From Microbacterium sp. MYb45 (lineage in GTDB: Bacteria; Actinomycetota; Actinomycetes; Actinomycetales; Microbacteriaceae), in assembly GCF_002979655.1 (NCBI RefSeq), contig NZ_PCPG01000010.1, forward strand, positions 1-64,000: a DNA stretch of 64,000 nucleotides. The letters run 5' to 3'. The first letter of the stretch is position 1, and each line of letters starts with the position of its first letter. Of this stretch, positions 1 through 64,000 are shown one piece after another. The notes under the pieces are model-generated. The model saw nothing but the letters and a program-made list of their open reading frames with translations. It had not been told where the DNA came from and ran no database searches. Both the position numbers and the translations under genes were made by a program.

Positions 1-31
1 GGCTCCTTCGTGCGGGGGCGTCGGGTGGGGG

Positions 32-619
32 TCAGGAAGAAGGCGTGAGGGTGAGCTCGCCAGTGGCGATGCCGCGGACGACGTCGATGAGCAGTCGGCG
101 TTCGACGGGCTTGATGCGCTCGTGCAGGCTGTGCTCGGTGTCGCCGTCGAGGACGGGCACGCGCTCCTGGGCGAGGATCGGTCCGGAGTCGACGCCGTCG
201 TCGACGACGATCACGCTGGCGCCGGTCTCGCTGACGCCCGCGGCGAGCGCATCGCGGACGCCGTGCGCTCCGGGGAACTCCGGCAGGTAGGCGGGGTGCG
301 TGTTGATGAGGCGCGGGGAGTACTGCGCGACGAGCGACGGCGGCAGCAGACGCATGAGTCCGGAGAGGACGACGAGATCGGGGTTCCAGACGGCGAGCTG
401 ACGGCCGAGCTCTTCCCCCCAGGCCTCACGGCTCTCGTGCTCGTGCCACGGCACGGTGAAACTGGGGATGCCGAACTCCTCGGCGTGGGCCAGCCCGTCC
501 GCTTCGCGGTCGGCACCCACGACGATCACCCTGGCGGGAAAATCGGGATGACGAGCGGCCTCGAGGAGGGCGCGAAGGTTCGAGCCGGTGCCCGAGATGA
601 GAACGGCGACCGTGAGCAC
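32..619 (-). CDS. purN: Phosphoribosylglycinamide formyltransferase PurN
   Basis: 195 aa, the usual length for PurN. It transfers a formyl group from 10-formyl-tetrahydrofolate to GAR in step 3 of de novo purine synthesis, in the cytosol. The sequence shows the N-terminal phosphate-binding [13 protein letters not shown] motif (residues 9-21), the catalytic [12 protein letters not shown] stretch in the middle, and the [13 protein letters not shown] loop. The start is GTG; there is no better in-frame start before the DUF6350 stop 66 bases upstream. In many actinobacteria purN sits between a DUF6350 gene and purH. Here purH, if present, would lie just beyond the left edge. Function is secure from motif and length. 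Confidence 0.96.
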
Positions 620-685
620 GCGCCCAGTCTACCGGGGTGTGCATACTGCTCCCGCCCGGTGTCCGGGGCCGACCGGACCCCGCCG

Positions 686-2077
686 TCAGTCGCGCGGTTC
701 CGCCGGATCGCGCGGCGGTGCGAGGAACCCGCGCACGTCATCGAGCGGTGCCGTGTCGTCGGCGGCCGACACGTCTGCGAAGGGCACAGCGGACGCCGCG
801 CCGGCGACGACGACAGCATTCGGGTCGAGCTCGGTCATCTCGGCGATCCACCGGTCCGTGCGCTCCTCGGCGAGCTCATCACGGTTCCGCGGAGACAGCA
901 GCAGGATGGCCGCACCGACCAGCACCTCCGCACCGAGCGCGAGGGCGAACGGATAGGCAGCCGGTCCGACGACAGCCAGCCGCCCCGGACCCATCGAGCC
1001 GTTCGCGAGGGCGGCTGCGAGCCCGCCGACCCCGGCACTCAGGGCCGCGATGCCGACGGCGATCACCGCACGCTGCAGCATACCGAGGGGTGTGCCCTCC
1101 CACACGAGGCGCGAGCGGACCGCCCAGCCGGCGAACGCACCGGCGGCGATGGGGATGAGCACGACGATCAGCATCCAGATCGAGCTGTTCTCCGGCAGCA
1201 GCCCGAACACGGGGATGCCGGGGACGACGCCGAGCTGCGTACCCGCGGGCGACACCGCCGTTCCGGCGCCGACGGCGAAGCCGGGACCGGCGAGCCACGC
1301 CGCCGTCCACACGAGCATGGTCGGCAGGTAGGCGAGCTGGGCGAGGGTCATCACCGTCGCGCCGAGCGCGTCGACCCTGGCGGCCTGGAACAGGGCCACG
1401 ACCTCTCCCCCGCGGAGCAGCGTGGCGACGGCCAGGGCGAGGGCGGACGCGCCGACCACTCCGACGAGGGCGAAGGCGGCGCCGCGCACGATCGCCGCCG
1501 GAACGGGCGCCCAGTCCTCGCGGGCGTCGAACCAGTCGTGCAATCGGTCGAGGATGCCGCCGTCGCCCTCCTCCCACGCGATGCGCACCGCGCCGCAGAG
1601 CACACCGACGAGGTAGACCGCGGCGGGGAGGATGATCGCCGGCGCGAACGGCGTCTGCGCGGCGTCGAGTCGTGCCGTCAGCGCCACGCCGACGGAGATC
1701 AGGGTGAACACGGTGGCCCCGGTGAGTGAACCGAGCAGCCAGGCTCCGGCCTTCGCCGCTCTGCTGCCCGAACGCGCCGCGAAGAGCAGCGTGAACACCA
1801 GGAAGGCGAGCGGTGTGATCGACACGACGAAGTTCGCCGCCGCCGGTGGGATCGCGAGCGCGACGAGGAGCGCGTCCGGGATCGTGACCGTCAGCGGAAC
1901 GCCGTGACCGAACTCCCAGAGCGTCCCGGTGAGCGGCCAGAGGGCTCCCCAGTCGGCCGTGATCCCGAAGGCGACGGTCCAGAGCAGCGTCAACGGCGCC
2001 AGGAGCACGACGAGGCCGACCGCCGCGGCGATGGCGGCGTCGAAGGCGGCGAGGAGCGCGACGAGGAGGCGTTGCAT
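686..2077 (-). CDS. DUF6350 (PerM-like) multi-pass membrane protein
   Basis: 463 aa with about ten hydrophobic segments spread from residue 5 to about 400, then a polar acidic tail of roughly 60 residues rich in D, E and P. The start region (MQRLLVALLAAFDAAIAAAVG) and the position directly upstream of purN match the actinobacterial DUF6350 family, which includes the mycobacterial PerM protein linked to cell division and persistence. That link is family knowledge, not visible here. No catalytic motif is seen. The ATG is the first start in the frame and no good ribosome binding site precedes it. Family assignment is fairly sure; cellular role is not. Confidence 0.8.
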   Translation of the reverse strand: MQRLLVALLAAFDAAIAAAVGLVVLLAPLTLLWTVAFGITADWGALWPLTGTLWEFGHGVPLTVTIPDALLVALAIPPAAANFVVSITPLAFLVFTLLFAARSGSRAAKAGAWLLGSLTGATVFTLISVGVALTARLDAAQTPFAPAIILPAAVYLVGVLCGAVRIAWEEGDGGILDRLHDWFDAREDWAPVPAAIVRGAAFALVGVVGASALALAVATLLRGGEVVALFQAARVDALGATVMTLAQLAYLPTMLVWTAAWLAGPGFAVGAGTAVSPAGTQLGVVPGIPVFGLLPENSSIWMLIVVLIPIAAGAFAGWAVRSRLVWEGTPLGMLQRAVIAVGIAALSAGVGGLAAALANGSMGPGRLAVVGPAAYPFALALGAEVLVGAAILLLSPRNRDELAEERTDRWIAEMTELDPNAVVVAGAASAVPFADVSAADDTAPLDDVRGFLAPPRDPAEPRD

Positions 2078-2152
2078 AGCGTTTCGAGACTACGACGAGT
2101 TGCCGACGAAGCCCTGGGGGCGCGCGTGAGGTCGGCGACACGATAGCGTTTC
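2076..2152. promoter_or_regulatory. Divergent promoter region with a 10-base direct repeat
   Basis: The roughly 90 bases between the divergent DUF6350 and purine permease genes contain the direct repeat ATAGCGTTTC at 2076-2085 and 2143-2152. The left copy overlaps the DUF6350 start codon. The repeat could be a binding site for a shared regulator or coincidence in a short region. A strong ribosome binding site (TCCGGAGG) follows before the permease ATG. No convincing -35/-10 pair was identified. Confidence 0.3.
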
Positions 2153-2167
2153 TCCGGAGGTTTCCCG

Positions 2168-3643
2168 ATGACAACTGCCCCGCCCGCCCCGGCATCCACC
2201 GAGCCCAAGAACTCCCTGGACCGCTTCTTCGAGATCAGCAAGCGCGGATCCACGATCGGCACCGAGATCCGAGGGGGTCTGGTGACGTTCGTCACGATGG
2301 CCTACATCGTGATCCTGAACCCGATCATCCTCTCCGGCAAGCCCGACGTCGCCGGGAACATGCTCGAGTTCAATGCCGTGGGAGCCGCCACCGCGCTGAC
2401 CGCCGGTGTGATGACGATCCTGTTCGGACTCGTCACGCGTCTCCCCTTCGGTTTCGCCGCCGGCCTCGGCATCAACGCCTTCGTCGCGTTCTCGGTCGTC
2501 GGCCAGGTGACCTGGCCCGAGGCCATGGCGCTCGTGATGATCAACGGTGTCGTCATCGTGTTGCTCGCCGCCACCGGACTTCGGAAGGCGATCTTCGACG
2601 CCGTGCCGTTCCAGCTGAAGATCGCGATCACGGTCGGCATCGGCCTGTTCATAGCCTTCATCGGCTTCGTCAACTCGGGCTTCGTCACCGCGACCGGCGC
2701 TTCCTCGCCGCCGGTGGGCCTCGGCGTCAACGGCTCGGTCGCGACAGTGCCGACACTGCTCTTCGTGATCACGCTCCTGCTCACCGGCATCCTCGTCGCC
2801 CTCAAGATCAAGGGCGGCATGCTGATCGGCCTCATCGGCGGCACAGTGCTCGCGGTGATCGTCGAGGCCATCTGGCACATCGGAGCCCGTGGCTTCGACG
2901 ATGAGGGCAACGTGGTCAACCCGGGCGGCTGGGGACTCACGGTACCCGCACTGAACGGCTCCCCCGTGGGCATTCCCGACCTCAGCCTGATCGGCGCAGT
3001 CGACTTCAGCTTCGACCTGAGCAAGGTCAGCCTCGTGGCGATCGTGATGATCGTCTTCACGCTGCTGTTCACGAACTTCTTCGACGCCATGGGCACCATG
3101 ACCGGTCTCGCGAAGGAGGCCAACCTGGCCGACGACAACGGCGACTTCCCGCGCATCAAGTCCGCGCTGGTCGTCGAGGGTGTCGGTGCGATCGCCGGTG
3201 GGGCGACCTCGTCGTCGTCCAGCACGGTCTTCATCGAGTCGGGTGCGGGCATCGGCGAGGGCGCGCGCACGGGACTCGCGAACGTCGTGACCGGCGTCGT
3301 GTTCCTGATCGCGATGTTCCTGACCCCGCTCACCTCGATCGTCCCGACCGAGATCGCCGCGGCCGCGCTGATCATCGTCGGAGCCATGATGATGGCGCAG
3401 ATCCGCTACATCGACTTCAGCGACTTCCGCGTGCTGCTGCCGGTGTTCCTCACCGTCTCGGTCATGCCGCTGACCTACTCGATCGCGAACGGCATCGGCG
3501 CGGGCTTCGTGAGCTGGGTGCTCATCCACGCCTTCTCCGGTAAGGCCAAGACCATCAGCCCGCTGCTGTGGGTCGTCGGCGCCGGCTTCCTGATCTTCTT
3601 CGCGCGAGGGCCCATCGAGGCGCTCTTCGGCGTCGGGATCTGA
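2168..3643 (+). CDS. NCS2-family purine permease (AzgA/PbuG-like)
   Basis: 491 aa integral membrane protein with 12-14 predicted hydrophobic segments. Family hallmarks are the GGLVTFVTMAYIVILNP stretch near residue 38, GLGINAFVAFSVV near residue 100, and NFFDAMGTMTGLAKEA near residue 305. These place it in the AzgA branch of NCS2, which imports adenine, guanine or hypoxanthine with protons, rather than the uracil/xanthine branch. A strong SD (CCGGAGG) sits 7 bases before ATG. It ends at a perfect bidirectional terminator. Its location near purN fits purine metabolism, though the divergent arrangement means it is not in the same operon. Exact substrate is not resolvable from sequence. Confidence 0.9.
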   Translation: MTTAPPAPASTEPKNSLDRFFEISKRGSTIGTEIRGGLVTFVTMAYIVILNPIILSGKPDVAGNMLEFNAVGAATALTAGVMTILFGLVTRLPFGFAAGLGINAFVAFSVVGQVTWPEAMALVMINGVVIVLLAATGLRKAIFDAVPFQLKIAITVGIGLFIAFIGFVNSGFVTATGASSPPVGLGVNGSVATVPTLLFVITLLLTGILVALKIKGGMLIGLIGGTVLAVIVEAIWHIGARGFDDEGNVVNPGGWGLTVPALNGSPVGIPDLSLIGAVDFSFDLSKVSLVAIVMIVFTLLFTNFFDAMGTMTGLAKEANLADDNGDFPRIKSALVVEGVGAIAGGATSSSSSTVFIESGAGIGEGARTGLANVVTGVVFLIAMFLTPLTSIVPTEIAAAALIIVGAMMMAQIRYIDFSDFRVLLPVFLTVSVMPLTYSIANGIGAGFVSWVLIHAFSGKAKTISPLLWVVGAGFLIFFARGPIEALFGVGI

Positions 3644-3657
3644 CCCGAAGCATCACA

Positions 3658-3690
3658 AGAGGGGCGGATGCTGCGGCATCCGCCCCTCTT
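3658..3690. terminator. Bidirectional intrinsic terminator
   Basis: Perfect inverted repeat with 14-base arms (AGAGGGGCGGATGC and its complement), a 4-base loop (TGCG) and a T run on the plus strand. It lies between the convergent purine permease and VOC genes and can serve both. Confidence 0.9.
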
Positions 3691-3696
3691 TGGTGT

Positions 3697-4101
3697 TCAG
3701 CCCCCGTAGGCGGCGGCGAACTCCGCGGACGGCTCGATCGGCTCGATCACGTCGATCAGCACACCACCGGGAGCCTCGACGATGAAGTGCCGCTGCCCGA
3801 AGGCCTCGTCCCGCAGGGGCAGCCGCTCCGGCAGCCCGCCCTCCCCGACCAGCCGCGCGTATTCGGCGGCGGCATCCGGGACCTCGACGTTGAGCAGCAG
3901 TCCGCGCACCGGCTCGCGGAAGCCTTCCGGGATGGTCTCGTGTGTCCGGTCCAGAAGCGCGAGCTCTCCGCCGGCGAAGCGCAGGCTCACGTACCAGTCG
4001 GCCTCGAACGTCGTCTCGAAGCCGAGTTCCTCGCGGTAGAACTGCGTGACAGTGGCGACGTCGTCGACCATCAGCACCGGATAGAAGCTCGTGATCTCCA
4101 T
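3697..4101 (-). CDS. VOC (glyoxalase/bleomycin-resistance fold) protein
   Basis: About 134 aa with the paired beta-alpha-beta modules of the VOC fold: [23 protein letters not shown] at the N-terminus and a C-terminal module ending [17 protein letters not shown]. Members bind metal and act as lyases, isomerases, dioxygenases or drug-binding proteins, so the substrate cannot be named. Two adjacent ATG codons exist. The SD (AAGGAG) is only 2 bases from the first but 5 from the second, so the second ATG is chosen. The gene is divergent from a TetR regulator with a shared 70-base promoter region, a common sign that the regulator controls it. Confidence 0.85.
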
Positions 4102-4116
4102 CATCTCTCCTTTTAC

Positions 4117-4133
4117 ATACAGTGTGTTTGTAT
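4117..4133. promoter_or_regulatory. Probable TetR operator, VOC/TetR intergenic region
   Basis: Inverted repeat ATACA-n7-TGTAT centred between the divergent VOC and TetR genes. The neighbouring bases 4147-4153 repeat part of the half-site (ATACATAC). The area is markedly AT-rich compared with its surroundings, as expected for a promoter/operator. A TAGAAT -10-like hexamer lies at 4142-4147 for the TetR gene. Autorepression plus repression of the VOC gene is the likely arrangement. Confidence 0.55.
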
Positions 4134-4175
4134 CTTTCGGCTAGAATACATACACGCCGCACGTAAAGGAACCCC

Positions 4176-5748
<1,573 letters not shown>

Positions 5749-5754
5749 TCAGTC

Positions 5755-6921
5755 TCAGGCGTTGGCGAGCTCGGCGGCCTTGTCGGCGCCCTCGTCCATC
5801 GTGGCGGCCAGGGTCACGAGCGGGTGTGCGTACTCGGCGAGGATCGCGCGACCCTCGTCGACGCGGTTGCCGTCGAGGCGCACGACGAGCGGCTTGGAGG
5901 CCGTGGCGCCCAGCGTCTCGAGTGCACCCTTGATGCCGTTGGCGACGGCGTCGCACGCCGTGATGCCACCGAACACGTTGACGAACACGCTCTTGACCTG
6001 CGGGTCGCCGAGGATGACGTCGAGGCCCGCGGCCATGACCTCGGCCGAGGCGCCGCCGCCGATGTCGAGGAAGTTGGCCGGCTTCACGCCGTTGTGGTTC
6101 TCGCCCGCGTAGGCGACCACATCGAGCGTGGACATGACGAGCCCTGCGCCGTTGCCGATGATGCCGACCTCGCCGTCGAGCTTCACGTAGTTGAGGCCCG
6201 ACTGCTTGGCCTTGGCCTCGAGCGGGTCTGCGGCGTCCTTGTCCTCGAGCGCCTCGTGCTCCGGGTGACGGATCTCGGAGGCGTTGTCGTCGAGCGTGAC
6301 CTTGCCGTCGAGCGCGATGATGTCGCCCTCTTCGGTGCGCACCAGCGGGTTGACCTCGACCAGCGTCGCGTCCTCGCCCTTGTAGACGTCGAAGAGCTTG
6401 ACGAAGACGTCGGAGACCTTCTCGACGAGGTCTTCGGGGAAGTTCGCCGCGCGAGCGATCTCGACGGCCTTCTCCTTGTCGATGCCCGTGAGCGGGTTGA
6501 CCTCGACGCGCGCGAGCGCCTCGGGACGCTCCACCGCGAGCTCCTCGATCTCCATGCCACCCTCGACCGAGCAGAGGCTCAGGTAGGAGCGGTTGGCGCG
6601 GTCGAGCAGCACGGAGAAGTAGAACTCCTCGGCGATGCGCGCGCCCTGCGCGACCATGACGCGCTTGACGACGTGGCCCTTGATGTCGAGGCCGAGAATG
6701 GCCTTCGCTGCCTCGTACGCCTCATCGGGCGTCTTGGCGACCTTGACGCCGCCCGCCTTGCCACGGCCGCCGGTCTTGACCTGAGCCTTGACGACGACCA
6801 CTCCACCGATCTTCTCGGCGGCCGCCCTCACCTCTTCAGGGGTGTCCGCGACGATGCCGGCGAGGACCGGCACTCCGTACTTTTCGAAAACGTCTCGTGC
6901 CTGGTACTCGTACAGATCCAC
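5755..6921 (-). CDS. sucC: Succinyl-CoA synthetase beta subunit
   Basis: 388 aa from a GTG start, exactly the family length. The N-terminus [21 protein letters not shown] is the conserved opening of the ATP-grasp domain that binds nucleotide, and the C-terminal domain ([31 protein letters not shown]) contacts SucD. The reading frame stays open far upstream, but the GTG at 6921 has an SD (GAAGGAA) at proper spacing and gives the standard protein start. The frame extension upstream runs antisense through another gene and is not used. First gene of the sucCD operon. Confidence 0.98.
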
Positions 6922-6958
6922 TGTGGTTCCTTCACTGGGCTGCTGTCTGGTAATTCTC

Positions 6959-6976
6959 TCGATGTCGAGACATCGA
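6959..6976. promoter_or_regulatory. Perfect palindrome in the sucC leader
   Basis: TCGATGTC-GA-GACATCGA, two perfect 8-base arms with a 2-base centre, 38 bases upstream of the sucC start. It could be an operator for a dimeric regulator of the TCA-cycle operon, or a leader hairpin. There is no T run, so a terminator is unlikely. Confidence 0.45.
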
Positions 6977-7034
6977 CCAGTCCCCCAGCCTACTACCTCG
7001 GCCTGGACGCTCCTGCGGCCGCGGCATCGCCGGG

Positions 7035-7388
7035 TCAGCGCAGTGCCGGTACACCGAAGCGCCGCGACGGCAGCGCGACCAGACGGAGCTGGCGCGCGAT
7101 CACGATCGGGACGCACACCGCCGCTGTGCCGGCCGCCACGATCACGGGGCGGACGGCGACGACCGGCAGCGAGCCCCACAAGGCGATGAGGATGGAGACG
7201 ACCATCAGGGCGACCAGCACCACCTCTGTCAGGATGAGCTGCCTGCGCACGGACGCCCTGTCCTCGGCGAGCGTGGTCGTCCGCCCTCGCACCGCGATGT
7301 GCTCGGTCCAGCGCGAGCCGTCCCACCAGCGCAGGGTGCCGCGTCGCCGGGTCTCGAACCATCCGGCCGCAATTCCGCGCTCACTCAC
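7035..7388 (-). CDS. DUF2510-type small membrane protein
   Basis: 117 aa from a GTG start. Residues 7-30 ([24 protein letters not shown]) are the tryptophan-rich DUF2510 motif, common in actinobacterial membrane and secretion-related proteins. Two hydrophobic segments follow (about residues 50-70 and 75-97), then a basic tail. Function of DUF2510 is unknown. The gene is divergent from a TetR regulator and precedes sucCD with a 114-base gap that holds the palindrome, so it is probably a separate unit. Confidence 0.82.
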
Positions 7389-7447
7389 GCTCTCAGTATG
7401 ACGGCCTCGCCTCGGCGTCTCCGCCCGCCGAGGTCTAGGCTTTCGCC

Positions 7448-8107
7448 ATGCACGAATCCGCAGAACTGCGCACCGGCGTCGTGGCCGCAGCGCTCGAGCT
7501 CTTCAGCGCCCAGGGGTTCGACCAGACCTCGGTGGAACAGATCGCCAAGGCCGCCGGTGTCTCGCGCTCGACGTTCTTCCGCCAGTTCGGCGGCAAGGAG
7601 GACGTGGTGTTCGCCGACCATGAGGTGCTCCTCGAGCAACTCAGGGAGTTCCTCGCCGAGGGGCACGACGACCCGTGGGGCGCGGTGTGCGCGGCATCCG
7701 AGTCGGTCTTCGCGCATTTCGCGCACGACCCCGAGCTCGCCCGCCGTCGCTACCAGATCGTGCGCGAGGTGCCCGTGCTGCGCGAACGCGAGATCATCAC
7801 GGTCTTCCGCTACGAGAGGTTGTTCGACGAGTACCTGCGCGGTGCGCTTCCCGGCGTCGACCCGCTGGATGCCGTGGGCTTCGCCGCCCTCGTGACCGCC
7901 GTGCACAACCACGTGCTGCGCCAGCTGCTGCGGGGGCGCAAGAAGGTGCCGCTGTCGACCCTGCAGACGGCGCTGGCCGATGTGCGCCGCCGCTACGGTG
8001 TGGCCGGCGGAGCCGTGACCGCCCCAGACGACATGGTTGTCGCGGTGTTCCCGCGCTCGATGCCGATCGCCGAGGTGTCCCGCCGCCTGCAGTCGGAGCT
8101 CGACTAG
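7448..8107 (+). CDS. TetR-family regulator of the adjacent acyl-CoA dehydrogenase
   Basis: 219 aa. The helix-turn-helix domain spans about residues 7-52 (VVAAALELFSAQGFDQTSVEQIAKAAGVSRSTFFRQFGGK). The C-terminal domain is typical of regulators that sense acyl-CoA or other hydrophobic ligands, but no ligand can be read from it. It lies 63 bases upstream of an acyl-CoA dehydrogenase on the same strand. The gap contains a perfect inverted repeat well suited as its operator. The inferred role is repression of the dehydrogenase until its substrate appears. Confidence 0.88.
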   Translation: MHESAELRTGVVAAALELFSAQGFDQTSVEQIAKAAGVSRSTFFRQFGGKEDVVFADHEVLLEQLREFLAEGHDDPWGAVCAASESVFAHFAHDPELARRRYQIVREVPVLREREIITVFRYERLFDEYLRGALPGVDPLDAVGFAALVTAVHNHVLRQLLRGRKKVPLSTLQTALADVRRRYGVAGGAVTAPDDMVVAVFPRSMPIAEVSRRLQSELD

Positions 8108-8128
8108 CCGCGTCAGGGTCGTGGAACC

Positions 8129-8151
8129 GAGTATCGAGGAGTACGATACTC
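8129..8151. promoter_or_regulatory. Perfect TetR-type operator palindrome
   Basis: GAGTATCG-AGGAGTA-CGATACTC: two perfect 8-base arms with a 7-base spacer, ending 19 bases before the dehydrogenase start codon. It lies between a TetR gene and its probable target, so binding would block transcription or initiation of the dehydrogenase. Length and symmetry fit TetR operators. Confidence 0.75.
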
Positions 8152-8170
8152 AGGTCCACGAAGGAGCCCC

Positions 8171-9406
8171 ATGAGCACTGCAGCCACCCCGTTCCCCGGC
8201 GAACGGGTCTCGTCGTACGACATCACCGCGCGTCAGGACAGCGACTACTACGCCGCTTTCACCGACATCCCCGCAGCCGATCGCGAGGCGTGGGACCGGG
8301 CGAAGTCCTACGTCGACGAGGTCGCCCCGCAGATGGCGGATGCCTGGGACCGTGCGGAGTACCCGCTGGAGGCGGCCCGTCGGATGGGCGAGATGGACCT
8401 CGTCGTCGACGGCGTCCAGCACCCTTCGCTCACGAGCCTGTCACCGCTGGCCGCCGGGCTCGTCAACATGGAGATCTCCCGCGGCGACGGTTCGCTGGGC
8501 ACGATCCTCGCCGTGCAGGGCGGGCTCGCCCTGCGCACCCTCGCGCTGTTCGGCTCCCCGGATCAACAGGAGAGGTGGCTGACCGCTCTCGCCGACGGCT
8601 CGGTCCTCGGATCCTTCGCGCTGACCGAGCCCGACCACGGCTCGGACTCCGTCTCCCTCGAGACCGTCGCCCGCCGCGACGGCGACTCGTGGGTCCTCCG
8701 CGGCGCGAAGAAGTGGATCGGCAACGGCGCGTCCGGCGGCATCACGTTCGTGTGGGCGCGGATCGACGACGAGGGCGCCGACGAGCAGGGCGCGGTTCGC
8801 TGCTTCCTCGTCGAACAGGAGACGCCGGGGTACACCGGGAGCGTGATCCGCGGCAAGGCCTCGCTGCGGGCCATCCACCAGGCGCACATCGTCCTCGACG
8901 ACGTGCGGGTGCCGCTCGACGCCGTGCTGCCGGGGACGAAGAGCTTCAAGGACGCCTCGACCGTGCTGTACGCGACCCGCTCCGGCGTCGCCTGGTCGGC
9001 GCTCGGACACGCGACCGCCTGCTACGAGGCCGCGCTCGCCTACGCGACACAGCGCGTGCAGTTCGGCAAGCCGCTCGCGAAGTTCCAGATGGTGCAGGAG
9101 CGCCTCACCCACATGCTCGAAGATCTCACCGCCATGCAGCTGTATTGCCGGCGGATGGCCGACCTCGAGACCGCGGGCGAGCTGCGGCCGACCCAGGCGT
9201 CGCTCGCGAAGTTCCACAACACACGCGCCGCGCGACGCATCGCCTCGACCGCTCGCGATCTGCTCGGCGGCAACGGCATCCTGCTCGAGAACGGCGTCAT
9301 CCAGCACATGGCCGACATCGAGGCCATCCACACCTACGAGGGCACGGAGAGCGTCCAGGCGCTGCTGCTCGGGCGTGACATCACCGGGATGAGCGCGTTC
9401 GCCTGA
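8171..9406 (+). CDS. Acyl-CoA dehydrogenase, glutaryl-CoA dehydrogenase-like
   Basis: 411 aa FAD flavoprotein that oxidises an acyl-CoA at the alpha-beta bond. Seen: GSFALTEPDHGSDSVSLET (FAD/substrate region, around residue 150), WVLRGAKKWIGNGASGG, RVQFGKPLAKFQMVQERL and the C-terminal TYEGTESVQALLLGRDITG. In glutaryl-CoA dehydrogenases the catalytic Glu lies in the TYEGT motif near the C-terminus, and it is present here. That favours the glutaryl-CoA branch, which can also decarboxylate, over short-chain enzymes. SD AAGGAG precedes the ATG. No electron-transfer flavoprotein genes are nearby. Confidence 0.9.
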   Translation: MSTAATPFPGERVSSYDITARQDSDYYAAFTDIPAADREAWDRAKSYVDEVAPQMADAWDRAEYPLEAARRMGEMDLVVDGVQHPSLTSLSPLAAGLVNMEISRGDGSLGTILAVQGGLALRTLALFGSPDQQERWLTALADGSVLGSFALTEPDHGSDSVSLETVARRDGDSWVLRGAKKWIGNGASGGITFVWARIDDEGADEQGAVRCFLVEQETPGYTGSVIRGKASLRAIHQAHIVLDDVRVPLDAVLPGTKSFKDASTVLYATRSGVAWSALGHATACYEAALAYATQRVQFGKPLAKFQMVQERLTHMLEDLTAMQLYCRRMADLETAGELRPTQASLAKFHNTRAARRIASTARDLLGGNGILLENGVIQHMADIEAIHTYEGTESVQALLLGRDITGMSAFA

Positions 9407-9430
9407 GACCTCGGTCGGCGAGCGTTCTCG

Positions 9431-9916
9431 TCAGACCGGACGCACGAGGCACACGAGCCGCTCCCGGTCGTCCCAGGAGGGCACGCGCTCGAAGCCCCGC
9501 GATTCGTAGAGACGCAGAGCTCCCTGTCGCCAGTCCCAGACGGACAGTCGAACTTCAGTCGCACCTGACTCGGCCGCCGCGTGCACGGCGCCGTCGAGCA
9601 ACGCCGACCCCACACCGCGGCCGCGGGCGGCAGGAACCGCCCAGAGACGTTTGATCTCCGCGATCCCCTCTCGTTCCGAGAGCACGACCACACCGACGAC
9701 GCGTTCCTCAAGCTGTGCGAGCAGAACCCGATGCCCGGCATACGCGGCGGCCGGGGTCTCCACCTCGCGGCGATAGCGTTCCGGGAGCGGGGCCGCAGGA
9801 TCCGGAACGGTCCCTTCCTGCTGGTGCTTCTCGAGCTCGGTCTGCAGCAGATAGGCCCGCACCGCGGAACCGACCTCGATCGCATCGGGGCCGGTCAGAT
9901 CGGCTACGCGGATCAT
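9431..9916 (-). CDS. GNAT-family N-acetyltransferase
   Basis: 161 aa from the ATG at 9916. The acetyl-CoA binding segment is evident: IKRLWAVPAARGRGVGSALLDGAVHAAAESG includes the R-G-R-G-V-G motif A. C-terminal WRQGALRLYESRGFERV is the usual last strand. An in-frame GTG at 9952 would add 12 residues and start right after the stop of the upstream gene. Neither start has a strong SD. The substrate is unknown. It converges with the acyl-CoA dehydrogenase, only 24 bases away. Confidence 0.85.
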   Translation of the reverse strand: MIRVADLTGPDAIEVGSAVRAYLLQTELEKHQQEGTVPDPAAPLPERYRREVETPAAAYAGHRVLLAQLEERVVGVVVLSEREGIAEIKRLWAVPAARGRGVGSALLDGAVHAAAESGATEVRLSVWDWRQGALRLYESRGFERVPSWDDRERLVCLVRPV

Positions 9917-9954
9917 CGGTTGCTCGAGCGGACGGTGCGCGTCGACGCTCACCG

Positions 9955-10443
9955 TCAGTCGCAGCCGCAGCCGCCGGACGGGGTCTTCACCATGAAGCAC
10001 ACGTCGCACACGCCGTAGTCCCGCTCCTCCACCGGCTTGGGTGCCTTCTCGGCACGCGGAGCGGAGACACGAGGAGTCGTGGTGCGCTTGGCAGCGCGCG
10101 GCGGGGTCAGCGGGATGAACTCGCTCGGGTGGCTGACGTAGAAGTAGGGCGCGCGACCCTCGCTCGGCTGCAGACGAAGCGGAGTGGACCCGACGACGAG
10201 CCGTTCGTCCTCGGTGAAACCGTTCGTGTAGGTGCGTCCGATGTGCAGCGCGGCGCCCTCACCGCGACGGATGGCCTCGATGTAGCGACCACGGTCGATG
10301 AACGAGCTGATTCCGATCGTCTGGGTGATCTCCGCGATGAACGCGTGGTTCGACGGGTCGATACGGTGCGCGCGCAGCGCTTCCTGGAGCGAACGGTATG
10401 GACGGGAGGTGCCTGCGGGGGTCGGCCCTTGTACTTCTTTCAT
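9955..10443 (-). CDS. Uncharacterised protein with C-terminal Cys cluster
   Basis: 162 aa from the ATG at 10443. I do not recognise a named domain. Residues 17-115 look like a compact folded part (ALRAHRIDP..., IGRTYTNGFTEDERLVVG..., YFYVSHPSEFIPLTP). A Pro/Ala/Lys-rich linker (about 112-140) follows, then CDVCFMVKTPSGGCGCD at the end. The four cysteines (146, 149, 159, 161) in a CxxC-x9-CxC pattern could bind zinc or iron. The frame continues upstream across the divergent oxidoreductase promoter, so the internal ATG is preferred. It is followed by the GNAT gene and may be co-transcribed with it. Confidence 0.7.
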   Translation of the reverse strand: MKEVQGPTPAGTSRPYRSLQEALRAHRIDPSNHAFIAEITQTIGISSFIDRGRYIEAIRRGEGAALHIGRTYTNGFTEDERLVVGSTPLRLQPSEGRAPYFYVSHPSEFIPLTPPRAAKRTTTPRVSAPRAEKAPKPVEERDYGVCDVCFMVKTPSGGCGCD

Positions 10444-10507
10444 TTGTTCCAGGATCGCACGCCGCAACCCCCTCTTTCGACCACTCTGCCCGTGCGAGAC
10501 TGGCCGC

Positions 10508-11959
10508 ATGGCACGCGCGACGATCATCGGATCCGGACCCAACGGCCTCGCCGCCGGGGTGGCGCTCGCCCGCACCGGCTATGAGGTCCGCGTTCTCGAG
10601 GCCGCTGACACGATCGGCGGCGGGCTGCGCACCCGAGAAGGGACGCTTCCGGGCTTCCGCCACGACGTGTGCTCCGCCGTGCATCCGGCGGCGGTGTCCT
10701 CGCCGTTCTTCCACGCCTTCCGGCTCGACGAGCGCATCGAATGGATCCGCCCCGACATCTCGTTCGCCCACCCCCTCGACGGCGGCCGCGCGGCCGTCGC
10801 CTGGCGGGACATCGAGCGCACCGCCGCCGCCCTCGGACCCGACCGCGACGCCTGGCTGACCCGCCTGCGTCCGCTCAGCACGCACATCGAAGGGGTGACG
10901 GACTTCACGGGCAATCAACTCCTCCGGATGCCGGCCGACCCCGTCACCGCGGTGCGCTACGCGATCCGGATGCTCGACCAGGGCACCCCTCTCGCCCGCG
11001 TCTCGTTCCGGGCCGAGGAGGCCGCCGCCCTGATGTCGGGAGTCGTGGCCCACGCGAACTCCCCGCAGCCGACCCTCGCCGGGGCGGCAGCGGGGCTCCT
11101 CCTCGCCGCTCTCGCCCACGCCGGAGGCTGGCCCTACCCGCGCGGCGGTTCGCAGACCATCGCCGATGCACTGGTGGCCGACCTCGAAGCGCACGGGGGA
11201 ACGGTCGAGACCGGTGCGCGCGTGAACGATTTGCGCACCCTGGACGCGGGCGACCCCTCCCGCGGGGACGTGCTCCTGCTGAACACCTCGCCCCGCCTCG
11301 CCCTCACCCACCCCGACGTGCCGGCCGGATATGCCAGAGCGCTCCGCGGCTACCGATACGGCGCCGCCGCGGCCAAGGTGGACTTCGCGCTCGACGGCCC
11401 CATCCCGTGGTCGAACCCGGAGGTGCGGAACGCGGTGACCCTGCACCTCGGCGGCACCCGCGAAGAGGTGTGGGCGAGCGAGAACGCCGTGGCCGCGGGT
11501 CGTGTGAGCGCGTGCCCCTACGTGCTCGCCGTGCAGCCCTCCGTCTTCGACCCGACGCGCGCGCCCGAGGGCAAGGCCGTCCTGTGGGCCTACATCCACG
11601 TGCCGAACGGCTCCGACCTCGATCCCACCGACCTCATCACGGCGCAGGTGGAGCGCTTTGCGCCGGGCTTCCGGGATCTGATCCTGGCTCATCACGCGGT
11701 GCCCGCGTCGTCTCGGGGGGCGATCAACCCCGGGGAGATCGGCGGCGACATCTCCGGTGGCGTGTTCGACATCCGGCAGGCGCTGCGGCGCCCCGTGGTC
11801 TCTCCGACGCCCTGGCGCACCCCGATGCGCGGGGTGTACCTGGCGTCGGCATCGACTCCGCCCGGCCCCGCGGTGAACGGCATGGCAGGCTGGCACGCGG
11901 CCCGCACCGTGCTGCACGACGCGGGGATGCCGGCCGGGCTCGACGACGTGTTCGGCTGA
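10508..11959 (+). CDS. FAD-dependent oxidoreductase, phytoene desaturase-like
   Basis: 483 aa. The N-terminus ATIIGSGPNGLAAGVALARTGYEVRVLEAADTIGGG is the Rossmann dinucleotide-binding motif with the extra conserved loop of the amine oxidase/phytoene desaturase superfamily. The C-terminus (PMRGVYLASASTPPGPAVNGMAGWHAARTVL) is the second FAD contact of the same group. Members desaturate carotenoids or act on retinoids and related lipids. No other carotenoid genes are nearby, so substrate is unknown. The start is ATG, 65 bases from the divergent gene. Confidence 0.88.
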   Translation: MARATIIGSGPNGLAAGVALARTGYEVRVLEAADTIGGGLRTREGTLPGFRHDVCSAVHPAAVSSPFFHAFRLDERIEWIRPDISFAHPLDGGRAAVAWRDIERTAAALGPDRDAWLTRLRPLSTHIEGVTDFTGNQLLRMPADPVTAVRYAIRMLDQGTPLARVSFRAEEAAALMSGVVAHANSPQPTLAGAAAGLLLAALAHAGGWPYPRGGSQTIADALVADLEAHGGTVETGARVNDLRTLDAGDPSRGDVLLLNTSPRLALTHPDVPAGYARALRGYRYGAAAAKVDFALDGPIPWSNPEVRNAVTLHLGGTREEVWASENAVAAGRVSACPYVLAVQPSVFDPTRAPEGKAVLWAYIHVPNGSDLDPTDLITAQVERFAPGFRDLILAHHAVPASSRGAINPGEIGGDISGGVFDIRQALRRPVVSPTPWRTPMRGVYLASASTPPGPAVNGMAGWHAARTVLHDAGMPAGLDDVFG

Positions 11960-12019
11960 CGCTCGATCGGCGGCGACGCCGGGGTACCGGAATCGAGATG
12001 CCGCGGCCAGGATGGGAGC

Positions 12020-13063
12020 ATGCGCTACGAGATCCCCGCGCCGATGCTCGCCAAGGCCGTGCCGGCGGTTCCCGATCCGGCGAAGACCTCCGGCGGGCTC
12101 CTGTTCGAACCCAAGTGGGACGGCTTCCGCGGCCTCATCGCCTGGGACGGCGAGACCGTGGAGATCGGCTCCCGGGGCGCGAAGCCCCTCACCCGCTACT
12201 TCCCCGAGCTGGTCGAGGCGATCCCCGAGCTGCTGCCCGGACCGTGCCTGCTCGACGGCGAGATCGTCGTCGCCACCGGAGCACTCGGCTCGCAGCGCCT
12301 CGACTGGGAGGCGCTGAGCCAGCGCATCCACCCGGCGGCCTCACGCGTCGCGAAGCTCGCGGCGGAGACGCCGGCGATGTTCATCGCCTTCGATCTGCTC
12401 GCCCTCGGCGACGACGACCTGTTGACGCAGCCCTTCGAGACCCGCCGGTCCCGTCTCGAGACACTCATGGATGGCGTCGAGCATCCGCTGCACCTCACCC
12501 GCACGACTCGAGACCGCGACGCGGCCGTCCGCTGGCTCGCCGAATTCGAAGGAGCAGGACTCGACGGTGTCGTCGCCAAGCCCCTCGACCAGCCGTATGC
12601 GCCGGGGAAGCGGACGCTGTTCAAGATCAAGCACGCCCGCACGGCCGATGTGGTGGCGCTCGGCTACCGCATCCACAAGTCCGGCTCGGGCGTCGGATCG
12701 CTCCTGGTCGGGCTGTACGGCGACGACGGGGTGCTGCGGCAGGTCGGCGGCGTGGCCGCCTGGAGTGACGTGCGGCGGCAGGAACTCGTCGAGGAGCTCG
12801 CTCCCCTCGTCGAGCGCGACGACAGCGGCGAGGCGCTGACCGCAGAAGGCGAGCGGTCACGGTTCAGCGGCAGCAAGGACGTCTCGTTCGTGCGGCTGCG
12901 CCCCGAGCGGGTGCTCGAGGTGCGCTACGACCAGCTCGAGGGCGCCCGCTTCCGCCACACGGTGCAGTTCGAGCGGTGGCGGCCCGACCGTGACGCCCGC
13001 TCCTGCACCTACGACCAGCTCGACACGGTCGCGGGCTACGACCTCGCCGACGTCCTCCGCTGA
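12020..13063 (+). CDS. ligC: ATP-dependent DNA ligase, LigC type
   Basis: 347 aa. Nucleotidyltransferase motif I is KWDGFR with the adenylated lysine at residue 32. LDGEIVV (motif III), FIAFDLLAL (IIIa), LDGVVAKPL (IV) and FKIKHARTADVV (V) follow in order, then an OB-fold domain from about residue 215 with KDVSFVRLRPERVLEVRYDQLEG. Length and order match the stand-alone LigC ligases of actinobacteria, which act in repair, including back-up end joining. It neighbours a LigD-type polymerase domain gene, separated by a small antitoxin gene. No Ku gene is in this window. Confidence 0.92.
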   Translation: MRYEIPAPMLAKAVPAVPDPAKTSGGLLFEPKWDGFRGLIAWDGETVEIGSRGAKPLTRYFPELVEAIPELLPGPCLLDGEIVVATGALGSQRLDWEALSQRIHPAASRVAKLAAETPAMFIAFDLLALGDDDLLTQPFETRRSRLETLMDGVEHPLHLTRTTRDRDAAVRWLAEFEGAGLDGVVAKPLDQPYAPGKRTLFKIKHARTADVVALGYRIHKSGSGVGSLLVGLYGDDGVLRQVGGVAAWSDVRRQELVEELAPLVERDDSGEALTAEGERSRFSGSKDVSFVRLRPERVLEVRYDQLEGARFRHTVQFERWRPDRDARSCTYDQLDTVAGYDLADVLR

Positions 13064-13163
13064 CGGGCCGTTCGGAGAGGTCCTACAGAGATCTCGTACC
13101 CTTCGCCGTTCACGGGAGCAGAGCGATCATCTGAGGCCTCGCCGGCATCGCGTGGATGAACCT
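13036..13163 (-). pseudogene. Possible remnant of a toxin gene
   Basis: An in-frame GTG (GTGTGA arrangement) overlaps the antitoxin stop and opens a reading frame of about 42 codons starting VKVHPRDAGEASDD, then running into the end of ligC. From memory of similar actinobacterial pairs, the toxin partner of this kind of antitoxin begins with a KVHPRA-like segment. If so, only the first few codons remain and the rest has been lost. This is an inference from a very short match and may be wrong. Confidence 0.3.
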
Positions 13164-13427
13164 TCACACGGCTGCAGCCGACAACGCGTCGCGGATCACC
13201 TCGGATCGAGTTTTGCCTTCGCGTTCCGCACGGGCGTCGAGCGCCGCGATCTCGTCGAGAGTAAGCCGCAGCGCCACGACTTGCGATGGTGCCGCTCCGC
13301 GTCCCGGCCGCCCGCGACCGCGCTTCTTGAGAACCTCTGCGTCGTATCCGGCTTCCGCTTCGGCAGACCACGCGGCGATCTGCTCCTCGGTGACCGGACT
13401 GCCGTTGATGGTTTCGCGCGAGATCAT
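13164..13427 (-). CDS. Ribbon-helix-helix antitoxin-like protein
   Basis: 87 aa. The C-terminal half (VVALRLTLDEIAALDARAEREGKTRSEVIRDALSAA) is a ribbon-helix-helix DNA-binding domain of the CopG/MetJ type. The N-terminal half (ISRETINGSPVTEEQIAAWSAEAEAGYD) resembles the toxin-binding part of antitoxins from actinobacterial toxin-antitoxin pairs. The start is an ATG in an AT-rich patch (13420-13440), which could be its promoter. A downstream toxin gene of normal size is absent. It interrupts the ligC/polymerase-domain pair and may be an orphan antitoxin left after toxin decay. Confidence 0.78.
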   Translation of the reverse strand: MISRETINGSPVTEEQIAAWSAEAEAGYDAEVLKKRGRGRPGRGAAPSQVVALRLTLDEIAALDARAEREGKTRSEVIRDALSAAAV

Positions 13428-13464
13428 ATCAATAGTGTTATACGAAAATGCCCGGCCCGCAAGG

Positions 13465-14538
13465 TCAGTCCTTCTCGGCGGGAGTACCGTCTTCATCCCA
13501 GTTCGCGGCGACCTTCTTGCTCGGCTGTACGCGGGGCGGCTCCCCCGGCATCTTCGGGAACTCCGGTGGGAACGGCAGCTCTCCCAGCCCGTTCTCCCTG
13601 TCGCGCTCCCACCACTCCAGCAGCGTGTCGATGCGGCCGGGAGAAGCCTGCATCGTCGCCCAAGGGTCACCGAACTCCTCGAGGCGCTTCGGGATGCTGC
13701 GCACCGTGAACGTGCGCGGATCCAAGCCGTCGAGCTCCTCCCACTGCACCGGCGTCGAGACCGTCGCCCCCGGCAGCGCGCGCGGGCTGTAGGCGCCGGC
13801 CATCGTCCGGTCGCGGTTGGCCTGGTTGAAGTCGACGAAGATCCGCTCCCCGCGCTCCTCCTTCCACCAGTTCGTGGTGACCTGCTCCGGCATCCGCCGC
13901 TCCAGTTCGCGCCCGGCCGCGATCACGCCGTGCCGCACATCCAGGAACTCGTGGGTCGGCTCGATGGGAGCGAAGACATGCAGACCGCGGTTGCCGCTGG
14001 TCTTGGCGAACGCCTCGAGTCCCGCCTCGCGCAGCACCTCGCGCAGCGTGTGCGCCGCGGTCACGGCATCCGCGAAGTCCGTGCCCGGCTGCGGGTCGAG
14101 GTCGATGCGCAGTTCGACCGGGTTGTCGGCGTCGGTCGCCAGCGACGCCCAGGGGTGGAACACGATCGTGTTCATCTGCACAGCCCAGACGATCGCGCTC
14201 GCCCTGTTGAGCACGATCTGCGGATGCTGACGTCCGCTGTTGTACGTGACAGTGACGGCGTCGACGAAGTCGGGCGTCCCCTTGGGCGGGTTCTTCGAGA
14301 AGAAGCCCTCGGCGGGCGGTCCATCGGACGCGCCGACGCCGTCGCGGAAGCGCTCGAGCGACACCGGACGGTTGCCGTTGGCCGCGAGGAAGGGAACCGC
14401 AACGAGCTGGGCGTACTCGGCCAACTCCGCCTTCGTGATGCCGAGATCGGGCCACACCACCCGGTTCGGGCTCGAGAGGGCCACATCGCGCTCTCCGTCG
14501 GAGTCGGCGATGGTCAGGGTCACACGTTCTGAGGCCAT
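13465..14538 (-). CDS. LigD-type polymerase/primase domain protein
   Basis: 357 aa stand-alone PolDom, the archaeo-eukaryotic primase-like polymerase used in bacterial non-homologous end joining. The catalytic pair is visible as RIDLDPQPG (Asp146 and Asp148). AKTSGNRGLHVFAPI is the conserved nucleotide-binding segment and VDFNQANRDRTMAGAYSPRALPGATVSTPVQWEEL is the C-terminal signature. The ligase and nuclease domains of full LigD are absent; the separate LigC gene next door may supply the ligase. Start is ATG. Family assignment is secure, the biological pathway inferred. Confidence 0.9.
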   Translation of the reverse strand: MASERVTLTIADSDGERDVALSSPNRVVWPDLGITKAELAEYAQLVAVPFLAANGNRPVSLERFRDGVGASDGPPAEGFFSKNPPKGTPDFVDAVTVTYNSGRQHPQIVLNRASAIVWAVQMNTIVFHPWASLATDADNPVELRIDLDPQPGTDFADAVTAAHTLREVLREAGLEAFAKTSGNRGLHVFAPIEPTHEFLDVRHGVIAAGRELERRMPEQVTTNWWKEERGERIFVDFNQANRDRTMAGAYSPRALPGATVSTPVQWEELDGLDPRTFTVRSIPKRLEEFGDPWATMQASPGRIDTLLEWWERDRENGLGELPFPPEFPKMPGEPPRVQPSKKVAANWDEDGTPAEKD

Positions 14539-14608
14539 GCTCCGACCCTAGAGCGATGCCCCGACCGACGGAACCCCGCACCGCGGGGGCCACCGGCTCA
14601 GGTACCGT

Positions 14609-15748
14609 TCAGTCGCCGAGGGCGACAGCCAGCGCGAGAACCGGGGTGAGCGCATCCCGCTCGACGACGATCGACGGACCCGCGGAGTCGACGATCACGC
14701 CCGCCATGTCGGAATGGCTCGACAGGACCTTCGCCAGCTGCTCCGGCTCGAACGGCAGCGGTCGGTCTCCGCGGCCCAGCGCGATCACCTCGAGGGGGTG
14801 GGAGAACAGCTGCAGGAAGCGGCGCCCGTCGGTGGTCTGCGCCTCGGCGATACCGGCCTGGCCGCTGCCGTCACCCTCGTTCACGGCGACCCACATCCGC
14901 TTCACCGCGAGCGCTTCACCGACCTTGAGCGTCGAGTCCTGCTCGCGCGGAGCGGCGAGGATCGTCTTGACGGTCATGTCGACGTCGGCCTGCTCGAGCG
15001 TCTTCTGCAGCAGATCGGTGGGGAACACCACGCGATGCGGGGCGGAGGCGTTGTCGACGATGAGGCCGGCGAAGTCACCGGACACGACCTGCTGGAGCAC
15101 GGACGTCACCGGCTGCGCGACGGCAGAGGTCGCGGCGGGGTCGGCTTCGAGCTGCACCGAGTCGCGCACGGCACGGGCCGAGCTGAACGCCAGCATGAAC
15201 TGCCGGTCGTCGTTGTCGCGCACGACCGCGACCGACAGCGGCTTTCCCTCGCTGATCTGCGCACGCGCGTCGCCGTTCACGCGGATGTAGAGGTGGCCCT
15301 GGAGCGCCTGACGCATCACACCGAGGAGCTGGTCGTTGCTCGCGCCCGCCTCGATCTCGGTGAGAGCCTCGCGGAGCAGCACGTTGTCCTTCATCCCAGC
15401 GACGGTCTCGGTCTGCTCGGGCGGCAGGGGCGAGGCGAGCGGAAGACGCCGTTCCTCGGGAGCTGCGGGCTGCGCAGGCGGAGCGGGCTGCACCGGACGC
15501 GGGTCCGCGGCTGCTGCCTCGGGCTGCGCATCGGAGGTCGGCAGCGCGACCTCGGGTCCGGCCTGGGCGCCGACGCCACGGAACGCCTGCACCGAGATGC
15601 CGATCGACGGCGCCTCGACGGGCTGCTCGACCTCGGTCACGGCATGATCGGCGTTCACGGCATCCGACCCGGTCGCGGTCTCCTCTGCGTCGGGCGCGGG
15701 GGTGACGGCATCGTCTGCGGACTTCTTGCGGCGGGAGAAGAGGGCCAT
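14609..15748 (-). CDS. SseB-domain protein
   Basis: 379 aa. The N-terminus is basic (ALFSRRKKSADD), then a disordered region rich in Ala, Pro, Glu and Asp to about residue 110. The remainder contains two SseB-like modules, one around LREALTEIEAGASNDQLLGVMRQALQGHLYIRV and another around TLKVGEALAVKRMWVAV. SseB domains are widespread in actinobacteria, with unclear cellular function; some relate to secretion or stress. No signal peptide is visible, so it is probably cytosolic. It lies 62 bases downstream of the helicase gene on the same strand and may be co-transcribed. Confidence 0.82.
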   Translation of the reverse strand: MALFSRRKKSADDAVTPAPDAEETATGSDAVNADHAVTEVEQPVEAPSIGISVQAFRGVGAQAGPEVALPTSDAQPEAAAADPRPVQPAPPAQPAAPEERRLPLASPLPPEQTETVAGMKDNVLLREALTEIEAGASNDQLLGVMRQALQGHLYIRVNGDARAQISEGKPLSVAVVRDNDDRQFMLAFSSARAVRDSVQLEADPAATSAVAQPVTSVLQQVVSGDFAGLIVDNASAPHRVVFPTDLLQKTLEQADVDMTVKTILAAPREQDSTLKVGEALAVKRMWVAVNEGDGSGQAGIAEAQTTDGRRFLQLFSHPLEVIALGRGDRPLPFEPEQLAKVLSSHSDMAGVIVDSAGPSIVVERDALTPVLALAVALGD

Positions 15749-15810
15749 AATCAGCCAGCCTAACCGGCATTCCCCCGCGCGCTCCGCCGGTGACCGGCGC
15801 GCGGCGCGGG

Positions 15811-18285
15811 CTAGATCTTCTCGATCGGCGCGACCTTGATGAGGAGCTTCTTCTGCCCCGCCGAGTCGAACCGCACGTGGGCGATGCGCTTCGCACCCTC
15901 GCCGGTCACGGCATCCACCCGCCCTTCGCCGAAGTCGACGTGACGGATGCGGTCGCCCGCCGTGAGCTCGAGGTCGCCGTTGTCGCGCATCTTGGCCGTG
16001 ACCCGGTTGGGGAACTTGTCCATCGCGGTCGACAGCGGCTTCAGGGAGTCGCGACCGGGCAGCGCCTTGACGGCGAACCGGTCGCTGGAGCCGGAACCGC
16101 CGAACCCGCCCTGGCGACGGGCGTTGAGCGCCCGCGACTGCATGCCCCCGCGGGAGTTCACATCTCCCGGCGACTGCCGCCAGTCGATGAGGTTCGCCGG
16201 GATCTCCTGCAGGAAGCGGCTGGGCATCGCCACGGTGACCTCGCCGAACTGCGCTCTCGTCATGGCGAGCGACAGGTGCAGCCGCTTGCGCGCCCGTGTG
16301 ATGCCGACGTAGAAGAGGCGTCGCTCCTCCTGCGGCCCACCGGGCTCTCCCGCCGAGATGCGGTGCGGGATCAGATCTTCCTCGACACCCGTGACGAAGA
16401 CGGCGTCGTATTCGAGGCCCTTCGCCGTGTGCATGGTCATGAGAGAGACCGACCCGGACTCGTCGTCGAGGTCGTCGGCATCGGACACCAGCGCGACCTC
16501 GGTGAGGAAGTCGACGATCGTGCCCTCGGGGTTGTTGCGGGCGAAGTCGCGGGCGACGGCCACGAACTCGTCGAGGTTCTCGACACGGGCCTCGTCCTGC
16601 GGGTCGCGGCTGGCGCGCAGCGCGTCGAGGTAGCCGCTCTTGCCGAGCAGCACGCCCAGACCATCAGCCACGCTCGTGGGGGGCGGCACCTCGCCGGTGG
16701 CGGGAGTCAGGATCGCGGCGGCTTCGGCGAGCACGGCGTCGAGCTGCCCGATCGCCGCCTGGATCTTCGGTCCGACCCCGAGCTGACCCGGCATCGACAG
16801 CGCGTCGCGGAAGCTGATGCCGTGGTCTTCGGCGAACCGGGCGATGGCCGTCTCGGTCACATCTCCGATGCCGCGCCGCGGCTTGTTCAGGATGCGTCGC
16901 ACCGACATCTCATCGGCCGGGTTCGCGACCGCGACCAGGTAGGCGAGTGCGTCCTTGATCTCGGCGCGGTCGTAGAACTTGGTGCCGCCCATGATCTTGT
17001 AGGGCACCGCGGAGCGGATGAAGATCTCTTCCAGCGCACGGGACTGCGAGTTCGTGCGGTAGAACACGGCCATCTCGGAGTACGGCATGCCCGCACGGTG
17101 CAGCGCCTCGACCTCGTCGGCGACGAACTGCGCCTCGTCGTGCTGCGAGTAGCCGGTGAAGCCGATGATGGCGTCGCCGTCGCCCTTGTCGCTCCAGAGC
17201 TTCTTGTCCTTGCGGTCGAAGTTGTTGCCGATCACCGCGTTCGCGGCGGAGAGGATGTTCTGCGTCGACCGGTAGTTCTGCTCGAGCAGCACCACGCGGG
17301 CGCCCGGGAAGTCACGTTCGAACTCGCTGATGTTGCGGATGTCGGCGCCGCGGAAGGCGTAGATCGACTGGTCGGAGTCGCCGACCACGGTGAGCGAGGC
17401 GCCCGGTTCGCCGGCGTCCGCCGTGGGCGCGGGATCGGGCTCGAAGATCATCATGCCGTTCGAGGCATACGGGTCGGGGGCCGATCCCGCGGCGCCCGAG
17501 ACGGGGCGCGTGAGCTCGTGGATCAGCGAGTACTGCGCGTGGTTCGTGTCCTGGTACTCGTCGACGAGGATGTGTCGGAACCGGCGTCGGTAGGTGTCGG
17601 CGACCTGCGGGAACGCTCGGAACAGGTAGACGGTCTGGCCGATGAGGTCGTCGAAGTCGAAGGCGTTGGCTTTCTGCAACTGCCGCTGGTAATCGGCGAA
17701 GACCTCGACGAAGACCCGCTCGGCCGGGTCGCTCATGTTGGCCTGGCGGGCATACGACTCGGCGTCGGACAGCTCGTTCTTCAGCTTGGAGATGCGCGAC
17801 TGCACGGATGCCGGGGTGAGCCCGTAGGCGTCGGCCTCGTGCTCCTTGACCAGGCGCTTCAGCAGCGCGCGCGAGTCGCCGGAATCATAGATCGTGAACG
17901 ACTTCGTGTAGCCGAACTGCTGGGCCTCGCGGCGCAGGATGCGGACGCAGGCGGAGTGGAACGTCGAGATCCACATGCCGCGCGCGGCGTCGCCGATCAG
18001 TCCTTCGACGCGCTCCCGCATCTCGCCGGCCGCCTTGTTCGTGAACGTGATCGCGAGGATCTGGCTCGGCCAGGCTTCGCGCCCGCGGAGCAGCGAGGCG
18101 ATGCGGCGGGTGAGCACGCTCGTCTTGCCCGATCCGGCGCCCGCGACGATGAGGAGTGCGGGCCCGCGATAGGTGACGGCCTCGAGCTGTTGCGGGTTCA
18201 GGCCGGCGAGGAGATCGTCCTGCCCCGGGGCCCCGGAGGAGCGGGGGCCGACGGATCCGGGGACGATGAGAGGAGCTTCGGTCAT
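15811..18285 (-). CDS. pcrA: ATP-dependent DNA helicase PcrA/UvrD1
   Basis: 824 aa superfamily 1A helicase that unwinds DNA 3' to 5' in repair and replication. In order: a Q-motif region (LLAGLNPQQLEAVTYRG), Walker A AGAGSGKTSVLTRR (about residues 50-63), DEYQDTNHAQY (motif II), QNYRSTQNIL (motif IV) and TMHTAKGLEYDAVFVTG (motif V). A C-terminal Tudor-like module (ITAGDRIRHVDFGEGRV-type region) is present, as expected for actinobacterial UvrD1. The ATG has an AAGG SD. Length and motif set are complete. Confidence 0.96.
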   Translation of the reverse strand: MTEAPLIVPGSVGPRSSGAPGQDDLLAGLNPQQLEAVTYRGPALLIVAGAGSGKTSVLTRRIASLLRGREAWPSQILAITFTNKAAGEMRERVEGLIGDAARGMWISTFHSACVRILRREAQQFGYTKSFTIYDSGDSRALLKRLVKEHEADAYGLTPASVQSRISKLKNELSDAESYARQANMSDPAERVFVEVFADYQRQLQKANAFDFDDLIGQTVYLFRAFPQVADTYRRRFRHILVDEYQDTNHAQYSLIHELTRPVSGAAGSAPDPYASNGMMIFEPDPAPTADAGEPGASLTVVGDSDQSIYAFRGADIRNISEFERDFPGARVVLLEQNYRSTQNILSAANAVIGNNFDRKDKKLWSDKGDGDAIIGFTGYSQHDEAQFVADEVEALHRAGMPYSEMAVFYRTNSQSRALEEIFIRSAVPYKIMGGTKFYDRAEIKDALAYLVAVANPADEMSVRRILNKPRRGIGDVTETAIARFAEDHGISFRDALSMPGQLGVGPKIQAAIGQLDAVLAEAAAILTPATGEVPPPTSVADGLGVLLGKSGYLDALRASRDPQDEARVENLDEFVAVARDFARNNPEGTIVDFLTEVALVSDADDLDDESGSVSLMTMHTAKGLEYDAVFVTGVEEDLIPHRISAGEPGGPQEERRLFYVGITRARKRLHLSLAMTRAQFGEVTVAMPSRFLQEIPANLIDWRQSPGDVNSRGGMQSRALNARRQGGFGGSGSSDRFAVKALPGRDSLKPLSTAMDKFPNRVTAKMRDNGDLELTAGDRIRHVDFGEGRVDAVTGEGAKRIAHVRFDSAGQKKLLIKVAPIEKI

Positions 18286-18351
18286 GGCCTTATGAGTCTA
18301 GGCGTCGGCACCGACACTGCGGCACGAGGATGCCCCAGCCGAGGCGGCTGC

Positions 18352-18385
18352 GATGGGGTGCGCGGGACGACCCGCGCACCCCATC
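18352..18385. terminator. Long GC-rich terminator hairpin
   Basis: Perfect 15-base arms (GATGGGGTGCGCGGG and complement) with a 4-base loop, starting 5 bases after the stop of the surface protein gene. It lacks a T run, as is common in actinobacteria. Confidence 0.8.
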
Positions 18386-18389
18386 GATC

Positions 18390-21300
18390 TCAGACGGTGC
18401 GCGTGCGGCGTCGGACCGCCACCCCTCCCGCGACCAGGAGCATCAGCGCCAGCGCGATCGCGGCGACGGGGAACTCGGCACCGGTCGCGGCCAGACCACC
18501 CGCTCCGTCGGCGACACGGATGTCCGCCCAGCCGAGCAACACTCCATCGGCGTCGTACACCGCGATCCGATGCGCACCCAGCGCGGCATCGGTCGGTACC
18601 GTCACGGTGATCGCCCCTGCCGCGGACAGCGCGCCTGTCGCGAGCTGCACCGGGTCGGAGTACATCCACACCGCGATGTCCTCTCCCGCCGCGTCCGCGC
18701 CGACGGTGACCGTGACCTTCTGACCGCGGGTGGCGACCGCGGGATCGACCGTCACGCCGTTGCGGTTGCCGTCGACCAGGTCCGTGCCGGGCAGCGGCGG
18801 GTTCTGGCCACCCGGGTTCTCCCCACCGGGGTTCTCGCCGCCCGGGTTCTCCCCGTCGACGCCCGGAAGCGTGCCGGTGCGCAGCGACTCGGAGGCGAAG
18901 CCGTCGGCGAACCACCATACCGGACGCTGACCGTCGACCGAGAGCGAGGCCGGCGCGGTCGCGAAGCCCTCGTTGTTGATGTCGGGCATGCCGGCAGGAC
19001 GCGCGTACTGGACGATGCCCGGCTGGGCGGTGCCGTTGAGGGTGATCTCGGCCGAACGGCCCTGACAGCCGTCGTCGCAGACGGCCCACAGCGTGCCGCG
19101 CACGCTGTCGTAGTCGAGAGCCATCACGCCGGCGAGCCCGGGAGCGACCTCCGAGACCAGCGTCGCGGTCCCGTCACCGCGGAGGGCGAAGGCGTACACG
19201 TGGCCGTTGTCCTCGACCGCCACCAGGAACAGTCCGTCACCGTGGCCGGCATAGTCGGTGGGCTTGTACGCCGCACCGGTGTTGTCGTCGAAGAGCTTTC
19301 CGGCGAGCGCGGCATCCGGCACCCACTGCACGGCCTCCATGCCGAGGTTCGCCCCGACGGAGGGCAGCAGCGCGGTGAGGTCCCATTCCTGCTGGGCGAC
19401 GAGGTCCCCGTCCGACGCCTCCGGGTCGACCTTCAGCACCTTGTTCTGGTTCACCCCCTTGGCACCGTTGTCGCGCTCCGAGGCCACGTACACGAAGCCG
19501 TCTCCGTCGACCGTGATGCCCTCGGTGTCCGGACCTGCGGCACCCGCATCCGCGGCGTCCTTCTGGAAGCGGACCCGCTTGCCCGCATCCCAGCCGTCGA
19601 CCTTCTCGACCGAGCCGTCGGCGTGCGCCTCGAGCTTCCAGATGCGCCCCTCGCCGTTGTCGACCGCCCAGAGGAACGCGCCGTCGGCGGTCTCCTGCAC
19701 GTCGAGCCCCGAGCTGTCCTCGAGGAACGTCGGGATGCTGTCGAGCACGCGGACCTCGGCCGACCCGGGCCACGGCGAGACGGTGACCTCGCCGGCGCAG
19801 ACGTTCGCGGCGCCCTTCGAGGACGCGGTCGTCGCGGCGAAGGCACCCGTCGTGTCGGGGCAGCGCCCCCAGGTGATGGCTGCGTGTCCCTCGCCCCAGC
19901 TGGTCTCGTCGACGAGCAGCTCGCCGTCGAACAGCCGCACCGCGTCGCCGCCGCCCAGGCCGAAGCCGAGCTGCTCGCGCTCGATCACGAGGTACTCCCC
20001 CGCGCCGATGCGGGTTCCGGCCGGGATCGAATAGGCGTGGGTGTCGTCGTCGTCCTTCACCACGATGCCCGAGACGTCGAGGGCCGCGTCGGTCGGGTTC
20101 ACGAGCTCCACCCAGTCGTCGGGCGAGCCGCCGTCGGACTCGACCTCGTTGAGGCGCACCGGATTGCCGCAGGCGTTGCGCAGCCCCTTGGTCGAGACCG
20201 CGACATCGACGAAGTCGCCGGAGCCGTCGGCGCAGCGCGCCAGCACGCCCGCAGCGTGGGCGGTGTAGACGTGCTCGTCGACGGTGTTGCCGTTCGCATC
20301 GCGGACCGTCACGGTGTCGCCGTTGCCGAGACCGAAGACGAAGTTCGCCGGCTGGTCGAAGACGAAGTATGCGCCCGGCTGCAACGTCGTGCCGGCCGGC
20401 AGCGGTGTGGTCTCACCCGCATGACCGCTGGGGTCGCTGTCCATGACGCTCCAGCCCGACAGATCGACGGCCGTGCTGCCGGTGTTCGCGACCTCGACCC
20501 AGTCGGTGGTGTCGCCGTTCGACTCGATCTCGTTGATCACGACGTCGGGCATGACGCACGAGTTGGCGGCTCCGGGCGTCGAATGAGCGAGCACGAACGC
20601 GCCGACACCGTCCGGGCAGCGTGCGAGCGTGGCGGCGGAGAAGTCTCCGTCGATCGCCGCGTGCCCCTCCCACGGGAGGGTGTCGTCGATCTGCGCTGCT
20701 GCCGCGTCGAACAGGCGGATGCGGTCGGCGCTGCCGATGCCGATGGGGTCGCGGAACGCGGCCTCGGCTCCTCCGACGAGACCGATCGTGCCCTCATCGA
20801 CGACGAGGAACTCGCCCGCTCCGATCTGCGTGCCGGCCAGGAACTGCCAGCGGTGGTCGTCGGAGTTGTCGCGGATCTCGTAGCCCGAGATGTCGAGCGC
20901 CTCGGTTCCGGGGTTGTAGAACTCGACCCAGTCGGCGGGCTGCGAGTCGACCTCGTTGATCACGATGGAGCCGGCGACGGGAGCGACCGTGCAGTCGTTC
21001 GCTGCGCCGGGGGTCGCCGTCGTGGCATGCGCCCACTCGCCCGTGCCGTCGGCGCACCGGGCCCACACCGACAGCGGCGCGGTGTTCTCGTAGGCATAGG
21101 AGTCGGCCTCGGCGCCGCTCGGGTCGAAGAGCACGACCTCGTCGCCCTTGCCGAGTCCGAACGGGAAGTCGACGTCCTTCACGAGGACGAGGAACTCGCC
21201 GGGAGCGAGCGACGTGCCCTCCGGAGCCTCCCCGAAGCTGTCGCGCTTCTCGTCGGCGACCTTCCAGTCGGCGAGATCGACCGTCTCGGTGCCCGCGTTG

Positions 21301-21503
21301 TAGATCTCGATCTGGTCGGCGAGGCCGGTCGCCGCGTCGTCGTAGACGATCTCGTTGAGCACGAGGCTCGGCGCGGCCGAGACCTTCTCCGCCGGGCGGA
21401 TGCCGGGAGAGGCGCCGATGGCGGCGGCGGGAGTGGCGAGCAGGGCGGCGGCGCTCAGTGCGCACACCGCCGCGACCGCGGCTGCGGATTGCAGGCGGGG
21501 CAT
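18390..21503 (-). CDS. Large lamin-tail surface protein with LAxTG-like sorting signal
   Basis: 1037 aa secreted protein. A signal peptide covers about residues 1-29. Four lamin-tail domains follow, each starting with a V/L-x-NE(I/V) motif (LVLNEIVYDD, IVINEVDSQ, VVINEIESNGD, VRLNEVESDGG) up to about residue 585. Residues about 600-890 form a predicted beta-propeller of the esterase/phytase-like type (GPDTEGITVDGDGFVYVASE, GHGDGLFLVAVEDNGHVYAF). A Gly/Pro/Asn repeat linker and an Ig-like region lead to LAATGAEFP, a transmembrane helix and a basic tail, i.e. a class E sortase-type anchor. SD AGGAG precedes the ATG. Likely binds extracellular DNA or another polymer; true activity unknown. Confidence 0.85.
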   Translation of the reverse strand: MPRLQSAAAVAAVCALSAAALLATPAAAIGASPGIRPAEKVSAAPSLVLNEIVYDDAATGLADQIEIYNAGTETVDLADWKVADEKRDSFGEAPEGTSLAPGEFLVLVKDVDFPFGLGKGDEVVLFDPSGAEADSYAYENTAPLSVWARCADGTGEWAHATTATPGAANDCTVAPVAGSIVINEVDSQPADWVEFYNPGTEALDISGYEIRDNSDDHRWQFLAGTQIGAGEFLVVDEGTIGLVGGAEAAFRDPIGIGSADRIRLFDAAAAQIDDTLPWEGHAAIDGDFSAATLARCPDGVGAFVLAHSTPGAANSCVMPDVVINEIESNGDTTDWVEVANTGSTAVDLSGWSVMDSDPSGHAGETTPLPAGTTLQPGAYFVFDQPANFVFGLGNGDTVTVRDANGNTVDEHVYTAHAAGVLARCADGSGDFVDVAVSTKGLRNACGNPVRLNEVESDGGSPDDWVELVNPTDAALDVSGIVVKDDDDTHAYSIPAGTRIGAGEYLVIEREQLGFGLGGGDAVRLFDGELLVDETSWGEGHAAITWGRCPDTTGAFAATTASSKGAANVCAGEVTVSPWPGSAEVRVLDSIPTFLEDSSGLDVQETADGAFLWAVDNGEGRIWKLEAHADGSVEKVDGWDAGKRVRFQKDAADAGAAGPDTEGITVDGDGFVYVASERDNGAKGVNQNKVLKVDPEASDGDLVAQQEWDLTALLPSVGANLGMEAVQWVPDAALAGKLFDDNTGAAYKPTDYAGHGDGLFLVAVEDNGHVYAFALRGDGTATLVSEVAPGLAGVMALDYDSVRGTLWAVCDDGCQGRSAEITLNGTAQPGIVQYARPAGMPDINNEGFATAPASLSVDGQRPVWWFADGFASESLRTGTLPGVDGENPGGENPGGENPGGQNPPLPGTDLVDGNRNGVTVDPAVATRGQKVTVTVGADAAGEDIAVWMYSDPVQLATGALSAAGAITVTVPTDAALGAHRIAVYDADGVLLGWADIRVADGAGGLAATGAEFPVAAIALALMLLVAGGVAVRRRTRTV
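18783..18858. repeat. Short tandem repeat encoding an NPGGE linker
   Basis: Near-identical 15-base units encode the tandem NPGGE(N) repeat that links the propeller to the Ig-like and anchor part of the surface protein. It is probably a flexible cell-wall spanner and a site prone to length change. Confidence 0.7.
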
Positions 21504-21668
21504 GGAGGACTCCTGGGGGTCGGCCGGCAGGCCCCAGGCGGGGCCCGACCGGACTCAGTCGGGTACCAGCCCAGACCACCGATCCCGCGTGGCCGCGAAG
21601 AATCCCTCCGGTGCACGGAAGGTGAACGGGAGGTGGCGACTTCCCGTTCCCCTTCCGTTCTCACATCC

Positions 21669-22688
21669 TCAGGCGATGCGGGTGCCCGGCGGCAGACGCT
21701 TCGCGGGCGTCCGCGTACGCGCCCATGCCCCGGCGAACAGCGAGCCGGCGATGACGATCTGCACGCCGAGTCCCACGAACCAGCTGGGCACCGACGAGTC
21801 CATGATCTCCTCCGGCGTGCGGTAGCCGCCGTTCGGGTCGCACTCGTCCCAGCGCTGTTCGAGCGGCGACTGCTGCGCGCTGCGCACGCCGAGCTTGATC
21901 TGGCCGAACAGGTCGACCGGGTACCCCTCGGGCGAGAACTCCGTGGGGGTCGCATCGGCGAGCACGACGAACGGGTTGGCCGACAGCGCCCACCAGACGT
22001 AGTCGAATCGCGGCACCTCGTAGGTGGTGCCGACCTCCCACTCGTCGCAGATGGGGGCGCCGTTCGCGTCGTACGGGCGCGAGTATGTCGTCGCCTCGCT
22101 GCGCACGGCCATGCCGCCCAGCCCGAAGGCGATGAGCGTGCCGAACACGAGGCCGGCGACCACGAGATACGTCGCCGCGACCGAGAACAGCGGGCGGGCG
22201 ATGAGCCCGCTCAGGCCGACGCCGATGGCCGCGACCACGATGATCTCGACCGCGAGCACGAGCAGCGAGACCAGCAGCACGAGCGCATCCGCTCCCCCGC
22301 CCAGGAGCGACAGGGCGAGGAACGGCACGGCGACCAGCAGGAAGGCGCCGCCGGTCGCGATGGCGGCGAGGAGCTTGCCGAGCATGATGTCGCCGGTCGA
22401 CGCCGCAGTCACCTGGACCGCGGCAAGGGTCGCCGCATCACGGTCGCCGTTGATCGCGTTGCCGCTGAGGGTCGGCGACACCAGCACGACCAGCAGCAGC
22501 ACGATGTTGACGACGATGGAGTAGACGCCGGCACCGACGAAGTCGCCCCAGGAGTACACGGCGAAGGCGAGCCCGGTGACCCCGAGCAGGATGAGCGCGA
22601 AGACACCCAGCAGGACGTACCACCCGACGCTCCGCAGCCGCTGGGTCAGTTCGAGTCGGGCGATGATCCCGATGTTCGCGAGGCTCAT
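21669..22688 (-). CDS. ABC-2 type transporter permease
   Basis: 339 aa membrane protein with about six hydrophobic segments (for example VGWYVLLGVFALILLGVTGLAF and FVGAGVYSIVVNIVLLLVVLVSP). A large polar extracellular region lies between the fifth and last helix (about residues 205-305) and carries two cysteines. Its ATG overlaps the stop of the upstream ATPase by four bases (ATGA), so the two are translationally coupled and form one exporter. The exported substrate is unknown. The gene ends 160 bases from the surface protein start, on the same strand. Confidence 0.87.
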   Translation of the reverse strand: MSLANIGIIARLELTQRLRSVGWYVLLGVFALILLGVTGLAFAVYSWGDFVGAGVYSIVVNIVLLLVVLVSPTLSGNAINGDRDAATLAAVQVTAASTGDIMLGKLLAAIATGGAFLLVAVPFLALSLLGGGADALVLLVSLLVLAVEIIVVAAIGVGLSGLIARPLFSVAATYLVVAGLVFGTLIAFGLGGMAVRSEATTYSRPYDANGAPICDEWEVGTTYEVPRFDYVWWALSANPFVVLADATPTEFSPEGYPVDLFGQIKLGVRSAQQSPLEQRWDECDPNGGYRTPEEIMDSSVPSWFVGLGVQIVIAGSLFAGAWARTRTPAKRLPPGTRIA

Positions 22689-23746
22689 GCTCCCGTCTCC
22701 GTTCCGGTCGGTGCTGCGGGGGCGGGTGGCGCCGGTGGTGCGGCGGGTGGCGCGGGTGGTGCAGCGGGCGAAGAGGGTGCCGGCGGTGCCGGATGCTGCG
22801 GGGCGAAAGCGGCGGCTTGCGGCAGCGGCGCATGCGACAGGTTGAGGAACGTGTGCTCCAGATCGCTCTGCGCCGGGGCGAACTCCGCTACCGGCAGGCC
22901 CGCTTCGACGAGCGTGCGCAATGACTGCGCCGCCGCATCCTCACCCGCGAATCCGACGAGTACCGCTCCGCGATCCGTGGCGAGGGAGTCCGGGGACAGG
23001 CCGAGGTTCGATGCCACCTGCCAGGTGTCGGCGTTCAGACGTTCCGGCGTCGCGCCGGCCAGGCGCACGCGCCACGCGCGCACAGAGGTCTGCAGGGGAG
23101 CCGCGTCCACCACGGCACCGGCCACGAGGAAGACCGAATCGTCGACCACCTCTTCCAACTCCGAGAGGATGTGGCTCGAGATCAGCACCGTGCGCCCCTC
23201 GGCGGCCAGGCGACGCAGCAGCTCGCGCAGTTGGACACGCGCCTCGGGGTCGAGTCCGGATGCCGGCTCGTCGAGAAGCAGCACCTGGGGGTCGTGCACG
23301 AGGGCGCGGGCGAGGCCGAGCTTCTGCTTCTGTCCCCGCGACAGCACCTTCGCGGGCGAGTCCGCGAGCTCCCCAAGCCCGACGAGTGTGAGCAGCTGCT
23401 GCGCCCGCGCGGCGGCGTCCGGCTTCTCGATGCCGTACAGGCGGGCGGTGGTGACGATGGTCTCCCGCGCCGTGAGCGACGGCCAGGCGCCGAGTGCGTC
23501 CGGCATCCAGCCCAGCAGACGCCGAGCCGCGAGCGGGTCGACCGACGGGTCGACGCCGCCGATGCTGATCGTCCCGCTGTCCGGGGCGAGGAGTGAGGCG
23601 AGCATGAGGAGCAGCGTCGTCTTGCCCGCCCCGTTCGGCCCGACCAGCCCGGTCACGCGGCCCGGCTCGGCTCGCAGGGTGGCCCCTCGCACCGCCTGCA
23701 CCGTTCCGAACGCTCTACTGACGTCTTGCACCACGATTCCGGTCAT
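22685..23746 (-). CDS. ABC transporter ATP-binding protein with proline-alanine tail
   Basis: 353 aa. Walker A is GPNGAGKTTLLLML (about residues 37-50), the signature LSRGQKQKLGLARAL (near 137) and Walker B VLLLDEPASGLDPEA. It drives the ABC-2 permease encoded immediately downstream with a 4-base overlap. The last 45 residues are almost only Pro and Ala (APPAPSSPAAPPAPP and similar), a disordered extension not usual in this family. That tail is encoded by low-complexity DNA, which can vary by slippage. Typical for exporters of drugs, lipids or peptides; no substrate can be named. Confidence 0.88.
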   Translation of the reverse strand: MTGIVVQDVSRAFGTVQAVRGATLRAEPGRVTGLVGPNGAGKTTLLLMLASLLAPDSGTISIGGVDPSVDPLAARRLLGWMPDALGAWPSLTARETIVTTARLYGIEKPDAAARAQQLLTLVGLGELADSPAKVLSRGQKQKLGLARALVHDPQVLLLDEPASGLDPEARVQLRELLRRLAAEGRTVLISSHILSELEEVVDDSVFLVAGAVVDAAPLQTSVRAWRVRLAGATPERLNADTWQVASNLGLSPDSLATDRGAVLVGFAGEDAAAQSLRTLVEAGLPVAEFAPAQSDLEHTFLNLSHAPLPQAAAFAPQHPAPPAPSSPAAPPAPPAAPPAPPAPAAPTGTETGA

Positions 23747-23835
23747 GCGGTCAGTCTGGCATCCGGACCGCCGCGCGCCCGGGACCTCGGGGCGGATGCT
23801 CAGACACCGAGCCGCACGGGTGACACAATCTCCCC

Positions 23836-24234
23836 ATGCGCACGATCCTCAACATCATCTGGGTCATCCTGGCCGGATGGGCCCTGTTCCTCGGGTACGT
23901 CCTGGCCGGCATCCTGCTGTGCATCCCGATCATCACGATCCCGTGGGCGATCGCCTCGTTCCGTATCGCCGCCTACGCGATCTGGCCGTTCGGGCGCGAG
24001 GTCATCAGCAAGCCGACGGCCGGCGTCGGCTCGTTCCTCGGCAACGTCCTGTGGGTGGTCCTCGCCGGCTGGTGGCTCGCGATCGGGCACATCGTCTCCG
24101 GCATCCTGCTGTGCGTCACGATCATCGGCATCCCGATGGGCATCGCCGACTTCAAGATGGTTCCGATCTCGCTCATGCCGCTCGGCAAGGAGATCGTCTC
24201 CACCCGTCGCGGCGCGTTCGACCGCACTCTCTGA
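23836..24234 (+). CDS. YccF-domain membrane protein
   Basis: 132 aa with two copies of the YccF motif: WVILAGWALFLGYVLAGILLCIPIITIPWAIASFRIAAYAIWPFG and WVVLAGWWLAIGHIVSGILLCVTIIGIPMGIADFKMVPISLMPLG. Each copy is two short hydrophobic helices. The YccF family is inner-membrane and of unknown function. The ATG gives the full first repeat. Divergent from the ABC transporter genes. Confidence 0.9.
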   Translation: MRTILNIIWVILAGWALFLGYVLAGILLCIPIITIPWAIASFRIAAYAIWPFGREVISKPTAGVGSFLGNVLWVVLAGWWLAIGHIVSGILLCVTIIGIPMGIADFKMVPISLMPLGKEIVSTRRGAFDRTL

Positions 24235-24259
24235 CCCGGCCGCTGCCTACACTGGGGCG

Positions 24260-24721
24260 ATGGATGCCGCCCGCCTGATCGCCTGGGATCACGAGCTCCG
24301 CTCGGCGCACTCGCGCCTGCGCGCGGCGCTCGCCGCCACCCGTGAGGCCCTCGATCAGGGCGGCTCGGCACCCGATGCCACGTCCGAGCTCGTGCTCTAC
24401 TGCATCGGCTTCTGCGCGGCTCTCGACGGCCACCACGGCGCCGAGGACCGCATGCTCTTCCCCGCGCTGCGCACGGAGCATCCCGAACTCGGTGGCGTGA
24501 TCGACAAGCTCATGCAGGACCACTCGATGCTCGCCCACCTGCTCGGCTCGCTGCGCACCGCGGCGGAGCGGGGAGATGATGCGCCCACCATCGCCGGACA
24601 CCTCGACGGCATCGCCGCGATCATGGAGTCGCACTTCCGGTTCGAGGAGCGCGAGATCCTCGAACCGCTGCGCGCACTAGCGCTCGACGGCGACGTGAAG
24701 ACCGTCCTCGGTCCGCTCTGA
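24260..24721 (+). CDS. Hemerythrin-like (HHE) domain protein
   Basis: 153 aa four-helix bundle protein. Metal-binding His/Glu pattern: WDHELRSAHSRL at the N-terminus, DGHHGAEDRMLFPAL near residue 60, MQDHSMLAHLLGSL near 90 and MESHFRFEEREILEPL near 120. This spacing fits a di-iron hemerythrin-like domain that may bind oxygen or nitric oxide, or take part in signalling. The start is ATG 25 bases after the YccF stop, so the two may be co-transcribed. Ends 27 bases from a convergent gene. Confidence 0.87.
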   Translation: MDAARLIAWDHELRSAHSRLRAALAATREALDQGGSAPDATSELVLYCIGFCAALDGHHGAEDRMLFPALRTEHPELGGVIDKLMQDHSMLAHLLGSLRTAAERGDDAPTIAGHLDGIAAIMESHFRFEEREILEPLRALALDGDVKTVLGPL

Positions 24722-24748
24722 CCCGCGGCGGCCGGAAGACACCTCCGC

Positions 24749-25735
24749 TCAGCTGCGGAAGAACGCGACGCCCAGATCGGGATGGTCCACGAACACGCCG
24801 TCGACGCCCTGGCGCGCGATGACGCCCCACTCCGACTCGTAGTCCCCGAACGCCGAGCGCCCTCCCGAGCCGCGGAACTCCGGCGACAGGAACGCGTTCT
24901 CCGGCCGGCACGTCCACGTGAAGACCGCGAGGCCGCGCGCATGCGCATCCGCGACGATCGTGTTGCCGCGGTCGAGCAGCATCTTCTTGTTGACGCTGAT
25001 GCCGTCGACACGTCCGACGAGGCCGTCGAGCCCCTGCGGGGTGACGGTCGCCTTGTACGTGAGCGCCTGCTTGCCCTCGGCCACCAGCCGGTCGTACGGG
25101 CGACCGGTCGCCTCGATCAGGTAGATGTACGACGCCGCGACGCCGCGCTCCCGCAGCTGCCCGAGCACCGTCGACTCGAAGCACTCGATCACCAGCGGCA
25201 GCTCTCCGTCGGCCCACCCCGCATCCCGCAGCTCACGCTCGATCAGCGGAGCCAGGTCGAGGCCGATGCTCGCGAAGTAGGTGGCGTGCTTGACCTCGAG
25301 CACCACGCCGATCTCCCGCCCGTGCTCGGTCGAACCGTCGCGCACGATGTCGAGCACGTCACGCAGGCGGAGGATGGCCTGCGAGTCGTCGAAGCTCGCG
25401 CTCGAGACCCGCACCTCGGGCAGCCGCTCGCGCCCGCGCAGAGTCGACAGCTCCGCCCAGGTGAAGTCCTCGGTGAACCAACCGGTCAGCGCCTGTCCGT
25501 CGACGCGCTTGGTCGTCTTTCGGTCGGCGAACTCCGGATGCAGGGCGACGTCGGTCGTGCCCGAGATCTCGTTCTCATGCCGCACGACGAGGACGCCGTC
25601 CTTCGTGGCCACGACGTCGGGTTCCACGGCATCCACTCCCATGGCGAGCGCGAGCTCGTAGGAGGAGCGGCTGTGCTCCGGTCGATAGCCGGGCGCACCG
25701 CGGTGCCCGATGACGAGGGGTGATTTCCTGGGCAC
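24749..25735 (-). CDS. Glycerophosphodiester phosphodiesterase
   Basis: 328 aa from a GTG at 25735. Hydrolyses glycerophosphodiesters to glycerol-3-phosphate and an alcohol. The GDPD signature is clear: LVIGHRGAPGYRPEHSRSSYELALAMG with catalytic His in HRG, then DAVEPDVVATKDGVLVVRHEN with metal-binding Glu/Asp and the second His. EVKHATYF and VFTWTCRPEN are later family motifs. The frame is open 30 codons further upstream to a start that overlaps the divergent BI-1 gene start, leaving no promoter. The GTG with a GAGAG SD is therefore preferred. No signal peptide is evident, so cytosolic. Confidence 0.9.
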   Translation of the reverse strand: MPRKSPLVIGHRGAPGYRPEHSRSSYELALAMGVDAVEPDVVATKDGVLVVRHENEISGTTDVALHPEFADRKTTKRVDGQALTGWFTEDFTWAELSTLRGRERLPEVRVSSASFDDSQAILRLRDVLDIVRDGSTEHGREIGVVLEVKHATYFASIGLDLAPLIERELRDAGWADGELPLVIECFESTVLGQLRERGVAASYIYLIEATGRPYDRLVAEGKQALTYKATVTPQGLDGLVGRVDGISVNKKMLLDRGNTIVADAHARGLAVFTWTCRPENAFLSPEFRGSGGRSAFGDYESEWGVIARQGVDGVFVDHPDLGVAFFRS

Positions 25736-25824
25736 GCTCTCAGCGTAGAACACGCCTGGAGCGCCATCGCCCGAGTATCGTGGAGGAAAGAGACCTACAA
25801 CCCCCTTTGGAGTGAGGCCCACCA

Positions 25825-26751
25825 ATGAGCAACTTCGCTTTCAACAACCCTGCTTTCCAGCAGCAGGACCCGCGCAATGTCGCGACCTACCCGGGCGGAC
25901 CTCAGGCTGCTCAGGGCGCGCAGAACGCCTCGCTCCAGCACGGGGCGATGGATGTCGCGGCCAACGCGCAGCTCGAGGGCATGTACGCCGCCCCGCCTGC
26001 CGGTGCGATCGAGACCGACCGGATGTCCGTCGAGGACACCGTCTGGAAGACCGCCGGCCTGTTCGCCATCCTGCTCGTCACCGCAGCCATCGGCTGGGTG
26101 TGGACGCTCGGTGGGATCGACGCTCCGCCGTACAACCCCCAGAACCCGGCGCCCGTCAACATGATGCCGTGGATCATCGGTGCGCTCGGCGGCTTCGTGC
26201 TCGCGATGGTCATCACCTTCACCTCGCGCAAGAAGGTGCGCCCCGCGCTGATCTTCGCCTACGCCGCGCTCGAAGGCCTCTTCATCGGTGGCATCTCGGC
26301 GTTCTTCGAGGTCATCTACCCCGGCATCGTGTTCCAGGCCACCCTCGCGACCGTCTCGGTCGTCGGCGTGACCCTGGCCCTCTTCGCAAGCGGCAAGATC
26401 CGCGCGTCGAAGAAGGCGACCAAGATCTTCATGATCGCGATGATCGGCTACCTGGTCTTCTCGCTGCTGAACCTCGTCCTCATGTGGACCGGCGTCCTGC
26501 CGCAGGATCAGGCGTTCGGCATGCTCAGCGCCACCATCATGGGCATCCCGCTCGGCGTCATCATCGGCGTCCTCGTCGTGATCATGGCCGCGTACTCGCT
26601 GGTGCTCGACTTCGACCAGATCCAGCAGGGTGTCCGCAACGGCGCTCCCCGCCAGTACGGGTGGCTCGGCGCCTTCGGCATCATGGTCACGGTCGTGTGG
26701 CTCTACGTCGAGATCCTGCGCATCATCGCGATCGTCCGCGGCAACAACTGA
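25825..26751 (+). CDS. Bax inhibitor-1/YccA family membrane protein
   Basis: 308 aa. The first 70 residues are polar and Asn/Gln-rich (SNFAFNNPAFQQQDPRN), followed by seven hydrophobic segments from about residue 78. The C-terminal VLDFDQIQQGVRNGAPRQYGWLGAFGIMVTVVWLYVEILRI is the hallmark of the family, in which the buried aspartates form a pH sensor for a calcium leak in characterised homologues. The transport role here is inferred from homology. The ATG is the first in the frame, with an SD-like GGAGTGAGG upstream. Confidence 0.9.
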   Translation: MSNFAFNNPAFQQQDPRNVATYPGGPQAAQGAQNASLQHGAMDVAANAQLEGMYAAPPAGAIETDRMSVEDTVWKTAGLFAILLVTAAIGWVWTLGGIDAPPYNPQNPAPVNMMPWIIGALGGFVLAMVITFTSRKKVRPALIFAYAALEGLFIGGISAFFEVIYPGIVFQATLATVSVVGVTLALFASGKIRASKKATKIFMIAMIGYLVFSLLNLVLMWTGVLPQDQAFGMLSATIMGIPLGVIIGVLVVIMAAYSLVLDFDQIQQGVRNGAPRQYGWLGAFGIMVTVVWLYVEILRIIAIVRGNN

Positions 26752-26765
26752 CGCGAACCACCGTT

Positions 26766-26802
26766 CAAAAGGCCCGTCTCCCCCGTGGAGGCGGGCCTTT
26801 TG
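26766..26802 (+). terminator. Intrinsic terminator after the BI-1 gene
   Basis: CAAAAGGCCCG and its exact complement CGGGCCTTTTG (11-base arms) around a 15-base loop, with a T run in the right arm. It lies 15 bases after the stop. Confidence 0.9.
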
Positions 26803-26911
26803 GCACACCCGGGGAGGTGTGCGCAAGGGGTTGTCGTGCGGTCGCGAAGACCGGCAGTGTGGGTGTCACGAGCCCTGGCCCCCCGGGGCTCCCGACACAT
26901 AGGAGCTGACC

Positions 26912-27184
26912 ATGAGTTTTCTCGGCTTTCTTCTCCTCGGCCTGATCGCCGGGGCCATCGCCAAGCTGATCCTGCCCGGCAAGCAGGGTGGCGGGTGGTT
27001 CATCACCCTCCTTCTCGGTGTCGTCGGCGCCCTGCTCGGCGGCTGGCTCGGCAGCCTGATCCTCAACCGCCCGCTGACCGAGTTCTGGGATCTGGGCACC
27101 TGGCTCCTCGCCATCGCCGGTTCGATCATCGTCCTGCTGATCTACGGCCTGATCGCGGGTCGCGGTCAGAAGGTCAACGACTGA
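26912..27184 (+). CDS. GlsB/YeaQ/YmgE family small membrane protein
   Basis: 90 aa with three hydrophobic helices and glycine zipper-like pattern: LGLILLGLIAGAIAKLILPGKQGGGWFITLLLGVVGALLGGWLG is close to the family signature. Members are stress-associated (transglycosylase-associated) membrane proteins of unknown mechanism. SD AGGAG lies 7 bases before the ATG. Bases 26805-26911 upstream hold only its promoter region; no clear -10 was identified. Confidence 0.88.
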   Translation: MSFLGFLLLGLIAGAIAKLILPGKQGGGWFITLLLGVVGALLGGWLGSLILNRPLTEFWDLGTWLLAIAGSIIVLLIYGLIAGRGQKVND

Positions 27185-27206
27185 CGCTTCCCCGAAATCC
27201 CACACG

Positions 27207-27248
27207 CCCGTTCCCTTCGGCAGCCTCGCGCTTCCCGAAGGGGGCGGG
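27207..27248. terminator. Convergent terminator hairpin
   Basis: Hairpin CCCGTTCCCTTCGG pairing with CCGAAGGGGGCGGG (two G-T wobbles) between the convergent GlsB-like and sigma factor genes. Confidence 0.7.
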
Positions 27249-28544
27249 TCATTTCTCTGCGCCGGCGGCTTTCCGCTCGAGCAGCGACCGTTCGCGATCG
27301 TTGCCCGCGAGGCCGGCGGCGACGGCGAACTCGCTGCGCGCCTCTTCCTCGCGGCCGAGCCGGCGCAGCAGCTCGCCCCTGGTCGCGGGCAGCAGGTGGT
27401 ACCCGCGCAGCGCTCCCGCGCTCGAGAGCTGATCGATGATGCGCAACGCGGATGCCGGGCCGGTCGCCATCGCGACAGCCGCGGCACGGTTGAGTTCCAC
27501 CACCGGCGAGGGGGCGATCCGTCCGAGCGCCTCGTAGAGGAGCACGATGCGGTCCCAGTCGGTGTCGTCGACGGATGCCGCCACGGCATGACACTCGGCG
27601 ATCGCGGCCTGCAGGCAGTAGGCACCGCGACCGCGACCGAGCGCGTCGGCCGTCGCCAGCGCCGATCGACCACGGGTGATGCGCCCGCGATCCCACCGCC
27701 CACGGTCTTGATCGGCGAGCAGCACGGGATCGCCGTTCCGGTCCACGCGCGCGGCGAACCGGGCCGCGGTGAGCTCCATCAGCGCCAGCAGGCCGTGCAC
27801 CTCGGGCTCGCGCGGCATCAGCGCCGCGAGCACCCGGCCCAGACGGATGGCCTCGTCGCTCAGCTCGGGCCGCATCCATTCCGGGCCGCTGCTCGCCGCA
27901 TGCGCCTCGTTGAAGATCAGGTACAGCACGCCGAGGATGGCGCCCAGACGCGCGGCGTGCTCCTCGCGCGGCGGCACCTCGAACGGCGCGTTCGCCGCCG
28001 CGAGGGTCTTCTTCGCCCGCACGATGCGCTGCTGCACGGTCGCCGTCGGTACGAGGAAGGCACGGGCGATCTCCTCGCTCGACAGGCCGCCGACCACCCG
28101 CAGCGTCAGGGCGACCTGCGCCTCCTTCGACAGCACCGGATGGCAGGCGATGAAGATCAGGCGCAGCACGTCGTCGTCGACGGCATCCGGGTCCCACAGC
28201 ACGTCCGGAGACTCGGCCTGATCCCGCTCCAGGTCGCGGGCGAGAGCGGCGACCCGGGCATCCAGGCGCTCCGCGCGGCGCCATCCGTCGATCGCCTTGC
28301 GCTTCGCCACCGCCGTGAGCCAGGCCCCCGCGTTGCGCGGCACCCCCTCGACCGGCCACTGCCGGAGCGCATCGACCAGCGCCTCCTGGGCGAGGTCCTC
28401 CGCGAGCCCGAAATCGCCGACCATGCGGGTGAGCGCCCCCACGATGCGCGCGGACTCGATGCGCCATACCGCGGCGACCGCGCGCTCCGCCGACCCGTCA
28501 TCGGGGGCGGAGCGCGCGGCCTCGTCGTTCGCGGATCCGTCCAT
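27249..28544 (-). CDS. ECF sigma factor with long C-terminal domain, ECF42-like
   Basis: 431 aa, far longer than the usual 180-200 aa of ECF sigma factors. Region 2 spans about residues 25-95 (RIVGALTRMVGDFGLAEDLAQEALVDAL) and region 4 about 140-190 (ALTLRVVGGLSSEEIARAFLVPTATVQQRIVRAKK). The remaining 240 residues are the DUF6596/TPR-like extension of ECF42 sigma factors, known from the literature to have no anti-sigma factor and to be linked to DGPF proteins. Exactly such a gene precedes it and overlaps the start by one base (TGATG). The start ATG at 28544 was chosen from this overlap. Target genes unknown, probably including the DGPF gene. Confidence 0.9.
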   Translation of the reverse strand: MDGSANDEAARSAPDDGSAERAVAAVWRIESARIVGALTRMVGDFGLAEDLAQEALVDALRQWPVEGVPRNAGAWLTAVAKRKAIDGWRRAERLDARVAALARDLERDQAESPDVLWDPDAVDDDVLRLIFIACHPVLSKEAQVALTLRVVGGLSSEEIARAFLVPTATVQQRIVRAKKTLAAANAPFEVPPREEHAARLGAILGVLYLIFNEAHAASSGPEWMRPELSDEAIRLGRVLAALMPREPEVHGLLALMELTAARFAARVDRNGDPVLLADQDRGRWDRGRITRGRSALATADALGRGRGAYCLQAAIAECHAVAASVDDTDWDRIVLLYEALGRIAPSPVVELNRAAAVAMATGPASALRIIDQLSSAGALRGYHLLPATRGELLRRLGREEEARSEFAVAAGLAGNDRERSLLERKAAGAEK

Positions 28545-28969
28545 CACTGCTGTGCGCGCTGGGCCTGCTCCTCGCGCCAGCCGGCTTCCTTCTCGATCCA
28601 CTCGTTGTCGGCCGGGAAGTCCTCGACGCCGGTGACCCGGCGCACTTCGAGGAACGATCCGGCACCGAGGGGTGCACGGCTCGCCCATTCGGCAGCTTCC
28701 TCGCGCGACGAGACCTCGAGGATCCAGAAGCCGTTGAACAGCTCCTTGGTCTCTCCGTAGGGGCCGTCGGTGATGAGCGGCTTCTCGGCGCTGAAGTCGA
28801 CGACGAAACCCTCGGCGGCATCGGTCAGGCCCTCGCCCGCGACCAGCACGCCGGCCTTCATCATCGACTCGTTGTACTTGCCCATGGCCTCGATGACCTG
28901 CTCGAAGGGCATCTCCTTGTATGCCTCGACGGCGGTGTCGTCTGCGCGCATGATGAGCATGAACTTCAT
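28544..28969 (-). CDS. DGPF/YCII-domain protein linked to the ECF42-like sigma factor
   Basis: 141 aa. Single YCII-related domain starting KFMLIMRADDTAVEAYKEMPFEQVIEAMGKYNESMMKAGVLVAGEGL and containing the DGPYGETKELFNGFWILEV motif (variant of the DGPF motif). The function of DGPF proteins is unknown; they are often in the regulon of ECF42 sigma factors. The ATG at 28969 has an ideal AAGGAG SD, while the longer frame upstream has none. It overlaps the sigma factor start by one base, so translation is coupled. Confidence 0.88.
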   Translation of the reverse strand: MKFMLIMRADDTAVEAYKEMPFEQVIEAMGKYNESMMKAGVLVAGEGLTDAAEGFVVDFSAEKPLITDGPYGETKELFNGFWILEVSSREEAAEWASRAPLGAGSFLEVRRVTGVEDFPADNEWIEKEAGWREEQAQRAQQ

Positions 28970-29131
28970 GATGTTCTCCTTGTTCGAAGGGCCGTCTCTC
29001 GACCCTCTCATTCCAGACGTCGAACGGGAATGCCGCGGATCGACATCGGCGACGGAAATCTTCGAGATTTCTTTCACGGTCGCGAGGAGCCCCTCGTCAC
29101 GCCGACTCCGGCGCCGAGGAGAGCGGGGGTG

Positions 29132-30517
29132 TCAGCGACGCGGTGGCGCGGAAGCGACCGCAGCGATCACGGCGGTGAGGGCATCGAGCGAGCGCTCCGG
29201 GCTCCACGCCGCAGCGACCGTCGGGGCCTCGGCGCTCAGCGCCGCGAGCCGATCGGGTTCGGTCAACAGGGAACGGATCGCGTCGCCCAGCGCGTCGACG
29301 TCTCCGCTCGGCACCAGGGCACCGCCGCCCTGCTGCAGCACGTCGCGGATGCCGTAGCGCACGTCGTACGAGATCACGGGAGTGCCGTGCAGCAGCGCTT
29401 CGACCACGCCGAGGGGCTGCCCCTCGAAGGCCGTGGAGGTGACCAGGATCGACGCCCGGTCGAGAACCGTCGCGGGTGAGTCCGTGTATCCGGCGAGCAC
29501 GACGCGGTCTCCGGCGTCGAGCTCCTCGATCAGAGCGTGCAGGCGCTCCTGCTCCGGGCCGCCGCCCCAGATCTCCATCCGGGCACCGGGCACGTCGGCC
29601 GCAAGGAAGGCGCGGATCGCGTGATCGATGCGCTTTCCCGGTGCGAGGCGGCCCAGCACCACGACGAGGCCGTCTTCGCGCAGGTCGTCCCGACCCTCGA
29701 CGGGAGCGATCGGATTGGGCACGACCGCGTGCAGAGCCGAATCCCCGAACCGGGCCACGACGTCGTCACGCTGCGTGGCGGTGGGCCAGATCACGGCGTC
29801 GAACCGGTCAGCAAGGCGGAACCACCGGGTCCAGAGCGTGTTCATGGTCGCGTCCGGCGTGTAGGGCGCCTCGACGTGCATGGTGTGAATGGTGTGGACG
29901 ATGCGCACCCGCGGATCCGACCAGTCCGCGATGAGCTCTCCGAGCTGGCGAGACTCACAGATCACGATGATCCTGCGATCACCGAAGGCCGCGGTCACGT
30001 GCTCGAGCCAAGCTCGATACAGCCCGCGGAAACCGTGCAGGGCGCCGACGACCTCGCCCGCCGCGTCGTACACGAGCACCGGTTCCTCGGTGAGGTGCCA
30101 GTCCGGGTTGCCCGGGATCACCGGGAGCGCCGCGAACGGTCGGCCCTCGGCATCCGTCAGCACGCGGTACTCGACGTCGGGATCGGGGGTCACCGCGGCG
30201 TCGGCGGCAGCGCGCAGCCAACCTGCCGCTCCGCCATCCGGCGCGACGGCTTCATCGAAGAGGTTGCGCATCCGCGACGGGTCGGTGAGCGCCCCCTGTT
30301 CCGCGAACGTCCTGCGGTGGGCAGCGTGATCGGCCGCGGTTCCCGGGTCGAACGTCAGGAGCTGCGGGCCGGCCCCCTCGGCGACGCCGGCACCGGCCAG
30401 CTGCCGGGCGCGCGCGAGCGTCGCGATCGTGTACCCGCCGTCCAGACCCGGGATCAACCGGCTGGACAGCACCAGGTACTCGGCGTCGGGCAGAGCCGGC
30501 GCCGCATCAGGGAGCAT
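29132..30517 (-). CDS. Family 4-type glycosyltransferase
   Basis: 461 aa. GT-B fold with the C-terminal nucleotide-sugar domain visible: VVLGRLAPGKRIDHAIRAF, ARMEIWGGGPEQERLHALIEELDAGDRVVLAGYTD and TSTAFEGQPLGVVEALLHGTPVISYD with the E-x7-E pattern of retaining GT4 enzymes. The N-terminal part resembles poly(glycerol- or ribitol-phosphate) glucosyltransferases such as TagE or TarM, so wall teichoic acid decoration is a possibility. No TM helix is seen. The ATG at 30517 has an AGGGAG SD; an in-frame GTG 18 bases upstream would overlap the guaA stop. Right behind guaA on the same strand. Confidence 0.82.
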   Translation of the reverse strand: MLPDAAPALPDAEYLVLSSRLIPGLDGGYTIATLARARQLAGAGVAEGAGPQLLTFDPGTAADHAAHRRTFAEQGALTDPSRMRNLFDEAVAPDGGAAGWLRAAADAAVTPDPDVEYRVLTDAEGRPFAALPVIPGNPDWHLTEEPVLVYDAAGEVVGALHGFRGLYRAWLEHVTAAFGDRRIIVICESRQLGELIADWSDPRVRIVHTIHTMHVEAPYTPDATMNTLWTRWFRLADRFDAVIWPTATQRDDVVARFGDSALHAVVPNPIAPVEGRDDLREDGLVVVLGRLAPGKRIDHAIRAFLAADVPGARMEIWGGGPEQERLHALIEELDAGDRVVLAGYTDSPATVLDRASILVTSTAFEGQPLGVVEALLHGTPVISYDVRYGIRDVLQQGGGALVPSGDVDALGDAIRSLLTEPDRLAALSAEAPTVAAAWSPERSLDALTAVIAAVASAPPRR

Positions 30518-30525
30518 GGCGCTCC

Positions 30526-32112
30526 CTACTCCCACTCGATCGTCCCCGGCGGCTTCGACGTGACGTCGAGCACGACGCGGTTGACGTCACGGACGCCGTT
30601 CGTGATGCGGTTCGAGATCTTCGACAGCACGTCGTACGGCAGACGCGTCCAGTCCGCCGTCATGGCGTCTTCGCTCGACACGGGGCGCAGCACGATCGGG
30701 TGACCGTAGGTGCGGCCGTCGCCCTGCACGCCCACCGAGCGCACGTCGGCCAGCAGCACGACGGGGCACTGCCAGATCTCCTGGTCGAGACCCGCCTTCG
30801 TCAGCTCTTCACGGGCGATGGCGTCGGCCTCACGCAGAATCTCGAGACGGTCAGCGGTGACCTCACCGATGATCCGGATGCCGAGACCGGGCCCCGGAAA
30901 CGGCTGACGTCCGACGATGGCCTCGGGGATGCCGAGCTCGCGACCGATCGCGCGCACCTCGTCCTTGAACAGGGCGCGCAGCGGCTCGATCAGCTCGAAG
31001 TCGAGGTCGTCGGGAAGGCCGCCCACATTGTGGTGCGACTTGATGTTCGCGGTGCCCGCACCGCCGCCGGACTCGACGACGTCGGGGTAGAGCGTGCCCT
31101 GCACGAGGAACTTCACCGGAGCGCCGCCCGAAGCCTTCGCCTCGGCGACGAGGTCGAGCTGCACCTTCTCGAACGCGCGGATGAACTCGCGGCCGATGAT
31201 CTTGCGCTTCTCCTCCGGGTCGGTCACTCCCTCGAGGTGGCCGAGGAAGGTCTCTGCCGCGTCGACGGTGATGAGACGCACGCCGGTGGATTCGACGTAG
31301 TCGTTCTCGACCTGCTCGCGCTCGCCCTTGCGGAGGAGGCCGTGGTCGACGAAGACGGCGGTCAGCTGGTCACCGATCGCCTTGTGCACGAGAGCCGTGG
31401 AGACCGCGGAATCGACCCCACCCGAGAGAGCGGAGATGACGCGGGCGTCACCGACCTGCTCGCGGATGCGCTCGATCTGCTCCGCGATCACGTTGCCGCT
31501 GTTCCAGTCGGAGGCGAGACCGGCACCCTTGTGCAGGAAGTTCTCGATCACGCGCTGGCCGTGGTCGGAGTGCTTGACCTCCGGGTGCCACTGCACGCCG
31601 TAGAACCCGCGCTCCTCGTTCGCGAACGCCGCGACCTTCGTGGCCTCGGTCGTGGCGAGCACGTCGAAGCCCTCCGGCGCCGTGGCGACCTGGTCACCGT
31701 GACTCATCCACACGTTCTGCTCCGCCGGCTGACCGCCGAGCAGCGTGCCGCCGTCGCCGGAGATCGCGGCATCCGTCGCGCCGTACTCGCGCAGTCCGGT
31801 GTGCGCGACCTCGCCGCCGAGCGTCTGAGCCATGTACTGGAAGCCGTAGCAGATGCCGAGCGTCGGGACGCCGAGGTCGAAGACCGCCGGGTCGAGCTTC
31901 GGCGCGCCCTCTTCGTACACGGACGAGGGCCCGCCGGAGAGGATGATCGCGACGGGGTTCTTGGCGGCGATCTCCTCGGCCGTGGCGGTGTGCGGCACGA
32001 TCTCGCTGTACACACCCGCTTCGCGGACTCGACGGGCGATCAGCTGCGCGTACTGCGCGCCGAAGTCGACGACGAGCGCAGGACGCTGCTGGGTCTCGGA
32101 CTGTTCGGTCAA
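30526..32112 (-). CDS. guaA: GMP synthase (glutamine-hydrolysing)
   Basis: 528 aa. Converts XMP to GMP with ATP and glutamine. The N-terminal class I amidotransferase domain has [11 protein letters not shown] with the catalytic Cys and a [14 protein letters not shown] His/Glu pair. The ATP pyrophosphatase domain has the P-loop [13 protein letters not shown] near residue 233, and the C-terminal dimerisation domain ends GTIEWE. The start is a rare TTG which overlaps the DUF3817 stop by four bases (TTGA) with AAGG upstream; no alternative start lies nearby. Complements guaB and guaB3 elsewhere in the window. Confidence 0.97.
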
Positions 32113-32621
32113 CGGACACCTTCCGGGGCGGGGGTGGAGGCCTCGGCGGCCTCTCGGGTGGCGAGATAGGTCTTGACCTCACGGGCGACGACCGCCTCCA
32201 TGAAGAACGACAGCAGCGGGATGACACCGCCGAGCGCGAGGAGGATGAAGCGCGGGAAGCGCCAGCGCATCAGGCCCCACATGCGGAAGCACGCGAAGAG
32301 GTACACGACGTAGAACCAGCCGTGCGCCACCAGGATGAACAGCGAGAGGTTGAACCCGTCGCCCAGCGAGGTCATCTCGCAGGAGTTGGTCATCGGGGCG
32401 AACAGCGACCACCACTGGCAGTCGGGTCCGGCGAGCACGCCGGCGAACCAGAGCGGTCCTCCGGAGCCTCCCAGGAAGAGCTCGAGGTGGATCGGCGTGT
32501 ACTTCAGCACCATCTCGGTCAGCAGCAGGAGCAGCATGACTCCTGTGATGATCGACGCGATCTGGTAGAACTTCAGCGCACCGCGGATCGCCGGAAAGCT
32601 GGCGACTTTCGGTTCGGGCAT
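32109..32621 (-). CDS. DUF3817 integral membrane protein
   Basis: 170 aa with three to four hydrophobic segments: [20 protein letters not shown] (about 22-41), [22 protein letters not shown] and [19 protein letters not shown]. The [10 protein letters not shown] stretch is the usual DUF3817 core. It carries a lengthened periplasmic loop with [17 protein letters not shown]. Family function is unknown. It precedes guaA with a 4-base overlap, so it is translated with guaA. This pairing is common in actinobacteria. Confidence 0.88.
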
Positions 32622-32671
32622 GCGTCCAGTCTAGCCGCCGGGATCCGCCGCTCGATCCCCCGCGATCGCCC

Positions 32672-33649
32672 TCACGGCGCCGGGGGCCGCGCGATCAGGA
32701 GCTCGGCGTCACCGCTGACCTCGATCCCGCCGGCGGCGGCCGGGATGAGGACCGTGGCACCGGTCGGCAGCGCTTCGCCGTCGAGGTCGGCGGTGCCGTC
32801 GGCGATGATCATGATCGCGAACCCGGGTTCGATCACCGACGCTCCGCGCACCGGACGCCGCTCGAGTCGGAAATACCGATCCGCCGCGCGAGGGAAGACC
32901 GAACCCGACAGAGGCGCGGCACGCACGAGGGCGGCGAGCTCCGCCGGGCTTCGCGCGGCGGTCGTGACGGCGGTGAGTGCGAGGTCGAAGCCCAGCCCCA
33001 GGTGCCCCTCGCCGGGCCCGTCGATGGCGAAGCCCTCCCACTCCAGCAGGATCGACAGGTCCTCCGGCTGCTGCAGTTCGAGCAGCAGCACGCCGGCACC
33101 GATCGCATGGAGCTCGCCCGGTGGCACCCAGACGACGTCGCCGGGGCGGACCTCGACCTCGTGCAGCAGGCCGAGGAGCGCCGTCACATCCTGGCGCGAG
33201 ACCAGGTCGGCGAGCGCTTCGACGCTCGTCTCCTCGCGCAGCCCGACGTGCACGACTCCTCCCTCGAGGATGTACCAGGCCTCCGCCTTGCCGTGCGTGC
33301 GGCCGAGATGCGAGGCGGCGAAGTCGTCGTGCGGGTGCGCGTGCACGGGCAGCCGCTGCCCCGCGTCGAGGAGCTTCACCAGCAGACGCGTATCGGATCC
33401 CCACCGCTCGGCATGCACGGGACCGAGCCACGACACGGGATCCTCGGCGATCGCGTCGCGCAGCATCCGCCCGTCCGGAAGCGTCGTCAGCCCGAGCACC
33501 TGCTCGCCGCGGATCGTCGTGGTCGATCCGACCCAGTCCTCCGGTTCGCGGGGTGCGGACTCGCGTTCCCCGCGGAAAGCGGCGATGCGGGCACCGCCGC
33601 GGTAGAAGCGTTCGGCCGGACGGTTCGACGCGAGCCGGATCGGTTTCAC
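32672..33649 (-). CDS. Mannose-6-phosphate isomerase-like protein (class I)
   Basis: 325 aa cupin-fold, zinc-dependent sugar phosphate isomerase. Zinc-ligand motifs: LPVHAHPHDDFAASHLGRTHGKAEAWYILEGG (about residues 95-130) and VPPGELHAIGAGVLLLELQQPEDL in the middle. It begins with GTG overlapping the kinase stop by four bases (GTGA), last gene of the sugar operon. In this context it would interconvert an aldose phosphate and a ketose phosphate, feeding the ADP-dependent kinase. The exact sugar is not determined. Length is shorter than most full class I enzymes (about 390 aa) but similar to bacterial ManA variants. Confidence 0.8.
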   Translation of the reverse strand: MKPIRLASNRPAERFYRGGARIAAFRGERESAPREPEDWVGSTTTIRGEQVLGLTTLPDGRMLRDAIAEDPVSWLGPVHAERWGSDTRLLVKLLDAGQRLPVHAHPHDDFAASHLGRTHGKAEAWYILEGGVVHVGLREETSVEALADLVSRQDVTALLGLLHEVEVRPGDVVWVPPGELHAIGAGVLLLELQQPEDLSILLEWEGFAIDGPGEGHLGLGFDLALTAVTTAARSPAELAALVRAAPLSGSVFPRAADRYFRLERRPVRGASVIEPGFAIMIIADGTADLDGEALPTGATVLIPAAAGGIEVSGDAELLIARPPAP

Positions 33650-34854
33650 GGGTGCCCTCCGCCCTGGGCATGGGCGGCGAGGAACCCGCCCACGAAGGTG
33701 TCACCGAGGCCGATCGTGGTCGGGTGTTCGACCTCGAGGGCGAATGCCGGGACGCCGACGGCATCCGGCACGGCCGCCATGACGGCGGCGACGAGTGCCG
33801 TCCCGCCCGCATGTCGGGGCATGCGCGCCGTCTCGGCCGCCTGTGCCGCCGTGAATCCGTCACCGAGCCGATAGCGGGTGGCCGCCACGCGCACGGCACT
33901 CTCGAGCGCCGCACCGTGCCTGAAGGCCTCGGCGCCGATGGCGAGCGCCCAGTACCGCGTATGCACGACCAGCGCGGGGACGGGGATGATCCGGCGGATG
34001 TCTGCCAGGGCGCGGATGACATCCGCCGGATCGAGCAGGTCCACCGACCGCCCGACGTACTCCTGCAGTTCGTCCTCGTTCATGCCGTACACGTCGATGC
34101 CGGGGAGCAGCCGGATGCGTACCGTCTCCGCGAAGGCGCGCGTGTAGAAGCCGGCGTCCTCGTAGTAGACGAGAGCATCATCGGGCAGTCGGAGCATCGC
34201 TTCGTGGAGCTGCTCCAGGCGCTGCTCGAGCAGGGCATGGTCCTGCATGGTGTTGAAGCCGGAGACGAGGAGCACGGACGCGGTGGCCAGCGTCTCCCCC
34301 AGCTCGGCAGCGAGACGCATCTCACGGTTCGGCGGATCGTTGGCGAAGATCAGCCGATTGGGTCCCGGCGAGAAGACATCCCCGTCGTGCAGCCGTATGC
34401 GTGCGCCGGCCGGATACTGCACGATCAGGTGCGGATCCAGGGTGTCCTGCGTCGCCGAGCACACGAAGGACACCCCGGGAGGCAGCAGCCGACGCACGTT
34501 GTCGTCGATGCTCACCAGATGCTGGATGCTGGCGATCCCCAAGCTGTCCAGGACGAGCCCGGCCCGCACGCCGGTGCCGCCCAGGGTCACCGCGTACTCG
34601 AAGTGCGAGGAGAACGCCTCGATCACATCGGATGATGCGACGAAGCGCTCCGCGCCCGTACCGGCGTCGACGAGGGCGAGGACGGCGACCAGGAGCGATC
34701 GCTCGTCGACGATGGGCGCCGTCGAGGTCAGCTCCTGCCGCCGCACGCGGTGCACGGAGGCCAGCCGCTCGAGCACCACGGCATCCCACCGCAGCTCGTA
34801 GTCCACCGTTCCCCCGAGCCCGAGTACGAGCCGCCTGTCCTCGCCAGCGCTCAT
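33646..34854 (-). CDS. ADP-dependent phosphofructokinase/glucokinase family kinase
   Basis: 402 aa ribokinase-fold protein. The C-terminal NxTIGLGD-type motif (HPTTIGLGDTFVGGF) contains the catalytic Asp and the anion hole of the ADP-dependent kinases found in archaea and some bacteria. The N-terminal GGTVDYELRWD and the EDELQEYVG and VVHTRYWAL stretches agree with this family rather than ATP-dependent PfkB. Such kinases use ADP instead of ATP. Here it is fourth to fifth in the sugar operon, between a class II aldolase and a phosphomannose-isomerase-like gene. That fits phosphorylation of a ketose monophosphate. ADP use is inferred from family. Confidence 0.82.
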   Translation of the reverse strand: MSAGEDRRLVLGLGGTVDYELRWDAVVLERLASVHRVRRQELTSTAPIVDERSLLVAVLALVDAGTGAERFVASSDVIEAFSSHFEYAVTLGGTGVRAGLVLDSLGIASIQHLVSIDDNVRRLLPPGVSFVCSATQDTLDPHLIVQYPAGARIRLHDGDVFSPGPNRLIFANDPPNREMRLAAELGETLATASVLLVSGFNTMQDHALLEQRLEQLHEAMLRLPDDALVYYEDAGFYTRAFAETVRIRLLPGIDVYGMNEDELQEYVGRSVDLLDPADVIRALADIRRIIPVPALVVHTRYWALAIGAEAFRHGAALESAVRVAATRYRLGDGFTAAQAAETARMPRHAGGTALVAAVMAAVPDAVGVPAFALEVEHPTTIGLGDTFVGGFLAAHAQGGGHP

Positions 34855-34891
34855 CCGCCGATCGCCCTCCCCTTCGAGATCCGCCGTCCGG

Positions 34892-35755
34892 TCAGTACAG
34901 GTCGGCCTTGCCGTCGGCGCCGAACAGCTCGATCTTCTCAGCCGCCGTGGCCTTCAGCGCGGCAATCGGCTCGGGCTGGATCGCGTTCGGCTCACGCAGG
35001 CGCTCGTCGGTGCCGAGGATCTCACGCATGCGGTTGTGGTACGAGACCTTGATGTCGCTGGAGATGTTGATCTTGTTGATACCGAGCTCGACGGCGCGGC
35101 GCAGCTCGGAGTCGGGGTTCGCCGAGCCGCCGTGGAGCACGAGGGGGATGCCGACCGCGGCCTTGATCTCCTGCAGGAGGTCGTGGCGGAGCTCCGGGTT
35201 CTTCTCGGCCGGGTACAGCCCGTGCGAGGTGCCGATCGCGATGGCGAGGCTGTCGACGCCGGTCTCCGCGACGAAACGCACGGCGTCGGCCGGGTTCGTG
35301 TAGATGATCTCGGCGGCGCCCGACTCGCCGTAGCTGTCGTTGGCGCCGATCGTGCCGAGCTCGCCCTCGACCTGGATGCCGACCGCGTGGGCGGCATCGA
35401 CGACCTTCCGGGTGAGGGCGACGTTCTCGTCGAACGGCAGCAGGGAGGCGTCGATCATGACCGAGGTGAAGCCCGCCTTGATCGCGGTGATCATCTGCTC
35501 GTAGCTGCCACCGTGGTCCCAGTGGATGGCGACGGGGACGCTCGAACGGTGCGCACGGGAGTGCATCGCGGCGATCAGGTCGGTGGTGATGTGCGAGACC
35601 TCGTCGGGGTGGATCGCGATGATGACCGGGGCGGCCTTCTCCTCGCTGATGTCCATGACGCCGTTGAACATCGCCCAGTCGCTGATGTTGAACGCGGGGA
35701 TCGCGAAGTTGTTCGCATTGGCGACATCGAGGATGGATTTGCCGGTGTAGAGCAC
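34892..35755 (-). CDS. Class II ketose-bisphosphate aldolase
   Basis: 287 aa, the length of GatY/KbaY/FbaA-type zinc aldolases. Start is GTG at 35755 with SD AGGAG, giving VLYTGKSILDVANANNFAIPAFN. Active-site motifs: VAIHWDHGGSYEQ (zinc His), IGTSHGLYPAEKNPELR (second His and K+ site) and LVLHGGSANPDSELRRAVELGINKINISSD. It splits a ketose bisphosphate, probably fructose- or tagatose-1,6-bisphosphate, into dihydroxyacetone phosphate and glyceraldehyde-3-phosphate. It sits between the permease genes and the ADP-type kinase. The frame continues upstream but through the permease gene, so the long version is not real. Confidence 0.9.
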   Translation of the reverse strand: MLYTGKSILDVANANNFAIPAFNISDWAMFNGVMDISEEKAAPVIIAIHPDEVSHITTDLIAAMHSRAHRSSVPVAIHWDHGGSYEQMITAIKAGFTSVMIDASLLPFDENVALTRKVVDAAHAVGIQVEGELGTIGANDSYGESGAAEIIYTNPADAVRFVAETGVDSLAIAIGTSHGLYPAEKNPELRHDLLQEIKAAVGIPLVLHGGSANPDSELRRAVELGINKINISSDIKVSYHNRMREILGTDERLREPNAIQPEPIAALKATAAEKIELFGADGKADLY

Positions 35756-35802
35756 TTGTATCTCCTGTTTCGTGGTGGTCTGGGCCCCGGACGGGACGTC
35801 GT

Positions 35803-36648
35803 TCAGCTCTTCACGGACCCGGCCGTGAGGCCGCTGATGAAGTACCGCTGGAAGAAGAGGAAGAGGATGAGTACGGGGATCGACCCGAGCACGCTCATGG
35901 CCATGATCTGGTTCCACTCGTAGGAGTGCTGGCCCATGAGGAGCTGGATGCCGATCGGCACGGTGCGCATGTCGATCGTGCGCGTGAGCGTCAGCGCGAA
36001 CAGGTACTCGTTCCACGCGATCATGAACGTGTAGATGCCGACCGAGACGATGCCGGGCACGGAGATCGGCACCAGGATGCGCCAGAGGGCCGTCATGGAG
36101 CCGGCACCGTCGACCCGCACAGCCTCGTCGAGCTCTTTCGGCAGGGTGTTGAAGTAGCCGGTCATCATGATGATCGCGTAGGGCAGGGTGAACACCATGT
36201 AGGTGAGGATCAGCCCCGCGTAGGAGTTGTAGAGACCCAGCCCGACCATGAGCCCGAAGTACGGGATGAGCAGGGTGATGGGCGGCACGGCCTGCACGCT
36301 CACGATCACGACGTTGAGGATCCGCTTGCCCCGGAAGTCGAAGCGGCTGAACGCATAGGCGGCCTGGATCGCGACGATCAGCGTGAGCACCGTGACGGAG
36401 CCGGCCACGATGTAGCTGTTCAGGAAGAACCGCATCGTCTCGGCGTTCGTGAAGATCGCGATGTAGGCGTCGAACGAGAACGTGTCGGTCAGCAGCCGCG
36501 GCGGCAGTTCGAAGATCTGCGTGTTCGACTTGAACGAGCTGGACAGCATCCACAGCACGGGCCCCGCGGCGAAGACCGCACCGATGAGGAGTCCGATCAT
36601 GAGGCCGGTCTTGCCGACCCGACGCTGGTTCTGGGCGGTGAGAGCCAT
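35803..36648 (-). CDS. Sugar ABC transporter permease (MalG type)
   Basis: 281 aa with six hydrophobic helices. Contains the carbohydrate transporter EAA loop (KELDEAVRVDGAGSMTALWRILVPISVPGI) that docks on the ATPase. The shorter length and C-terminal QRYFISGLTAGSVKS are typical of MalG-type partners. It starts with ATG at 36648, 2 bases after the upstream permease stop. The ATPase (MsiK-like) is not in this cluster; actinobacterial sugar importers often share one encoded elsewhere. Confidence 0.93.
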   Translation of the reverse strand: MALTAQNQRRVGKTGLMIGLLIGAVFAAGPVLWMLSSSFKSNTQIFELPPRLLTDTFSFDAYIAIFTNAETMRFFLNSYIVAGSVTVLTLIVAIQAAYAFSRFDFRGKRILNVVIVSVQAVPPITLLIPYFGLMVGLGLYNSYAGLILTYMVFTLPYAIIMMTGYFNTLPKELDEAVRVDGAGSMTALWRILVPISVPGIVSVGIYTFMIAWNEYLFALTLTRTIDMRTVPIGIQLLMGQHSYEWNQIMAMSVLGSIPVLILFLFFQRYFISGLTAGSVKS

Positions 36649-36650
36649 GG

Positions 36651-37574
36651 TCAGTCCCTCGCTTTCTGATGACGGACGTAGAACACGGCGAGCACCATCG
36701 ACATCAGCAGCACGAGCACGGCCGAGGTCGACGCGAGCGAGAAGTCGTACTTGGCGAAGGCGAGCTTGTAGGTGAAGGTGCTGAGCACCTCGGTCACATC
36801 GATCGGACCGCCGCCGGTGGTCATCCAGATGAGGGCGAACTGCTGCGAGGTCCAGATCAGATCGAGCAGCACGAGGCTCACGATGATGGGACGCAGCTGC
36901 GGGATCGTCACGTTCCAGAAGCGCTGCGTGGCGCTCGCACCGTCGACCGTGGCCGCCTCGTGGAGTTCGGCGGGAACCCCCTGGAGCCCGGCGAGCAGGC
37001 TCACCATGAAGAAGGGGTACCCCGCCCAGATGTTGATGAAGATGATGGTCCCCAGGGCGAGCTGGGGTGAGGCCAACCACTCGATGTCGGTGTTGAGCAG
37101 GAAGTTGACCACCCCGTTCGGGGCGAGCAGCATGCGCCAGAGCACGGCGATGACCGCGACCGTGAACAGCCACGGCAGCACGTAGAGGGCCCGGAAGAGC
37201 GACCGCGAGAACCGGCCGAGGAGCGGGCTGTTCAGCATCATCGCGAAGGCGAGGCCGAGCACGAGGTGGGCGGCGACGCTCGTCACCGTGAAGAGGATGG
37301 TGTTGCCCGTCGCCTTCCAGAAGCGCGGATCGGAGAGGATCTCGACGTAGTTCGCGATGCCGACGAACTCGGGCGACTTGTTCAGGATCACGTTGTCCTG
37401 GAACGAGTAGCCGACCACCATGATGATCGGCACGATCATCAGCACGAACAGCAGGATGACCGTCGGCGAGAGGAAGGCGTACGACTCGGTGGTCTTGCGC
37501 AGCTGCCGTCGGCGCCGCGAGAGTGCGACCCCGGTGACGATCACCTCGGTGTCGTCGGATGTTCTGAGACTCAT
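36651..37574 (-). CDS. Sugar ABC transporter permease (MalF type)
   Basis: 307 aa with six helices and an EAA loop (AELHEAATVDGASATQRFWNVTIPQLRPII). The N-terminal helix is FLSPTVILLFVLMIVPIIMVVGYSF. Start at ATG 37574, where MSLRTSDDTE begins; an AAGGAG sits 11 bases upstream. Co-operates with the next permease and the binding protein to import a sugar. Confidence 0.92.
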   Translation of the reverse strand: MSLRTSDDTEVIVTGVALSRRRRQLRKTTESYAFLSPTVILLFVLMIVPIIMVVGYSFQDNVILNKSPEFVGIANYVEILSDPRFWKATGNTILFTVTSVAAHLVLGLAFAMMLNSPLLGRFSRSLFRALYVLPWLFTVAVIAVLWRMLLAPNGVVNFLLNTDIEWLASPQLALGTIIFINIWAGYPFFMVSLLAGLQGVPAELHEAATVDGASATQRFWNVTIPQLRPIIVSLVLLDLIWTSQQFALIWMTTGGGPIDVTEVLSTFTYKLAFAKYDFSLASTSAVLVLLMSMVLAVFYVRHQKARD

Positions 37575-37654
37575 GGGAACTCGAGCTCCTTGGTTGGTCG
37601 GGTGCCGCATCGCGACCGCGATGCGGCACCCCGTTCAGGCGGGGAGGCGGGAGG

Positions 37655-38950
37655 TCAGAACTCCGCTTCCCACGAGGCCTGCGCCTTCTTGAGCGCGTCG
37701 GGGATCGACTGCTGCCCGTCGAGCGCGGCCTGGAGCTGCTCACCGAACTGGCGCATGAGGTCCTCGGCGACCGGGAGACCCGTGAACTCGTTCGCCGGGT
37801 AGCCGGCCTGGTAGATGTCGAACGCCGTCTTGAAGAGCTCGTCGTCGTTCACGAAGTCCGGGACCGACTTCGCGTTTCCGGGGAAGGCCTTGGCCATCGT
37901 GGAGAGCTCGGAGTTCGTCTGCTCGCTCATCAGGAACGACACCAGCTTGAACGCCGCTTCCTTGTGCTCGGAGTTCTCGGCGACGCCGATGCCCCAGGAG
38001 GCGTAGGGAATGCCGCGTTCACCGTCGTACCCGTCCTCGGCGGGGATCGCCGAGATCGAGAAGTTCAGATCGGGGTTCGTCTCGCGGATCAGGTTGATGT
38101 GCGCGAGCGAGTCGATCATCATGCCGGCGCGACCGTTGGTGAACTCCTCGACCTTGTCCTGCTCCTTCATGGTGAAGGAGCCCGAGGCGATGACGCCGTC
38201 GTCCCACAGCCCCCCGATGTACTCGACCGCGGAGGTGACGTCGTCGTTCGTGAGGTCGGGCTGACCGTCTTTGAGCATCGAACCCCCGGACGCCCAGACC
38301 CACGACATGACGTCGTTCTGCACGCCGTTCGGCGATTCGAGGGACAGCGGGAGCACCCAGCCCGAGACGTCGCCGCCGAGCGCCGAGACCTTGGCCGCCG
38401 CGTCCGCGAACTCGGTGCGGGTCTGGGGCGGTGCGGTGACCCCGGCCTGCGCGAGCAGGTCGTCGTTCGTGAACATCGGGTAGACGAAGTTCACGACCGG
38501 GATCATGTACGTGCTGCCGTCGACCTGGATCTGGCTGGCCAGCTCGCTGTCGTCGTAGTCGTACTCCTCCATGAGCGCGCTCAGGTCGGCGATGACGCCC
38601 TGAGAGGCGAAGTCGTTCACCCACGCGCCGTCGAGGCCGACCACGTCGGGCATGGTGCCGGATGCCGCACCGGCGAAGAGCTGCTCCTTGGTGGACGCGT
38701 ACGGCCCGCTGACCAGCTCGACCGTGATGTCGGGATTCGTCTCCTCGAACTGGTCGATGAGTGCGCGGAACTCGCCGTCGGGCAGTTCCGGCTCCCACCA
38801 CTGCGCGAACTCGATGGTGACATTCCCGTCACCGCCGCTGTCGCCATCCGTGCCGGGCGTGCAACCCGCCAGGGCCAGAAGGGTAACCGCCGCGGTTCCG
38901 GCGCCGACGATGATTCGGGTTCGTCGCTGCCCTCTTCCGACTGTGCTCAT
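37655..38950 (-). CDS. Sugar-binding lipoprotein of ABC importer
   Basis: 431 aa extracellular solute-binding protein, family 1 (carbohydrate). A lipobox is visible (LLALAGC, Cys at about residue 29) after an RGQRR basic start, so it is lipid-anchored outside the membrane. Typical fold motifs: VTIEFAQWWEPELPDGEFRALIDQFEETNPDI and ATGTMPDVVGLDGAWV. ATG at 38950 with SD AGGAG 5 bases away; a GTG directly upstream is too close to the SD. First gene of the sugar operon, divergent from a DeoR-type regulator. Confidence 0.93.
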   Translation of the reverse strand: MSTVGRGQRRTRIIVGAGTAAVTLLALAGCTPGTDGDSGGDGNVTIEFAQWWEPELPDGEFRALIDQFEETNPDITVELVSGPYASTKEQLFAGAASGTMPDVVGLDGAWVNDFASQGVIADLSALMEEYDYDDSELASQIQVDGSTYMIPVVNFVYPMFTNDDLLAQAGVTAPPQTRTEFADAAAKVSALGGDVSGWVLPLSLESPNGVQNDVMSWVWASGGSMLKDGQPDLTNDDVTSAVEYIGGLWDDGVIASGSFTMKEQDKVEEFTNGRAGMMIDSLAHINLIRETNPDLNFSISAIPAEDGYDGERGIPYASWGIGVAENSEHKEAAFKLVSFLMSEQTNSELSTMAKAFPGNAKSVPDFVNDDELFKTAFDIYQAGYPANEFTGLPVAEDLMRQFGEQLQAALDGQQSIPDALKKAQASWEAEF

Positions 38951-39001
38951 CACTTCTCCTCGTTGAGATCGTGCCGCATCACGCGCTTCAATGCTTGTTC
39001 A

Positions 39002-39026
39002 TGCGGTTTTGAGCCATGTTATGCCG
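39002..39026. promoter_or_regulatory. Putative regulator operator, copy 1
   Basis: Composite element TGCGGTTTT-n9-TATGCCG between the sugar operon and the DeoR gene. The same two blocks at the same 9-base spacing recur 121 bases away. The GCGG and CCG ends also form a weak dyad. It lies about 50 bases upstream of the binding-protein start. Confidence 0.6.
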
Positions 39027-39122
39027 TTGCCTGCCGATTCGTCAACCCTGTTCTTTCGCCTGCATCGCGTTGTGGCGCTGATTTTCCCCGCGCATCTGCG
39101 AGCAGCACCCGAATCACCCATC

Positions 39123-39147
39123 TGCGGTTTTCTGCACGACTATGCCG
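39123..39147. promoter_or_regulatory. Putative regulator operator, copy 2
   Basis: Second copy of TGCGGTTTT-n9-TATGCCG, with fully different spacer bases, about 35 bases upstream of the DeoR gene. Conserved blocks and spacing with a diverged spacer suggest selection for protein binding. Confidence 0.6.
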
Positions 39148-39180
39148 CGTTCGTGCCGCTCCTGTGCTAGATATGGGTGC

Positions 39181-39987
39181 ATGGATGCTTCAGCGACCGG
39201 ACAGCGACGCCGCCTTCCGGCAGGTCGGAAGGCCGACCTCGCCACCTACGTCGAACAGACGGGACAGGTGACGGTGAGCGACCTGGCCGAGCACTTCTCC
39301 GTCTCGATCGACACGATCCGTCGAGACCTCGATCAACTCGATCGAGAAGGCGTACTGATCCGCACGCACGGCGGTGCGGTCAGCGCGGCCAGCGGCCAGC
39401 TCAAGGACCGCGCCCTCGACGTGCGCCTGCGCATGCAGACGGAGGAGAAGGAGCGCATCGCACGCATCGCCGCCGGCCTCGTCGAAGACGGTTCCGTCGT
39501 GATGCTCAATGCCGGGACGACGACGCTCGCCGTCGCCCGCGCGCTGCGCAATCATCACGATCTGACGATCGCCACGAACAACCTGCGTATCCCCGGCGAG
39601 CTGTCGCCGTCGGCCTTCCGCGACCTGTACGTGTTCGGCGGTGCGGTGCGATCCATCACGCAGGCGACGACAGGCCCCGTGACGTTCACGATGACCCCGG
39701 GCGGACCCGAGGTCGACATCCGCTGCGACCTCGCCCTGATCGCCGTCGGCGCGGTCGACGAAGCCGGGTATTCGACCTCGAACCTCGGCGACGCCGCCAT
39801 GATGTCCGAGATGATCCAGCGAGCAGAGCGCACGGCCATCCTCGCGGACTCCACCAAGCTCGGCCGTCGGTTCTTCGCCCAGATCGCGCTGCTCGAGCGT
39901 GCGGACTACCTGATCACGGACGCTCCCCCTCCGCCGCGCATCGCCGCTGCTCTCGCGCAGGCCGACGTCCAGGTGCTCACGCCCTAG
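39181..39987 (+). CDS. DeoR/GlpR-family repressor of the sugar operon
   Basis: 268 aa. N-terminal winged helix (LATYVEQTGQVTVSDLAEHFSVSIDTIRRDLDQLDREGVLIRTHGGAV) is the DeoR signature. The C-terminal sugar-phosphate sensor domain has VMLNAGTTTLAVARAL, a DeoRC phosphate-binding loop, and DKAALIAVGAVDEAGYST-like sequence. It is divergent from the sugar operon with duplicated operator-like elements in the 230-base gap, so it probably represses both, relieved by a phosphosugar from the pathway. ATG 39181 was chosen over upstream starts from the domain border; no good SD is seen, so a leaderless message is possible. Confidence 0.9.
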   Translation: MDASATGQRRRLPAGRKADLATYVEQTGQVTVSDLAEHFSVSIDTIRRDLDQLDREGVLIRTHGGAVSAASGQLKDRALDVRLRMQTEEKERIARIAAGLVEDGSVVMLNAGTTTLAVARALRNHHDLTIATNNLRIPGELSPSAFRDLYVFGGAVRSITQATTGPVTFTMTPGGPEVDIRCDLALIAVGAVDEAGYSTSNLGDAAMMSEMIQRAERTAILADSTKLGRRFFAQIALLERADYLITDAPPPPRIAAALAQADVQVLTP

Positions 39988-40045
39988 GGCCCGAGGCCTG
40001 CCCGCGCCCGAGCCGTCACGCTCGCCGAGTCGCGACAGCGACGAC

Positions 40046-40077
40046 GAAGGCCGCCGGGATCGCTCCCGACGGCCTTC
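40046..40077. terminator. Bidirectional terminator hairpin
   Basis: GAAGGCCG...CGGCCTTC with an inner CCGGGA/TCCCG-like stem, between the convergent DeoR gene and the nuclease gene. No T run. Confidence 0.7.
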
Positions 40078-40120
40078 GCCTGTGTCACCCGACTAGCGGA
40101 TCAGAAACACTCTTCCCCGA

Positions 40121-43100
40121 TCAGAACCACCGGGTGAGCAGCTCCCAGAGCCAGTCGAGGATCGCACCGATGATGCCGCCGGCGCGGTTGACGGTGACCG
40201 TGGCGGTCGCCGCATCCCCGTCGGCCTGAGACGCCGCCACGGTGTACTTGCCCGACGGCCCGCTCTTCGGCACGGTGACCTGGGTGCTGAACGTGCCGTC
40301 CGCCCCCACCTGGACCGTGCCGACCTGGACCGGCTTGCCCTTCTTCGGACGCAACTCGATGTTCACCGTCTCACCGGGCACGTAGCCTTCGCCGGTGACC
40401 TTGAGGTTCTTGCCCGCTGCCACCTTGGAAGACCCCAGGGTGATCGTGCCGGCGAACTCCTCCTCACCGGCGATCGTGAACGGCACCTGCACCGTCGTTC
40501 CGGTTCCGGCGACCGCGACGGTCAGGACCTGCTCGCCGAAGACGCCCGACGGAACAGTGAATGTCAGGCTCGCGCGCCCGCCCTCATCGGTGGTGTCGAC
40601 CACGGCCGGGTCGACGGCTCCGGTGGCGAGCACCGTGTCGCCCAGCGAGAGCGTCACCTCGCCCGGTGCCGGCTCACCCGCGCTGAAGGCCAGCGAGGAG
40701 AGCGACACCGTCACCTGGTCGCCGGCGCTGTAGCCGTCGGCATCCGCCGCGCTGACGGCGACACCGACTGCCCGCTGGGCGTAGTCGGGGCTCGCGGTCT
40801 TGTTCGCGTCGAACCAGTCGACCATCGACTGCAGGTCGATCTTGCCGGTGTCGCGCTTGCCCGCGCCCTCCTTGAAGGTGAAGAAGTTGTCTCCACCCGC
40901 GGCGAGGAACGAGTTGGCGGCGACCGTGTAGTTCGCCGCCGGGTCGACCGGCGTGCCGTTGAGCGTGATCGACGTGATCCGCGAGCCCTGTGCCGCGGCG
41001 GGGTCGTAGGTGTAGAGCAGACCCTCCGAGACTCCGAGCTTCAGGAACGGACGCGCCGAACCCGCCGGCTGCCACTGCTCCTCGAGCACGCCCTTCAACT
41101 GCGTACCGGTGAGCGTCAGCGTCACCAGCGTGTTGGCGAACGGCTGGACCGTCGCCGCCTCGCGATAGGTGACGTTGCCCGCAGGATCGTTCGCGTTGGA
41201 CGAGGCGTAGGTGAGGTTCGCGCGGATGCCGCCCGGGTTCATGAGCGCCAGGTCGGCGCCCGTGGACCACTGCTGCACGTCGGCGACGAAGTTGCCGATG
41301 GTGGACTCGCCACCGCGGTTCTCCGTCTTGCCGTCGCTCTGGCGTGCGCGGTTGAAGTCGGCCGTGATGTCGCCGACCTTGATCGCGCCCAGGACGTCGG
41401 CCTCGGCCTTGGCCTGGTCGACGATCGCCTGCACCTCCGGCACCGCCGGGTACAGCGGCTTGCCCGCAGCGGTGAGGGGCTTGATCTCGTTGGTGATCGA
41501 GATCAGGTCCGACGTCTCAGGGTCGACCTTGATGTTCATCAGGCCCAGGTTCTCGCCGTACTGCCCCGCGGAGACGACCGGGCGGCCGTCGATCACGTGG
41601 TTGTACGCGAGGTGGGTGTGCGCCGACACGATCGCGTCCACGTCGTCGTCGACGCCGTAGACGATCTCGCCGAGGGGCGAATCCGGAGTGATGCTCGACA
41701 GCTCGACGCTGGATGCGCCCTCGTGTACGAGCAGGATGACGACATCCGCCTCCCCGTTGGACTCGTCACCGTCGCGCAGATCGTCGGCCACCGCGTTCAC
41801 GGAATCGACGATGCTGCGGACCTCGAGATCCTTGATGCCCTCGGGCGAGACGAGCGAGTCGAGGTCTTCGGTCACCGCTCCGACGAAGCCGACCTTCACG
41901 CCGTCGAGTTCCTTCACCCAGGCCGGTGCGAGCGCGGGCTCGCCGGTCTCGGTGACGAACACGTTCGACGAGATGTACTCCCAGTCCGCGCGCTCCTGCA
42001 CGCGGTCGCGCAGATCTTCCCAGCCCTGGTCGAACTCGTGGTTGCCCGCAGCGCTGACATCGAGACCGGCCGCGTTCAGCGCGTCGATCGTCGGGTTGTC
42101 GTCGTTGATGAACGAGGTGAACGTCGACGCACCGATCAGGTCGCCGGCACCGGCGAAGATCGTGTTCGGGTTCGCGTCGCGGAACTGCTTCACGGCTCCC
42201 GCGAGGACGGCGGCACCGGCGGCGGCACCGTCGGCCTCGACCCGGCCGTGGAAGTCGTTGACCGTGACGACGTCGATGCTCACCGGCGGGATCTCCGAGG
42301 AGACGCCGACGATGATCGGGTCATGGTCGCTGGAGCGGTAGGGCGTGCCCTCCTCGGTGGCGCCGTACGCGTAGCCGCGGTCGCTCCACTCCGGCGAGTT
42401 GATGCCCCACACGCCCGCGCCCGTGATCGACGACACGAGCGACGGCGACGCGATCACGTGGTCCAGCGAGCCGAGCTCGCCGTCGAACGTGTACGTGTAC
42501 TGGCCATCGGTCTTGTCGGCGACGAGGTCGCTCCACCCGTTCGACGTGAACACGTCGATCGGGTCTTCCTTGCCGTAGGCGTTGAAGTCGCCGATCAGCA
42601 GCATGTCGCTGCTGCCGGTCGTCTCCTCGAGCTCAGCGGTGAAGGCGAGGATCGCATTCGCCTGCTTCACGCGGTCGGCGTTGAAGAAGCCCTGTCCGTC
42701 GGCCGGCTCGGCACCTGCGCCCTCGGGCGGTGACTTCGACTTCAGGTGGTTCGCCACCACGGTCACGACGCGACCGTCGATGTCGAACGCCTGCGCGATC
42801 GGCTCGCGGGCGTTGCCCCACACGGTCTCGTCGGTGACCGTGGCGCTGTCGCCCACGGTCTCGACGGCGTCTTTCTTGTAGATGATCGCGTTGGTGATGA
42901 AGTCGGTCGTCGCCGCGTCGTTCAGCGCGGCGGGCGTGGGAACGTAGCCCCACACGTCGCTGCCGGCGTCGGCGTTGAGGCCGGCGACCAGATCCTTGAG
43001 CGCCGTGTCGACGGGCTTGCCGAGCTTCACCGAGTTCTCGATCTCCATGAGGGAGACGATCTCGGCGTCGAGTCCGTTGATCGCCGCGACGATCTTGGAC

Positions 43101-44743
43101 TTCTGGATCGCGAACTGCGCCGCGTTCGCGGCCCCGCGGGCGTTCGAGTTCTCACTCTTCAGCGTCGTGAAGTAGTTGTAGACGTTGAACGACGCAACCT
43201 GCACGTCGCCGCCCACCTCGGGCGCGGACTCGGTGCGCGGGTTCGTCGCCTCGAAGCCGACCTTGAGGTCTGCGGACGAGGAGTCGTCGATCGGCACGAC
43301 GGGCTGCAGACGCCAGTCGTTGAAGCCCCACTGCAGCACATAGCCGTTGTCGCCGAAGTCGACCGTGTCGCCGTTGCGGACGACGGCATCCTTCGTGAAG
43401 TACGGCTGTTCGCCCGGGTGTCCGCTGTTGGACACCTGGATGGACCAGCCGTCGTCGAGCAGGATGCGGTTGGCGCGGTTGGTCGCGGCGATCGCCGCCG
43501 CCTCGTCGCCGGGACGAGTGGTCTCGGTGCTCTTCACCGCGAGGTCTGCACCGGCGTTCAGCCACAGCGTGCCGAAGTTGAAGAGCTGGTGGCTGGAGGC
43601 GAGACGGTAGCTGCCCTCGGGAGCCACGTACATGTTCTCGTACTGCTCGCGGTCGGCACCCTGCACCGTGGCGGGCAGCGGCGTGACGGCGGGAACGCCG
43701 ACGCCGGCGGTCAGCACCTCGATGTCGGCTGCTGCGGCCGGGTTGAGCTGTGTCTGCCCGAAGTACTCGCTCACGGAGCCGGTGACCGAGACGAGGTCTC
43801 CGATCTCGAGGCTCGGAGACAGAGCGTTCAGGAAGACGAACACGCCGTCGGAGGCACCGGGAGTCGCGTCCGCCGCGCCACCGGAGCCCTGCGTCTGGAT
43901 GACGATGCCCTTGTAGCCGCCGGTGCGGTAGTCGGCCGTGACGACACCTTCGACCTGCACGGTCTTGCCGCTCAGCGGAGAGACATCGGTGGTGCCCTGC
44001 ACCTCGGCGATCGTCGCCTTCGTCGGCTCGCCGCCCGGGTCGGTGCCCGGGTCGGTGTCGCCGGAGTTCTGCGGGGTGATCGTGGCCGAGAGCGTGAAAT
44101 CGGTGCTGTTGTCGTCGGTGTCGACGCCGTCGGTGCGGTTCAGCGACTTCACGTCGGTGTTGCCGGCGGGCGGGGTAGCCGCCTTGGTCTCGAACGTGTT
44201 GGAGGTGCCGTAGCCGAGCAGGTCGAGCACGCCGTCGACGCCCACGACCGAACCGGGAGTGAGAGTCACCGCCGCCGTGCCCTCGACGAGCGCCAGCGTT
44301 CCTGTGGTGCCGCTCGGGGTCAGTGTGCTCGTGGCGTCCGGAGCGGGCAGTTCGGCGCCGTTCGCGCCGTTGCTGTTGCCCTGCACGAGGTAGTGGCCGC
44401 CGGCCGGGATCACGCCGGAGAGCGTGGCGACGCCGTTGGCGGCGCCGGTCCCGGTGCCGGAGCGGTACTGCAGCGACATGCCGTCGAGGGTGATCGGCGC
44501 CGAGGTCGGGTTGTAGAGCTCGACGAACTTGTTCTTGAACGCCGCCCCCGCGCTGCCGCCGGAGAGATACGCCTCGTTGATCACCACCCCCGTGCCGGTG
44601 GTGTCGGCGGTGGCGGGCACAGCGGCCAGCGAGCCGAGGCTCAACGCGGCGACGCAGGTCACGGCGAGAGCGCCGATGCGCCCCCGACTTCTACGGTGCG
44701 AGACGGAACCCATGCGGTTCTCGTCGTCTGGAGCGGACATCAT
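40121..44743 (-). CDS. ExeM/NucH-type extracellular nuclease fused to 5'-nucleotidase
   Basis: 1540 aa secreted protein. A signal peptide ends near residue 47 (AAVPATA). Then: a lamin-tail domain (GVVINEAYLSGG..., about 50-190), an OB-fold nucleic-acid-binding domain (about 245-345), an endonuclease/exonuclease/phosphatase domain (about 500-840; SLMEIENS, LIGDFNAYGKEDP, RSSDHDPIIVG), a metallophosphatase/5'-nucleotidase domain (about 845-1310; VNDFHGRVEADG, GDLIGASTF, AAGNHEFDQGWEDL), and Ig-like domains ending with a hydrophobic AILDWLWELLTRWF tail. It would degrade extracellular DNA and release nucleosides and phosphate. ATG 44743 has a GAGGAG SD. No sorting signal is seen. Confidence 0.93.
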   Translation of the reverse strand: MMSAPDDENRMGSVSHRRSRGRIGALAVTCVAALSLGSLAAVPATADTTGTGVVINEAYLSGGSAGAAFKNKFVELYNPTSAPITLDGMSLQYRSGTGTGAANGVATLSGVIPAGGHYLVQGNSNGANGAELPAPDATSTLTPSGTTGTLALVEGTAAVTLTPGSVVGVDGVLDLLGYGTSNTFETKAATPPAGNTDVKSLNRTDGVDTDDNSTDFTLSATITPQNSGDTDPGTDPGGEPTKATIAEVQGTTDVSPLSGKTVQVEGVVTADYRTGGYKGIVIQTQGSGGAADATPGASDGVFVFLNALSPSLEIGDLVSVTGSVSEYFGQTQLNPAAAADIEVLTAGVGVPAVTPLPATVQGADREQYENMYVAPEGSYRLASSHQLFNFGTLWLNAGADLAVKSTETTRPGDEAAAIAATNRANRILLDDGWSIQVSNSGHPGEQPYFTKDAVVRNGDTVDFGDNGYVLQWGFNDWRLQPVVPIDDSSSADLKVGFEATNPRTESAPEVGGDVQVASFNVYNYFTTLKSENSNARGAANAAQFAIQKSKIVAAINGLDAEIVSLMEIENSVKLGKPVDTALKDLVAGLNADAGSDVWGYVPTPAALNDAATTDFITNAIIYKKDAVETVGDSATVTDETVWGNAREPIAQAFDIDGRVVTVVANHLKSKSPPEGAGAEPADGQGFFNADRVKQANAILAFTAELEETTGSSDMLLIGDFNAYGKEDPIDVFTSNGWSDLVADKTDGQYTYTFDGELGSLDHVIASPSLVSSITGAGVWGINSPEWSDRGYAYGATEEGTPYRSSDHDPIIVGVSSEIPPVSIDVVTVNDFHGRVEADGAAAGAAVLAGAVKQFRDANPNTIFAGAGDLIGASTFTSFINDDNPTIDALNAAGLDVSAAGNHEFDQGWEDLRDRVQERADWEYISSNVFVTETGEPALAPAWVKELDGVKVGFVGAVTEDLDSLVSPEGIKDLEVRSIVDSVNAVADDLRDGDESNGEADVVILLVHEGASSVELSSITPDSPLGEIVYGVDDDVDAIVSAHTHLAYNHVIDGRPVVSAGQYGENLGLMNIKVDPETSDLISITNEIKPLTAAGKPLYPAVPEVQAIVDQAKAEADVLGAIKVGDITADFNRARQSDGKTENRGGESTIGNFVADVQQWSTGADLALMNPGGIRANLTYASSNANDPAGNVTYREAATVQPFANTLVTLTLTGTQLKGVLEEQWQPAGSARPFLKLGVSEGLLYTYDPAAAQGSRITSITLNGTPVDPAANYTVAANSFLAAGGDNFFTFKEGAGKRDTGKIDLQSMVDWFDANKTASPDYAQRAVGVAVSAADADGYSAGDQVTVSLSSLAFSAGEPAPGEVTLSLGDTVLATGAVDPAVVDTTDEGGRASLTFTVPSGVFGEQVLTVAVAGTGTTVQVPFTIAGEEEFAGTITLGSSKVAAGKNLKVTGEGYVPGETVNIELRPKKGKPVQVGTVQVGADGTFSTQVTVPKSGPSGKYTVAASQADGDAATATVTVNRAGGIIGAILDWLWELLTRWF

Positions 44744-44980
44744 CGGTGCTGTCTCCTCGGTCGGGTTCGACACTTCTCAGGACTGACGCTGCACACAGGG
44801 GAAACTCCCAGCATGCTCACATGGTGCGAGCATACGTAGCGGTCCGGACATCCTCAACGGAGTTTTCCGATTCGTCATCGAGCGCTCACCGGATGGCCTC
44901 GACGACCCCTGACGAAGGTCGCTATCGCGAGGCGGCGGCACGCAATTGCGCACGGACTCGCGCGCCGATGCGCGGATCGA

Positions 44981-45781
44981 TCAGACGGTTTCCGCCGCGG
45001 CCGCGTCTTCGAACTCTTCGACCTCGCGCTCCCAGGCATCCTTCGCGAGGCGATACCAGAGGTAGAACGCGAACCCCGCGAAGATCGCCCACTCCACCGC
45101 GTAGAAGACGTTGAGCCAGTTCACCGGCGACATCTCCTCGGGGGCCGGCGACGAGATGTCGACCAGACCGGCCGTCGCCGTCGTCGAGGCCAGGTAGGGG
45201 CGGTAGACGTCGAGCTGCTCGATGTCGTGCCAACGGCTGAGGAGGGCCGCGGGCGACATCCGATCCAGTTGCTCGGGATCGGAATGCGGCGGGACCTGGG
45301 GGCCCTCGTCCGAGATGATGCGCCCGGTGATATCGACAGGAGAGCCGTCGGCACCCGCCTCGAGCTCCTTCACCGCAGCGTCCGCGGTGGCCCGGTCCGG
45401 CGCCCAACCGATCGCGACCGCGATGGAGGTGCGCTCGTCGACGCGCAGCTGCCCGGTGACCCAGTAGCCCTGGACGTCGTCGTTGAACCGGCTCGACACG
45501 ACGATGAAGTCCTCGGGAACCCAGACACCGGAGGTCTCCACACGCTGCCCCACGAGCGGCTCGGGAAGATACTGGCCCGGTTCGAGGACCTCGGTGAGCT
45601 GCTGCACCTGCTCGGTGGCGCCGGGGTCGGGCGGATCCGTCTCGATCGCACGCTCGAGCTGCCACTGCCCGAGCCAGGCGAACACGCCGGCGACGAGGAG
45701 GCAGAGCAGCAGCATGCCGATCCAGCGTCCCCGGAGCATGACCTCACGCAGGGTCGGGGGGAACAGAGCAGGAGTCGTCAC
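44981..45781 (-). CDS. SURF1-family cytochrome oxidase assembly protein
   Basis: 266 aa from a GTG. Two transmembrane helices, one at the N-terminus (WIGMLLLCLLVAGVFAWLGQWQLERA) and one at the C-terminus (NVFYAVEWAIFAGFAFYLWYRLAKD), bracket a periplasmic domain with RVETSGVWVPEDFIVV and the conserved W and G residues near it. SURF1 helps haem a insertion into cytochrome c oxidase. It follows GuaB3 with 16 bases between stop and start; an internal ATG at 45739 is also possible. The 230 bases between this gene and the nuclease start hold nothing recognisable. Confidence 0.87.
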   Translation of the reverse strand: MTTPALFPPTLREVMLRGRWIGMLLLCLLVAGVFAWLGQWQLERAIETDPPDPGATEQVQQLTEVLEPGQYLPEPLVGQRVETSGVWVPEDFIVVSSRFNDDVQGYWVTGQLRVDERTSIAVAIGWAPDRATADAAVKELEAGADGSPVDITGRIISDEGPQVPPHSDPEQLDRMSPAALLSRWHDIEQLDVYRPYLASTTATAGLVDISSPAPEEMSPVNWLNVFYAVEWAIFAGFAFYLWYRLAKDAWEREVEEFEDAAAAETV

Positions 45782-45797
45782 GGTGGTGCGCTGAACC

Positions 45798-46913
45798 TCA
45801 GGCCTCGTACGGTGCGAGCACGACCTCGACCCGCTGGAACTCCTTGAGGTCGGAGTATCCGGTGGTCGCCATCGACTTGCGCAGCGCACCGATCAGGTTC
45901 GCGGTGCCGTCGGCGACCGGCGCGGGGCCGTAGAGGATCTCTTCGAGCGTGCCGATGCCGCCGACCTCGACCCGACGACCGCGCGGGAGCTTCGGGTGGT
46001 GGGCTTCGGGACCCCAGTGGAATCCGCGGCCGGGCGCATCGGTGGCGCGGGCCAGCGCGACGCCGAGCATGACGGCGTCCGCCCCCATGGCGAGCGCCTT
46101 GACGATGTCGCCCGAGGTGCCGACGCCGCCGTCGGCGATCACGTGCACGTAGCGGCCACCGGATTCGTCGAGGTAGTCACGGCGCGCGGCGGCGACGTCG
46201 GAGACCGCTGTCGCCATCGGCGCGTGGATGCCGAGGGTCGCGCGGGTCGTGGACGCCGCTCCCCCGCCGAAGCCGACGAGGACGCCGGCTGCTCCGGTGC
46301 GCATGAGATGCAGTGCCGCGGTGTAGGTGGCGGCTCCGCCGACGATGACGGGGACGTCGAGGTCGTAGATGAACTTCTTGAGGTTGAGGGGCTCGGCGAC
46401 GCTGGACACGTGCTCGGCGGAGACCGTGGTGCCGCGGATGACGAACAGGTCGACGCCGGCGCGGGCGACGGTGTCGTAGAACTCCTGCGTGCGCTGCGGC
46501 GTGAGCGAGCCCGCCACCGTGACGCCGGCCTCGCGGATCTCCGCGAGGCGACGGGTGATGAGCTCGGGCTTGATCGGCTCGGCGTACAGCTCCTGCATGC
46601 GGACCGTGGCCGTGCCCTCGTCGAGACCGGCGATCTCGGCGAGCAGCGGCTCCGGGTTCTCGTACCGGGTCCACAGACCCTCGAGGTCGAGCACACCCAG
46701 TCCGCCCAGCTGACCCAGCATGATCGCGGTCTGCGGGCTGACGACGGAGTCCATGGGGGCTCCGAGCACCGGGATGCCGAAGCCGAAGGCGTCGATCGTC
46801 CAGGCGGTCGACACGTCCTCCGGGTTGCGCGTGCGCCGAGACGGCACCACCGCGATGTCATCGAACGTGTACGCGCGACGTGCGCGCTTTCCTCGGCCGA
46901 GCTCGATCTCCAT
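45798..46913 (-). CDS. GuaB3-family IMP dehydrogenase-related protein
   Basis: 371 aa TIM barrel of the IMP dehydrogenase/GMP reductase superfamily without CBS domains. Start region YTFDDIAVVPSRRTRNPEDV and the phosphate-binding [28 protein letters not shown] are family marks. The position that holds the catalytic Cys in the GuaB of this window (GPGSICTTR) is here GGGAASTTR, so the Cys is a Ser. It therefore probably cannot use the normal thioimidate mechanism. The role of actinobacterial GuaB3 is unknown. ATG at 46913 has a GGAGGGG SD. Followed by SURF1. Confidence 0.9.
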   Translation of the reverse strand: MEIELGRGKRARRAYTFDDIAVVPSRRTRNPEDVSTAWTIDAFGFGIPVLGAPMDSVVSPQTAIMLGQLGGLGVLDLEGLWTRYENPEPLLAEIAGLDEGTATVRMQELYAEPIKPELITRRLAEIREAGVTVAGSLTPQRTQEFYDTVARAGVDLFVIRGTTVSAEHVSSVAEPLNLKKFIYDLDVPVIVGGAATYTAALHLMRTGAAGVLVGFGGGAASTTRATLGIHAPMATAVSDVAAARRDYLDESGGRYVHVIADGGVGTSGDIVKALAMGADAVMLGVALARATDAPGRGFHWGPEAHHPKLPRGRRVEVGGIGTLEEILYGPAPVADGTANLIGALRKSMATTGYSDLKEFQRVEVVLAPYEA

Positions 46914-47115
46914 GGTCACCCCTCCAGCCTACCCGGGCGCGGCGGTCGACTCGGGCAGAGCTCGAAGCGTCGCGGAACGGCGACAGCGCTCGAAGACATC
47001 GAGCACCGAGTGCACCGCCTTTCACCCGGATGGGGGGATGACCGACCTTCCCATCGCCAGCGATCGTTGGCCTGCGGGATCCGAGCGGGTCCCGTTCTCT
47101 ATGAGAGGTGACTTC

Positions 47116-47505
47116 ATGACCCTTTGGGCCAGTTTCTGGGACATCGTCTGGTGGTTCCTGGCGGTGTTCGTCCTGTTCGCGTACCTGTTCGCGCTGTTCG
47201 CGATCATCACGGACCTGTTCCGCGATCACAAGCTGAACGGGTGGGCGAAGGCGGCCTGGCTGCTCTTCCTTGTCTTCGTCCCGTTCCTCACCGCGCTGAT
47301 CTACCTGATCGCCCGCGGTGGAGGGATGGCGGAACGCGGCGTCCGCGAAACGCAGGCCGCGCAATCCGCCGCCGCCGACTACATCAAGTCCGTGGCCGGC
47401 AGCAGCCCGAGCGACGAGATCGCGAAGGCGAAGGCCCTCCTCGACGGCGGCACCATCACCGCTGCGGAGTACGAGCAGATCAAGACGCGCGTGCTCGCGG
47501 GCTGA
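47116..47505 (+). CDS. Membrane protein with PLDc_N-like segment and SHOCT domain
   Basis: 129 aa. Residues 1-66 hold two hydrophobic helices with an aromatic border (WASFWDIVWWFLAVFVLFAYLFALFAIITDLF and WAKAAWLLFLVFVPFLTALIYLIARG), the phospholipase D N-terminal-like unit common in actinobacterial small proteins. The C-terminal 30 residues (SPSDEIAKAKALLDGGTITAAEYEQIKTRVLAG) are a SHOCT domain, an oligomerisation tail. Function is unknown. Start ATG 47116 has an AGAGGTGA SD. Bases 46914-47100 upstream show only its promoter area. Confidence 0.85.
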   Translation: MTLWASFWDIVWWFLAVFVLFAYLFALFAIITDLFRDHKLNGWAKAAWLLFLVFVPFLTALIYLIARGGGMAERGVRETQAAQSAAADYIKSVAGSSPSDEIAKAKALLDGGTITAAEYEQIKTRVLAG

Positions 47506-47519
47506 TCCGAGGCGAAGCA

Positions 47520-47551
47520 GGGGCTCGTGGTCTCACGCGACGGCGAGCCCC
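47520..47551. terminator. Convergent terminator hairpin
   Basis: GGGGCTCG...CGAGCCCC with 8-base perfect arms between the SHOCT gene and the convergent LuxR-type regulator. Confidence 0.75.
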
Positions 47552-47568
47552 TCCCCGTGTCGATCCGG

Positions 47569-50028
47569 TCAGAGCAGACCGACACGGCGAGCAGCCTCGA
47601 CCGCCTCGGCACGTCCGTTGACCTGGAGCTTGCTGTAGATGCTTCGCAGCTGTGACTTGACGGTGTTGGCGCTGACGTACCGACGCCCTGCGATCTCGGC
47701 GATGCTCTGGTGGGCGGGAAGCTCCCGCAGCAACTCCTGTTCCCGCGCCGTGAGCTTCGCGATCGTGACGGTCGCGGCCTTCTCCGACATCGCCATGTCC
47801 GGATGCGCGAGGATCTCCTCTGCCACAGGCCGCCACGCCCCCAACCGTTCGATGCGTGCACGCAGCACGACCGACGGCTCGTTCCCCTCCTGGAGGAACG
47901 GCCGCACGGCCCCCAGCGGCGCCGCGCACATCAGCGCGTTCAGGATCGCCGCGGTCGCCGACGAGTCACGTCTGTGGCGGTGCGCGTGAACGGCAAGAGC
48001 CACCCAGGCAGAGGCCAGAGCCAGCGGGGTGAATCGTGGAGCACCGCCCGCCAAGGCCTCACGGAGGACGTGATCGCCCTCACGGTTCGGATGCCGGAGG
48101 AAAGCCGCTGTCGCCGATTCGACGCTGTATTCGCCGAGAACACGACGACAGCGCGCCAGGAGCCGGTCTGCCAGCGGCACGTCACCCTGGCGGATGGCGG
48201 ACCCGATCGCAGGAACCACGGCATAGGCAAGGCTGGAGACCGTGTCGGAGAGGTCGTTCTCGATCAGAGCCACCACCCGCGCGAGCGCGGCGCCGCCCCC
48301 ACGGCGGGTGAGCTCGTCGAGCGCGAGGAGCATCTGCGTCAAGTGGTCGAGGCGTGCGCCGGCACGAGGACTCCAGTGCTCCAGCACGCTCGTCGAGAGA
48401 GGGTCGGCCCGGTGATAGGCACGCGTCGCCTGGAGGCAGACGGCGCGCGCAGCCACGGTATCCCGCTCATCGGCGCCACTGAGCCGGTCACGTTCGATCT
48501 GGAGGAGGACAGGCTCCATGTCGACCCGACTCGGCGCCCGGGAGACGATCGACAGCGCACTCTCCAGGATGAGCATCCGCAACCACCGCAGTTCCGAGGT
48601 GTCGGCGGTCGGCGAGCCGAGGTGCACGAGCGCCGCGCTCCTGTTGTCGTTCATCTCGCCATCCACCCCTCCCGTGGTCCACACCTGCACATACTCGAGA
48701 AGGAGTGCGGTTCCGCGGGAGCAGGACGCGTCGACGGCTAGTGGCGGCCGGTCCCGCATGTCGCCCCGCCGCCGATTCGCGTGCGCCCACAGCGCGTCCA
48801 CGATCTCGTCCACGGCGGTCCGCTCAGCCCTCCGCTGGGCGTGGGTGCGGACACGGAGGAGCTGCGCTGCCCCTGGGCGATCGGGGAAGTGCGGAATCGC
48901 GAGAAGCAGCCCCATATCCGCCTCCAGCCTCTCGCGGTCCCGGGGCGCGACCGCGCGAACGGCACGCATCACCGGGCCGGATTCGCCTTGGAAGATCAAC
49001 TCGTAGCCGTGCTGATCGAGGAAGGCGGCGAGCGCGGCCGCGTCTGCGGCCCGGACTGTCTGAGCGAGGGCGCTGCGCAGATCGCCCCTCGCCGAGAACC
49101 ACCGCGCCGCTGCTGCGTGGGCGCTGTTCGCCCGTGGGAGATCGCGTCGTCGCTGCTCTGCGGCGAGAAACGCCCAGAGGATGGGATGGAACCGATAGGA
49201 ATCCGCGTCCTGTCGCATCACGAGCGAGTTGGCACAGGCGAGCTGCTCGAGAACACGACCGGCGTCGGGACTCCCCGTCACCGTGACGGCGAGTGCTGCC
49301 GATACCGTCGGCGCGACAGCCGACCAGACGAGCACTTCTTCCTGCTCCGGATCGAGAGCGGACAGCACCTCGGTGACGAGATAGTCGGCGACAGGGCGAC
49401 TGTCGCCGTCGAACCGATCCACCACCGAGCCGTCGCCCGTCTCCCGCAGACGGCGCACGAGCACGAGTGCGGTCGCCCACCCACCGGTGCGGGCGAGGAG
49501 ACCGCGGAGCTGCTTCCCGGTGGGGGCTGTCACATCCGCGAGAAGGCTGGTCGCCTCGTCGGCGGTGAAGGCGAGATCGGCACCGGAGATCTCGCTGGTT
49601 CGCACCCACCTGGCGGGCGACACCGGAAGTGCATCGAATCTGCCGGCGAGAACCACCCGAAGGCGGCCATCGCCGCTGTCGACCGCCGCCGCGATGGCCT
49701 CCCGCGCTTGCGCCGACGACCGATCCAGCTGGTCGATCACGAGATACACCCGGGAGGCACCTGCCGCCCTGCTCCGCTGGATCGCGTCGAACACCTGCGC
49801 CTCATCGGCGGCATCTGCGAAACACACCAGGCCGTCGACGGTGGCCATCCACTGCCGGAGAAGCACGGACTTGCCCGAGCCGGCGGGAGCCCAGATACCC
49901 ACGACCCTGATCTCACGCTCGAAGGCGTCGAAGATCCGCCGCAACCGAGGTCGGTCGACCAGGCCGCTCCGTTGCAGGAGCGCAACCACTGATCCGCGTG
50001 CGTGAGTGATGTCCCCGAGATCTATCAT
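47569..50028 (-). CDS. MalT-like (LAL) LuxR-family transcriptional activator
   Basis: 819 aa. An N-terminal STAND ATPase module with Walker A GIWAPAGSGKSVLLRQW (about residues 44-60) and a VYLVIDQLDRS Walker B (around 100). The middle is helical, TPR-like (ARWFSARGDLRSALAQ and similar). The last 65 residues are a LuxR helix-turn-helix (LTAREQELLRELPAHQSIAEIAGRRYVSANTVKSQLRSIYSKLQVNGRAEAVEAARRVGLL). Such proteins activate transcription on binding an inducer and ATP. No target operon is obvious nearby. ATG at 50028 is the first in the frame. Confidence 0.9.
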   Translation of the reverse strand: MIDLGDITHARGSVVALLQRSGLVDRPRLRRIFDAFEREIRVVGIWAPAGSGKSVLLRQWMATVDGLVCFADAADEAQVFDAIQRSRAAGASRVYLVIDQLDRSSAQAREAIAAAVDSGDGRLRVVLAGRFDALPVSPARWVRTSEISGADLAFTADEATSLLADVTAPTGKQLRGLLARTGGWATALVLVRRLRETGDGSVVDRFDGDSRPVADYLVTEVLSALDPEQEEVLVWSAVAPTVSAALAVTVTGSPDAGRVLEQLACANSLVMRQDADSYRFHPILWAFLAAEQRRRDLPRANSAHAAAARWFSARGDLRSALAQTVRAADAAALAAFLDQHGYELIFQGESGPVMRAVRAVAPRDRERLEADMGLLLAIPHFPDRPGAAQLLRVRTHAQRRAERTAVDEIVDALWAHANRRRGDMRDRPPLAVDASCSRGTALLLEYVQVWTTGGVDGEMNDNRSAALVHLGSPTADTSELRWLRMLILESALSIVSRAPSRVDMEPVLLQIERDRLSGADERDTVAARAVCLQATRAYHRADPLSTSVLEHWSPRAGARLDHLTQMLLALDELTRRGGGAALARVVALIENDLSDTVSSLAYAVVPAIGSAIRQGDVPLADRLLARCRRVLGEYSVESATAAFLRHPNREGDHVLREALAGGAPRFTPLALASAWVALAVHAHRHRRDSSATAAILNALMCAAPLGAVRPFLQEGNEPSVVLRARIERLGAWRPVAEEILAHPDMAMSEKAATVTIAKLTAREQELLRELPAHQSIAEIAGRRYVSANTVKSQLRSIYSKLQVNGRAEAVEAARRVGLL

Positions 50029-50085
50029 CTCGGTATTATTTCACCCTTTACCCGCGGACTCGCGTCGGTCGTGGTTCTGCTCTCG

Positions 50086-51774
50086 TCAGCGCGTCCGAGC
50101 GACCCGCTTCTCGTCCCACACGGGCTCGTCCGATTCGTAGACGTCGCCGTCCGACCCGAAGACCAGGAAACGGTCGAACGACCGGGCGAACCAGCGGTCG
50201 TGCGTCACCGCCAGCACGGTCCCCTCGAATCGCGCCAGGGCCTGCTCCAGCGCCTCGGCCGATTCCAGATCGAGGTTGTCGGTGGGTTCGTCCAGCAGCA
50301 GCAGCGTCGCCCCGGAGAGCTCGAGCAGCAGCACCTGGAACCGCGCCTGCTGCCCGCCCGACAGCGAGTCGAACGTCTGCTGCGCCTGCCGCACGAGGCC
50401 GTACCGATCGAGCGCCGAACTCGCGGCATCCCGCGGCATCCCCGCCCGACGGTCGTCGCCGCGGTGCAGGATCTCCAGCAGCGTGCGCCCGACGAACTCC
50501 GGATGCGCGTGAGTCTGGGCGAACAGTCCGGGCACGACGCGTGCGCCGAGAGTCGCCGTGCCGGTGTGCGCCACCGTGGTCACCTGCTCTCCTGTCGACG
50601 TGACGTGACCGAGCGTGGCATCAGGGTCGCTGCCGCCACGGGCGAGCAACCGCAGGAAGTGCGACTTGCCCGATCCGTTGGAACCGAGCACCGCGACCCG
50701 GTCGCCGTACCAGACCTCCGCGTCGAAGGGACGCATGAGCCCGGTCAGCTCGAGACGCTGTGCGACCACGGCCCGCTTGCCGGTGCGTGCGCCGCGCAGA
50801 CGCATGTCGAAGTCCTGCGTGGGCGGACGCTCCTCGGGCGGGCCCGCCTCCTCGAACTTGCGCAGGCGCGTCTGTGCCGCCTGATAGCGCGACGCGAACC
50901 CGTCGTTCGCCGACGCCTTGACTTTGAGGTTCGCGACGAGGGTGCGCAGCTTCTCGTGCTGCTCGTCCCAGCGCCGACGCAGCTCGTCCAGTCGGTCCAT
51001 CCGGTCGGTCCGCGCCTGCTGATACGTCGAGAAGCCTCCGCCGTGCACCCATGCCGTGGCACCGGCGCCGCCGGGCTCCAGCGTGATCAGGCGGTCGACG
51101 GCGCGTGCGAGCAACTCGCGGTCGTGCGACACGAGCAGCACGGTCTTCGGCGTCTGACGCAGCTGCTCCTCCAGCCACCGCTTCGTCGGCACGTCGAGGT
51201 AGTTGTCCGGCTCGTCGAGCAGCAGCACCTCATCGGGTCCGCGCAGCAGGGCTTCAAGCGCGAGCCGCTTCTGCTCACCCCCCGAGAGGGTGGTGAGTTC
51301 GCGATACCGCGCCCGCTCGAACGGCACGCCGAGCGCCGCGACCGTGCACTGATCCCAGACGGTCTCGTGTTCGTATCCACCGGCATCCGCGTACTCGGCG
51401 ATCGCCGTGGCGTAGGCCATCTGCGTGTCGTGCTCGTCGCGTTCGATCAGTGCGTTCTCGGCGGCCTCGAGAGCCTCGGCCGCCGCGCGGATGCGAGCCG
51501 GCGCGACGCGCACCAGCAGCTGGTGCACGGTCTCGCCCGCCTCGCCGTGACCGACGAACTGGTCCATGACACCGAGACCGCCATCGATCGTGACCACGCC
51601 GTCATCGGCGGGCCGATCACCGCGGATGATGCGCAGCAGAGTGGTCTTGCCCGCCCCGTTCGGTCCGATCAGGGCGCTGGTGGAGCCTGCACCCACCCGG
51701 AACGTCGCCTCGTCGAGAAGCGGTCTGCCGTCGGGGAGCGTCAGTGAGACGCTGGAGACATCGATGTAGCCCAC
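50086..51774 (-). CDS. ABC-F family ATPase
   Basis: 562 aa with two ATP-binding cassettes and no membrane domain. Walker A motifs are GPNGAGKTT (about residue 38) and GSNGSGKSH (about 360); signatures LSGGEQKRL and LSGGQQARF; Walker B LLLDEPDNYLD and LLLDEPTDNLD. The linker between the domains (YQQARTDRMDRLDELRRRWDEQHEKLRTLVANLK) is a charged helical pair as in ribosome-acting ABC-F proteins. ABC-F proteins modulate translation and some protect from ribosome-targeting antibiotics; which applies here cannot be said. Starts with GTG. Confidence 0.92.
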   Translation of the reverse strand: MGYIDVSSVSLTLPDGRPLLDEATFRVGAGSTSALIGPNGAGKTTLLRIIRGDRPADDGVVTIDGGLGVMDQFVGHGEAGETVHQLLVRVAPARIRAAAEALEAAENALIERDEHDTQMAYATAIAEYADAGGYEHETVWDQCTVAALGVPFERARYRELTTLSGGEQKRLALEALLRGPDEVLLLDEPDNYLDVPTKRWLEEQLRQTPKTVLLVSHDRELLARAVDRLITLEPGGAGATAWVHGGGFSTYQQARTDRMDRLDELRRRWDEQHEKLRTLVANLKVKASANDGFASRYQAAQTRLRKFEEAGPPEERPPTQDFDMRLRGARTGKRAVVAQRLELTGLMRPFDAEVWYGDRVAVLGSNGSGKSHFLRLLARGGSDPDATLGHVTSTGEQVTTVAHTGTATLGARVVPGLFAQTHAHPEFVGRTLLEILHRGDDRRAGMPRDAASSALDRYGLVRQAQQTFDSLSGGQQARFQVLLLELSGATLLLLDEPTDNLDLESAEALEQALARFEGTVLAVTHDRWFARSFDRFLVFGSDGDVYESDEPVWDEKRVARTR

Positions 51775-51852
51775 GGTGCGTGGCCGTCCTTCCGCCCGCG
51801 CATGCCGAGCCGACCAGGCTATCAGGCGCGGGCGCCGCGCACCGAACCGCGC

Positions 51853-52404
51853 TCAGCCGAGAGCGCTCGATGTCGGCACGGGCGCCGCGAAGAGGTCGAG
51901 CACGGGGCAGTGCGCATCCACGACGGTGCGCAGGTTCTCGTACTGCTCGGCGCTGTCCGGGCCCGTGATGTCGACCGAGACCCGGACATCGTGGAAGCCT
52001 GCTCTCCCCGACTCGTCGATGCCGAAGAGCTTGCGCACATCGAGGTCGCCCTCCGCCGTGATCTCGATCTGGTCGATAGTGAGACCGAGCGCCTGCGCGT
52101 AGAGCCGGTACACGACCACCTGACACGAGATGAGCGCACCCAGCGCGTACTCGACGGGGCTCGCCGCCACATCGTCGCCGGCCAGCGCACCGGGCTCGTC
52201 GACCAGGAAGCGGTGCTTCCCTGCGCGGATCTCGGTGGCGACGGAGCCGATGCCCCGCCCGCTCACGCGGTAGGTGAGCTGTGCGTTCGCGGCATCCGCG
52301 GCGATCCGCTCGTTCCACGCGGTTCCGGCGTCGGTGAGTCGCCGAGCGCGTTCGGCGGGAGTGACATCGGCGATACCGGCGAGCTGGTCCTGGATGAGAG
52401 TCAT
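51853..52404 (-). CDS. OsmC/Ohr-family peroxidase-like protein
   Basis: 183 aa. The two redox cysteines of the family are visible: LGALISCQVVVYRLYAQALGL (about residue 95) and DAHCPVLDLFAA (about 165). The core includes ITAEGDLDVRKLFGIDESGRAGFHDVRVSV. Such enzymes reduce organic hydroperoxides with lipoyl or thiol donors. The ATG at 52404 gives the typical start; a longer start at 52452 is possible. No marked SD is seen. Confidence 0.88.
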   Translation of the reverse strand: MTLIQDQLAGIADVTPAERARRLTDAGTAWNERIAADAANAQLTYRVSGRGIGSVATEIRAGKHRFLVDEPGALAGDDVAASPVEYALGALISCQVVVYRLYAQALGLTIDQIEITAEGDLDVRKLFGIDESGRAGFHDVRVSVDITGPDSAEQYENLRTVVDAHCPVLDLFAAPVPTSSALG

Positions 52405-52471
52405 GGCCCGACGGTAGCGATCCCTGCGCTCGGGCGGCATGAGGACCGTCATCCGGCTTCACACCCGGAAA

Positions 52472-52497
52472 CGGAGCGTCACGGATGCGACGCTCCG
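52472..52497 (-). terminator. Terminator after vapBC
   Basis: CGGAGCGTC-n8-GACGCTCCG, two perfect 9-base arms, 10 bases after the PIN toxin stop on the minus strand. Confidence 0.75.
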
Positions 52498-52506
52498 CGG
52501 TTCAGA

Positions 52507-52872
52507 TCACCGCCGGAGCTGCTCGACGCGTTCAGATTCGCCCCAGGCGCGATCCGCCGTGAGCGCGACCGCGTCGAGACGCGCCGCCACCGCGAGGCAC
52601 AGCCGATCGCCGAGCGAGAGGCCGCTCCCACGCTTCCACAGCCGGGCCGCCTCCTCGGCGTCACGGTGCGACACAGGCTCGACGCGCAATCGATAGCTGA
52701 GCAGCAGTCCGGACGCCACGCCCCAGTCGGCACCGGATGCGCGCACCTTCTGCGCGACCTCGGACCAGTTCGCCGCTCCGACCACCGCATCGTCGAGAAT
52801 CTCCTCCACGCGATCGGCTCCGGGTTCGCCCTGCAGGAATGCGAGGAGTGCGGACGCATCCAGGACGATCAC
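52507..52872 (-). CDS. vapC: PIN-domain toxin VapC
   Basis: 121 aa PIN-fold ribonuclease. Catalytic acidic residues: first Asp in IVLDASALLAFLQGE (residue 5), Glu in ANWSEVAQKV, Asp in SLGDRLCLAVAARL and the LTADRAW motif. Starts with GTG, overlapping the antitoxin stop by four bases (GTGA), the usual arrangement. It would cleave RNA (often tRNA or rRNA) when freed from VapB. Confidence 0.92.
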   Translation of the reverse strand: MIVLDASALLAFLQGEPGADRVEEILDDAVVGAANWSEVAQKVRASGADWGVASGLLLSYRLRVEPVSHRDAEEAARLWKRGSGLSLGDRLCLAVAARLDAVALTADRAWGESERVEQLRR

Positions 52873-53117
52873 GCAGCGGCGTCCTCGGAGCTCGCGGCTG
52901 CTCGACGTTCGGCGAGGAGCGATTTCAGAACGTCTTTGCCTTCGAGCTGAGACCTGACGAGGGCCTTGGCCTGCTCGCGGGTGACCAGGATGACCCCACC
53001 CACAGTCTCGATCATCAGCAGCGGCACGCCCTGCTCCCAATGCTGGCGGCTGCGGAGCTCAGCGGGGATGACCAGCCGACCGCGATCACCCATCGGCGCG
53101 ACGAACGTGGTATCCAT
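52869..53117 (-). CDS. vapB: AbrB/SpoVT-fold antitoxin VapB
   Basis: 82 aa. The DNA-binding swapped-hairpin motif is evident (TFVAPMGDRGRLVIPAELRSRQHWEQGVPLLMIETVGGVILVT, residues 4-46). The remainder is a C-terminal toxin-binding helix region, Ala-rich at its end. It represses its own operon with VapC. The gap to the histidine kinase stop on the same strand is only 37 bases, so it may also receive read-through transcription from that operon. Confidence 0.9.
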   Translation of the reverse strand: MDTTFVAPMGDRGRLVIPAELRSRQHWEQGVPLLMIETVGGVILVTREQAKALVRSQLEGKDVLKSLLAERRAAASSEDAAA

Positions 53118-53154
53118 GGGCCCACGGTACCACTCATGCGCACGCAGTGGGATG

Positions 53155-54960
53155 TCAGTCGGCGCGGCTCAGGCTCGTCAGCACCTCGGTGCGGGGTGCC
53201 GACGGGAGGACGAAGCGAAACTCGGTGCCCACGCCCTCCTGACTCGTCACGTCCATGCTCCCGCCGTGCGCCAGGACGATCGCCCGGGTGATCGTGAGCC
53301 CGAGACCGACACCCGGCACGGCATTGCGCGTCGCGGTCGACGCGCGGAAGAACCGGGTGAACAGCATCCCCTGTTCGTCTTCCGGGATCCCGACGCCCGT
53401 GTCCTGCACGGCCAGCTCCACTCCCCCGTCGACCGGACGGACGCGGGCGTTGACGCGCCCGCCACGCGGGGTGAACTTGATCGCGTTGGACAGCAGATTG
53501 TCGAGAGCCTGACCGATCCGCCCGGAGTCGATCAGGAGAGGAATGGCGTCAGCACCGACCTCCGCCGCGATCTCTATGCCCTCGCGCTGCGCGTGCGGCC
53601 CCGCCGAGACAACCGCCGATCGGACGAGCTCGGCGATATCGACCTCTTCGCGCTCGAGCGGGAACCTCCCGGACTCGACCTGCGCGGTGAAGAGCAGATC
53701 ACCGACGAGGTTGAGCAGACGCTTCGCATTGCGCTCGATGATGCCGACGAACTCCTGCTGGTCGACGGTGAGCGGCTGACCGGGATCGTTCTGCAGCAGA
53801 TCGAGGAAGCCGATGATCGCGCTCAGCGGCGTGCGGAGCTCGTGGGAGATCATCCCGACGAACTCGTCCTTCATGCGCGCGACCTCGACCGCCCTGGTCT
53901 CGTCGGTGAGCACGAACAGGTATCCCTGCTGCGCGCCGGCGCCGTCCTTGTGCGGGGTGACGGTGACCCGGGCGGGAACCGTCGTACCGCCCGCCGTCGT
54001 CACCTCGACGTCCCCGTCGACCGGGAGCCCGGCATCAGCCTGCGAGAACAGCGCCTGGATTCCGGGCGAGAGCTCCGCATAGCCGGGCAGAAGCTCGTGG
54101 TCCGAGCCGGGACGGTCGACGTTGTCGGCGGCCAGCATCGACAGGACCGCCGTCGAGAAGAAGCGGTCGATGCGCACGTCGTCGCGGGCCTCCTCCGCCG
54201 AGAGTCCCAGCAGGCGTTCCGCTCCGGGATTCCAGGCCGTGATCTTCCCACTGCAGTCCGTCGCGATCACCGCCTGCGCCGTGATCGACGCCCACAGGCT
54301 CTCGAACGAGTCCAGCAGCTCGCGGTACTGACGTTCCTTGTCGCGGAGCTGCACGATCATCGCGACGTTCTCCGACAACGCTCTCGTGCGTTCGACGACG
54401 AGCTCCTCCGCCTGGTCGACGCGCATGCGCTGCTGCCGGGAGAGCTGGTTGATGACCGCGGCCACCGCAGAGAACACCAGCGGACCGACCACCCCGCGCA
54501 GCCACTCGACCGAGGTGTCCGGGGGGTTGGTGAAGTACGGCATCAGGAGCGCGATCGAGGTCAACCCGCCGACGACGAACACCCACCGGATGCCGGGAGC
54601 CGCGGCCAACCAGACCACGGGCAGGAGCACGAGCGAGGAGAAGAGCGAGGTGGCGCCGCCTGTGCCGGTGCGGAAGAGACCGAGACCGACGATATCGACG
54701 ATGGGGATGAGCAGTACGGCCCAGCCGTCATGCATCCCCCGCGTCGTGAGCACGGCGGCGAGCACGGTGGCCGCGAGGACGACGGCGATCCCTGCCACCG
54801 CGGGCATGACATGCGTGATCGGAAGATCGGGGACCCACCAGGTCAGGATCGCCGCGATGATCGTGGCGATGACCGTCGGCGCCTGCTTGAGCAGCGGGCT
54901 CGGGTTGTCGAAGACCTGATACCAGCGGTTCTCCGCGCGGCCGAGCGGCGTCGCCCTCAT
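53155..54960 (-). CDS. PAS-domain sensor histidine kinase
   Basis: 601 aa. Five to six membrane helices cover about residues 28-170, followed by a helical linker (RVDQAEELVVERTRALSENVAMIVQLRDKERQYRELLDSF) and a PAS domain (about 215-355; VIATDCSGKITAWNPGAERLLG). The kinase core has the H-box DEFVGMISHELRTPLS with phospho-accepting His373, N-box QALDNLLSNAIKF (Asn488), DTGVGIP (520-526) and GVGLGLTITRA. Its ATG overlaps the stop of the small receiver by four bases (ATGA). Last gene of the seven-gene glycan operon. The signal sensed is unknown; the membrane part matches no sensor I can name. Confidence 0.92.
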   Translation of the reverse strand: MRATPLGRAENRWYQVFDNPSPLLKQAPTVIATIIAAILTWWVPDLPITHVMPAVAGIAVVLAATVLAAVLTTRGMHDGWAVLLIPIVDIVGLGLFRTGTGGATSLFSSLVLLPVVWLAAAPGIRWVFVVGGLTSIALLMPYFTNPPDTSVEWLRGVVGPLVFSAVAAVINQLSRQQRMRVDQAEELVVERTRALSENVAMIVQLRDKERQYRELLDSFESLWASITAQAVIATDCSGKITAWNPGAERLLGLSAEEARDDVRIDRFFSTAVLSMLAADNVDRPGSDHELLPGYAELSPGIQALFSQADAGLPVDGDVEVTTAGGTTVPARVTVTPHKDGAGAQQGYLFVLTDETRAVEVARMKDEFVGMISHELRTPLSAIIGFLDLLQNDPGQPLTVDQQEFVGIIERNAKRLLNLVGDLLFTAQVESGRFPLEREEVDIAELVRSAVVSAGPHAQREGIEIAAEVGADAIPLLIDSGRIGQALDNLLSNAIKFTPRGGRVNARVRPVDGGVELAVQDTGVGIPEDEQGMLFTRFFRASTATRNAVPGVGLGLTITRAIVLAHGGSMDVTSQEGVGTEFRFVLPSAPRTEVLTSLSRAD

Positions 54961-55304
54961 CGTGGCACCCTTTCGACGATGGCGTGCAGGTCGGCGCCCG
55001 TGATCGGTTTCGGCAGCGCGGCATCCGCCGGCGGGTAGTCGGCGGCATCGAGCACCGAGCTGATCACGAGGAAGCAGTCGGGGAATCGCTCCTGCACCAG
55101 GCGCGCGCAGGCCTGCCCGGAGATTCCCGGGAGCAGCAGATCGAGCACGGCGACCACGGGGTCGATATCCGGGAAGGCCGCGATCGCCGACTCGGCGTCG
55201 TGCGCGATGAAGACGTCGAAGCCCTCACGATCGAGATAGCGCCGCAGGAGCGCAGCTTGGTCGGGAGCGTCCTCGACGACGAGGGCCAACGGCCTCCCGG
55301 TCAT
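54957..55304 (-). CDS. Stand-alone response regulator receiver protein
   Basis: 115 aa, receiver domain only. Acidic pair Glu11/Asp12 (VVEDAPDQ), phospho-acceptor Asp55 (AVLDLLLPG), Ser82 in the switch position and Lys99 (LPKPI). It lacks any output domain, so it must act by binding a partner, probably the histidine kinase or another operon protein, or as a phosphate relay. Its ATG overlaps the stop of the 47-residue peptide gene by 4 bases and its stop overlaps the kinase start. A longer frame exists upstream but is the antisense/shadow of the glycosyltransferase region. Confidence 0.9.
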   Translation of the reverse strand: MTGRPLALVVEDAPDQAALLRRYLDREGFDVFIAHDAESAIAAFPDIDPVVAVLDLLLPGISGQACARLVQERFPDCFLVISSVLDAADYPPADAALPKPITGADLHAIVERVPR

Positions 55305-55444
55305 CGAAGGAACAGCTCTCGCACGACGACGACCACGACGACGACGACGAGCGCGAGAACAGCCTGCGGGATCAGTCGTCGCTCGCGCCGGGCATCCGCG
55401 ACGATCTCCTCCCGCTCGGCTTCGGGTGACGGTGCAGCGTTCAT
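55301..55444 (-). CDS. 47-residue single-pass membrane peptide with nine-valine run
   Basis: 47 aa, too short for routine gene finders but strongly supported: its ATG overlaps the glycosyltransferase stop by four bases and its stop overlaps the receiver start by four bases (ATGA both times). The N-terminal half is charged (PSPEAEREEIVADARRERRL), then PQAVLALV leads into nine valines encoded mainly by GTC repeats (residues 33-41), and the end is RELFLR. It looks like a membrane helix with a charged cytoplasmic tail. It might anchor or regulate the glycosyltransferase or kinase, as small membrane subunits do in polysaccharide synthases. No homologue is known to me. Confidence 0.75.
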   Translation of the reverse strand: MNAAPSPEAEREEIVADARRERRLIPQAVLALVVVVVVVVVRELFLR

Positions 55445-56928
55445 GAGTCGACGCGTCCGATCTTCTCGGTCTTGATCCAGGAGGCGTCAGCACGACGCCA
55501 CTCTTTGATGTAGGAGTCCACGGTGATCGCGCACAGCAGGGAGCCGTAGCCGCAGATGTAGAGCAGGAGCCCGGCGAAGAAACGCCCGCCCGGAAGCTTC
55601 TCGACCGCGCGCGCGAGCCAGATCCCGAGCATCGAGATCGGGCCCCAGAGGTAGAAGATCACGGCCCAGAGGATGCGCGTCTCGTCGGTGAGATCCAGTC
55701 CGACGGCCTCGAGACCGGATTCGAATGCCCACGGGAAGAGGGCGATCACCATCAGGAGGAGCGCACCCAGCCCCGGGAACATGATCGCCTCGCGCCAGGA
55801 GTGCCGGCCCGTACGGGGATCGAGCTGCACCGCGTACAGCATCGAATACAGGTAGATGCAGGCCGCCGAGATCCACATGAAGCGGAAGACGAACTCCGCG
55901 ATGTCGCTGTGCAGCACGAGCAGAGCGAGCATTCCCGCCGCGGCGAGCAGCATGAACGCGGGCAGCAGGAGGATGGTGAACCAGGCCAGTCCGAACGAGA
56001 AGCTGCCCAGGTTGTGCTCGCGGCTCGGACGGAACCACAGCTTGCGGTAGATCGAGGTCAGCTGCACGTTGCCGCGGGCCCAGCGCAGTCGCTGCTTCCA
56101 GAGGCTGTCGATCGTCCGTGGCTCTTCGGCGAGCACGACGGCGTGCGGCTCGAAGACCATCCGGCGCCCCTTGAGCTGGCCCTCGAACGTGGTCATCGTG
56201 TCTTCGGCGAGAGTCCCCGTCGGGATCCGCCCGCCGATCGCCTCGAGGTTGGCCCGCGAATGCAGCTGGGCGCCGCCGGCGAGACAGGCGATCGCGCCGC
56301 CGACGTTCTGCACCCGACGGGCGGAGAGCTGGCCGATCACGTACTCGATCGCGATGAACCGCGTGAGGTAGTTGCGGTCGCGGCTGCCCTCGGCGATGTA
56401 GGCGGTCACCGCCCCGACCTTGTCGTCGGCGAGATGCCGGCTGAGTTTGCGCAGGGAGTCGCGCGCGAAGATCACGTCGGCGTCCATGATGAGCACGGCT
56501 TCGGTCCAGACGTCGGCGAGCACCACATCCAGGCCGTGGTTGAGCGTATGAGCCTTGCCCTCGCCACCCTTCTCGCGCCGCAGGTGCACGACCCGTCCGG
56601 GGTGGGCATCGGCCTTGGCCCCGACGATGGCGGGGGTGTCGTCGGTGGACGCGTCGTCGACGACGAACACGCGCAGGCGATCGGCGGGGTACTCCAGCTG
56701 GAGCAGCCGCTCGATCGCCGGGCCGATGACAGCCCCCTCGTTCCACGCCGGGATGATGACGGCGACGTTCGGATGGTACGGCGCGGCCTTGCCGTAGTGG
56801 TTGCGGAACGCATGCACCGGCAGCATGAGGAACTGCAGCCCCGTGTTGATCACCGGCAGCGTGCCGACCAGGACGCACAGCAGGAGGATGACCACGAACA
56901 CGGTCTGCAGCCAGGTCAGATCGGCCAT
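55441..56928 (-). CDS. Processive family 2 membrane glycosyltransferase (BcsA/hyaluronan synthase-like)
   Basis: 495 aa from ATG at 56928, which overlaps the PHP stop by 1 base. An N-terminal helix (VFVVILLLCVLVGTLPVINT) precedes the GT2 domain. Signature residues are VVDDAST (Asp91), the DAD metal site (149-151), TLAEDT (Glu242-Asp243, catalytic) and QRLRW (279-283, the Q-x-x-R-W motif of processive polymerases). Four to five C-terminal membrane helices follow (about 310-480). It should build and extrude a beta-linked polysaccharide, for example of glucosamine or glucose units. A partner export protein is not in the operon. The longer upstream frame is not used. Confidence 0.93.
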   Translation of the reverse strand: MADLTWLQTVFVVILLLCVLVGTLPVINTGLQFLMLPVHAFRNHYGKAAPYHPNVAVIIPAWNEGAVIGPAIERLLQLEYPADRLRVFVVDDASTDDTPAIVGAKADAHPGRVVHLRREKGGEGKAHTLNHGLDVVLADVWTEAVLIMDADVIFARDSLRKLSRHLADDKVGAVTAYIAEGSRDRNYLTRFIAIEYVIGQLSARRVQNVGGAIACLAGGAQLHSRANLEAIGGRIPTGTLAEDTMTTFEGQLKGRRMVFEPHAVVLAEEPRTIDSLWKQRLRWARGNVQLTSIYRKLWFRPSREHNLGSFSFGLAWFTILLLPAFMLLAAAGMLALLVLHSDIAEFVFRFMWISAACIYLYSMLYAVQLDPRTGRHSWREAIMFPGLGALLLMVIALFPWAFESGLEAVGLDLTDETRILWAVIFYLWGPISMLGIWLARAVEKLPGGRFFAGLLLYICGYGSLLCAITVDSYIKEWRRADASWIKTEKIGRVDS

Positions 56929-57641
56929 CAAGACACCTCCACCGCATCGAGCAGCGGGATGACACGGGAGTAGCGGCCGACCTCGGCGGCGTCGTGGCTG
57001 TCCGTGGAGGCGACGATCACTCCCCCGGCGCGGCGGAGGGCCGACAGCGCTTCGACGCCGGGGCACCCCCACTTCTCATTGACCTCGACCAGGGTGTCGG
57101 TCTGCGCCGCGGCGAGCGCCCACGCCTGCGTGCGCTCCGGGCCGAGATCGAACTCGGACAGACCGATCTTGGGGAGGATCGAGAAGCAGTGCGCGAGCTG
57201 ATTCCCGGGATGCCGACGCATCGTCGCGATGAGCGCGTCGACGAACTGATCCAGCACGTCGTCCGGGGCCCACCCCGCGGCGATCCGATCGCGCACGGTC
57301 GAGGGGCCGAGGGGGCCGTCCGTCCCGGGGAACTGGTGGTCGGCGATCAGGATCCGGTCGATGCCCTCCGGCAGCACCGGGATGTCGAGCGACCCCGCAG
57401 CATCCAGGATCTTGGCCTCGACGCCCGAGAGCACGGTGAGTCCATCGGGCACCCGCAGCGCGCGCACGGCGGCCAGGTACTCGGGCACCCACGTGGTGCT
57501 CTGACGCACGTGGTCGACGAGACGCAGCGAGGTCAACCCGGCCGCGACCGCGGCATCGACGTTCTGGGCGAGCGTCGAGACGGCATCGTCCGAGAAGGTC
57601 GAGTGCACGTGATGGTCGCCGCGCAGTACGGCGTGGGTCAC
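56928..57641 (-). CDS. PHP-domain phosphoesterase-like protein
   Basis: 237 aa. Metal-binding PHP motif GDHHVHSTFSDDA (His10, His11, His13), then RLVDHVRQ, SGVEAKIL, IADHQFPG, NQLAHCFS and ASTDSHDAAE in the order of the PHP (polymerase and histidinol phosphatase) fold, a trinuclear metal hydrolase. Starts with GTG, overlapping the ATP-grasp stop by four bases. Substrate unknown. In capsule systems a PHP-type phosphatase (such as CpsB/Wzb-like enzymes) dephosphorylates a tyrosine kinase, but here no such kinase is seen; a sugar or lipid phosphate is another option. Confidence 0.87.
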   Translation of the reverse strand: MTHAVLRGDHHVHSTFSDDAVSTLAQNVDAAVAAGLTSLRLVDHVRQSTTWVPEYLAAVRALRVPDGLTVLSGVEAKILDAAGSLDIPVLPEGIDRILIADHQFPGTDGPLGPSTVRDRIAAGWAPDDVLDQFVDALIATMRRHPGNQLAHCFSILPKIGLSEFDLGPERTQAWALAAAQTDTLVEVNEKWGCPGVEALSALRRAGGVIVASTDSHDAAEVGRYSRVIPLLDAVEVS

Positions 57642-58627
57642 AGCTCCTCCTGATGACCCGCGTGCTCGGAGACCAGCAGGTCGTCGACCTCGACGATCAC
57701 ATCTTCGAGGAAGCGCACCGACGCGACTTCGCGGAACGGAACGCGCACCGGCAGCTCGCGTCCGAGGAACAGGTCGGCCACGAGTGACGGGATGTCGACA
57801 CCGGCCGCGATCGTCAGCGGCAGCGCGCCGGGGAAGCGCGGATTGACCTCGAGCAGCACGGCCCGGCCGGCGCGGTCCCGGCGCAGTTGCACGTTCGCGA
57901 CGCCGACGAGTCCGATGGCGCGGGCGATCGATGCCGCCGCCTCTTCGAGCTCCGGGTCCTGCACGGTGCGTCCGGCGATGGCGACGCCGGAATCGACCCG
58001 CGCACGGGTGCGGGGCACCGCGGCGACCACGTGACCCGTCGCATCCGCGATGACGTCGACCGAGTATTCCTCCCCCGGAAGGAAGTCCTGCACGATCAGA
58101 CCCTCGTCCGTGGGGAGCGCCTCGAGTGCCGCACGATCGGGCACGAGACGCACGCCGCGACTGCCGGCGCCCTGGCGCGGCTTGGCGAAGACCGGGAACT
58201 CCCAGTCGACGGCCTGCGCGTCAGGGCCGGCGAGGACCGTGCGAGGAGTGAGACCGGTCGGCGCGCACCGTTCGGCGAGCGCGAGCTTGTCCAGCGCCGT
58301 GTTCAGCGTGTCGGCCGACGGCGCGGCGAGCACGGCGGGTGCCAGTTCGTCCCGCCGCTCGGCCAGGGCGATGAGCTCGACGTCGACCGTCGAAATCACG
58401 AGATCGAGTTGATCAGCCTCGACCATGCGCGCGATCGCCGGCACGAAGTCGTCGTCCCTTCCCGGTGGGACCAGGCGACGCTGGGCCGGGGGCACCAGAT
58501 AGATTCCGCTCGCCCAGCCGTCCATGTCGGCGGCGAACACGGTCAGATCGGATCGGCGGAGGAGGGATCGGATCACGGCGACTCCGGCCGGTCCGCCTGC
58601 TCCGGTCACCAGCACACGCTTCGTCAT
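57638..58627 (-). CDS. ATP-grasp ligase
   Basis: 329 aa. The N-terminal Rossmann part starts RVLVTGAGGPAGVAVIRSLLRRSDLTVFAADMDGWASGIYLVP. The ATP-grasp core has FPVFAKPRQGAGSRGVRLV (nucleotide-binding loop, about 165), IVQDFLPGEEYSVDVIADATG and the Mg-binding VLLEVNPRFPG near 265. It ligates a carboxylate to an amine or thiol via an acyl phosphate; carbamoyl-phosphate synthase and D-Ala ligase are relatives. Start ATG overlaps the previous stop by 1 base (TGATG). Substrate unknown; attachment of an acid to an amino sugar exposed by the deacetylase would fit but is speculation. Confidence 0.88.
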   Translation of the reverse strand: MTKRVLVTGAGGPAGVAVIRSLLRRSDLTVFAADMDGWASGIYLVPPAQRRLVPPGRDDDFVPAIARMVEADQLDLVISTVDVELIALAERRDELAPAVLAAPSADTLNTALDKLALAERCAPTGLTPRTVLAGPDAQAVDWEFPVFAKPRQGAGSRGVRLVPDRAALEALPTDEGLIVQDFLPGEEYSVDVIADATGHVVAAVPRTRARVDSGVAIAGRTVQDPELEEAAASIARAIGLVGVANVQLRRDRAGRAVLLEVNPRFPGALPLTIAAGVDIPSLVADLFLGRELPVRVPFREVASVRFLEDVIVEVDDLLVSEHAGHQEEL

Positions 58628-59670
58628 CAGCTCTCCCGTCGGCTGAGTTCATGGGCGCCGATGAACTCAGCCGTCTCGCGCACCACTTCCAGGGGTTCCA
58701 CGGCTGTTCCGCCGCCGAACCGCGACCAGTACCGCGCCGTCGCGGTGACGAACTCGGGTGCCAGGTAGTCGCGATTCGCCGTCTGCGAGCTGAAACGCTC
58801 CAGCAGCCGGAGCTTGTCGTCGAGGTACTGATCGATCCGCACGAACCGGGTGGGACGGAAATCGATCGTCGACGACGGGCTCTGATAGCAGGCGACCGTG
58901 CCCACGCGACGGGTCGCCACGATCGTGGCCTCGCTCACCGCACGGTGATCCTGGTGCCGGTCGTTGCTCGAGTGCGTGTAGACGATCGTCGGCTGGATCT
59001 CCTGCACGACCTCCTCGATGAGGCGCACGGTCGAGCCGCCGCCGGAGATCTCCGTGTCCACGAGATCCTTCAGGAACAGCCGGGCGCCGAGCATCTCCGC
59101 CGCCGCCAGCGACTCGTCCTGTCGGCTCGCGGCATCGCCGCCGCGGGCTCCGCGGGACAGGGTGAGGATCGTGATCTCGTCCTGCGCACGCGAGTGAGCA
59201 GCGAGGAGTCCACCGACCCCGATCTCGACGTCGTCGGGATGGGCGCCGATCGCGAGCACGCGCTCCGTCGGGCGCGCCTCTTCCCGGCGACGGCGTCCTT
59301 CCTCGACCAGTCGCATGACCGACTCGACGAGCTTGGCGTTGTCGAGGGGTTTGGTGAGGAACTCATCGGCCTGTGCGCGCAGAGCCGAGACGGCGTACTC
59401 GACCGACACGTGGGCGGTCATCACCACGACGGGAACGGTGGGGACCGTGCGCCGGAGTTCGGCGAGCAGTTCGAGTCCGTTGAGTCCGGGCATCTCGATG
59501 TCGGTCACGACGACGTCCGGGCGCACCTGCGCCACGCGTTCGACAGCGGCCCGCCCGTCTTCGGCGACGTCGACGATGCAGCCGGCCCGCCTCTCGAGCA
59601 CGGTCTTCACGAGCAGGGCGACGTCGGCGTCGTCGTCGACGACGAGGACTCTGGGAGCATCCTCAGGCAT
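58627..59670 (-). CDS. Receiver domain fused to PIG-L (LmbE) deacetylase
   Basis: 347 aa. Residues 7-120 are a response regulator receiver: Asp12-14 acidic pocket, Asp57 phospho-acceptor (VTDIEMPGLNG), Thr85 and Lys107. Residues about 136-340 are a PIG-L/LmbE N-acetylglucosaminyl deacetylase: the GAHPDDVEIG zinc motif (143-151) and HQDHR (239-243), with SRGARGGDAASRQDES between. A short basic linker (RRRREEARP, about 126-134) joins the two. PIG-L enzymes deacetylate GlcNAc on small molecules or lipids. The fusion suggests direct phosphorylation control of enzymatic activity. First gene of the operon, ATG at 59670 with AAGGAG upstream. Confidence 0.92.
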   Translation of the reverse strand: MPEDAPRVLVVDDDADVALLVKTVLERRAGCIVDVAEDGRAAVERVAQVRPDVVVTDIEMPGLNGLELLAELRRTVPTVPVVVMTAHVSVEYAVSALRAQADEFLTKPLDNAKLVESVMRLVEEGRRRREEARPTERVLAIGAHPDDVEIGVGGLLAAHSRAQDEITILTLSRGARGGDAASRQDESLAAAEMLGARLFLKDLVDTEISGGGSTVRLIEEVVQEIQPTIVYTHSSNDRHQDHRAVSEATIVATRRVGTVACYQSPSSTIDFRPTRFVRIDQYLDDKLRLLERFSSQTANRDYLAPEFVTATARYWSRFGGGTAVEPLEVVRETAEFIGAHELSRRES

Positions 59671-59814
59671 GTGTACAGCTCTCCTTGGGGAGGTTCCCTG
59701 ACCGATGGGGATCGGCGAGTGCGATCTCGGCGCCTTCAACACCGGGACCGCAGGGAAAGTCGAGCGGGGTATGTCGATTCTGGCATAGCCCGTTCGCCAC
59801 TCGGGCTCGCCGCC
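59671..59814 (-). promoter_or_regulatory. Leader of the receiver/PIG-L glycan operon
   Basis: 144 bases between the DUF2277 stop and the first operon gene. They hold a hairpin at 59787-59807 (AGCCCG...CGGGCT), which may terminate the DUF2277 transcript, and the strong SD of the operon. No clear -35/-10 pair was found. Confidence 0.4.
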
Positions 59815-60129
59815 TCAGGATCCGGCGGCAGCGGCCTTCTTCTCCTGTTGGTAGACCCGGATCGCCTCGTAGCGGTCGGCCGAGCGGGCGCGACGCTTGG
59901 CCGCCTCGTCATCGCGATTCTTCGGCGGGGCGGTCGTGACGAGTTCGTCCAACAGGGCACGGGTCGCCTGCGCGATCTCGGCGACCGCGCGGTCGAACGC
60001 GGCGCGATTGGCACGCGACGGCGCGTTCGCCCCGGAGATCTTCCGGACGAACTGGAGGGCCGCCTCGTGGCACTCCTCGTCGGTCGCGGCGGGCTCGAGG
60101 TTGTTCAGCGGAACGATGTTTCGGCACAT
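59815..60129 (-). CDS. DUF2277 protein
   Basis: 104 aa. The start MCRNIVPLNNLEPAATDEECHEAALQFVRKISGA is the typical DUF2277 opening. The C-terminal part is helical and charged with Lys/Ala-rich tail. Function is unknown. ATG at 60129 is preferred because longer frames lack the family start. Separated from guaB by a terminator, so an independent unit. Confidence 0.9.
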   Translation of the reverse strand: MCRNIVPLNNLEPAATDEECHEAALQFVRKISGANAPSRANRAAFDRAVAEIAQATRALLDELVTTAPPKNRDDEAAKRRARSADRYEAIRVYQQEKKAAAAGS

Positions 60130-60163
60130 ACCGGCACGGTACGCCGGGCCGTCGACAGACGGA

Positions 60164-60194
60164 AGGGGCCGGATGCGCGCGGCATCCGGCCCCT
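60164..60194 (-). terminator. guaB terminator
   Basis: Perfect inverted repeat with 13-base arms (AGGGGCCGGATGC and complement) and a 5-base GC loop, 28 bases after the guaB stop. Similar in core sequence to the terminator at 3658. Confidence 0.9.
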
Positions 60195-60221
60195 CTGCGA
60201 AGATCCCGTCGGGATCCGACG

Positions 60222-61974
<1,753 letters not shown>

Positions 61975-63327
61975 GTGGGACCCACAACAATCGCCGTGCA
62001 GCGAAGGCGCCCCTGGGCCGTCATCTGCCTCGGTATCCTCATGGCGCTCATGGCGTTCCTGTTCCTGCCCCCCTCATCGGCCTCGGCTGAGACGACGGAC
62101 GACGGGCAAGAGGTCACGGACTTCTACTTCGCCGGTGTCGTCACCAATGCGGATGAGCCGGTCGAAGGCGTCGTCATGTCCATCGAGGGCAACGGCTTCG
62201 AAGCCGAGACGGAGACCGACGCCGAAGGCAAGTGGCGCCTCTACGTGCCGGAGATGGAGACGTACACCCTCACGGTGGACGAGTCCACGCTGCCGAAGGG
62301 CGTCATCGTCGACGCGACCCAGCTCCCCGAGGGCATCCAGCCCGTCTCGGGGACCACCGCGTCGTTCGAGCTCGAATTCGGCCTCACCGGCACCAAGATC
62401 GTCAACTTCTTCCTCGGAGCGGGCGAGCGGGTCACCGTGTCGTTCCTCGATCAACTCCTGTCGCGCATCGTCGGCGGCCTGAACTTCGGGCTCCTCCTCG
62501 GACTCGCCTCCATGGGCGCCGCGCTCATCTACGGCACCACCCGCCTGTCGAACTTCGCCCACGGCGAGATGGTCACCTGGGGCGCGGTCGTCGCGCTGCT
62601 CTGCACGACGTTCTGGCACCTGCCCCTCTGGCTCGGCATCATCGCCGCCGTCATCGGCGGAGCCGCGCTCGGGTGGGCTCTGGATGCCGGGATCTGGAAA
62701 CCCCTGCGGCGAAGAGGCCTCGGGGTGGTCCAGCTCATGATCGTGAGCATCGGGCTCTCCCTCGCGCTCCGGTACGGCATGCAGTACTTCATCGGCGGCA
62801 ACACTTACCAGCTTCCGGGAGCGAGCCCCGAGCCCATCCGCCTCGGACCCATCTCGCTGTCGTACATCGACATGATCGCGATGGGGACGAGCATCGTCGT
62901 GATCCTCGGTGTCGCGTTCTTCCTCACCAGGACCCGCACCGGAAAGGCGACCAGGGCCATCTCGGACAACCCGCAGCTGGCCGCGGCATCCGGCATCGAC
63001 GTCGACAAGGTCATCCGCACGGTGTGGATCCTCGCGGGCGCTCTCGCCGCGATCTCCGGCATCCTGTGGGCGTACTTCCGCCCCGGTGTGAAGTGGGACA
63101 TGGGTATGCAGATGCTGCTGCTGATGTTCTGCGCGATCACCCTCGGCGGCCTCGGCTCCGCGATCGGCGCCCTGATCGGCTCGATCATCGTCGGTCTCGC
63201 CGTCGAGGTGTCGACCCTGCTGGGTGTGCCGTCCGACCTCAAGTACGCCACGGCACTCGTCGCGCTGATCATCATTCTGCTGGTGCGACCGCAAGGCATC
63301 CTCGGACGCAAGGAAAGGTTGGGCTGA
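61975..63327 (+). CDS. livH: Branched-chain amino acid ABC permease LivH with N-terminal extracellular extension
   Basis: 450 aa, about 150 residues longer than ordinary LivH. The first 38 residues look like a signal peptide (VICLGILMALMAFLFLPPSSASA), followed by a soluble domain of about 95 residues (residues 39-135) resembling a carboxypeptidase-regulatory/Ig-like fold: FAGVVTNADEPVEGVVMSIEGNGFEAETETDAEGKWRLYVPE. The permease core starts near 150 with LSRIVGGLNFGLLLGLASMGAALIYGTTRLSNFAHGEMV and ends ALVALIIILLVRPQGILGRKERLG. Starts GTG with GGAGG SD. Next gene is LivM, with 3 bases between. Confidence 0.92.
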   Translation: MGPTTIAVQRRRPWAVICLGILMALMAFLFLPPSSASAETTDDGQEVTDFYFAGVVTNADEPVEGVVMSIEGNGFEAETETDAEGKWRLYVPEMETYTLTVDESTLPKGVIVDATQLPEGIQPVSGTTASFELEFGLTGTKIVNFFLGAGERVTVSFLDQLLSRIVGGLNFGLLLGLASMGAALIYGTTRLSNFAHGEMVTWGAVVALLCTTFWHLPLWLGIIAAVIGGAALGWALDAGIWKPLRRRGLGVVQLMIVSIGLSLALRYGMQYFIGGNTYQLPGASPEPIRLGPISLSYIDMIAMGTSIVVILGVAFFLTRTRTGKATRAISDNPQLAAASGIDVDKVIRTVWILAGALAAISGILWAYFRPGVKWDMGMQMLLLMFCAITLGGLGSAIGALIGSIIVGLAVEVSTLLGVPSDLKYATALVALIIILLVRPQGILGRKERLG

Positions 63328-63330
63328 CGC

Positions 63331-64000
63331 ATGGACTTCGGAAGCATCTTCGGCAACACCGCCTCCTATCTCTTCAGCCCGACGACGATCGCCTACGCCC
63401 TGGCGGCGACCGGCCTCGCCGTGCACTTCGGCTACACCGGCCTGCTCAACTTCGGCATGGCCGCGTTCATGGCCATCGGCGGCTACGGCTACGCGATCTC
63501 CATCCTGACCTTCGGGTTCCCGTGGTGGGCGGGCGTCCTCGTCGGCATGCTGGGCGGCGCGGCATTCGCTCTGATCCTGGGTATCCCGACCCTGCGTCTT
63601 CGTGCTGACTACCTCGCCATCGCGACCATCGCCGCCGCCGAGGTGGTGCGGCTCATGTTCGTCACCGAGCTCTTCAAGGACTGGACGAACTCCGCCGGCG
63701 GACTCTCCGGGTACCACCAGAGCTTCCGCGACTCGAATCCCTTCCCACCGGGCACCTACGGCTTCGGCCCGTGGACCTACAACGCGACCGATCTGTGGGT
63801 GCGGGTCGTCGGACTGATCGCCCTCGTGATCGCCGTGCTCGTGGTCTGGGCGCTCATGCGCAGCCCATGGGGTCGGGTGCTCAAGGGCATCCGTGAGGAC
63901 GAGGATGCGGTGCGCTCGCTCGGCAAGAACGTCTTCGCCTACAAGATGCAGGCGCTCGTGGTCGGTGGTGTGATCGGCGCCGTCGGCGGCATCGTCTTCA
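63331..64000 (+). CDS. livM: Branched-chain amino acid ABC permease LivM (partial, cut by window end)
   Basis: About 223 residues visible; the rest lies beyond the right edge. Opening FGSIFGNTASYLFSPTTIAYALAATGLAVHFGYTGLLNFGMAAFMAIGGYGYA and GIPTLRLRADYLAIATIAAAEVVRLMF match LivM. A polar stretch (NSAGGLSGYHQSFRDSNPFPPGTYGFGP) faces the outside. Starts ATG 3 bases after the livH stop, so the same operon. ATPases and binding protein likely lie further right. Confidence 0.95.
   Translation, partial: MDFGSIFGNTASYLFSPTTIAYALAATGLAVHFGYTGLLNFGMAAFMAIGGYGYAISILTFGFPWWAGVLVGMLGGAAFALILGIPTLRLRADYLAIATIAAAEVVRLMFVTELFKDWTNSAGGLSGYHQSFRDSNPFPPGTYGFGPWTYNATDLWVRVVGLIALVIAVLVVWALMRSPWGRVLKGIREDEDAVRSLGKNVFAYKMQALVVGGVIGAVGGIVF

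Follow-up and report, generated by a model that had tools for sequence, protein, structure and literature searches.

We identified, in the soil bacterium Microbacterium sp. MYb45, a conserved operon encoding a receiver domain (REC) joined to a PIG-L/LmbE carbohydrate de-N-acetylase, a fusion that qualifies by its domain content as a predicted response regulator with an enzymatic-type output. The operon consists of seven genes on the minus strand (positions 53155-59670 of the window, i.e. the whole 64-kb stretch of DNA analyzed), whose six junctions, according to ORF coordinates and the raw sequence, each overlap by 1 or 4 bases (1, 4, 1, 4, 4 and 4, in order from the REC/PIG-L gene to the histidine kinase gene). 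The first gene starts with an ATG at 59670, ahead of which lies AAGGAG. The genes are as follows:

58627..59670, minus strand: REC/PIG-L de-N-acetylase fusion, 347 aa (Pfam, invariant motifs, AF2, Foldseek)
57638..58627, minus strand: ATP-grasp ligase of the PRK12767/ATPgrasp_Ter type, 329 aa (Pfam, NCBIfam, AF2, Foldseek)
56928..57641, minus strand: PHP-domain phosphoesterase, 237 aa, GTG start (Pfam, solved-structure match, conserved residues)
55441..56928, minus strand: GT2 membrane glycosyltransferase (GT) of predicted processive type, 495 aa (motifs, hydrophobic segments, NCBIfam)
55301..55444, minus strand: single-pass membrane peptide, 47 aa (hydrophobic segment, start overlap, purifying selection)
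54957..55304, minus strand: lone receiver domain, 115 aa (Response_reg, 43.3 bits in Pfam)
53155..54960, minus strand: membrane PAS sensor histidine kinase (HK), 601 aa (HisKA, HATPase_c, PAS)

The gene order, gene contents and 1-4 base overlaps described in an earlier note on this DNA were all confirmed by these coordinates, the raw sequence and Pfam. The Pfam scan of the seven proteins (E ≤ 0.01; all domain scores quoted exceed their cut-offs) revealed no DNA-binding family, and the 64-kb window contains no other matches to the profiles of these families (E ≤ 1e-5, frames of at least 60 aa).

The fusion matched Response_reg (109.6 bits) and PIG-L (PF02585; 86.6 bits, cut-off 28.2) within a single protein. 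D57, K107 and the motifs AHPDDVEIG (143-151) and HQDHR (239-243), including the metal-motif residues H144, D147 and H242, show no variation across 36 relatives; its catalytic and phospho-acceptor residues are thus conserved in the alignments. The top Foldseek matches of the AF2 model (pLDDT 92.6, pTM 0.78) were PIG-L-fold deacetylases (E 1.4e-14 to TT1542 and 1.8e-14 to BC1534), and CheB and PleD were also matched, through the receiver part. By its score, its HPDD and HxDH metal motifs and its fold, the PIG-L part is a PIG-L/LmbE de-N-acetylase. On the NCBIfam BshB1 model (TIGR04001) the fusion scored 79.9 bits, below the equivalog cut-off of 182.5. Alpha-5 of the REC is modelled as one helix (111-132) running towards PIG-L; such a helix, leading from a REC into an output domain, is a common signalling arrangement. 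Both domains occupy a single open frame at 77 of 79 loci, which were collected with the fusion as the query, so that unfused cases are under-sampled; the exceptions are an apparently frameshifted copy (L081) and one cut by a contig end (L093).

Response regulators with an enzymatic output, of the CheB, PleD and RpfG type, are a known kind. They likewise have a canonical receiver that an alpha-5 linker connects to the catalytic part, but their outputs are a methylesterase or a cyclic-di-GMP enzyme, whereas that predicted for the operon is a PIG-L/LmbE sugar de-N-acetylase, which would be new as an output. The PIG-L enzymes that deacetylate small molecules (BshB, MshB, diacetylchitobiose deacetylase) are alike in fold and metal motifs, but differ from the operon's enzyme, which is fused to a receiver and has GT2 and ATP-grasp partner genes. 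The earlier note knew of no described system with this set, and the paper listings and text passages searched gave no description of the gene set or of a response regulator with a PIG-L/LmbE output either.

The distribution of the genes supports the conclusion that they form a conserved unit and not an accidental neighbourhood. Within 149 genomes of the genus, the fusion, GT and PHP all occur in the same 25, the ATP-grasp in these and three more (32-39% identity), and the HK in these and one more (40%). Gene coordinates are adjacent in all 25 genomes carrying the set, and within the genus the operon behaves as a discrete cassette, present or absent as a whole. Its core recurs in several bacterial phyla: of 72 loci with enough flank, 65 have an ATP-grasp gene no further than 6 kb from the fusion, 60 a GT gene and 56 a PHP gene, and an HK is present near the fusion in 53 of the 58 loci having 6 kb on both sides (no kinase was found within this distance in the other five). 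The conserved co-occurrence that the earlier note proposed to look for was therefore found, and not a scattering of the genes without a conserved neighbourhood. Chance association was ruled out by the joint presence in 25 of 149 genomes, the linkage at 72 loci and the profile search of the window.

The set is incomplete at some loci. Twelve of the 72 lack GT in the vicinity of the fusion; ATP-grasp is kept where GT was not found in Leifsonia (L050, L053, L054), Cellulomonas (L068) and Gemmatimonadota (L092), and it is kept in Blastococcus (L070) with only a 37-bit GT fragment. Four loci (L065, L079, L082, L086) contain the fusion and a kinase only, no partners of the fusion were found at two (L084, L089), and the GT/ATP-grasp pairs counted at three (L096, L097, L101) are weak and lie on the other strand. 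In 72,556 plasmid records, the fusion had no match at E ≤ 1e-40, and GT had only two partial matches (36-37%).

Processive GT2 enzymes are recognized by D, DxD, ED and QxxRW motifs together with membrane segments. The GT of the operon (Glyco_tranf_2_3, 110.8 bits) contains five hydrophobic segments and the motifs D91-D92, D149xD151, E242-D243 and Q279xxRW283, unchanged in 22 of 22 homologues, features by which it is predicted to be a polysaccharide synthase of this type. The ATP-grasp protein (ATPgrasp_Ter, 110.4 bits) has catalytic motifs conserved among homologues. Its AF2 model (pLDDT 91.0, pTM 0.86) shows the ATP-grasp fold, and the Foldseek matches are mixed, with biotin carboxylases beside L-amino acid ligase 3vot, PylC 4ffr and 2pn1. 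The PHP protein (PF02811; 33.1 bits, cut-off 26.4) had YcdX as its sole solved-structure match, and its His/Asp/Glu positions are retained in at least 93% of 61 homologues. It did not match a CpsB-type model: Pfam gave only PF02811, and the eight PHP-type NCBIfam models matched (YcdX, HisJ, CehA/McbA and others) included none above its cut-off and none for CpsB.

To judge from the sequences, these genes most likely specify an exported amino-sugar glycan pathway in which cytosolic de-N-acetylation would be gated by phosphorylation. For the full proposal of an exported amino-sugar glycan cassette with an enzyme as its two-component output, including the presumed gating, substrate and polymer, we consider the chances to be even. 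The following steps may be envisaged: (i) the membrane PAS kinase would sense an envelope or redox cue and autophosphorylate, (ii) the phosphate would pass to the PIG-L-fused receiver, with the lone receiver as an accessory carrier or sink, (iii) metal-dependent N-acetyl removal from a precursor or acceptor of GlcNAc type in the cytosol would be switched on (or off), (iv) the ATP-grasp ligase would attach a carboxylate, e.g. an amino acid, to the amine thus exposed, and (v) the GT2 would polymerize and extrude the glycan. The phosphatase would be supplied by PHP in Actinomycetota and, by position, by a low-molecular-weight phosphotyrosine phosphatase in Gammaproteobacteria. Step (v) is suggested by the GT motifs and by an outer-membrane-type TPR partner in Gram-negative relatives: outside Actinomycetota, 8 of 11 loci encode a TPR protein in the vicinity of the enzymes, with a signal-like start in seven of the eight and a C-terminal Phe in five. 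The TPR part is weakly PgaA-like in four of five proteins scanned, and PrsT (TIGR02917) scored above PgaA in all five. An ORF at L092 (5471-6502) that lies in a different frame from the TPR gene of this locus was left out of account.

PNAG operons (pgaABCD/icaADBC), in which PgaB/IcaB is an exported CE4 deacetylase, resemble this pathway in having a deacetylase, a GT2 to which that of the operon is nearest (PgaC/IcaA), and PgaA, to which the TPR protein of Gram-negative relatives shows a weak likeness. However, the GT scored 118.5 bits on the PgaC/IcaA model (TIGR03937), its top NCBIfam match, far under the equivalog cut-off of 422.3. Moreover, the PIG-L of the operon has no hydrophobic segment, no PgaB/IcaB-type exported deacetylase appears among the Pfam and NCBIfam matches listed for the seven genes, and the operon has ATP-grasp and PHP in addition and no c-di-GMP protein among the seven. 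The order of chemistry could be like that of NodABC (synthase, deacetylase and N-acylation), but NodB and NodA had no match among the seven proteins in the same Pfam and NCBIfam matches, the latter being the best 25 models for each of the two receiver proteins and the kinase. Every NCBIfam model listed for GT, PIG-L and ATP-grasp lies far under its cut-off (NodC: 76.2 bits for the GT, equivalog cut-off 550), and analogy is therefore a weak guide to the chemistry; PNAG, bacillithiol and Nod-type assignments were all rejected by these cut-offs. The xagABCD polysaccharide operon of Xanthomonas, a GT-containing biofilm locus, was also dropped, as term searches of two main texts gave no link. The main text of PMC8250860 contains neither "deacetylase" nor "ATP-grasp", and that of PMC3609779 lacks "PIG-L", "deacetylase", "LmbE" and "ATP-grasp" and uses "receiver" for HD-GYP proteins only.

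It is unlikely, but deserves consideration, that the product, instead of a polymer, is a glycoconjugate of small size, either a modified oligosaccharide or a sugar linked to lipid, with PIG-L freeing an amine that ATP-grasp acylates, by a logic akin to NodC-NodB-NodA or GlcN-based thiols. No partner is as constant as ATP-grasp (65 vs 60 of 72 loci for GT), PIG-L, ATP-grasp and PHP are retained without GT at some loci, the closest PIG-L structures in Foldseek (BshB, diacetylchitobiose deacetylase, glycopeptide deacetylase) act on small GlcNAc compounds, and the GT does score on NodC; nevertheless, it carries the full processive signature and scores higher on PgaC/IcaA, and the loci outside Actinomycetota mostly have the outer-membrane-type TPR partner described above (8 of 11).

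The HK contains HisKA (70.7 bits), HATPase_c (96.1 bits) and PAS (27.2 bits) domains and five hydrophobic segments within residues 30-144. At 17 of the 79 loci a kinase is encoded within 6 kb and the PIG-L-fused receiver is the only receiver nearby, a permissive re-search having found no other better than iE 0.35. This arrangement fits direct kinase-to-enzyme signalling and supports the phosphotransfer proposed in step (ii). In Leucobacter tardus (L045) the kinase region directly follows the peptide gene.

Less credible still than the small glycoconjugate is the idea that the receiver part of the fusion is there for dimerisation, localisation or phosphate buffering, the true output of the kinase being transcription, via a DNA-binding regulator located elsewhere in the Microbacterium genome and next door in Gammaproteobacteria. 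The genome of the window has, at first look, 56 other receiver-like candidates, and a LuxR-type regulator lies beside the hybrid kinase in five of six gammaproteobacterial hybrid-kinase loci (L090, L107, L109, L110, L111; the sixth is cut by a contig end). The absence of a DNA-binding output, asserted in the earlier note, thus holds for the window operon in Pfam, but not for these relatives. On the other hand, all 81 aligned copies of the fused receiver keep the phospho-acceptor Asp, and they keep the acidic pair in 98% and 95%, the switch Thr in 96% and the Lys in 100%; mere dimerisation would not need the Asp, Thr and Lys, and the 17 loci with a kinase offer no other receiver within 6 kb. 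Among 85 receivers that are encoded no more than 6 kb from the fusion without being part of it (those of hybrid kinases and LuxR regulators included), 98% have the phospho-acceptor Asp and 96% the Lys.

Kinase distances correlated equally with those of REC and PIG-L (0.91 and 0.91 on the same loci, n = 42; bootstrap difference -0.057 to 0.059), and receiver-specific co-evolution with the kinase, raised in the earlier note, is therefore not demonstrated. A first correlation, in which the kinase seemed to track the fused REC (0.90) over PIG-L (0.80), was dropped, the two being equal on common loci. Where a second receiver is present, the kinase correlation was 0.89 for the fused and 0.77 for the other receiver (n = 30), and in Actinomycetota 0.77 and 0.49 (n = 22); the other receiver was simply the first one encountered in the 6 kb around the fusion, and paralogues may be mixed in this set.

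It is highly improbable that one transcription unit carries two independent functions, a relay and a glycan pathway, held together only by co-transcription: REC-REC-HK does occur without enzymes nearby in G109 (L132), and PIG-L without REC near an ATP-grasp and a GT similar to those of the operon in L128-L130, but the single-frame fusion (77 of 79 loci, with unfused cases under-sampled) persists alongside kinases that vary in type and position between loci.

In Gammaproteobacteria the neighbours of the set are a hybrid kinase, a TPR protein, a phosphotyrosine phosphatase and, often, an H-NOX nitric-oxide sensor. Four loci (L090, L100, L109, L111) encode an H-NOX with IHxxV and YxSxR between the fusion and the hybrid kinase, a likeness to H-NOX/HnoK nitric-oxide signalling. 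The known outputs of the latter are c-di-GMP enzymes or regulators, whereas that predicted here is a deacetylase. Pfam revealed no H-NOX among the seven window proteins, and "PIG-L" and "deacetylase" are both absent from the main text of a 2022 H-NOX review. We tentatively suggest, with the balance somewhat against it, that these loci represent an undescribed, widespread two-component class with a carbohydrate de-N-acetylase as direct output, in which phosphorylation of this enzyme would adjust, within seconds and without transcription, how an exported amino-sugar glycan is charged or acylated; its kinases would be H-NOX-linked nitric-oxide sensors in Gammaproteobacteria and membrane PAS kinases in Actinomycetota. 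If this is true, two-component systems would gain a new kind of output, and a signal from the envelope or from nitric oxide could act post-translationally on the chemistry of surface glycans; PIG-L, ATP-grasp and GT2 would together be a defined set of enzymes for an amino-sugar glycan in several phyla.

The 47-aa peptide contains one hydrophobic segment (28-46) and has no Pfam match. Its gene is real, because its start overlap with GT is conserved and it is under purifying selection: of 18 Microbacterium/Leucobacter-type loci inspected, 17 have a peptide-type ORF with a 4-nt overlap at the GT stop codon (in L044, the only one without it, the GT frame is broken), and among 12 homologues of equal length dN/dS relative to the window copy was 0.24-0.49 in the 11 for which it was computable, the twelfth being identical.

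The seven ORFs are located on the minus strand, from 59670 down to 53155, and their coordinates confirmed the seven-gene operon with overlapping junctions described in the earlier note. The first gene encodes a fusion of a receiver domain (REC) with a PIG-L de-N-acetylase; it starts with ATG at position 59670, with AAGGAG just upstream. The six overlaps (1, 4, 1, 4, 4 and 4 bases) are as follows:

58627, minus strand, overlap 1 of the operon, 1 base
57638-57641, minus strand, overlap 2 of the operon, 4 bases
56928, minus strand, overlap 3 of the operon, 1 base
55441-55444, minus strand, overlap 4 of the operon, 4 bases
55301-55304, minus strand, overlap 5 of the operon, 4 bases
54957-54960, minus strand, overlap 6 of the operon, 4 bases

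The domains previously assigned also agree with the family matches of six of the proteins: the fusion, an ATP-grasp ligase, a PHP phosphoesterase, a GT2 membrane glycosyltransferase (GT), a lone receiver and a membrane PAS kinase. The seventh protein, a 47-aa peptide, contains a single hydrophobic segment; its matches are confined to Microbacterium, Leucobacter and close Micrococcales loci. Among the NCBIfam models listed for the operon proteins (the best 25 of 109 for the fusion, 25 of 52 for the lone receiver and 25 of 82 for the kinase), none scored over its cut-off. A contig of an M. oxydans isolate (L041) encodes a fusion protein 100% identical to that of the window, whose host is, to judge from sequence, a Microbacterium near M. 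oxydans.

Five proteins (fusion, GT, PHP, ATP-grasp and kinase) were used as queries in a survey of 149 genomes of the genus. The fusion was matched over its full length (E below 1e-100) in 25 of them, and GT (E ≤ 1e-60) and PHP (E ≤ 1e-12) occurred in exactly the same 25. ATP-grasp (E ≤ 1e-20) was present in those 25 plus G071, G075 and G096 (32-39% identity), and the kinase (E ≤ 1e-60) in those 25 plus G109 (40%). Judged from their coordinates, these five genes lie next to one another in 25/25 genomes. The G109 locus (L132, 10357-12828) carries a receiver-receiver-kinase set related to the relay of the operon (53% for the receiver against the fused REC, 40% for the kinase); the enzymes are absent from the 20 kb read. 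Of 396 evenly sampled Actinomycetota genomes (E ≤ 1e-50), three had the fusion, the window genome among them, and two a REC-less relative; the system is therefore rare and patchy.

The operon lies between guaB/DUF2277 and an AbrB-like gene (window flanks 52869-53117 and 59815-60225), "AbrB-like" being an interpretive label (Pfam MazE_antitoxin, 16.8 vs a cut-off of 24.7). We examined 11.4-11.6 kb beside guaB in each of six operon-less relatives, and the seven proteins (E ≤ 1e-3) gave a single match there, that of PHP in L167 (75 residues, 33%). The flanks are close together in two of the six: the DUF2277 and AbrB-like genes of G004 (L169) are just 39 bp apart, and in G021 (L165) a homologue of window 50086-51774 starts ~690 bp past guaB. 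In the other four (L166, L167, L168, L170), different sequence, 2 to 4 kb long, occupies the gap. In G001 (L171) the complete set of seven is present, flanked by the DUF2277 gene on one side and the homologue of window 50086-51774 on the other. Given these six relatives and the full set in G001, the operon genes are gained and lost together at a variable chromosomal site. Elsewhere in the window, an 819-aa protein (47569-50028) has a C-terminal end that resembles, by eye, a LuxR-type helix-turn-helix.

A contig scan with the fusion as query provided 79 loci, the best 79 of 539 relatives, so this sample is biased towards the query; gene maps were drawn from profiles built on the same loci. A single reading frame spans REC and PIG-L in 77/79, a count that is not independent, the query being the fusion itself. 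The fusion of L093 is cut, and in L081 (8001-9040, Leucobacter sp. Ag1) the two parts lie in different frames, which looks like a frameshift or sequencing error. Within 6 kb of the fusion, ATP-grasp was present in 65, GT in 60 and PHP in 56 of the 72 loci whose downstream flank reaches 4.5 kb or more (31, 30 and 24 of 37 name-based groups, respectively). The counted ATP-grasp and GT matches of L096, L097 and L101 are weak and on the opposite strand. ATP-grasp of L106 and GT of L095 and L108 also lie on the opposite strand; GT of L109 is 4.7 kb upstream. GT was not found near the fusion in L050, L053, L054, L068, L070 and L092, nor ATP-grasp in L104. Where 6 kb was available on both sides, a kinase lay within that distance in 53/58 loci (not found in L084, L089, L091, L102 and L108) and a second receiver in 40/58, being absent in 18. 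The kinase is the sole partner in L065, L079, L082 and L086, and no partner was found near the fusion in L084 and L089. Together, the 149-genome survey and the 72 loci strongly support a conserved neighbourhood of the operon genes and extend the co-occurrence of the fusion with its partners across phyla. The fusion of L086 is followed by a receiver run and four histidine-kinase matches with no glycan enzymes (7917-17353), and an Agrococcus locus (L064, 14786-15724) has, downstream of its kinase, another REC-PIG-L copy that has diverged.

No description of the fusion or of the gene set was found in searches of the open-access PMC literature; PMC8250860, PMC3609779, PMC8738867 and PMC3018481 were covered by term search within the text. 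The REC-PIG-L architecture may already be present in domain databases.

The absence of a DNA-binding output, also claimed earlier, holds for the window, none of whose seven proteins matched a DNA-binding family in Pfam, but not for most gammaproteobacterial loci, which encode a LuxR-type regulator (L090, L107, L109, L110, L111; L100 ends at the contig end). Four of these loci (L090, L100, L109, L111) carry genes for an H-NOX protein and a hybrid kinase-receiver, transcribed away from the fusion. The H-NOX protein of L090 scores 106.2 bits with Pfam HNOB, and IHxxV and YxSxR, which we take to be characteristic H-NOX motifs, occur in 4/4. L107 and L110 contain the hybrid kinase, and no H-NOX match was found in them. 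Six gammaproteobacterial loci encode a low-molecular-weight phosphotyrosine phosphatase, which, judged from position, may substitute for PHP and vice versa. A TPR protein is encoded near the enzymes in 8/11 loci outside Actinomycetota (L090, L092, L095, L100, L106, L109, L110, L111); the remaining three are L088 and L107, which end inside enzyme genes, and L084, which is without enzymes. By eye, 7/8 TPR proteins (not L092) have a signal-like start and 5/8 a C-terminal Phe; a C-terminal barrel is predicted from sequence. The TPR part is weakly PgaA-like in 4/5 scanned, with PrsT scoring above PgaA in 5/5.

An alignment of 36 fusion proteins, drawn from several phyla, shows no variation at receiver residues D57 and K107 or in the PIG-L motifs AHPDDVEIG and HQDHR. 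The phosphorylation residues are conserved in fused receivers (n=81; D 100%, T 96%, K 100%) and in other receivers within 6 kb (n=85; D 98%, K 96%), the latter a mixed set that includes hybrid-kinase and LuxR-regulator receivers. All 22 GT sequences compared keep the D, DxD, ED and QxxRW positions unchanged. AlphaFold2 gave confident models of the fusion (pLDDT 92.6, pTM 0.78), with one predicted helix (111-132) that runs from REC towards PIG-L, and of the ATP-grasp enzyme (pLDDT 91.0, pTM 0.86). Foldseek related the catalytic part of the former to TT1542, BC1534, BshB, diacetylchitobiose deacetylase and glycopeptide deacetylases, and the latter to 2pn1, biotin carboxylases, L-amino acid ligase and PylC. 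Substrate statements are weak, because the enzymes are over the cut-off of no listed equivalog model.

Kinase distances correlated equally with those of REC and PIG-L (0.91 each, same 42 loci), and in Actinomycetota alone (n=34) best with ATP-grasp (0.86; PIG-L 0.82, REC 0.80); these correlations thus reflect shared inheritance. They therefore neither establish nor exclude the lack of receiver-kinase co-evolution that the earlier note named as a refutation. The regulatory model of the earlier note, phosphorylation controlling sugar deacetylation and polymer synthesis, is plausible as direct control of the deacetylase by the kinase. It is favoured by the in-frame receiver with intact phosphorylation residues, and by a kinase that changes type and place with lineage while the fusion stays: a membrane PAS kinase lying downstream, an upstream one in Blastococcus and, in Gammaproteobacteria, a divergent hybrid kinase. 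It is also favoured by 17/79 loci with a nearby kinase and no receiver besides the fused one (a permissive search for others there gave none better than iE 0.35) and by Leucobacter tardus (L045), in which the kinase region comes immediately after the membrane-peptide gene.

PIG-L/ATP-grasp family chemistry, e.g. that of GlcN-based thiol pathways, underlies the chemistry proposed here, whereby PIG-L would free an amine that the ATP-grasp ligase would then acylate. GT2, with its processive signature, and the TPR partner suggest that the glycan may be exported as a polymer. L128, L129 and L130 have a REC-less PIG-L close to ATP-grasp and GT2, which suggests that the three enzymes form a self-standing pathway and that the receiver would add control to it. 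L128 also contains a UDP-GlcNAc 2-epimerase gene near the REC-less PIG-L, and an exosortase-like ORF adjoins GT in L129.
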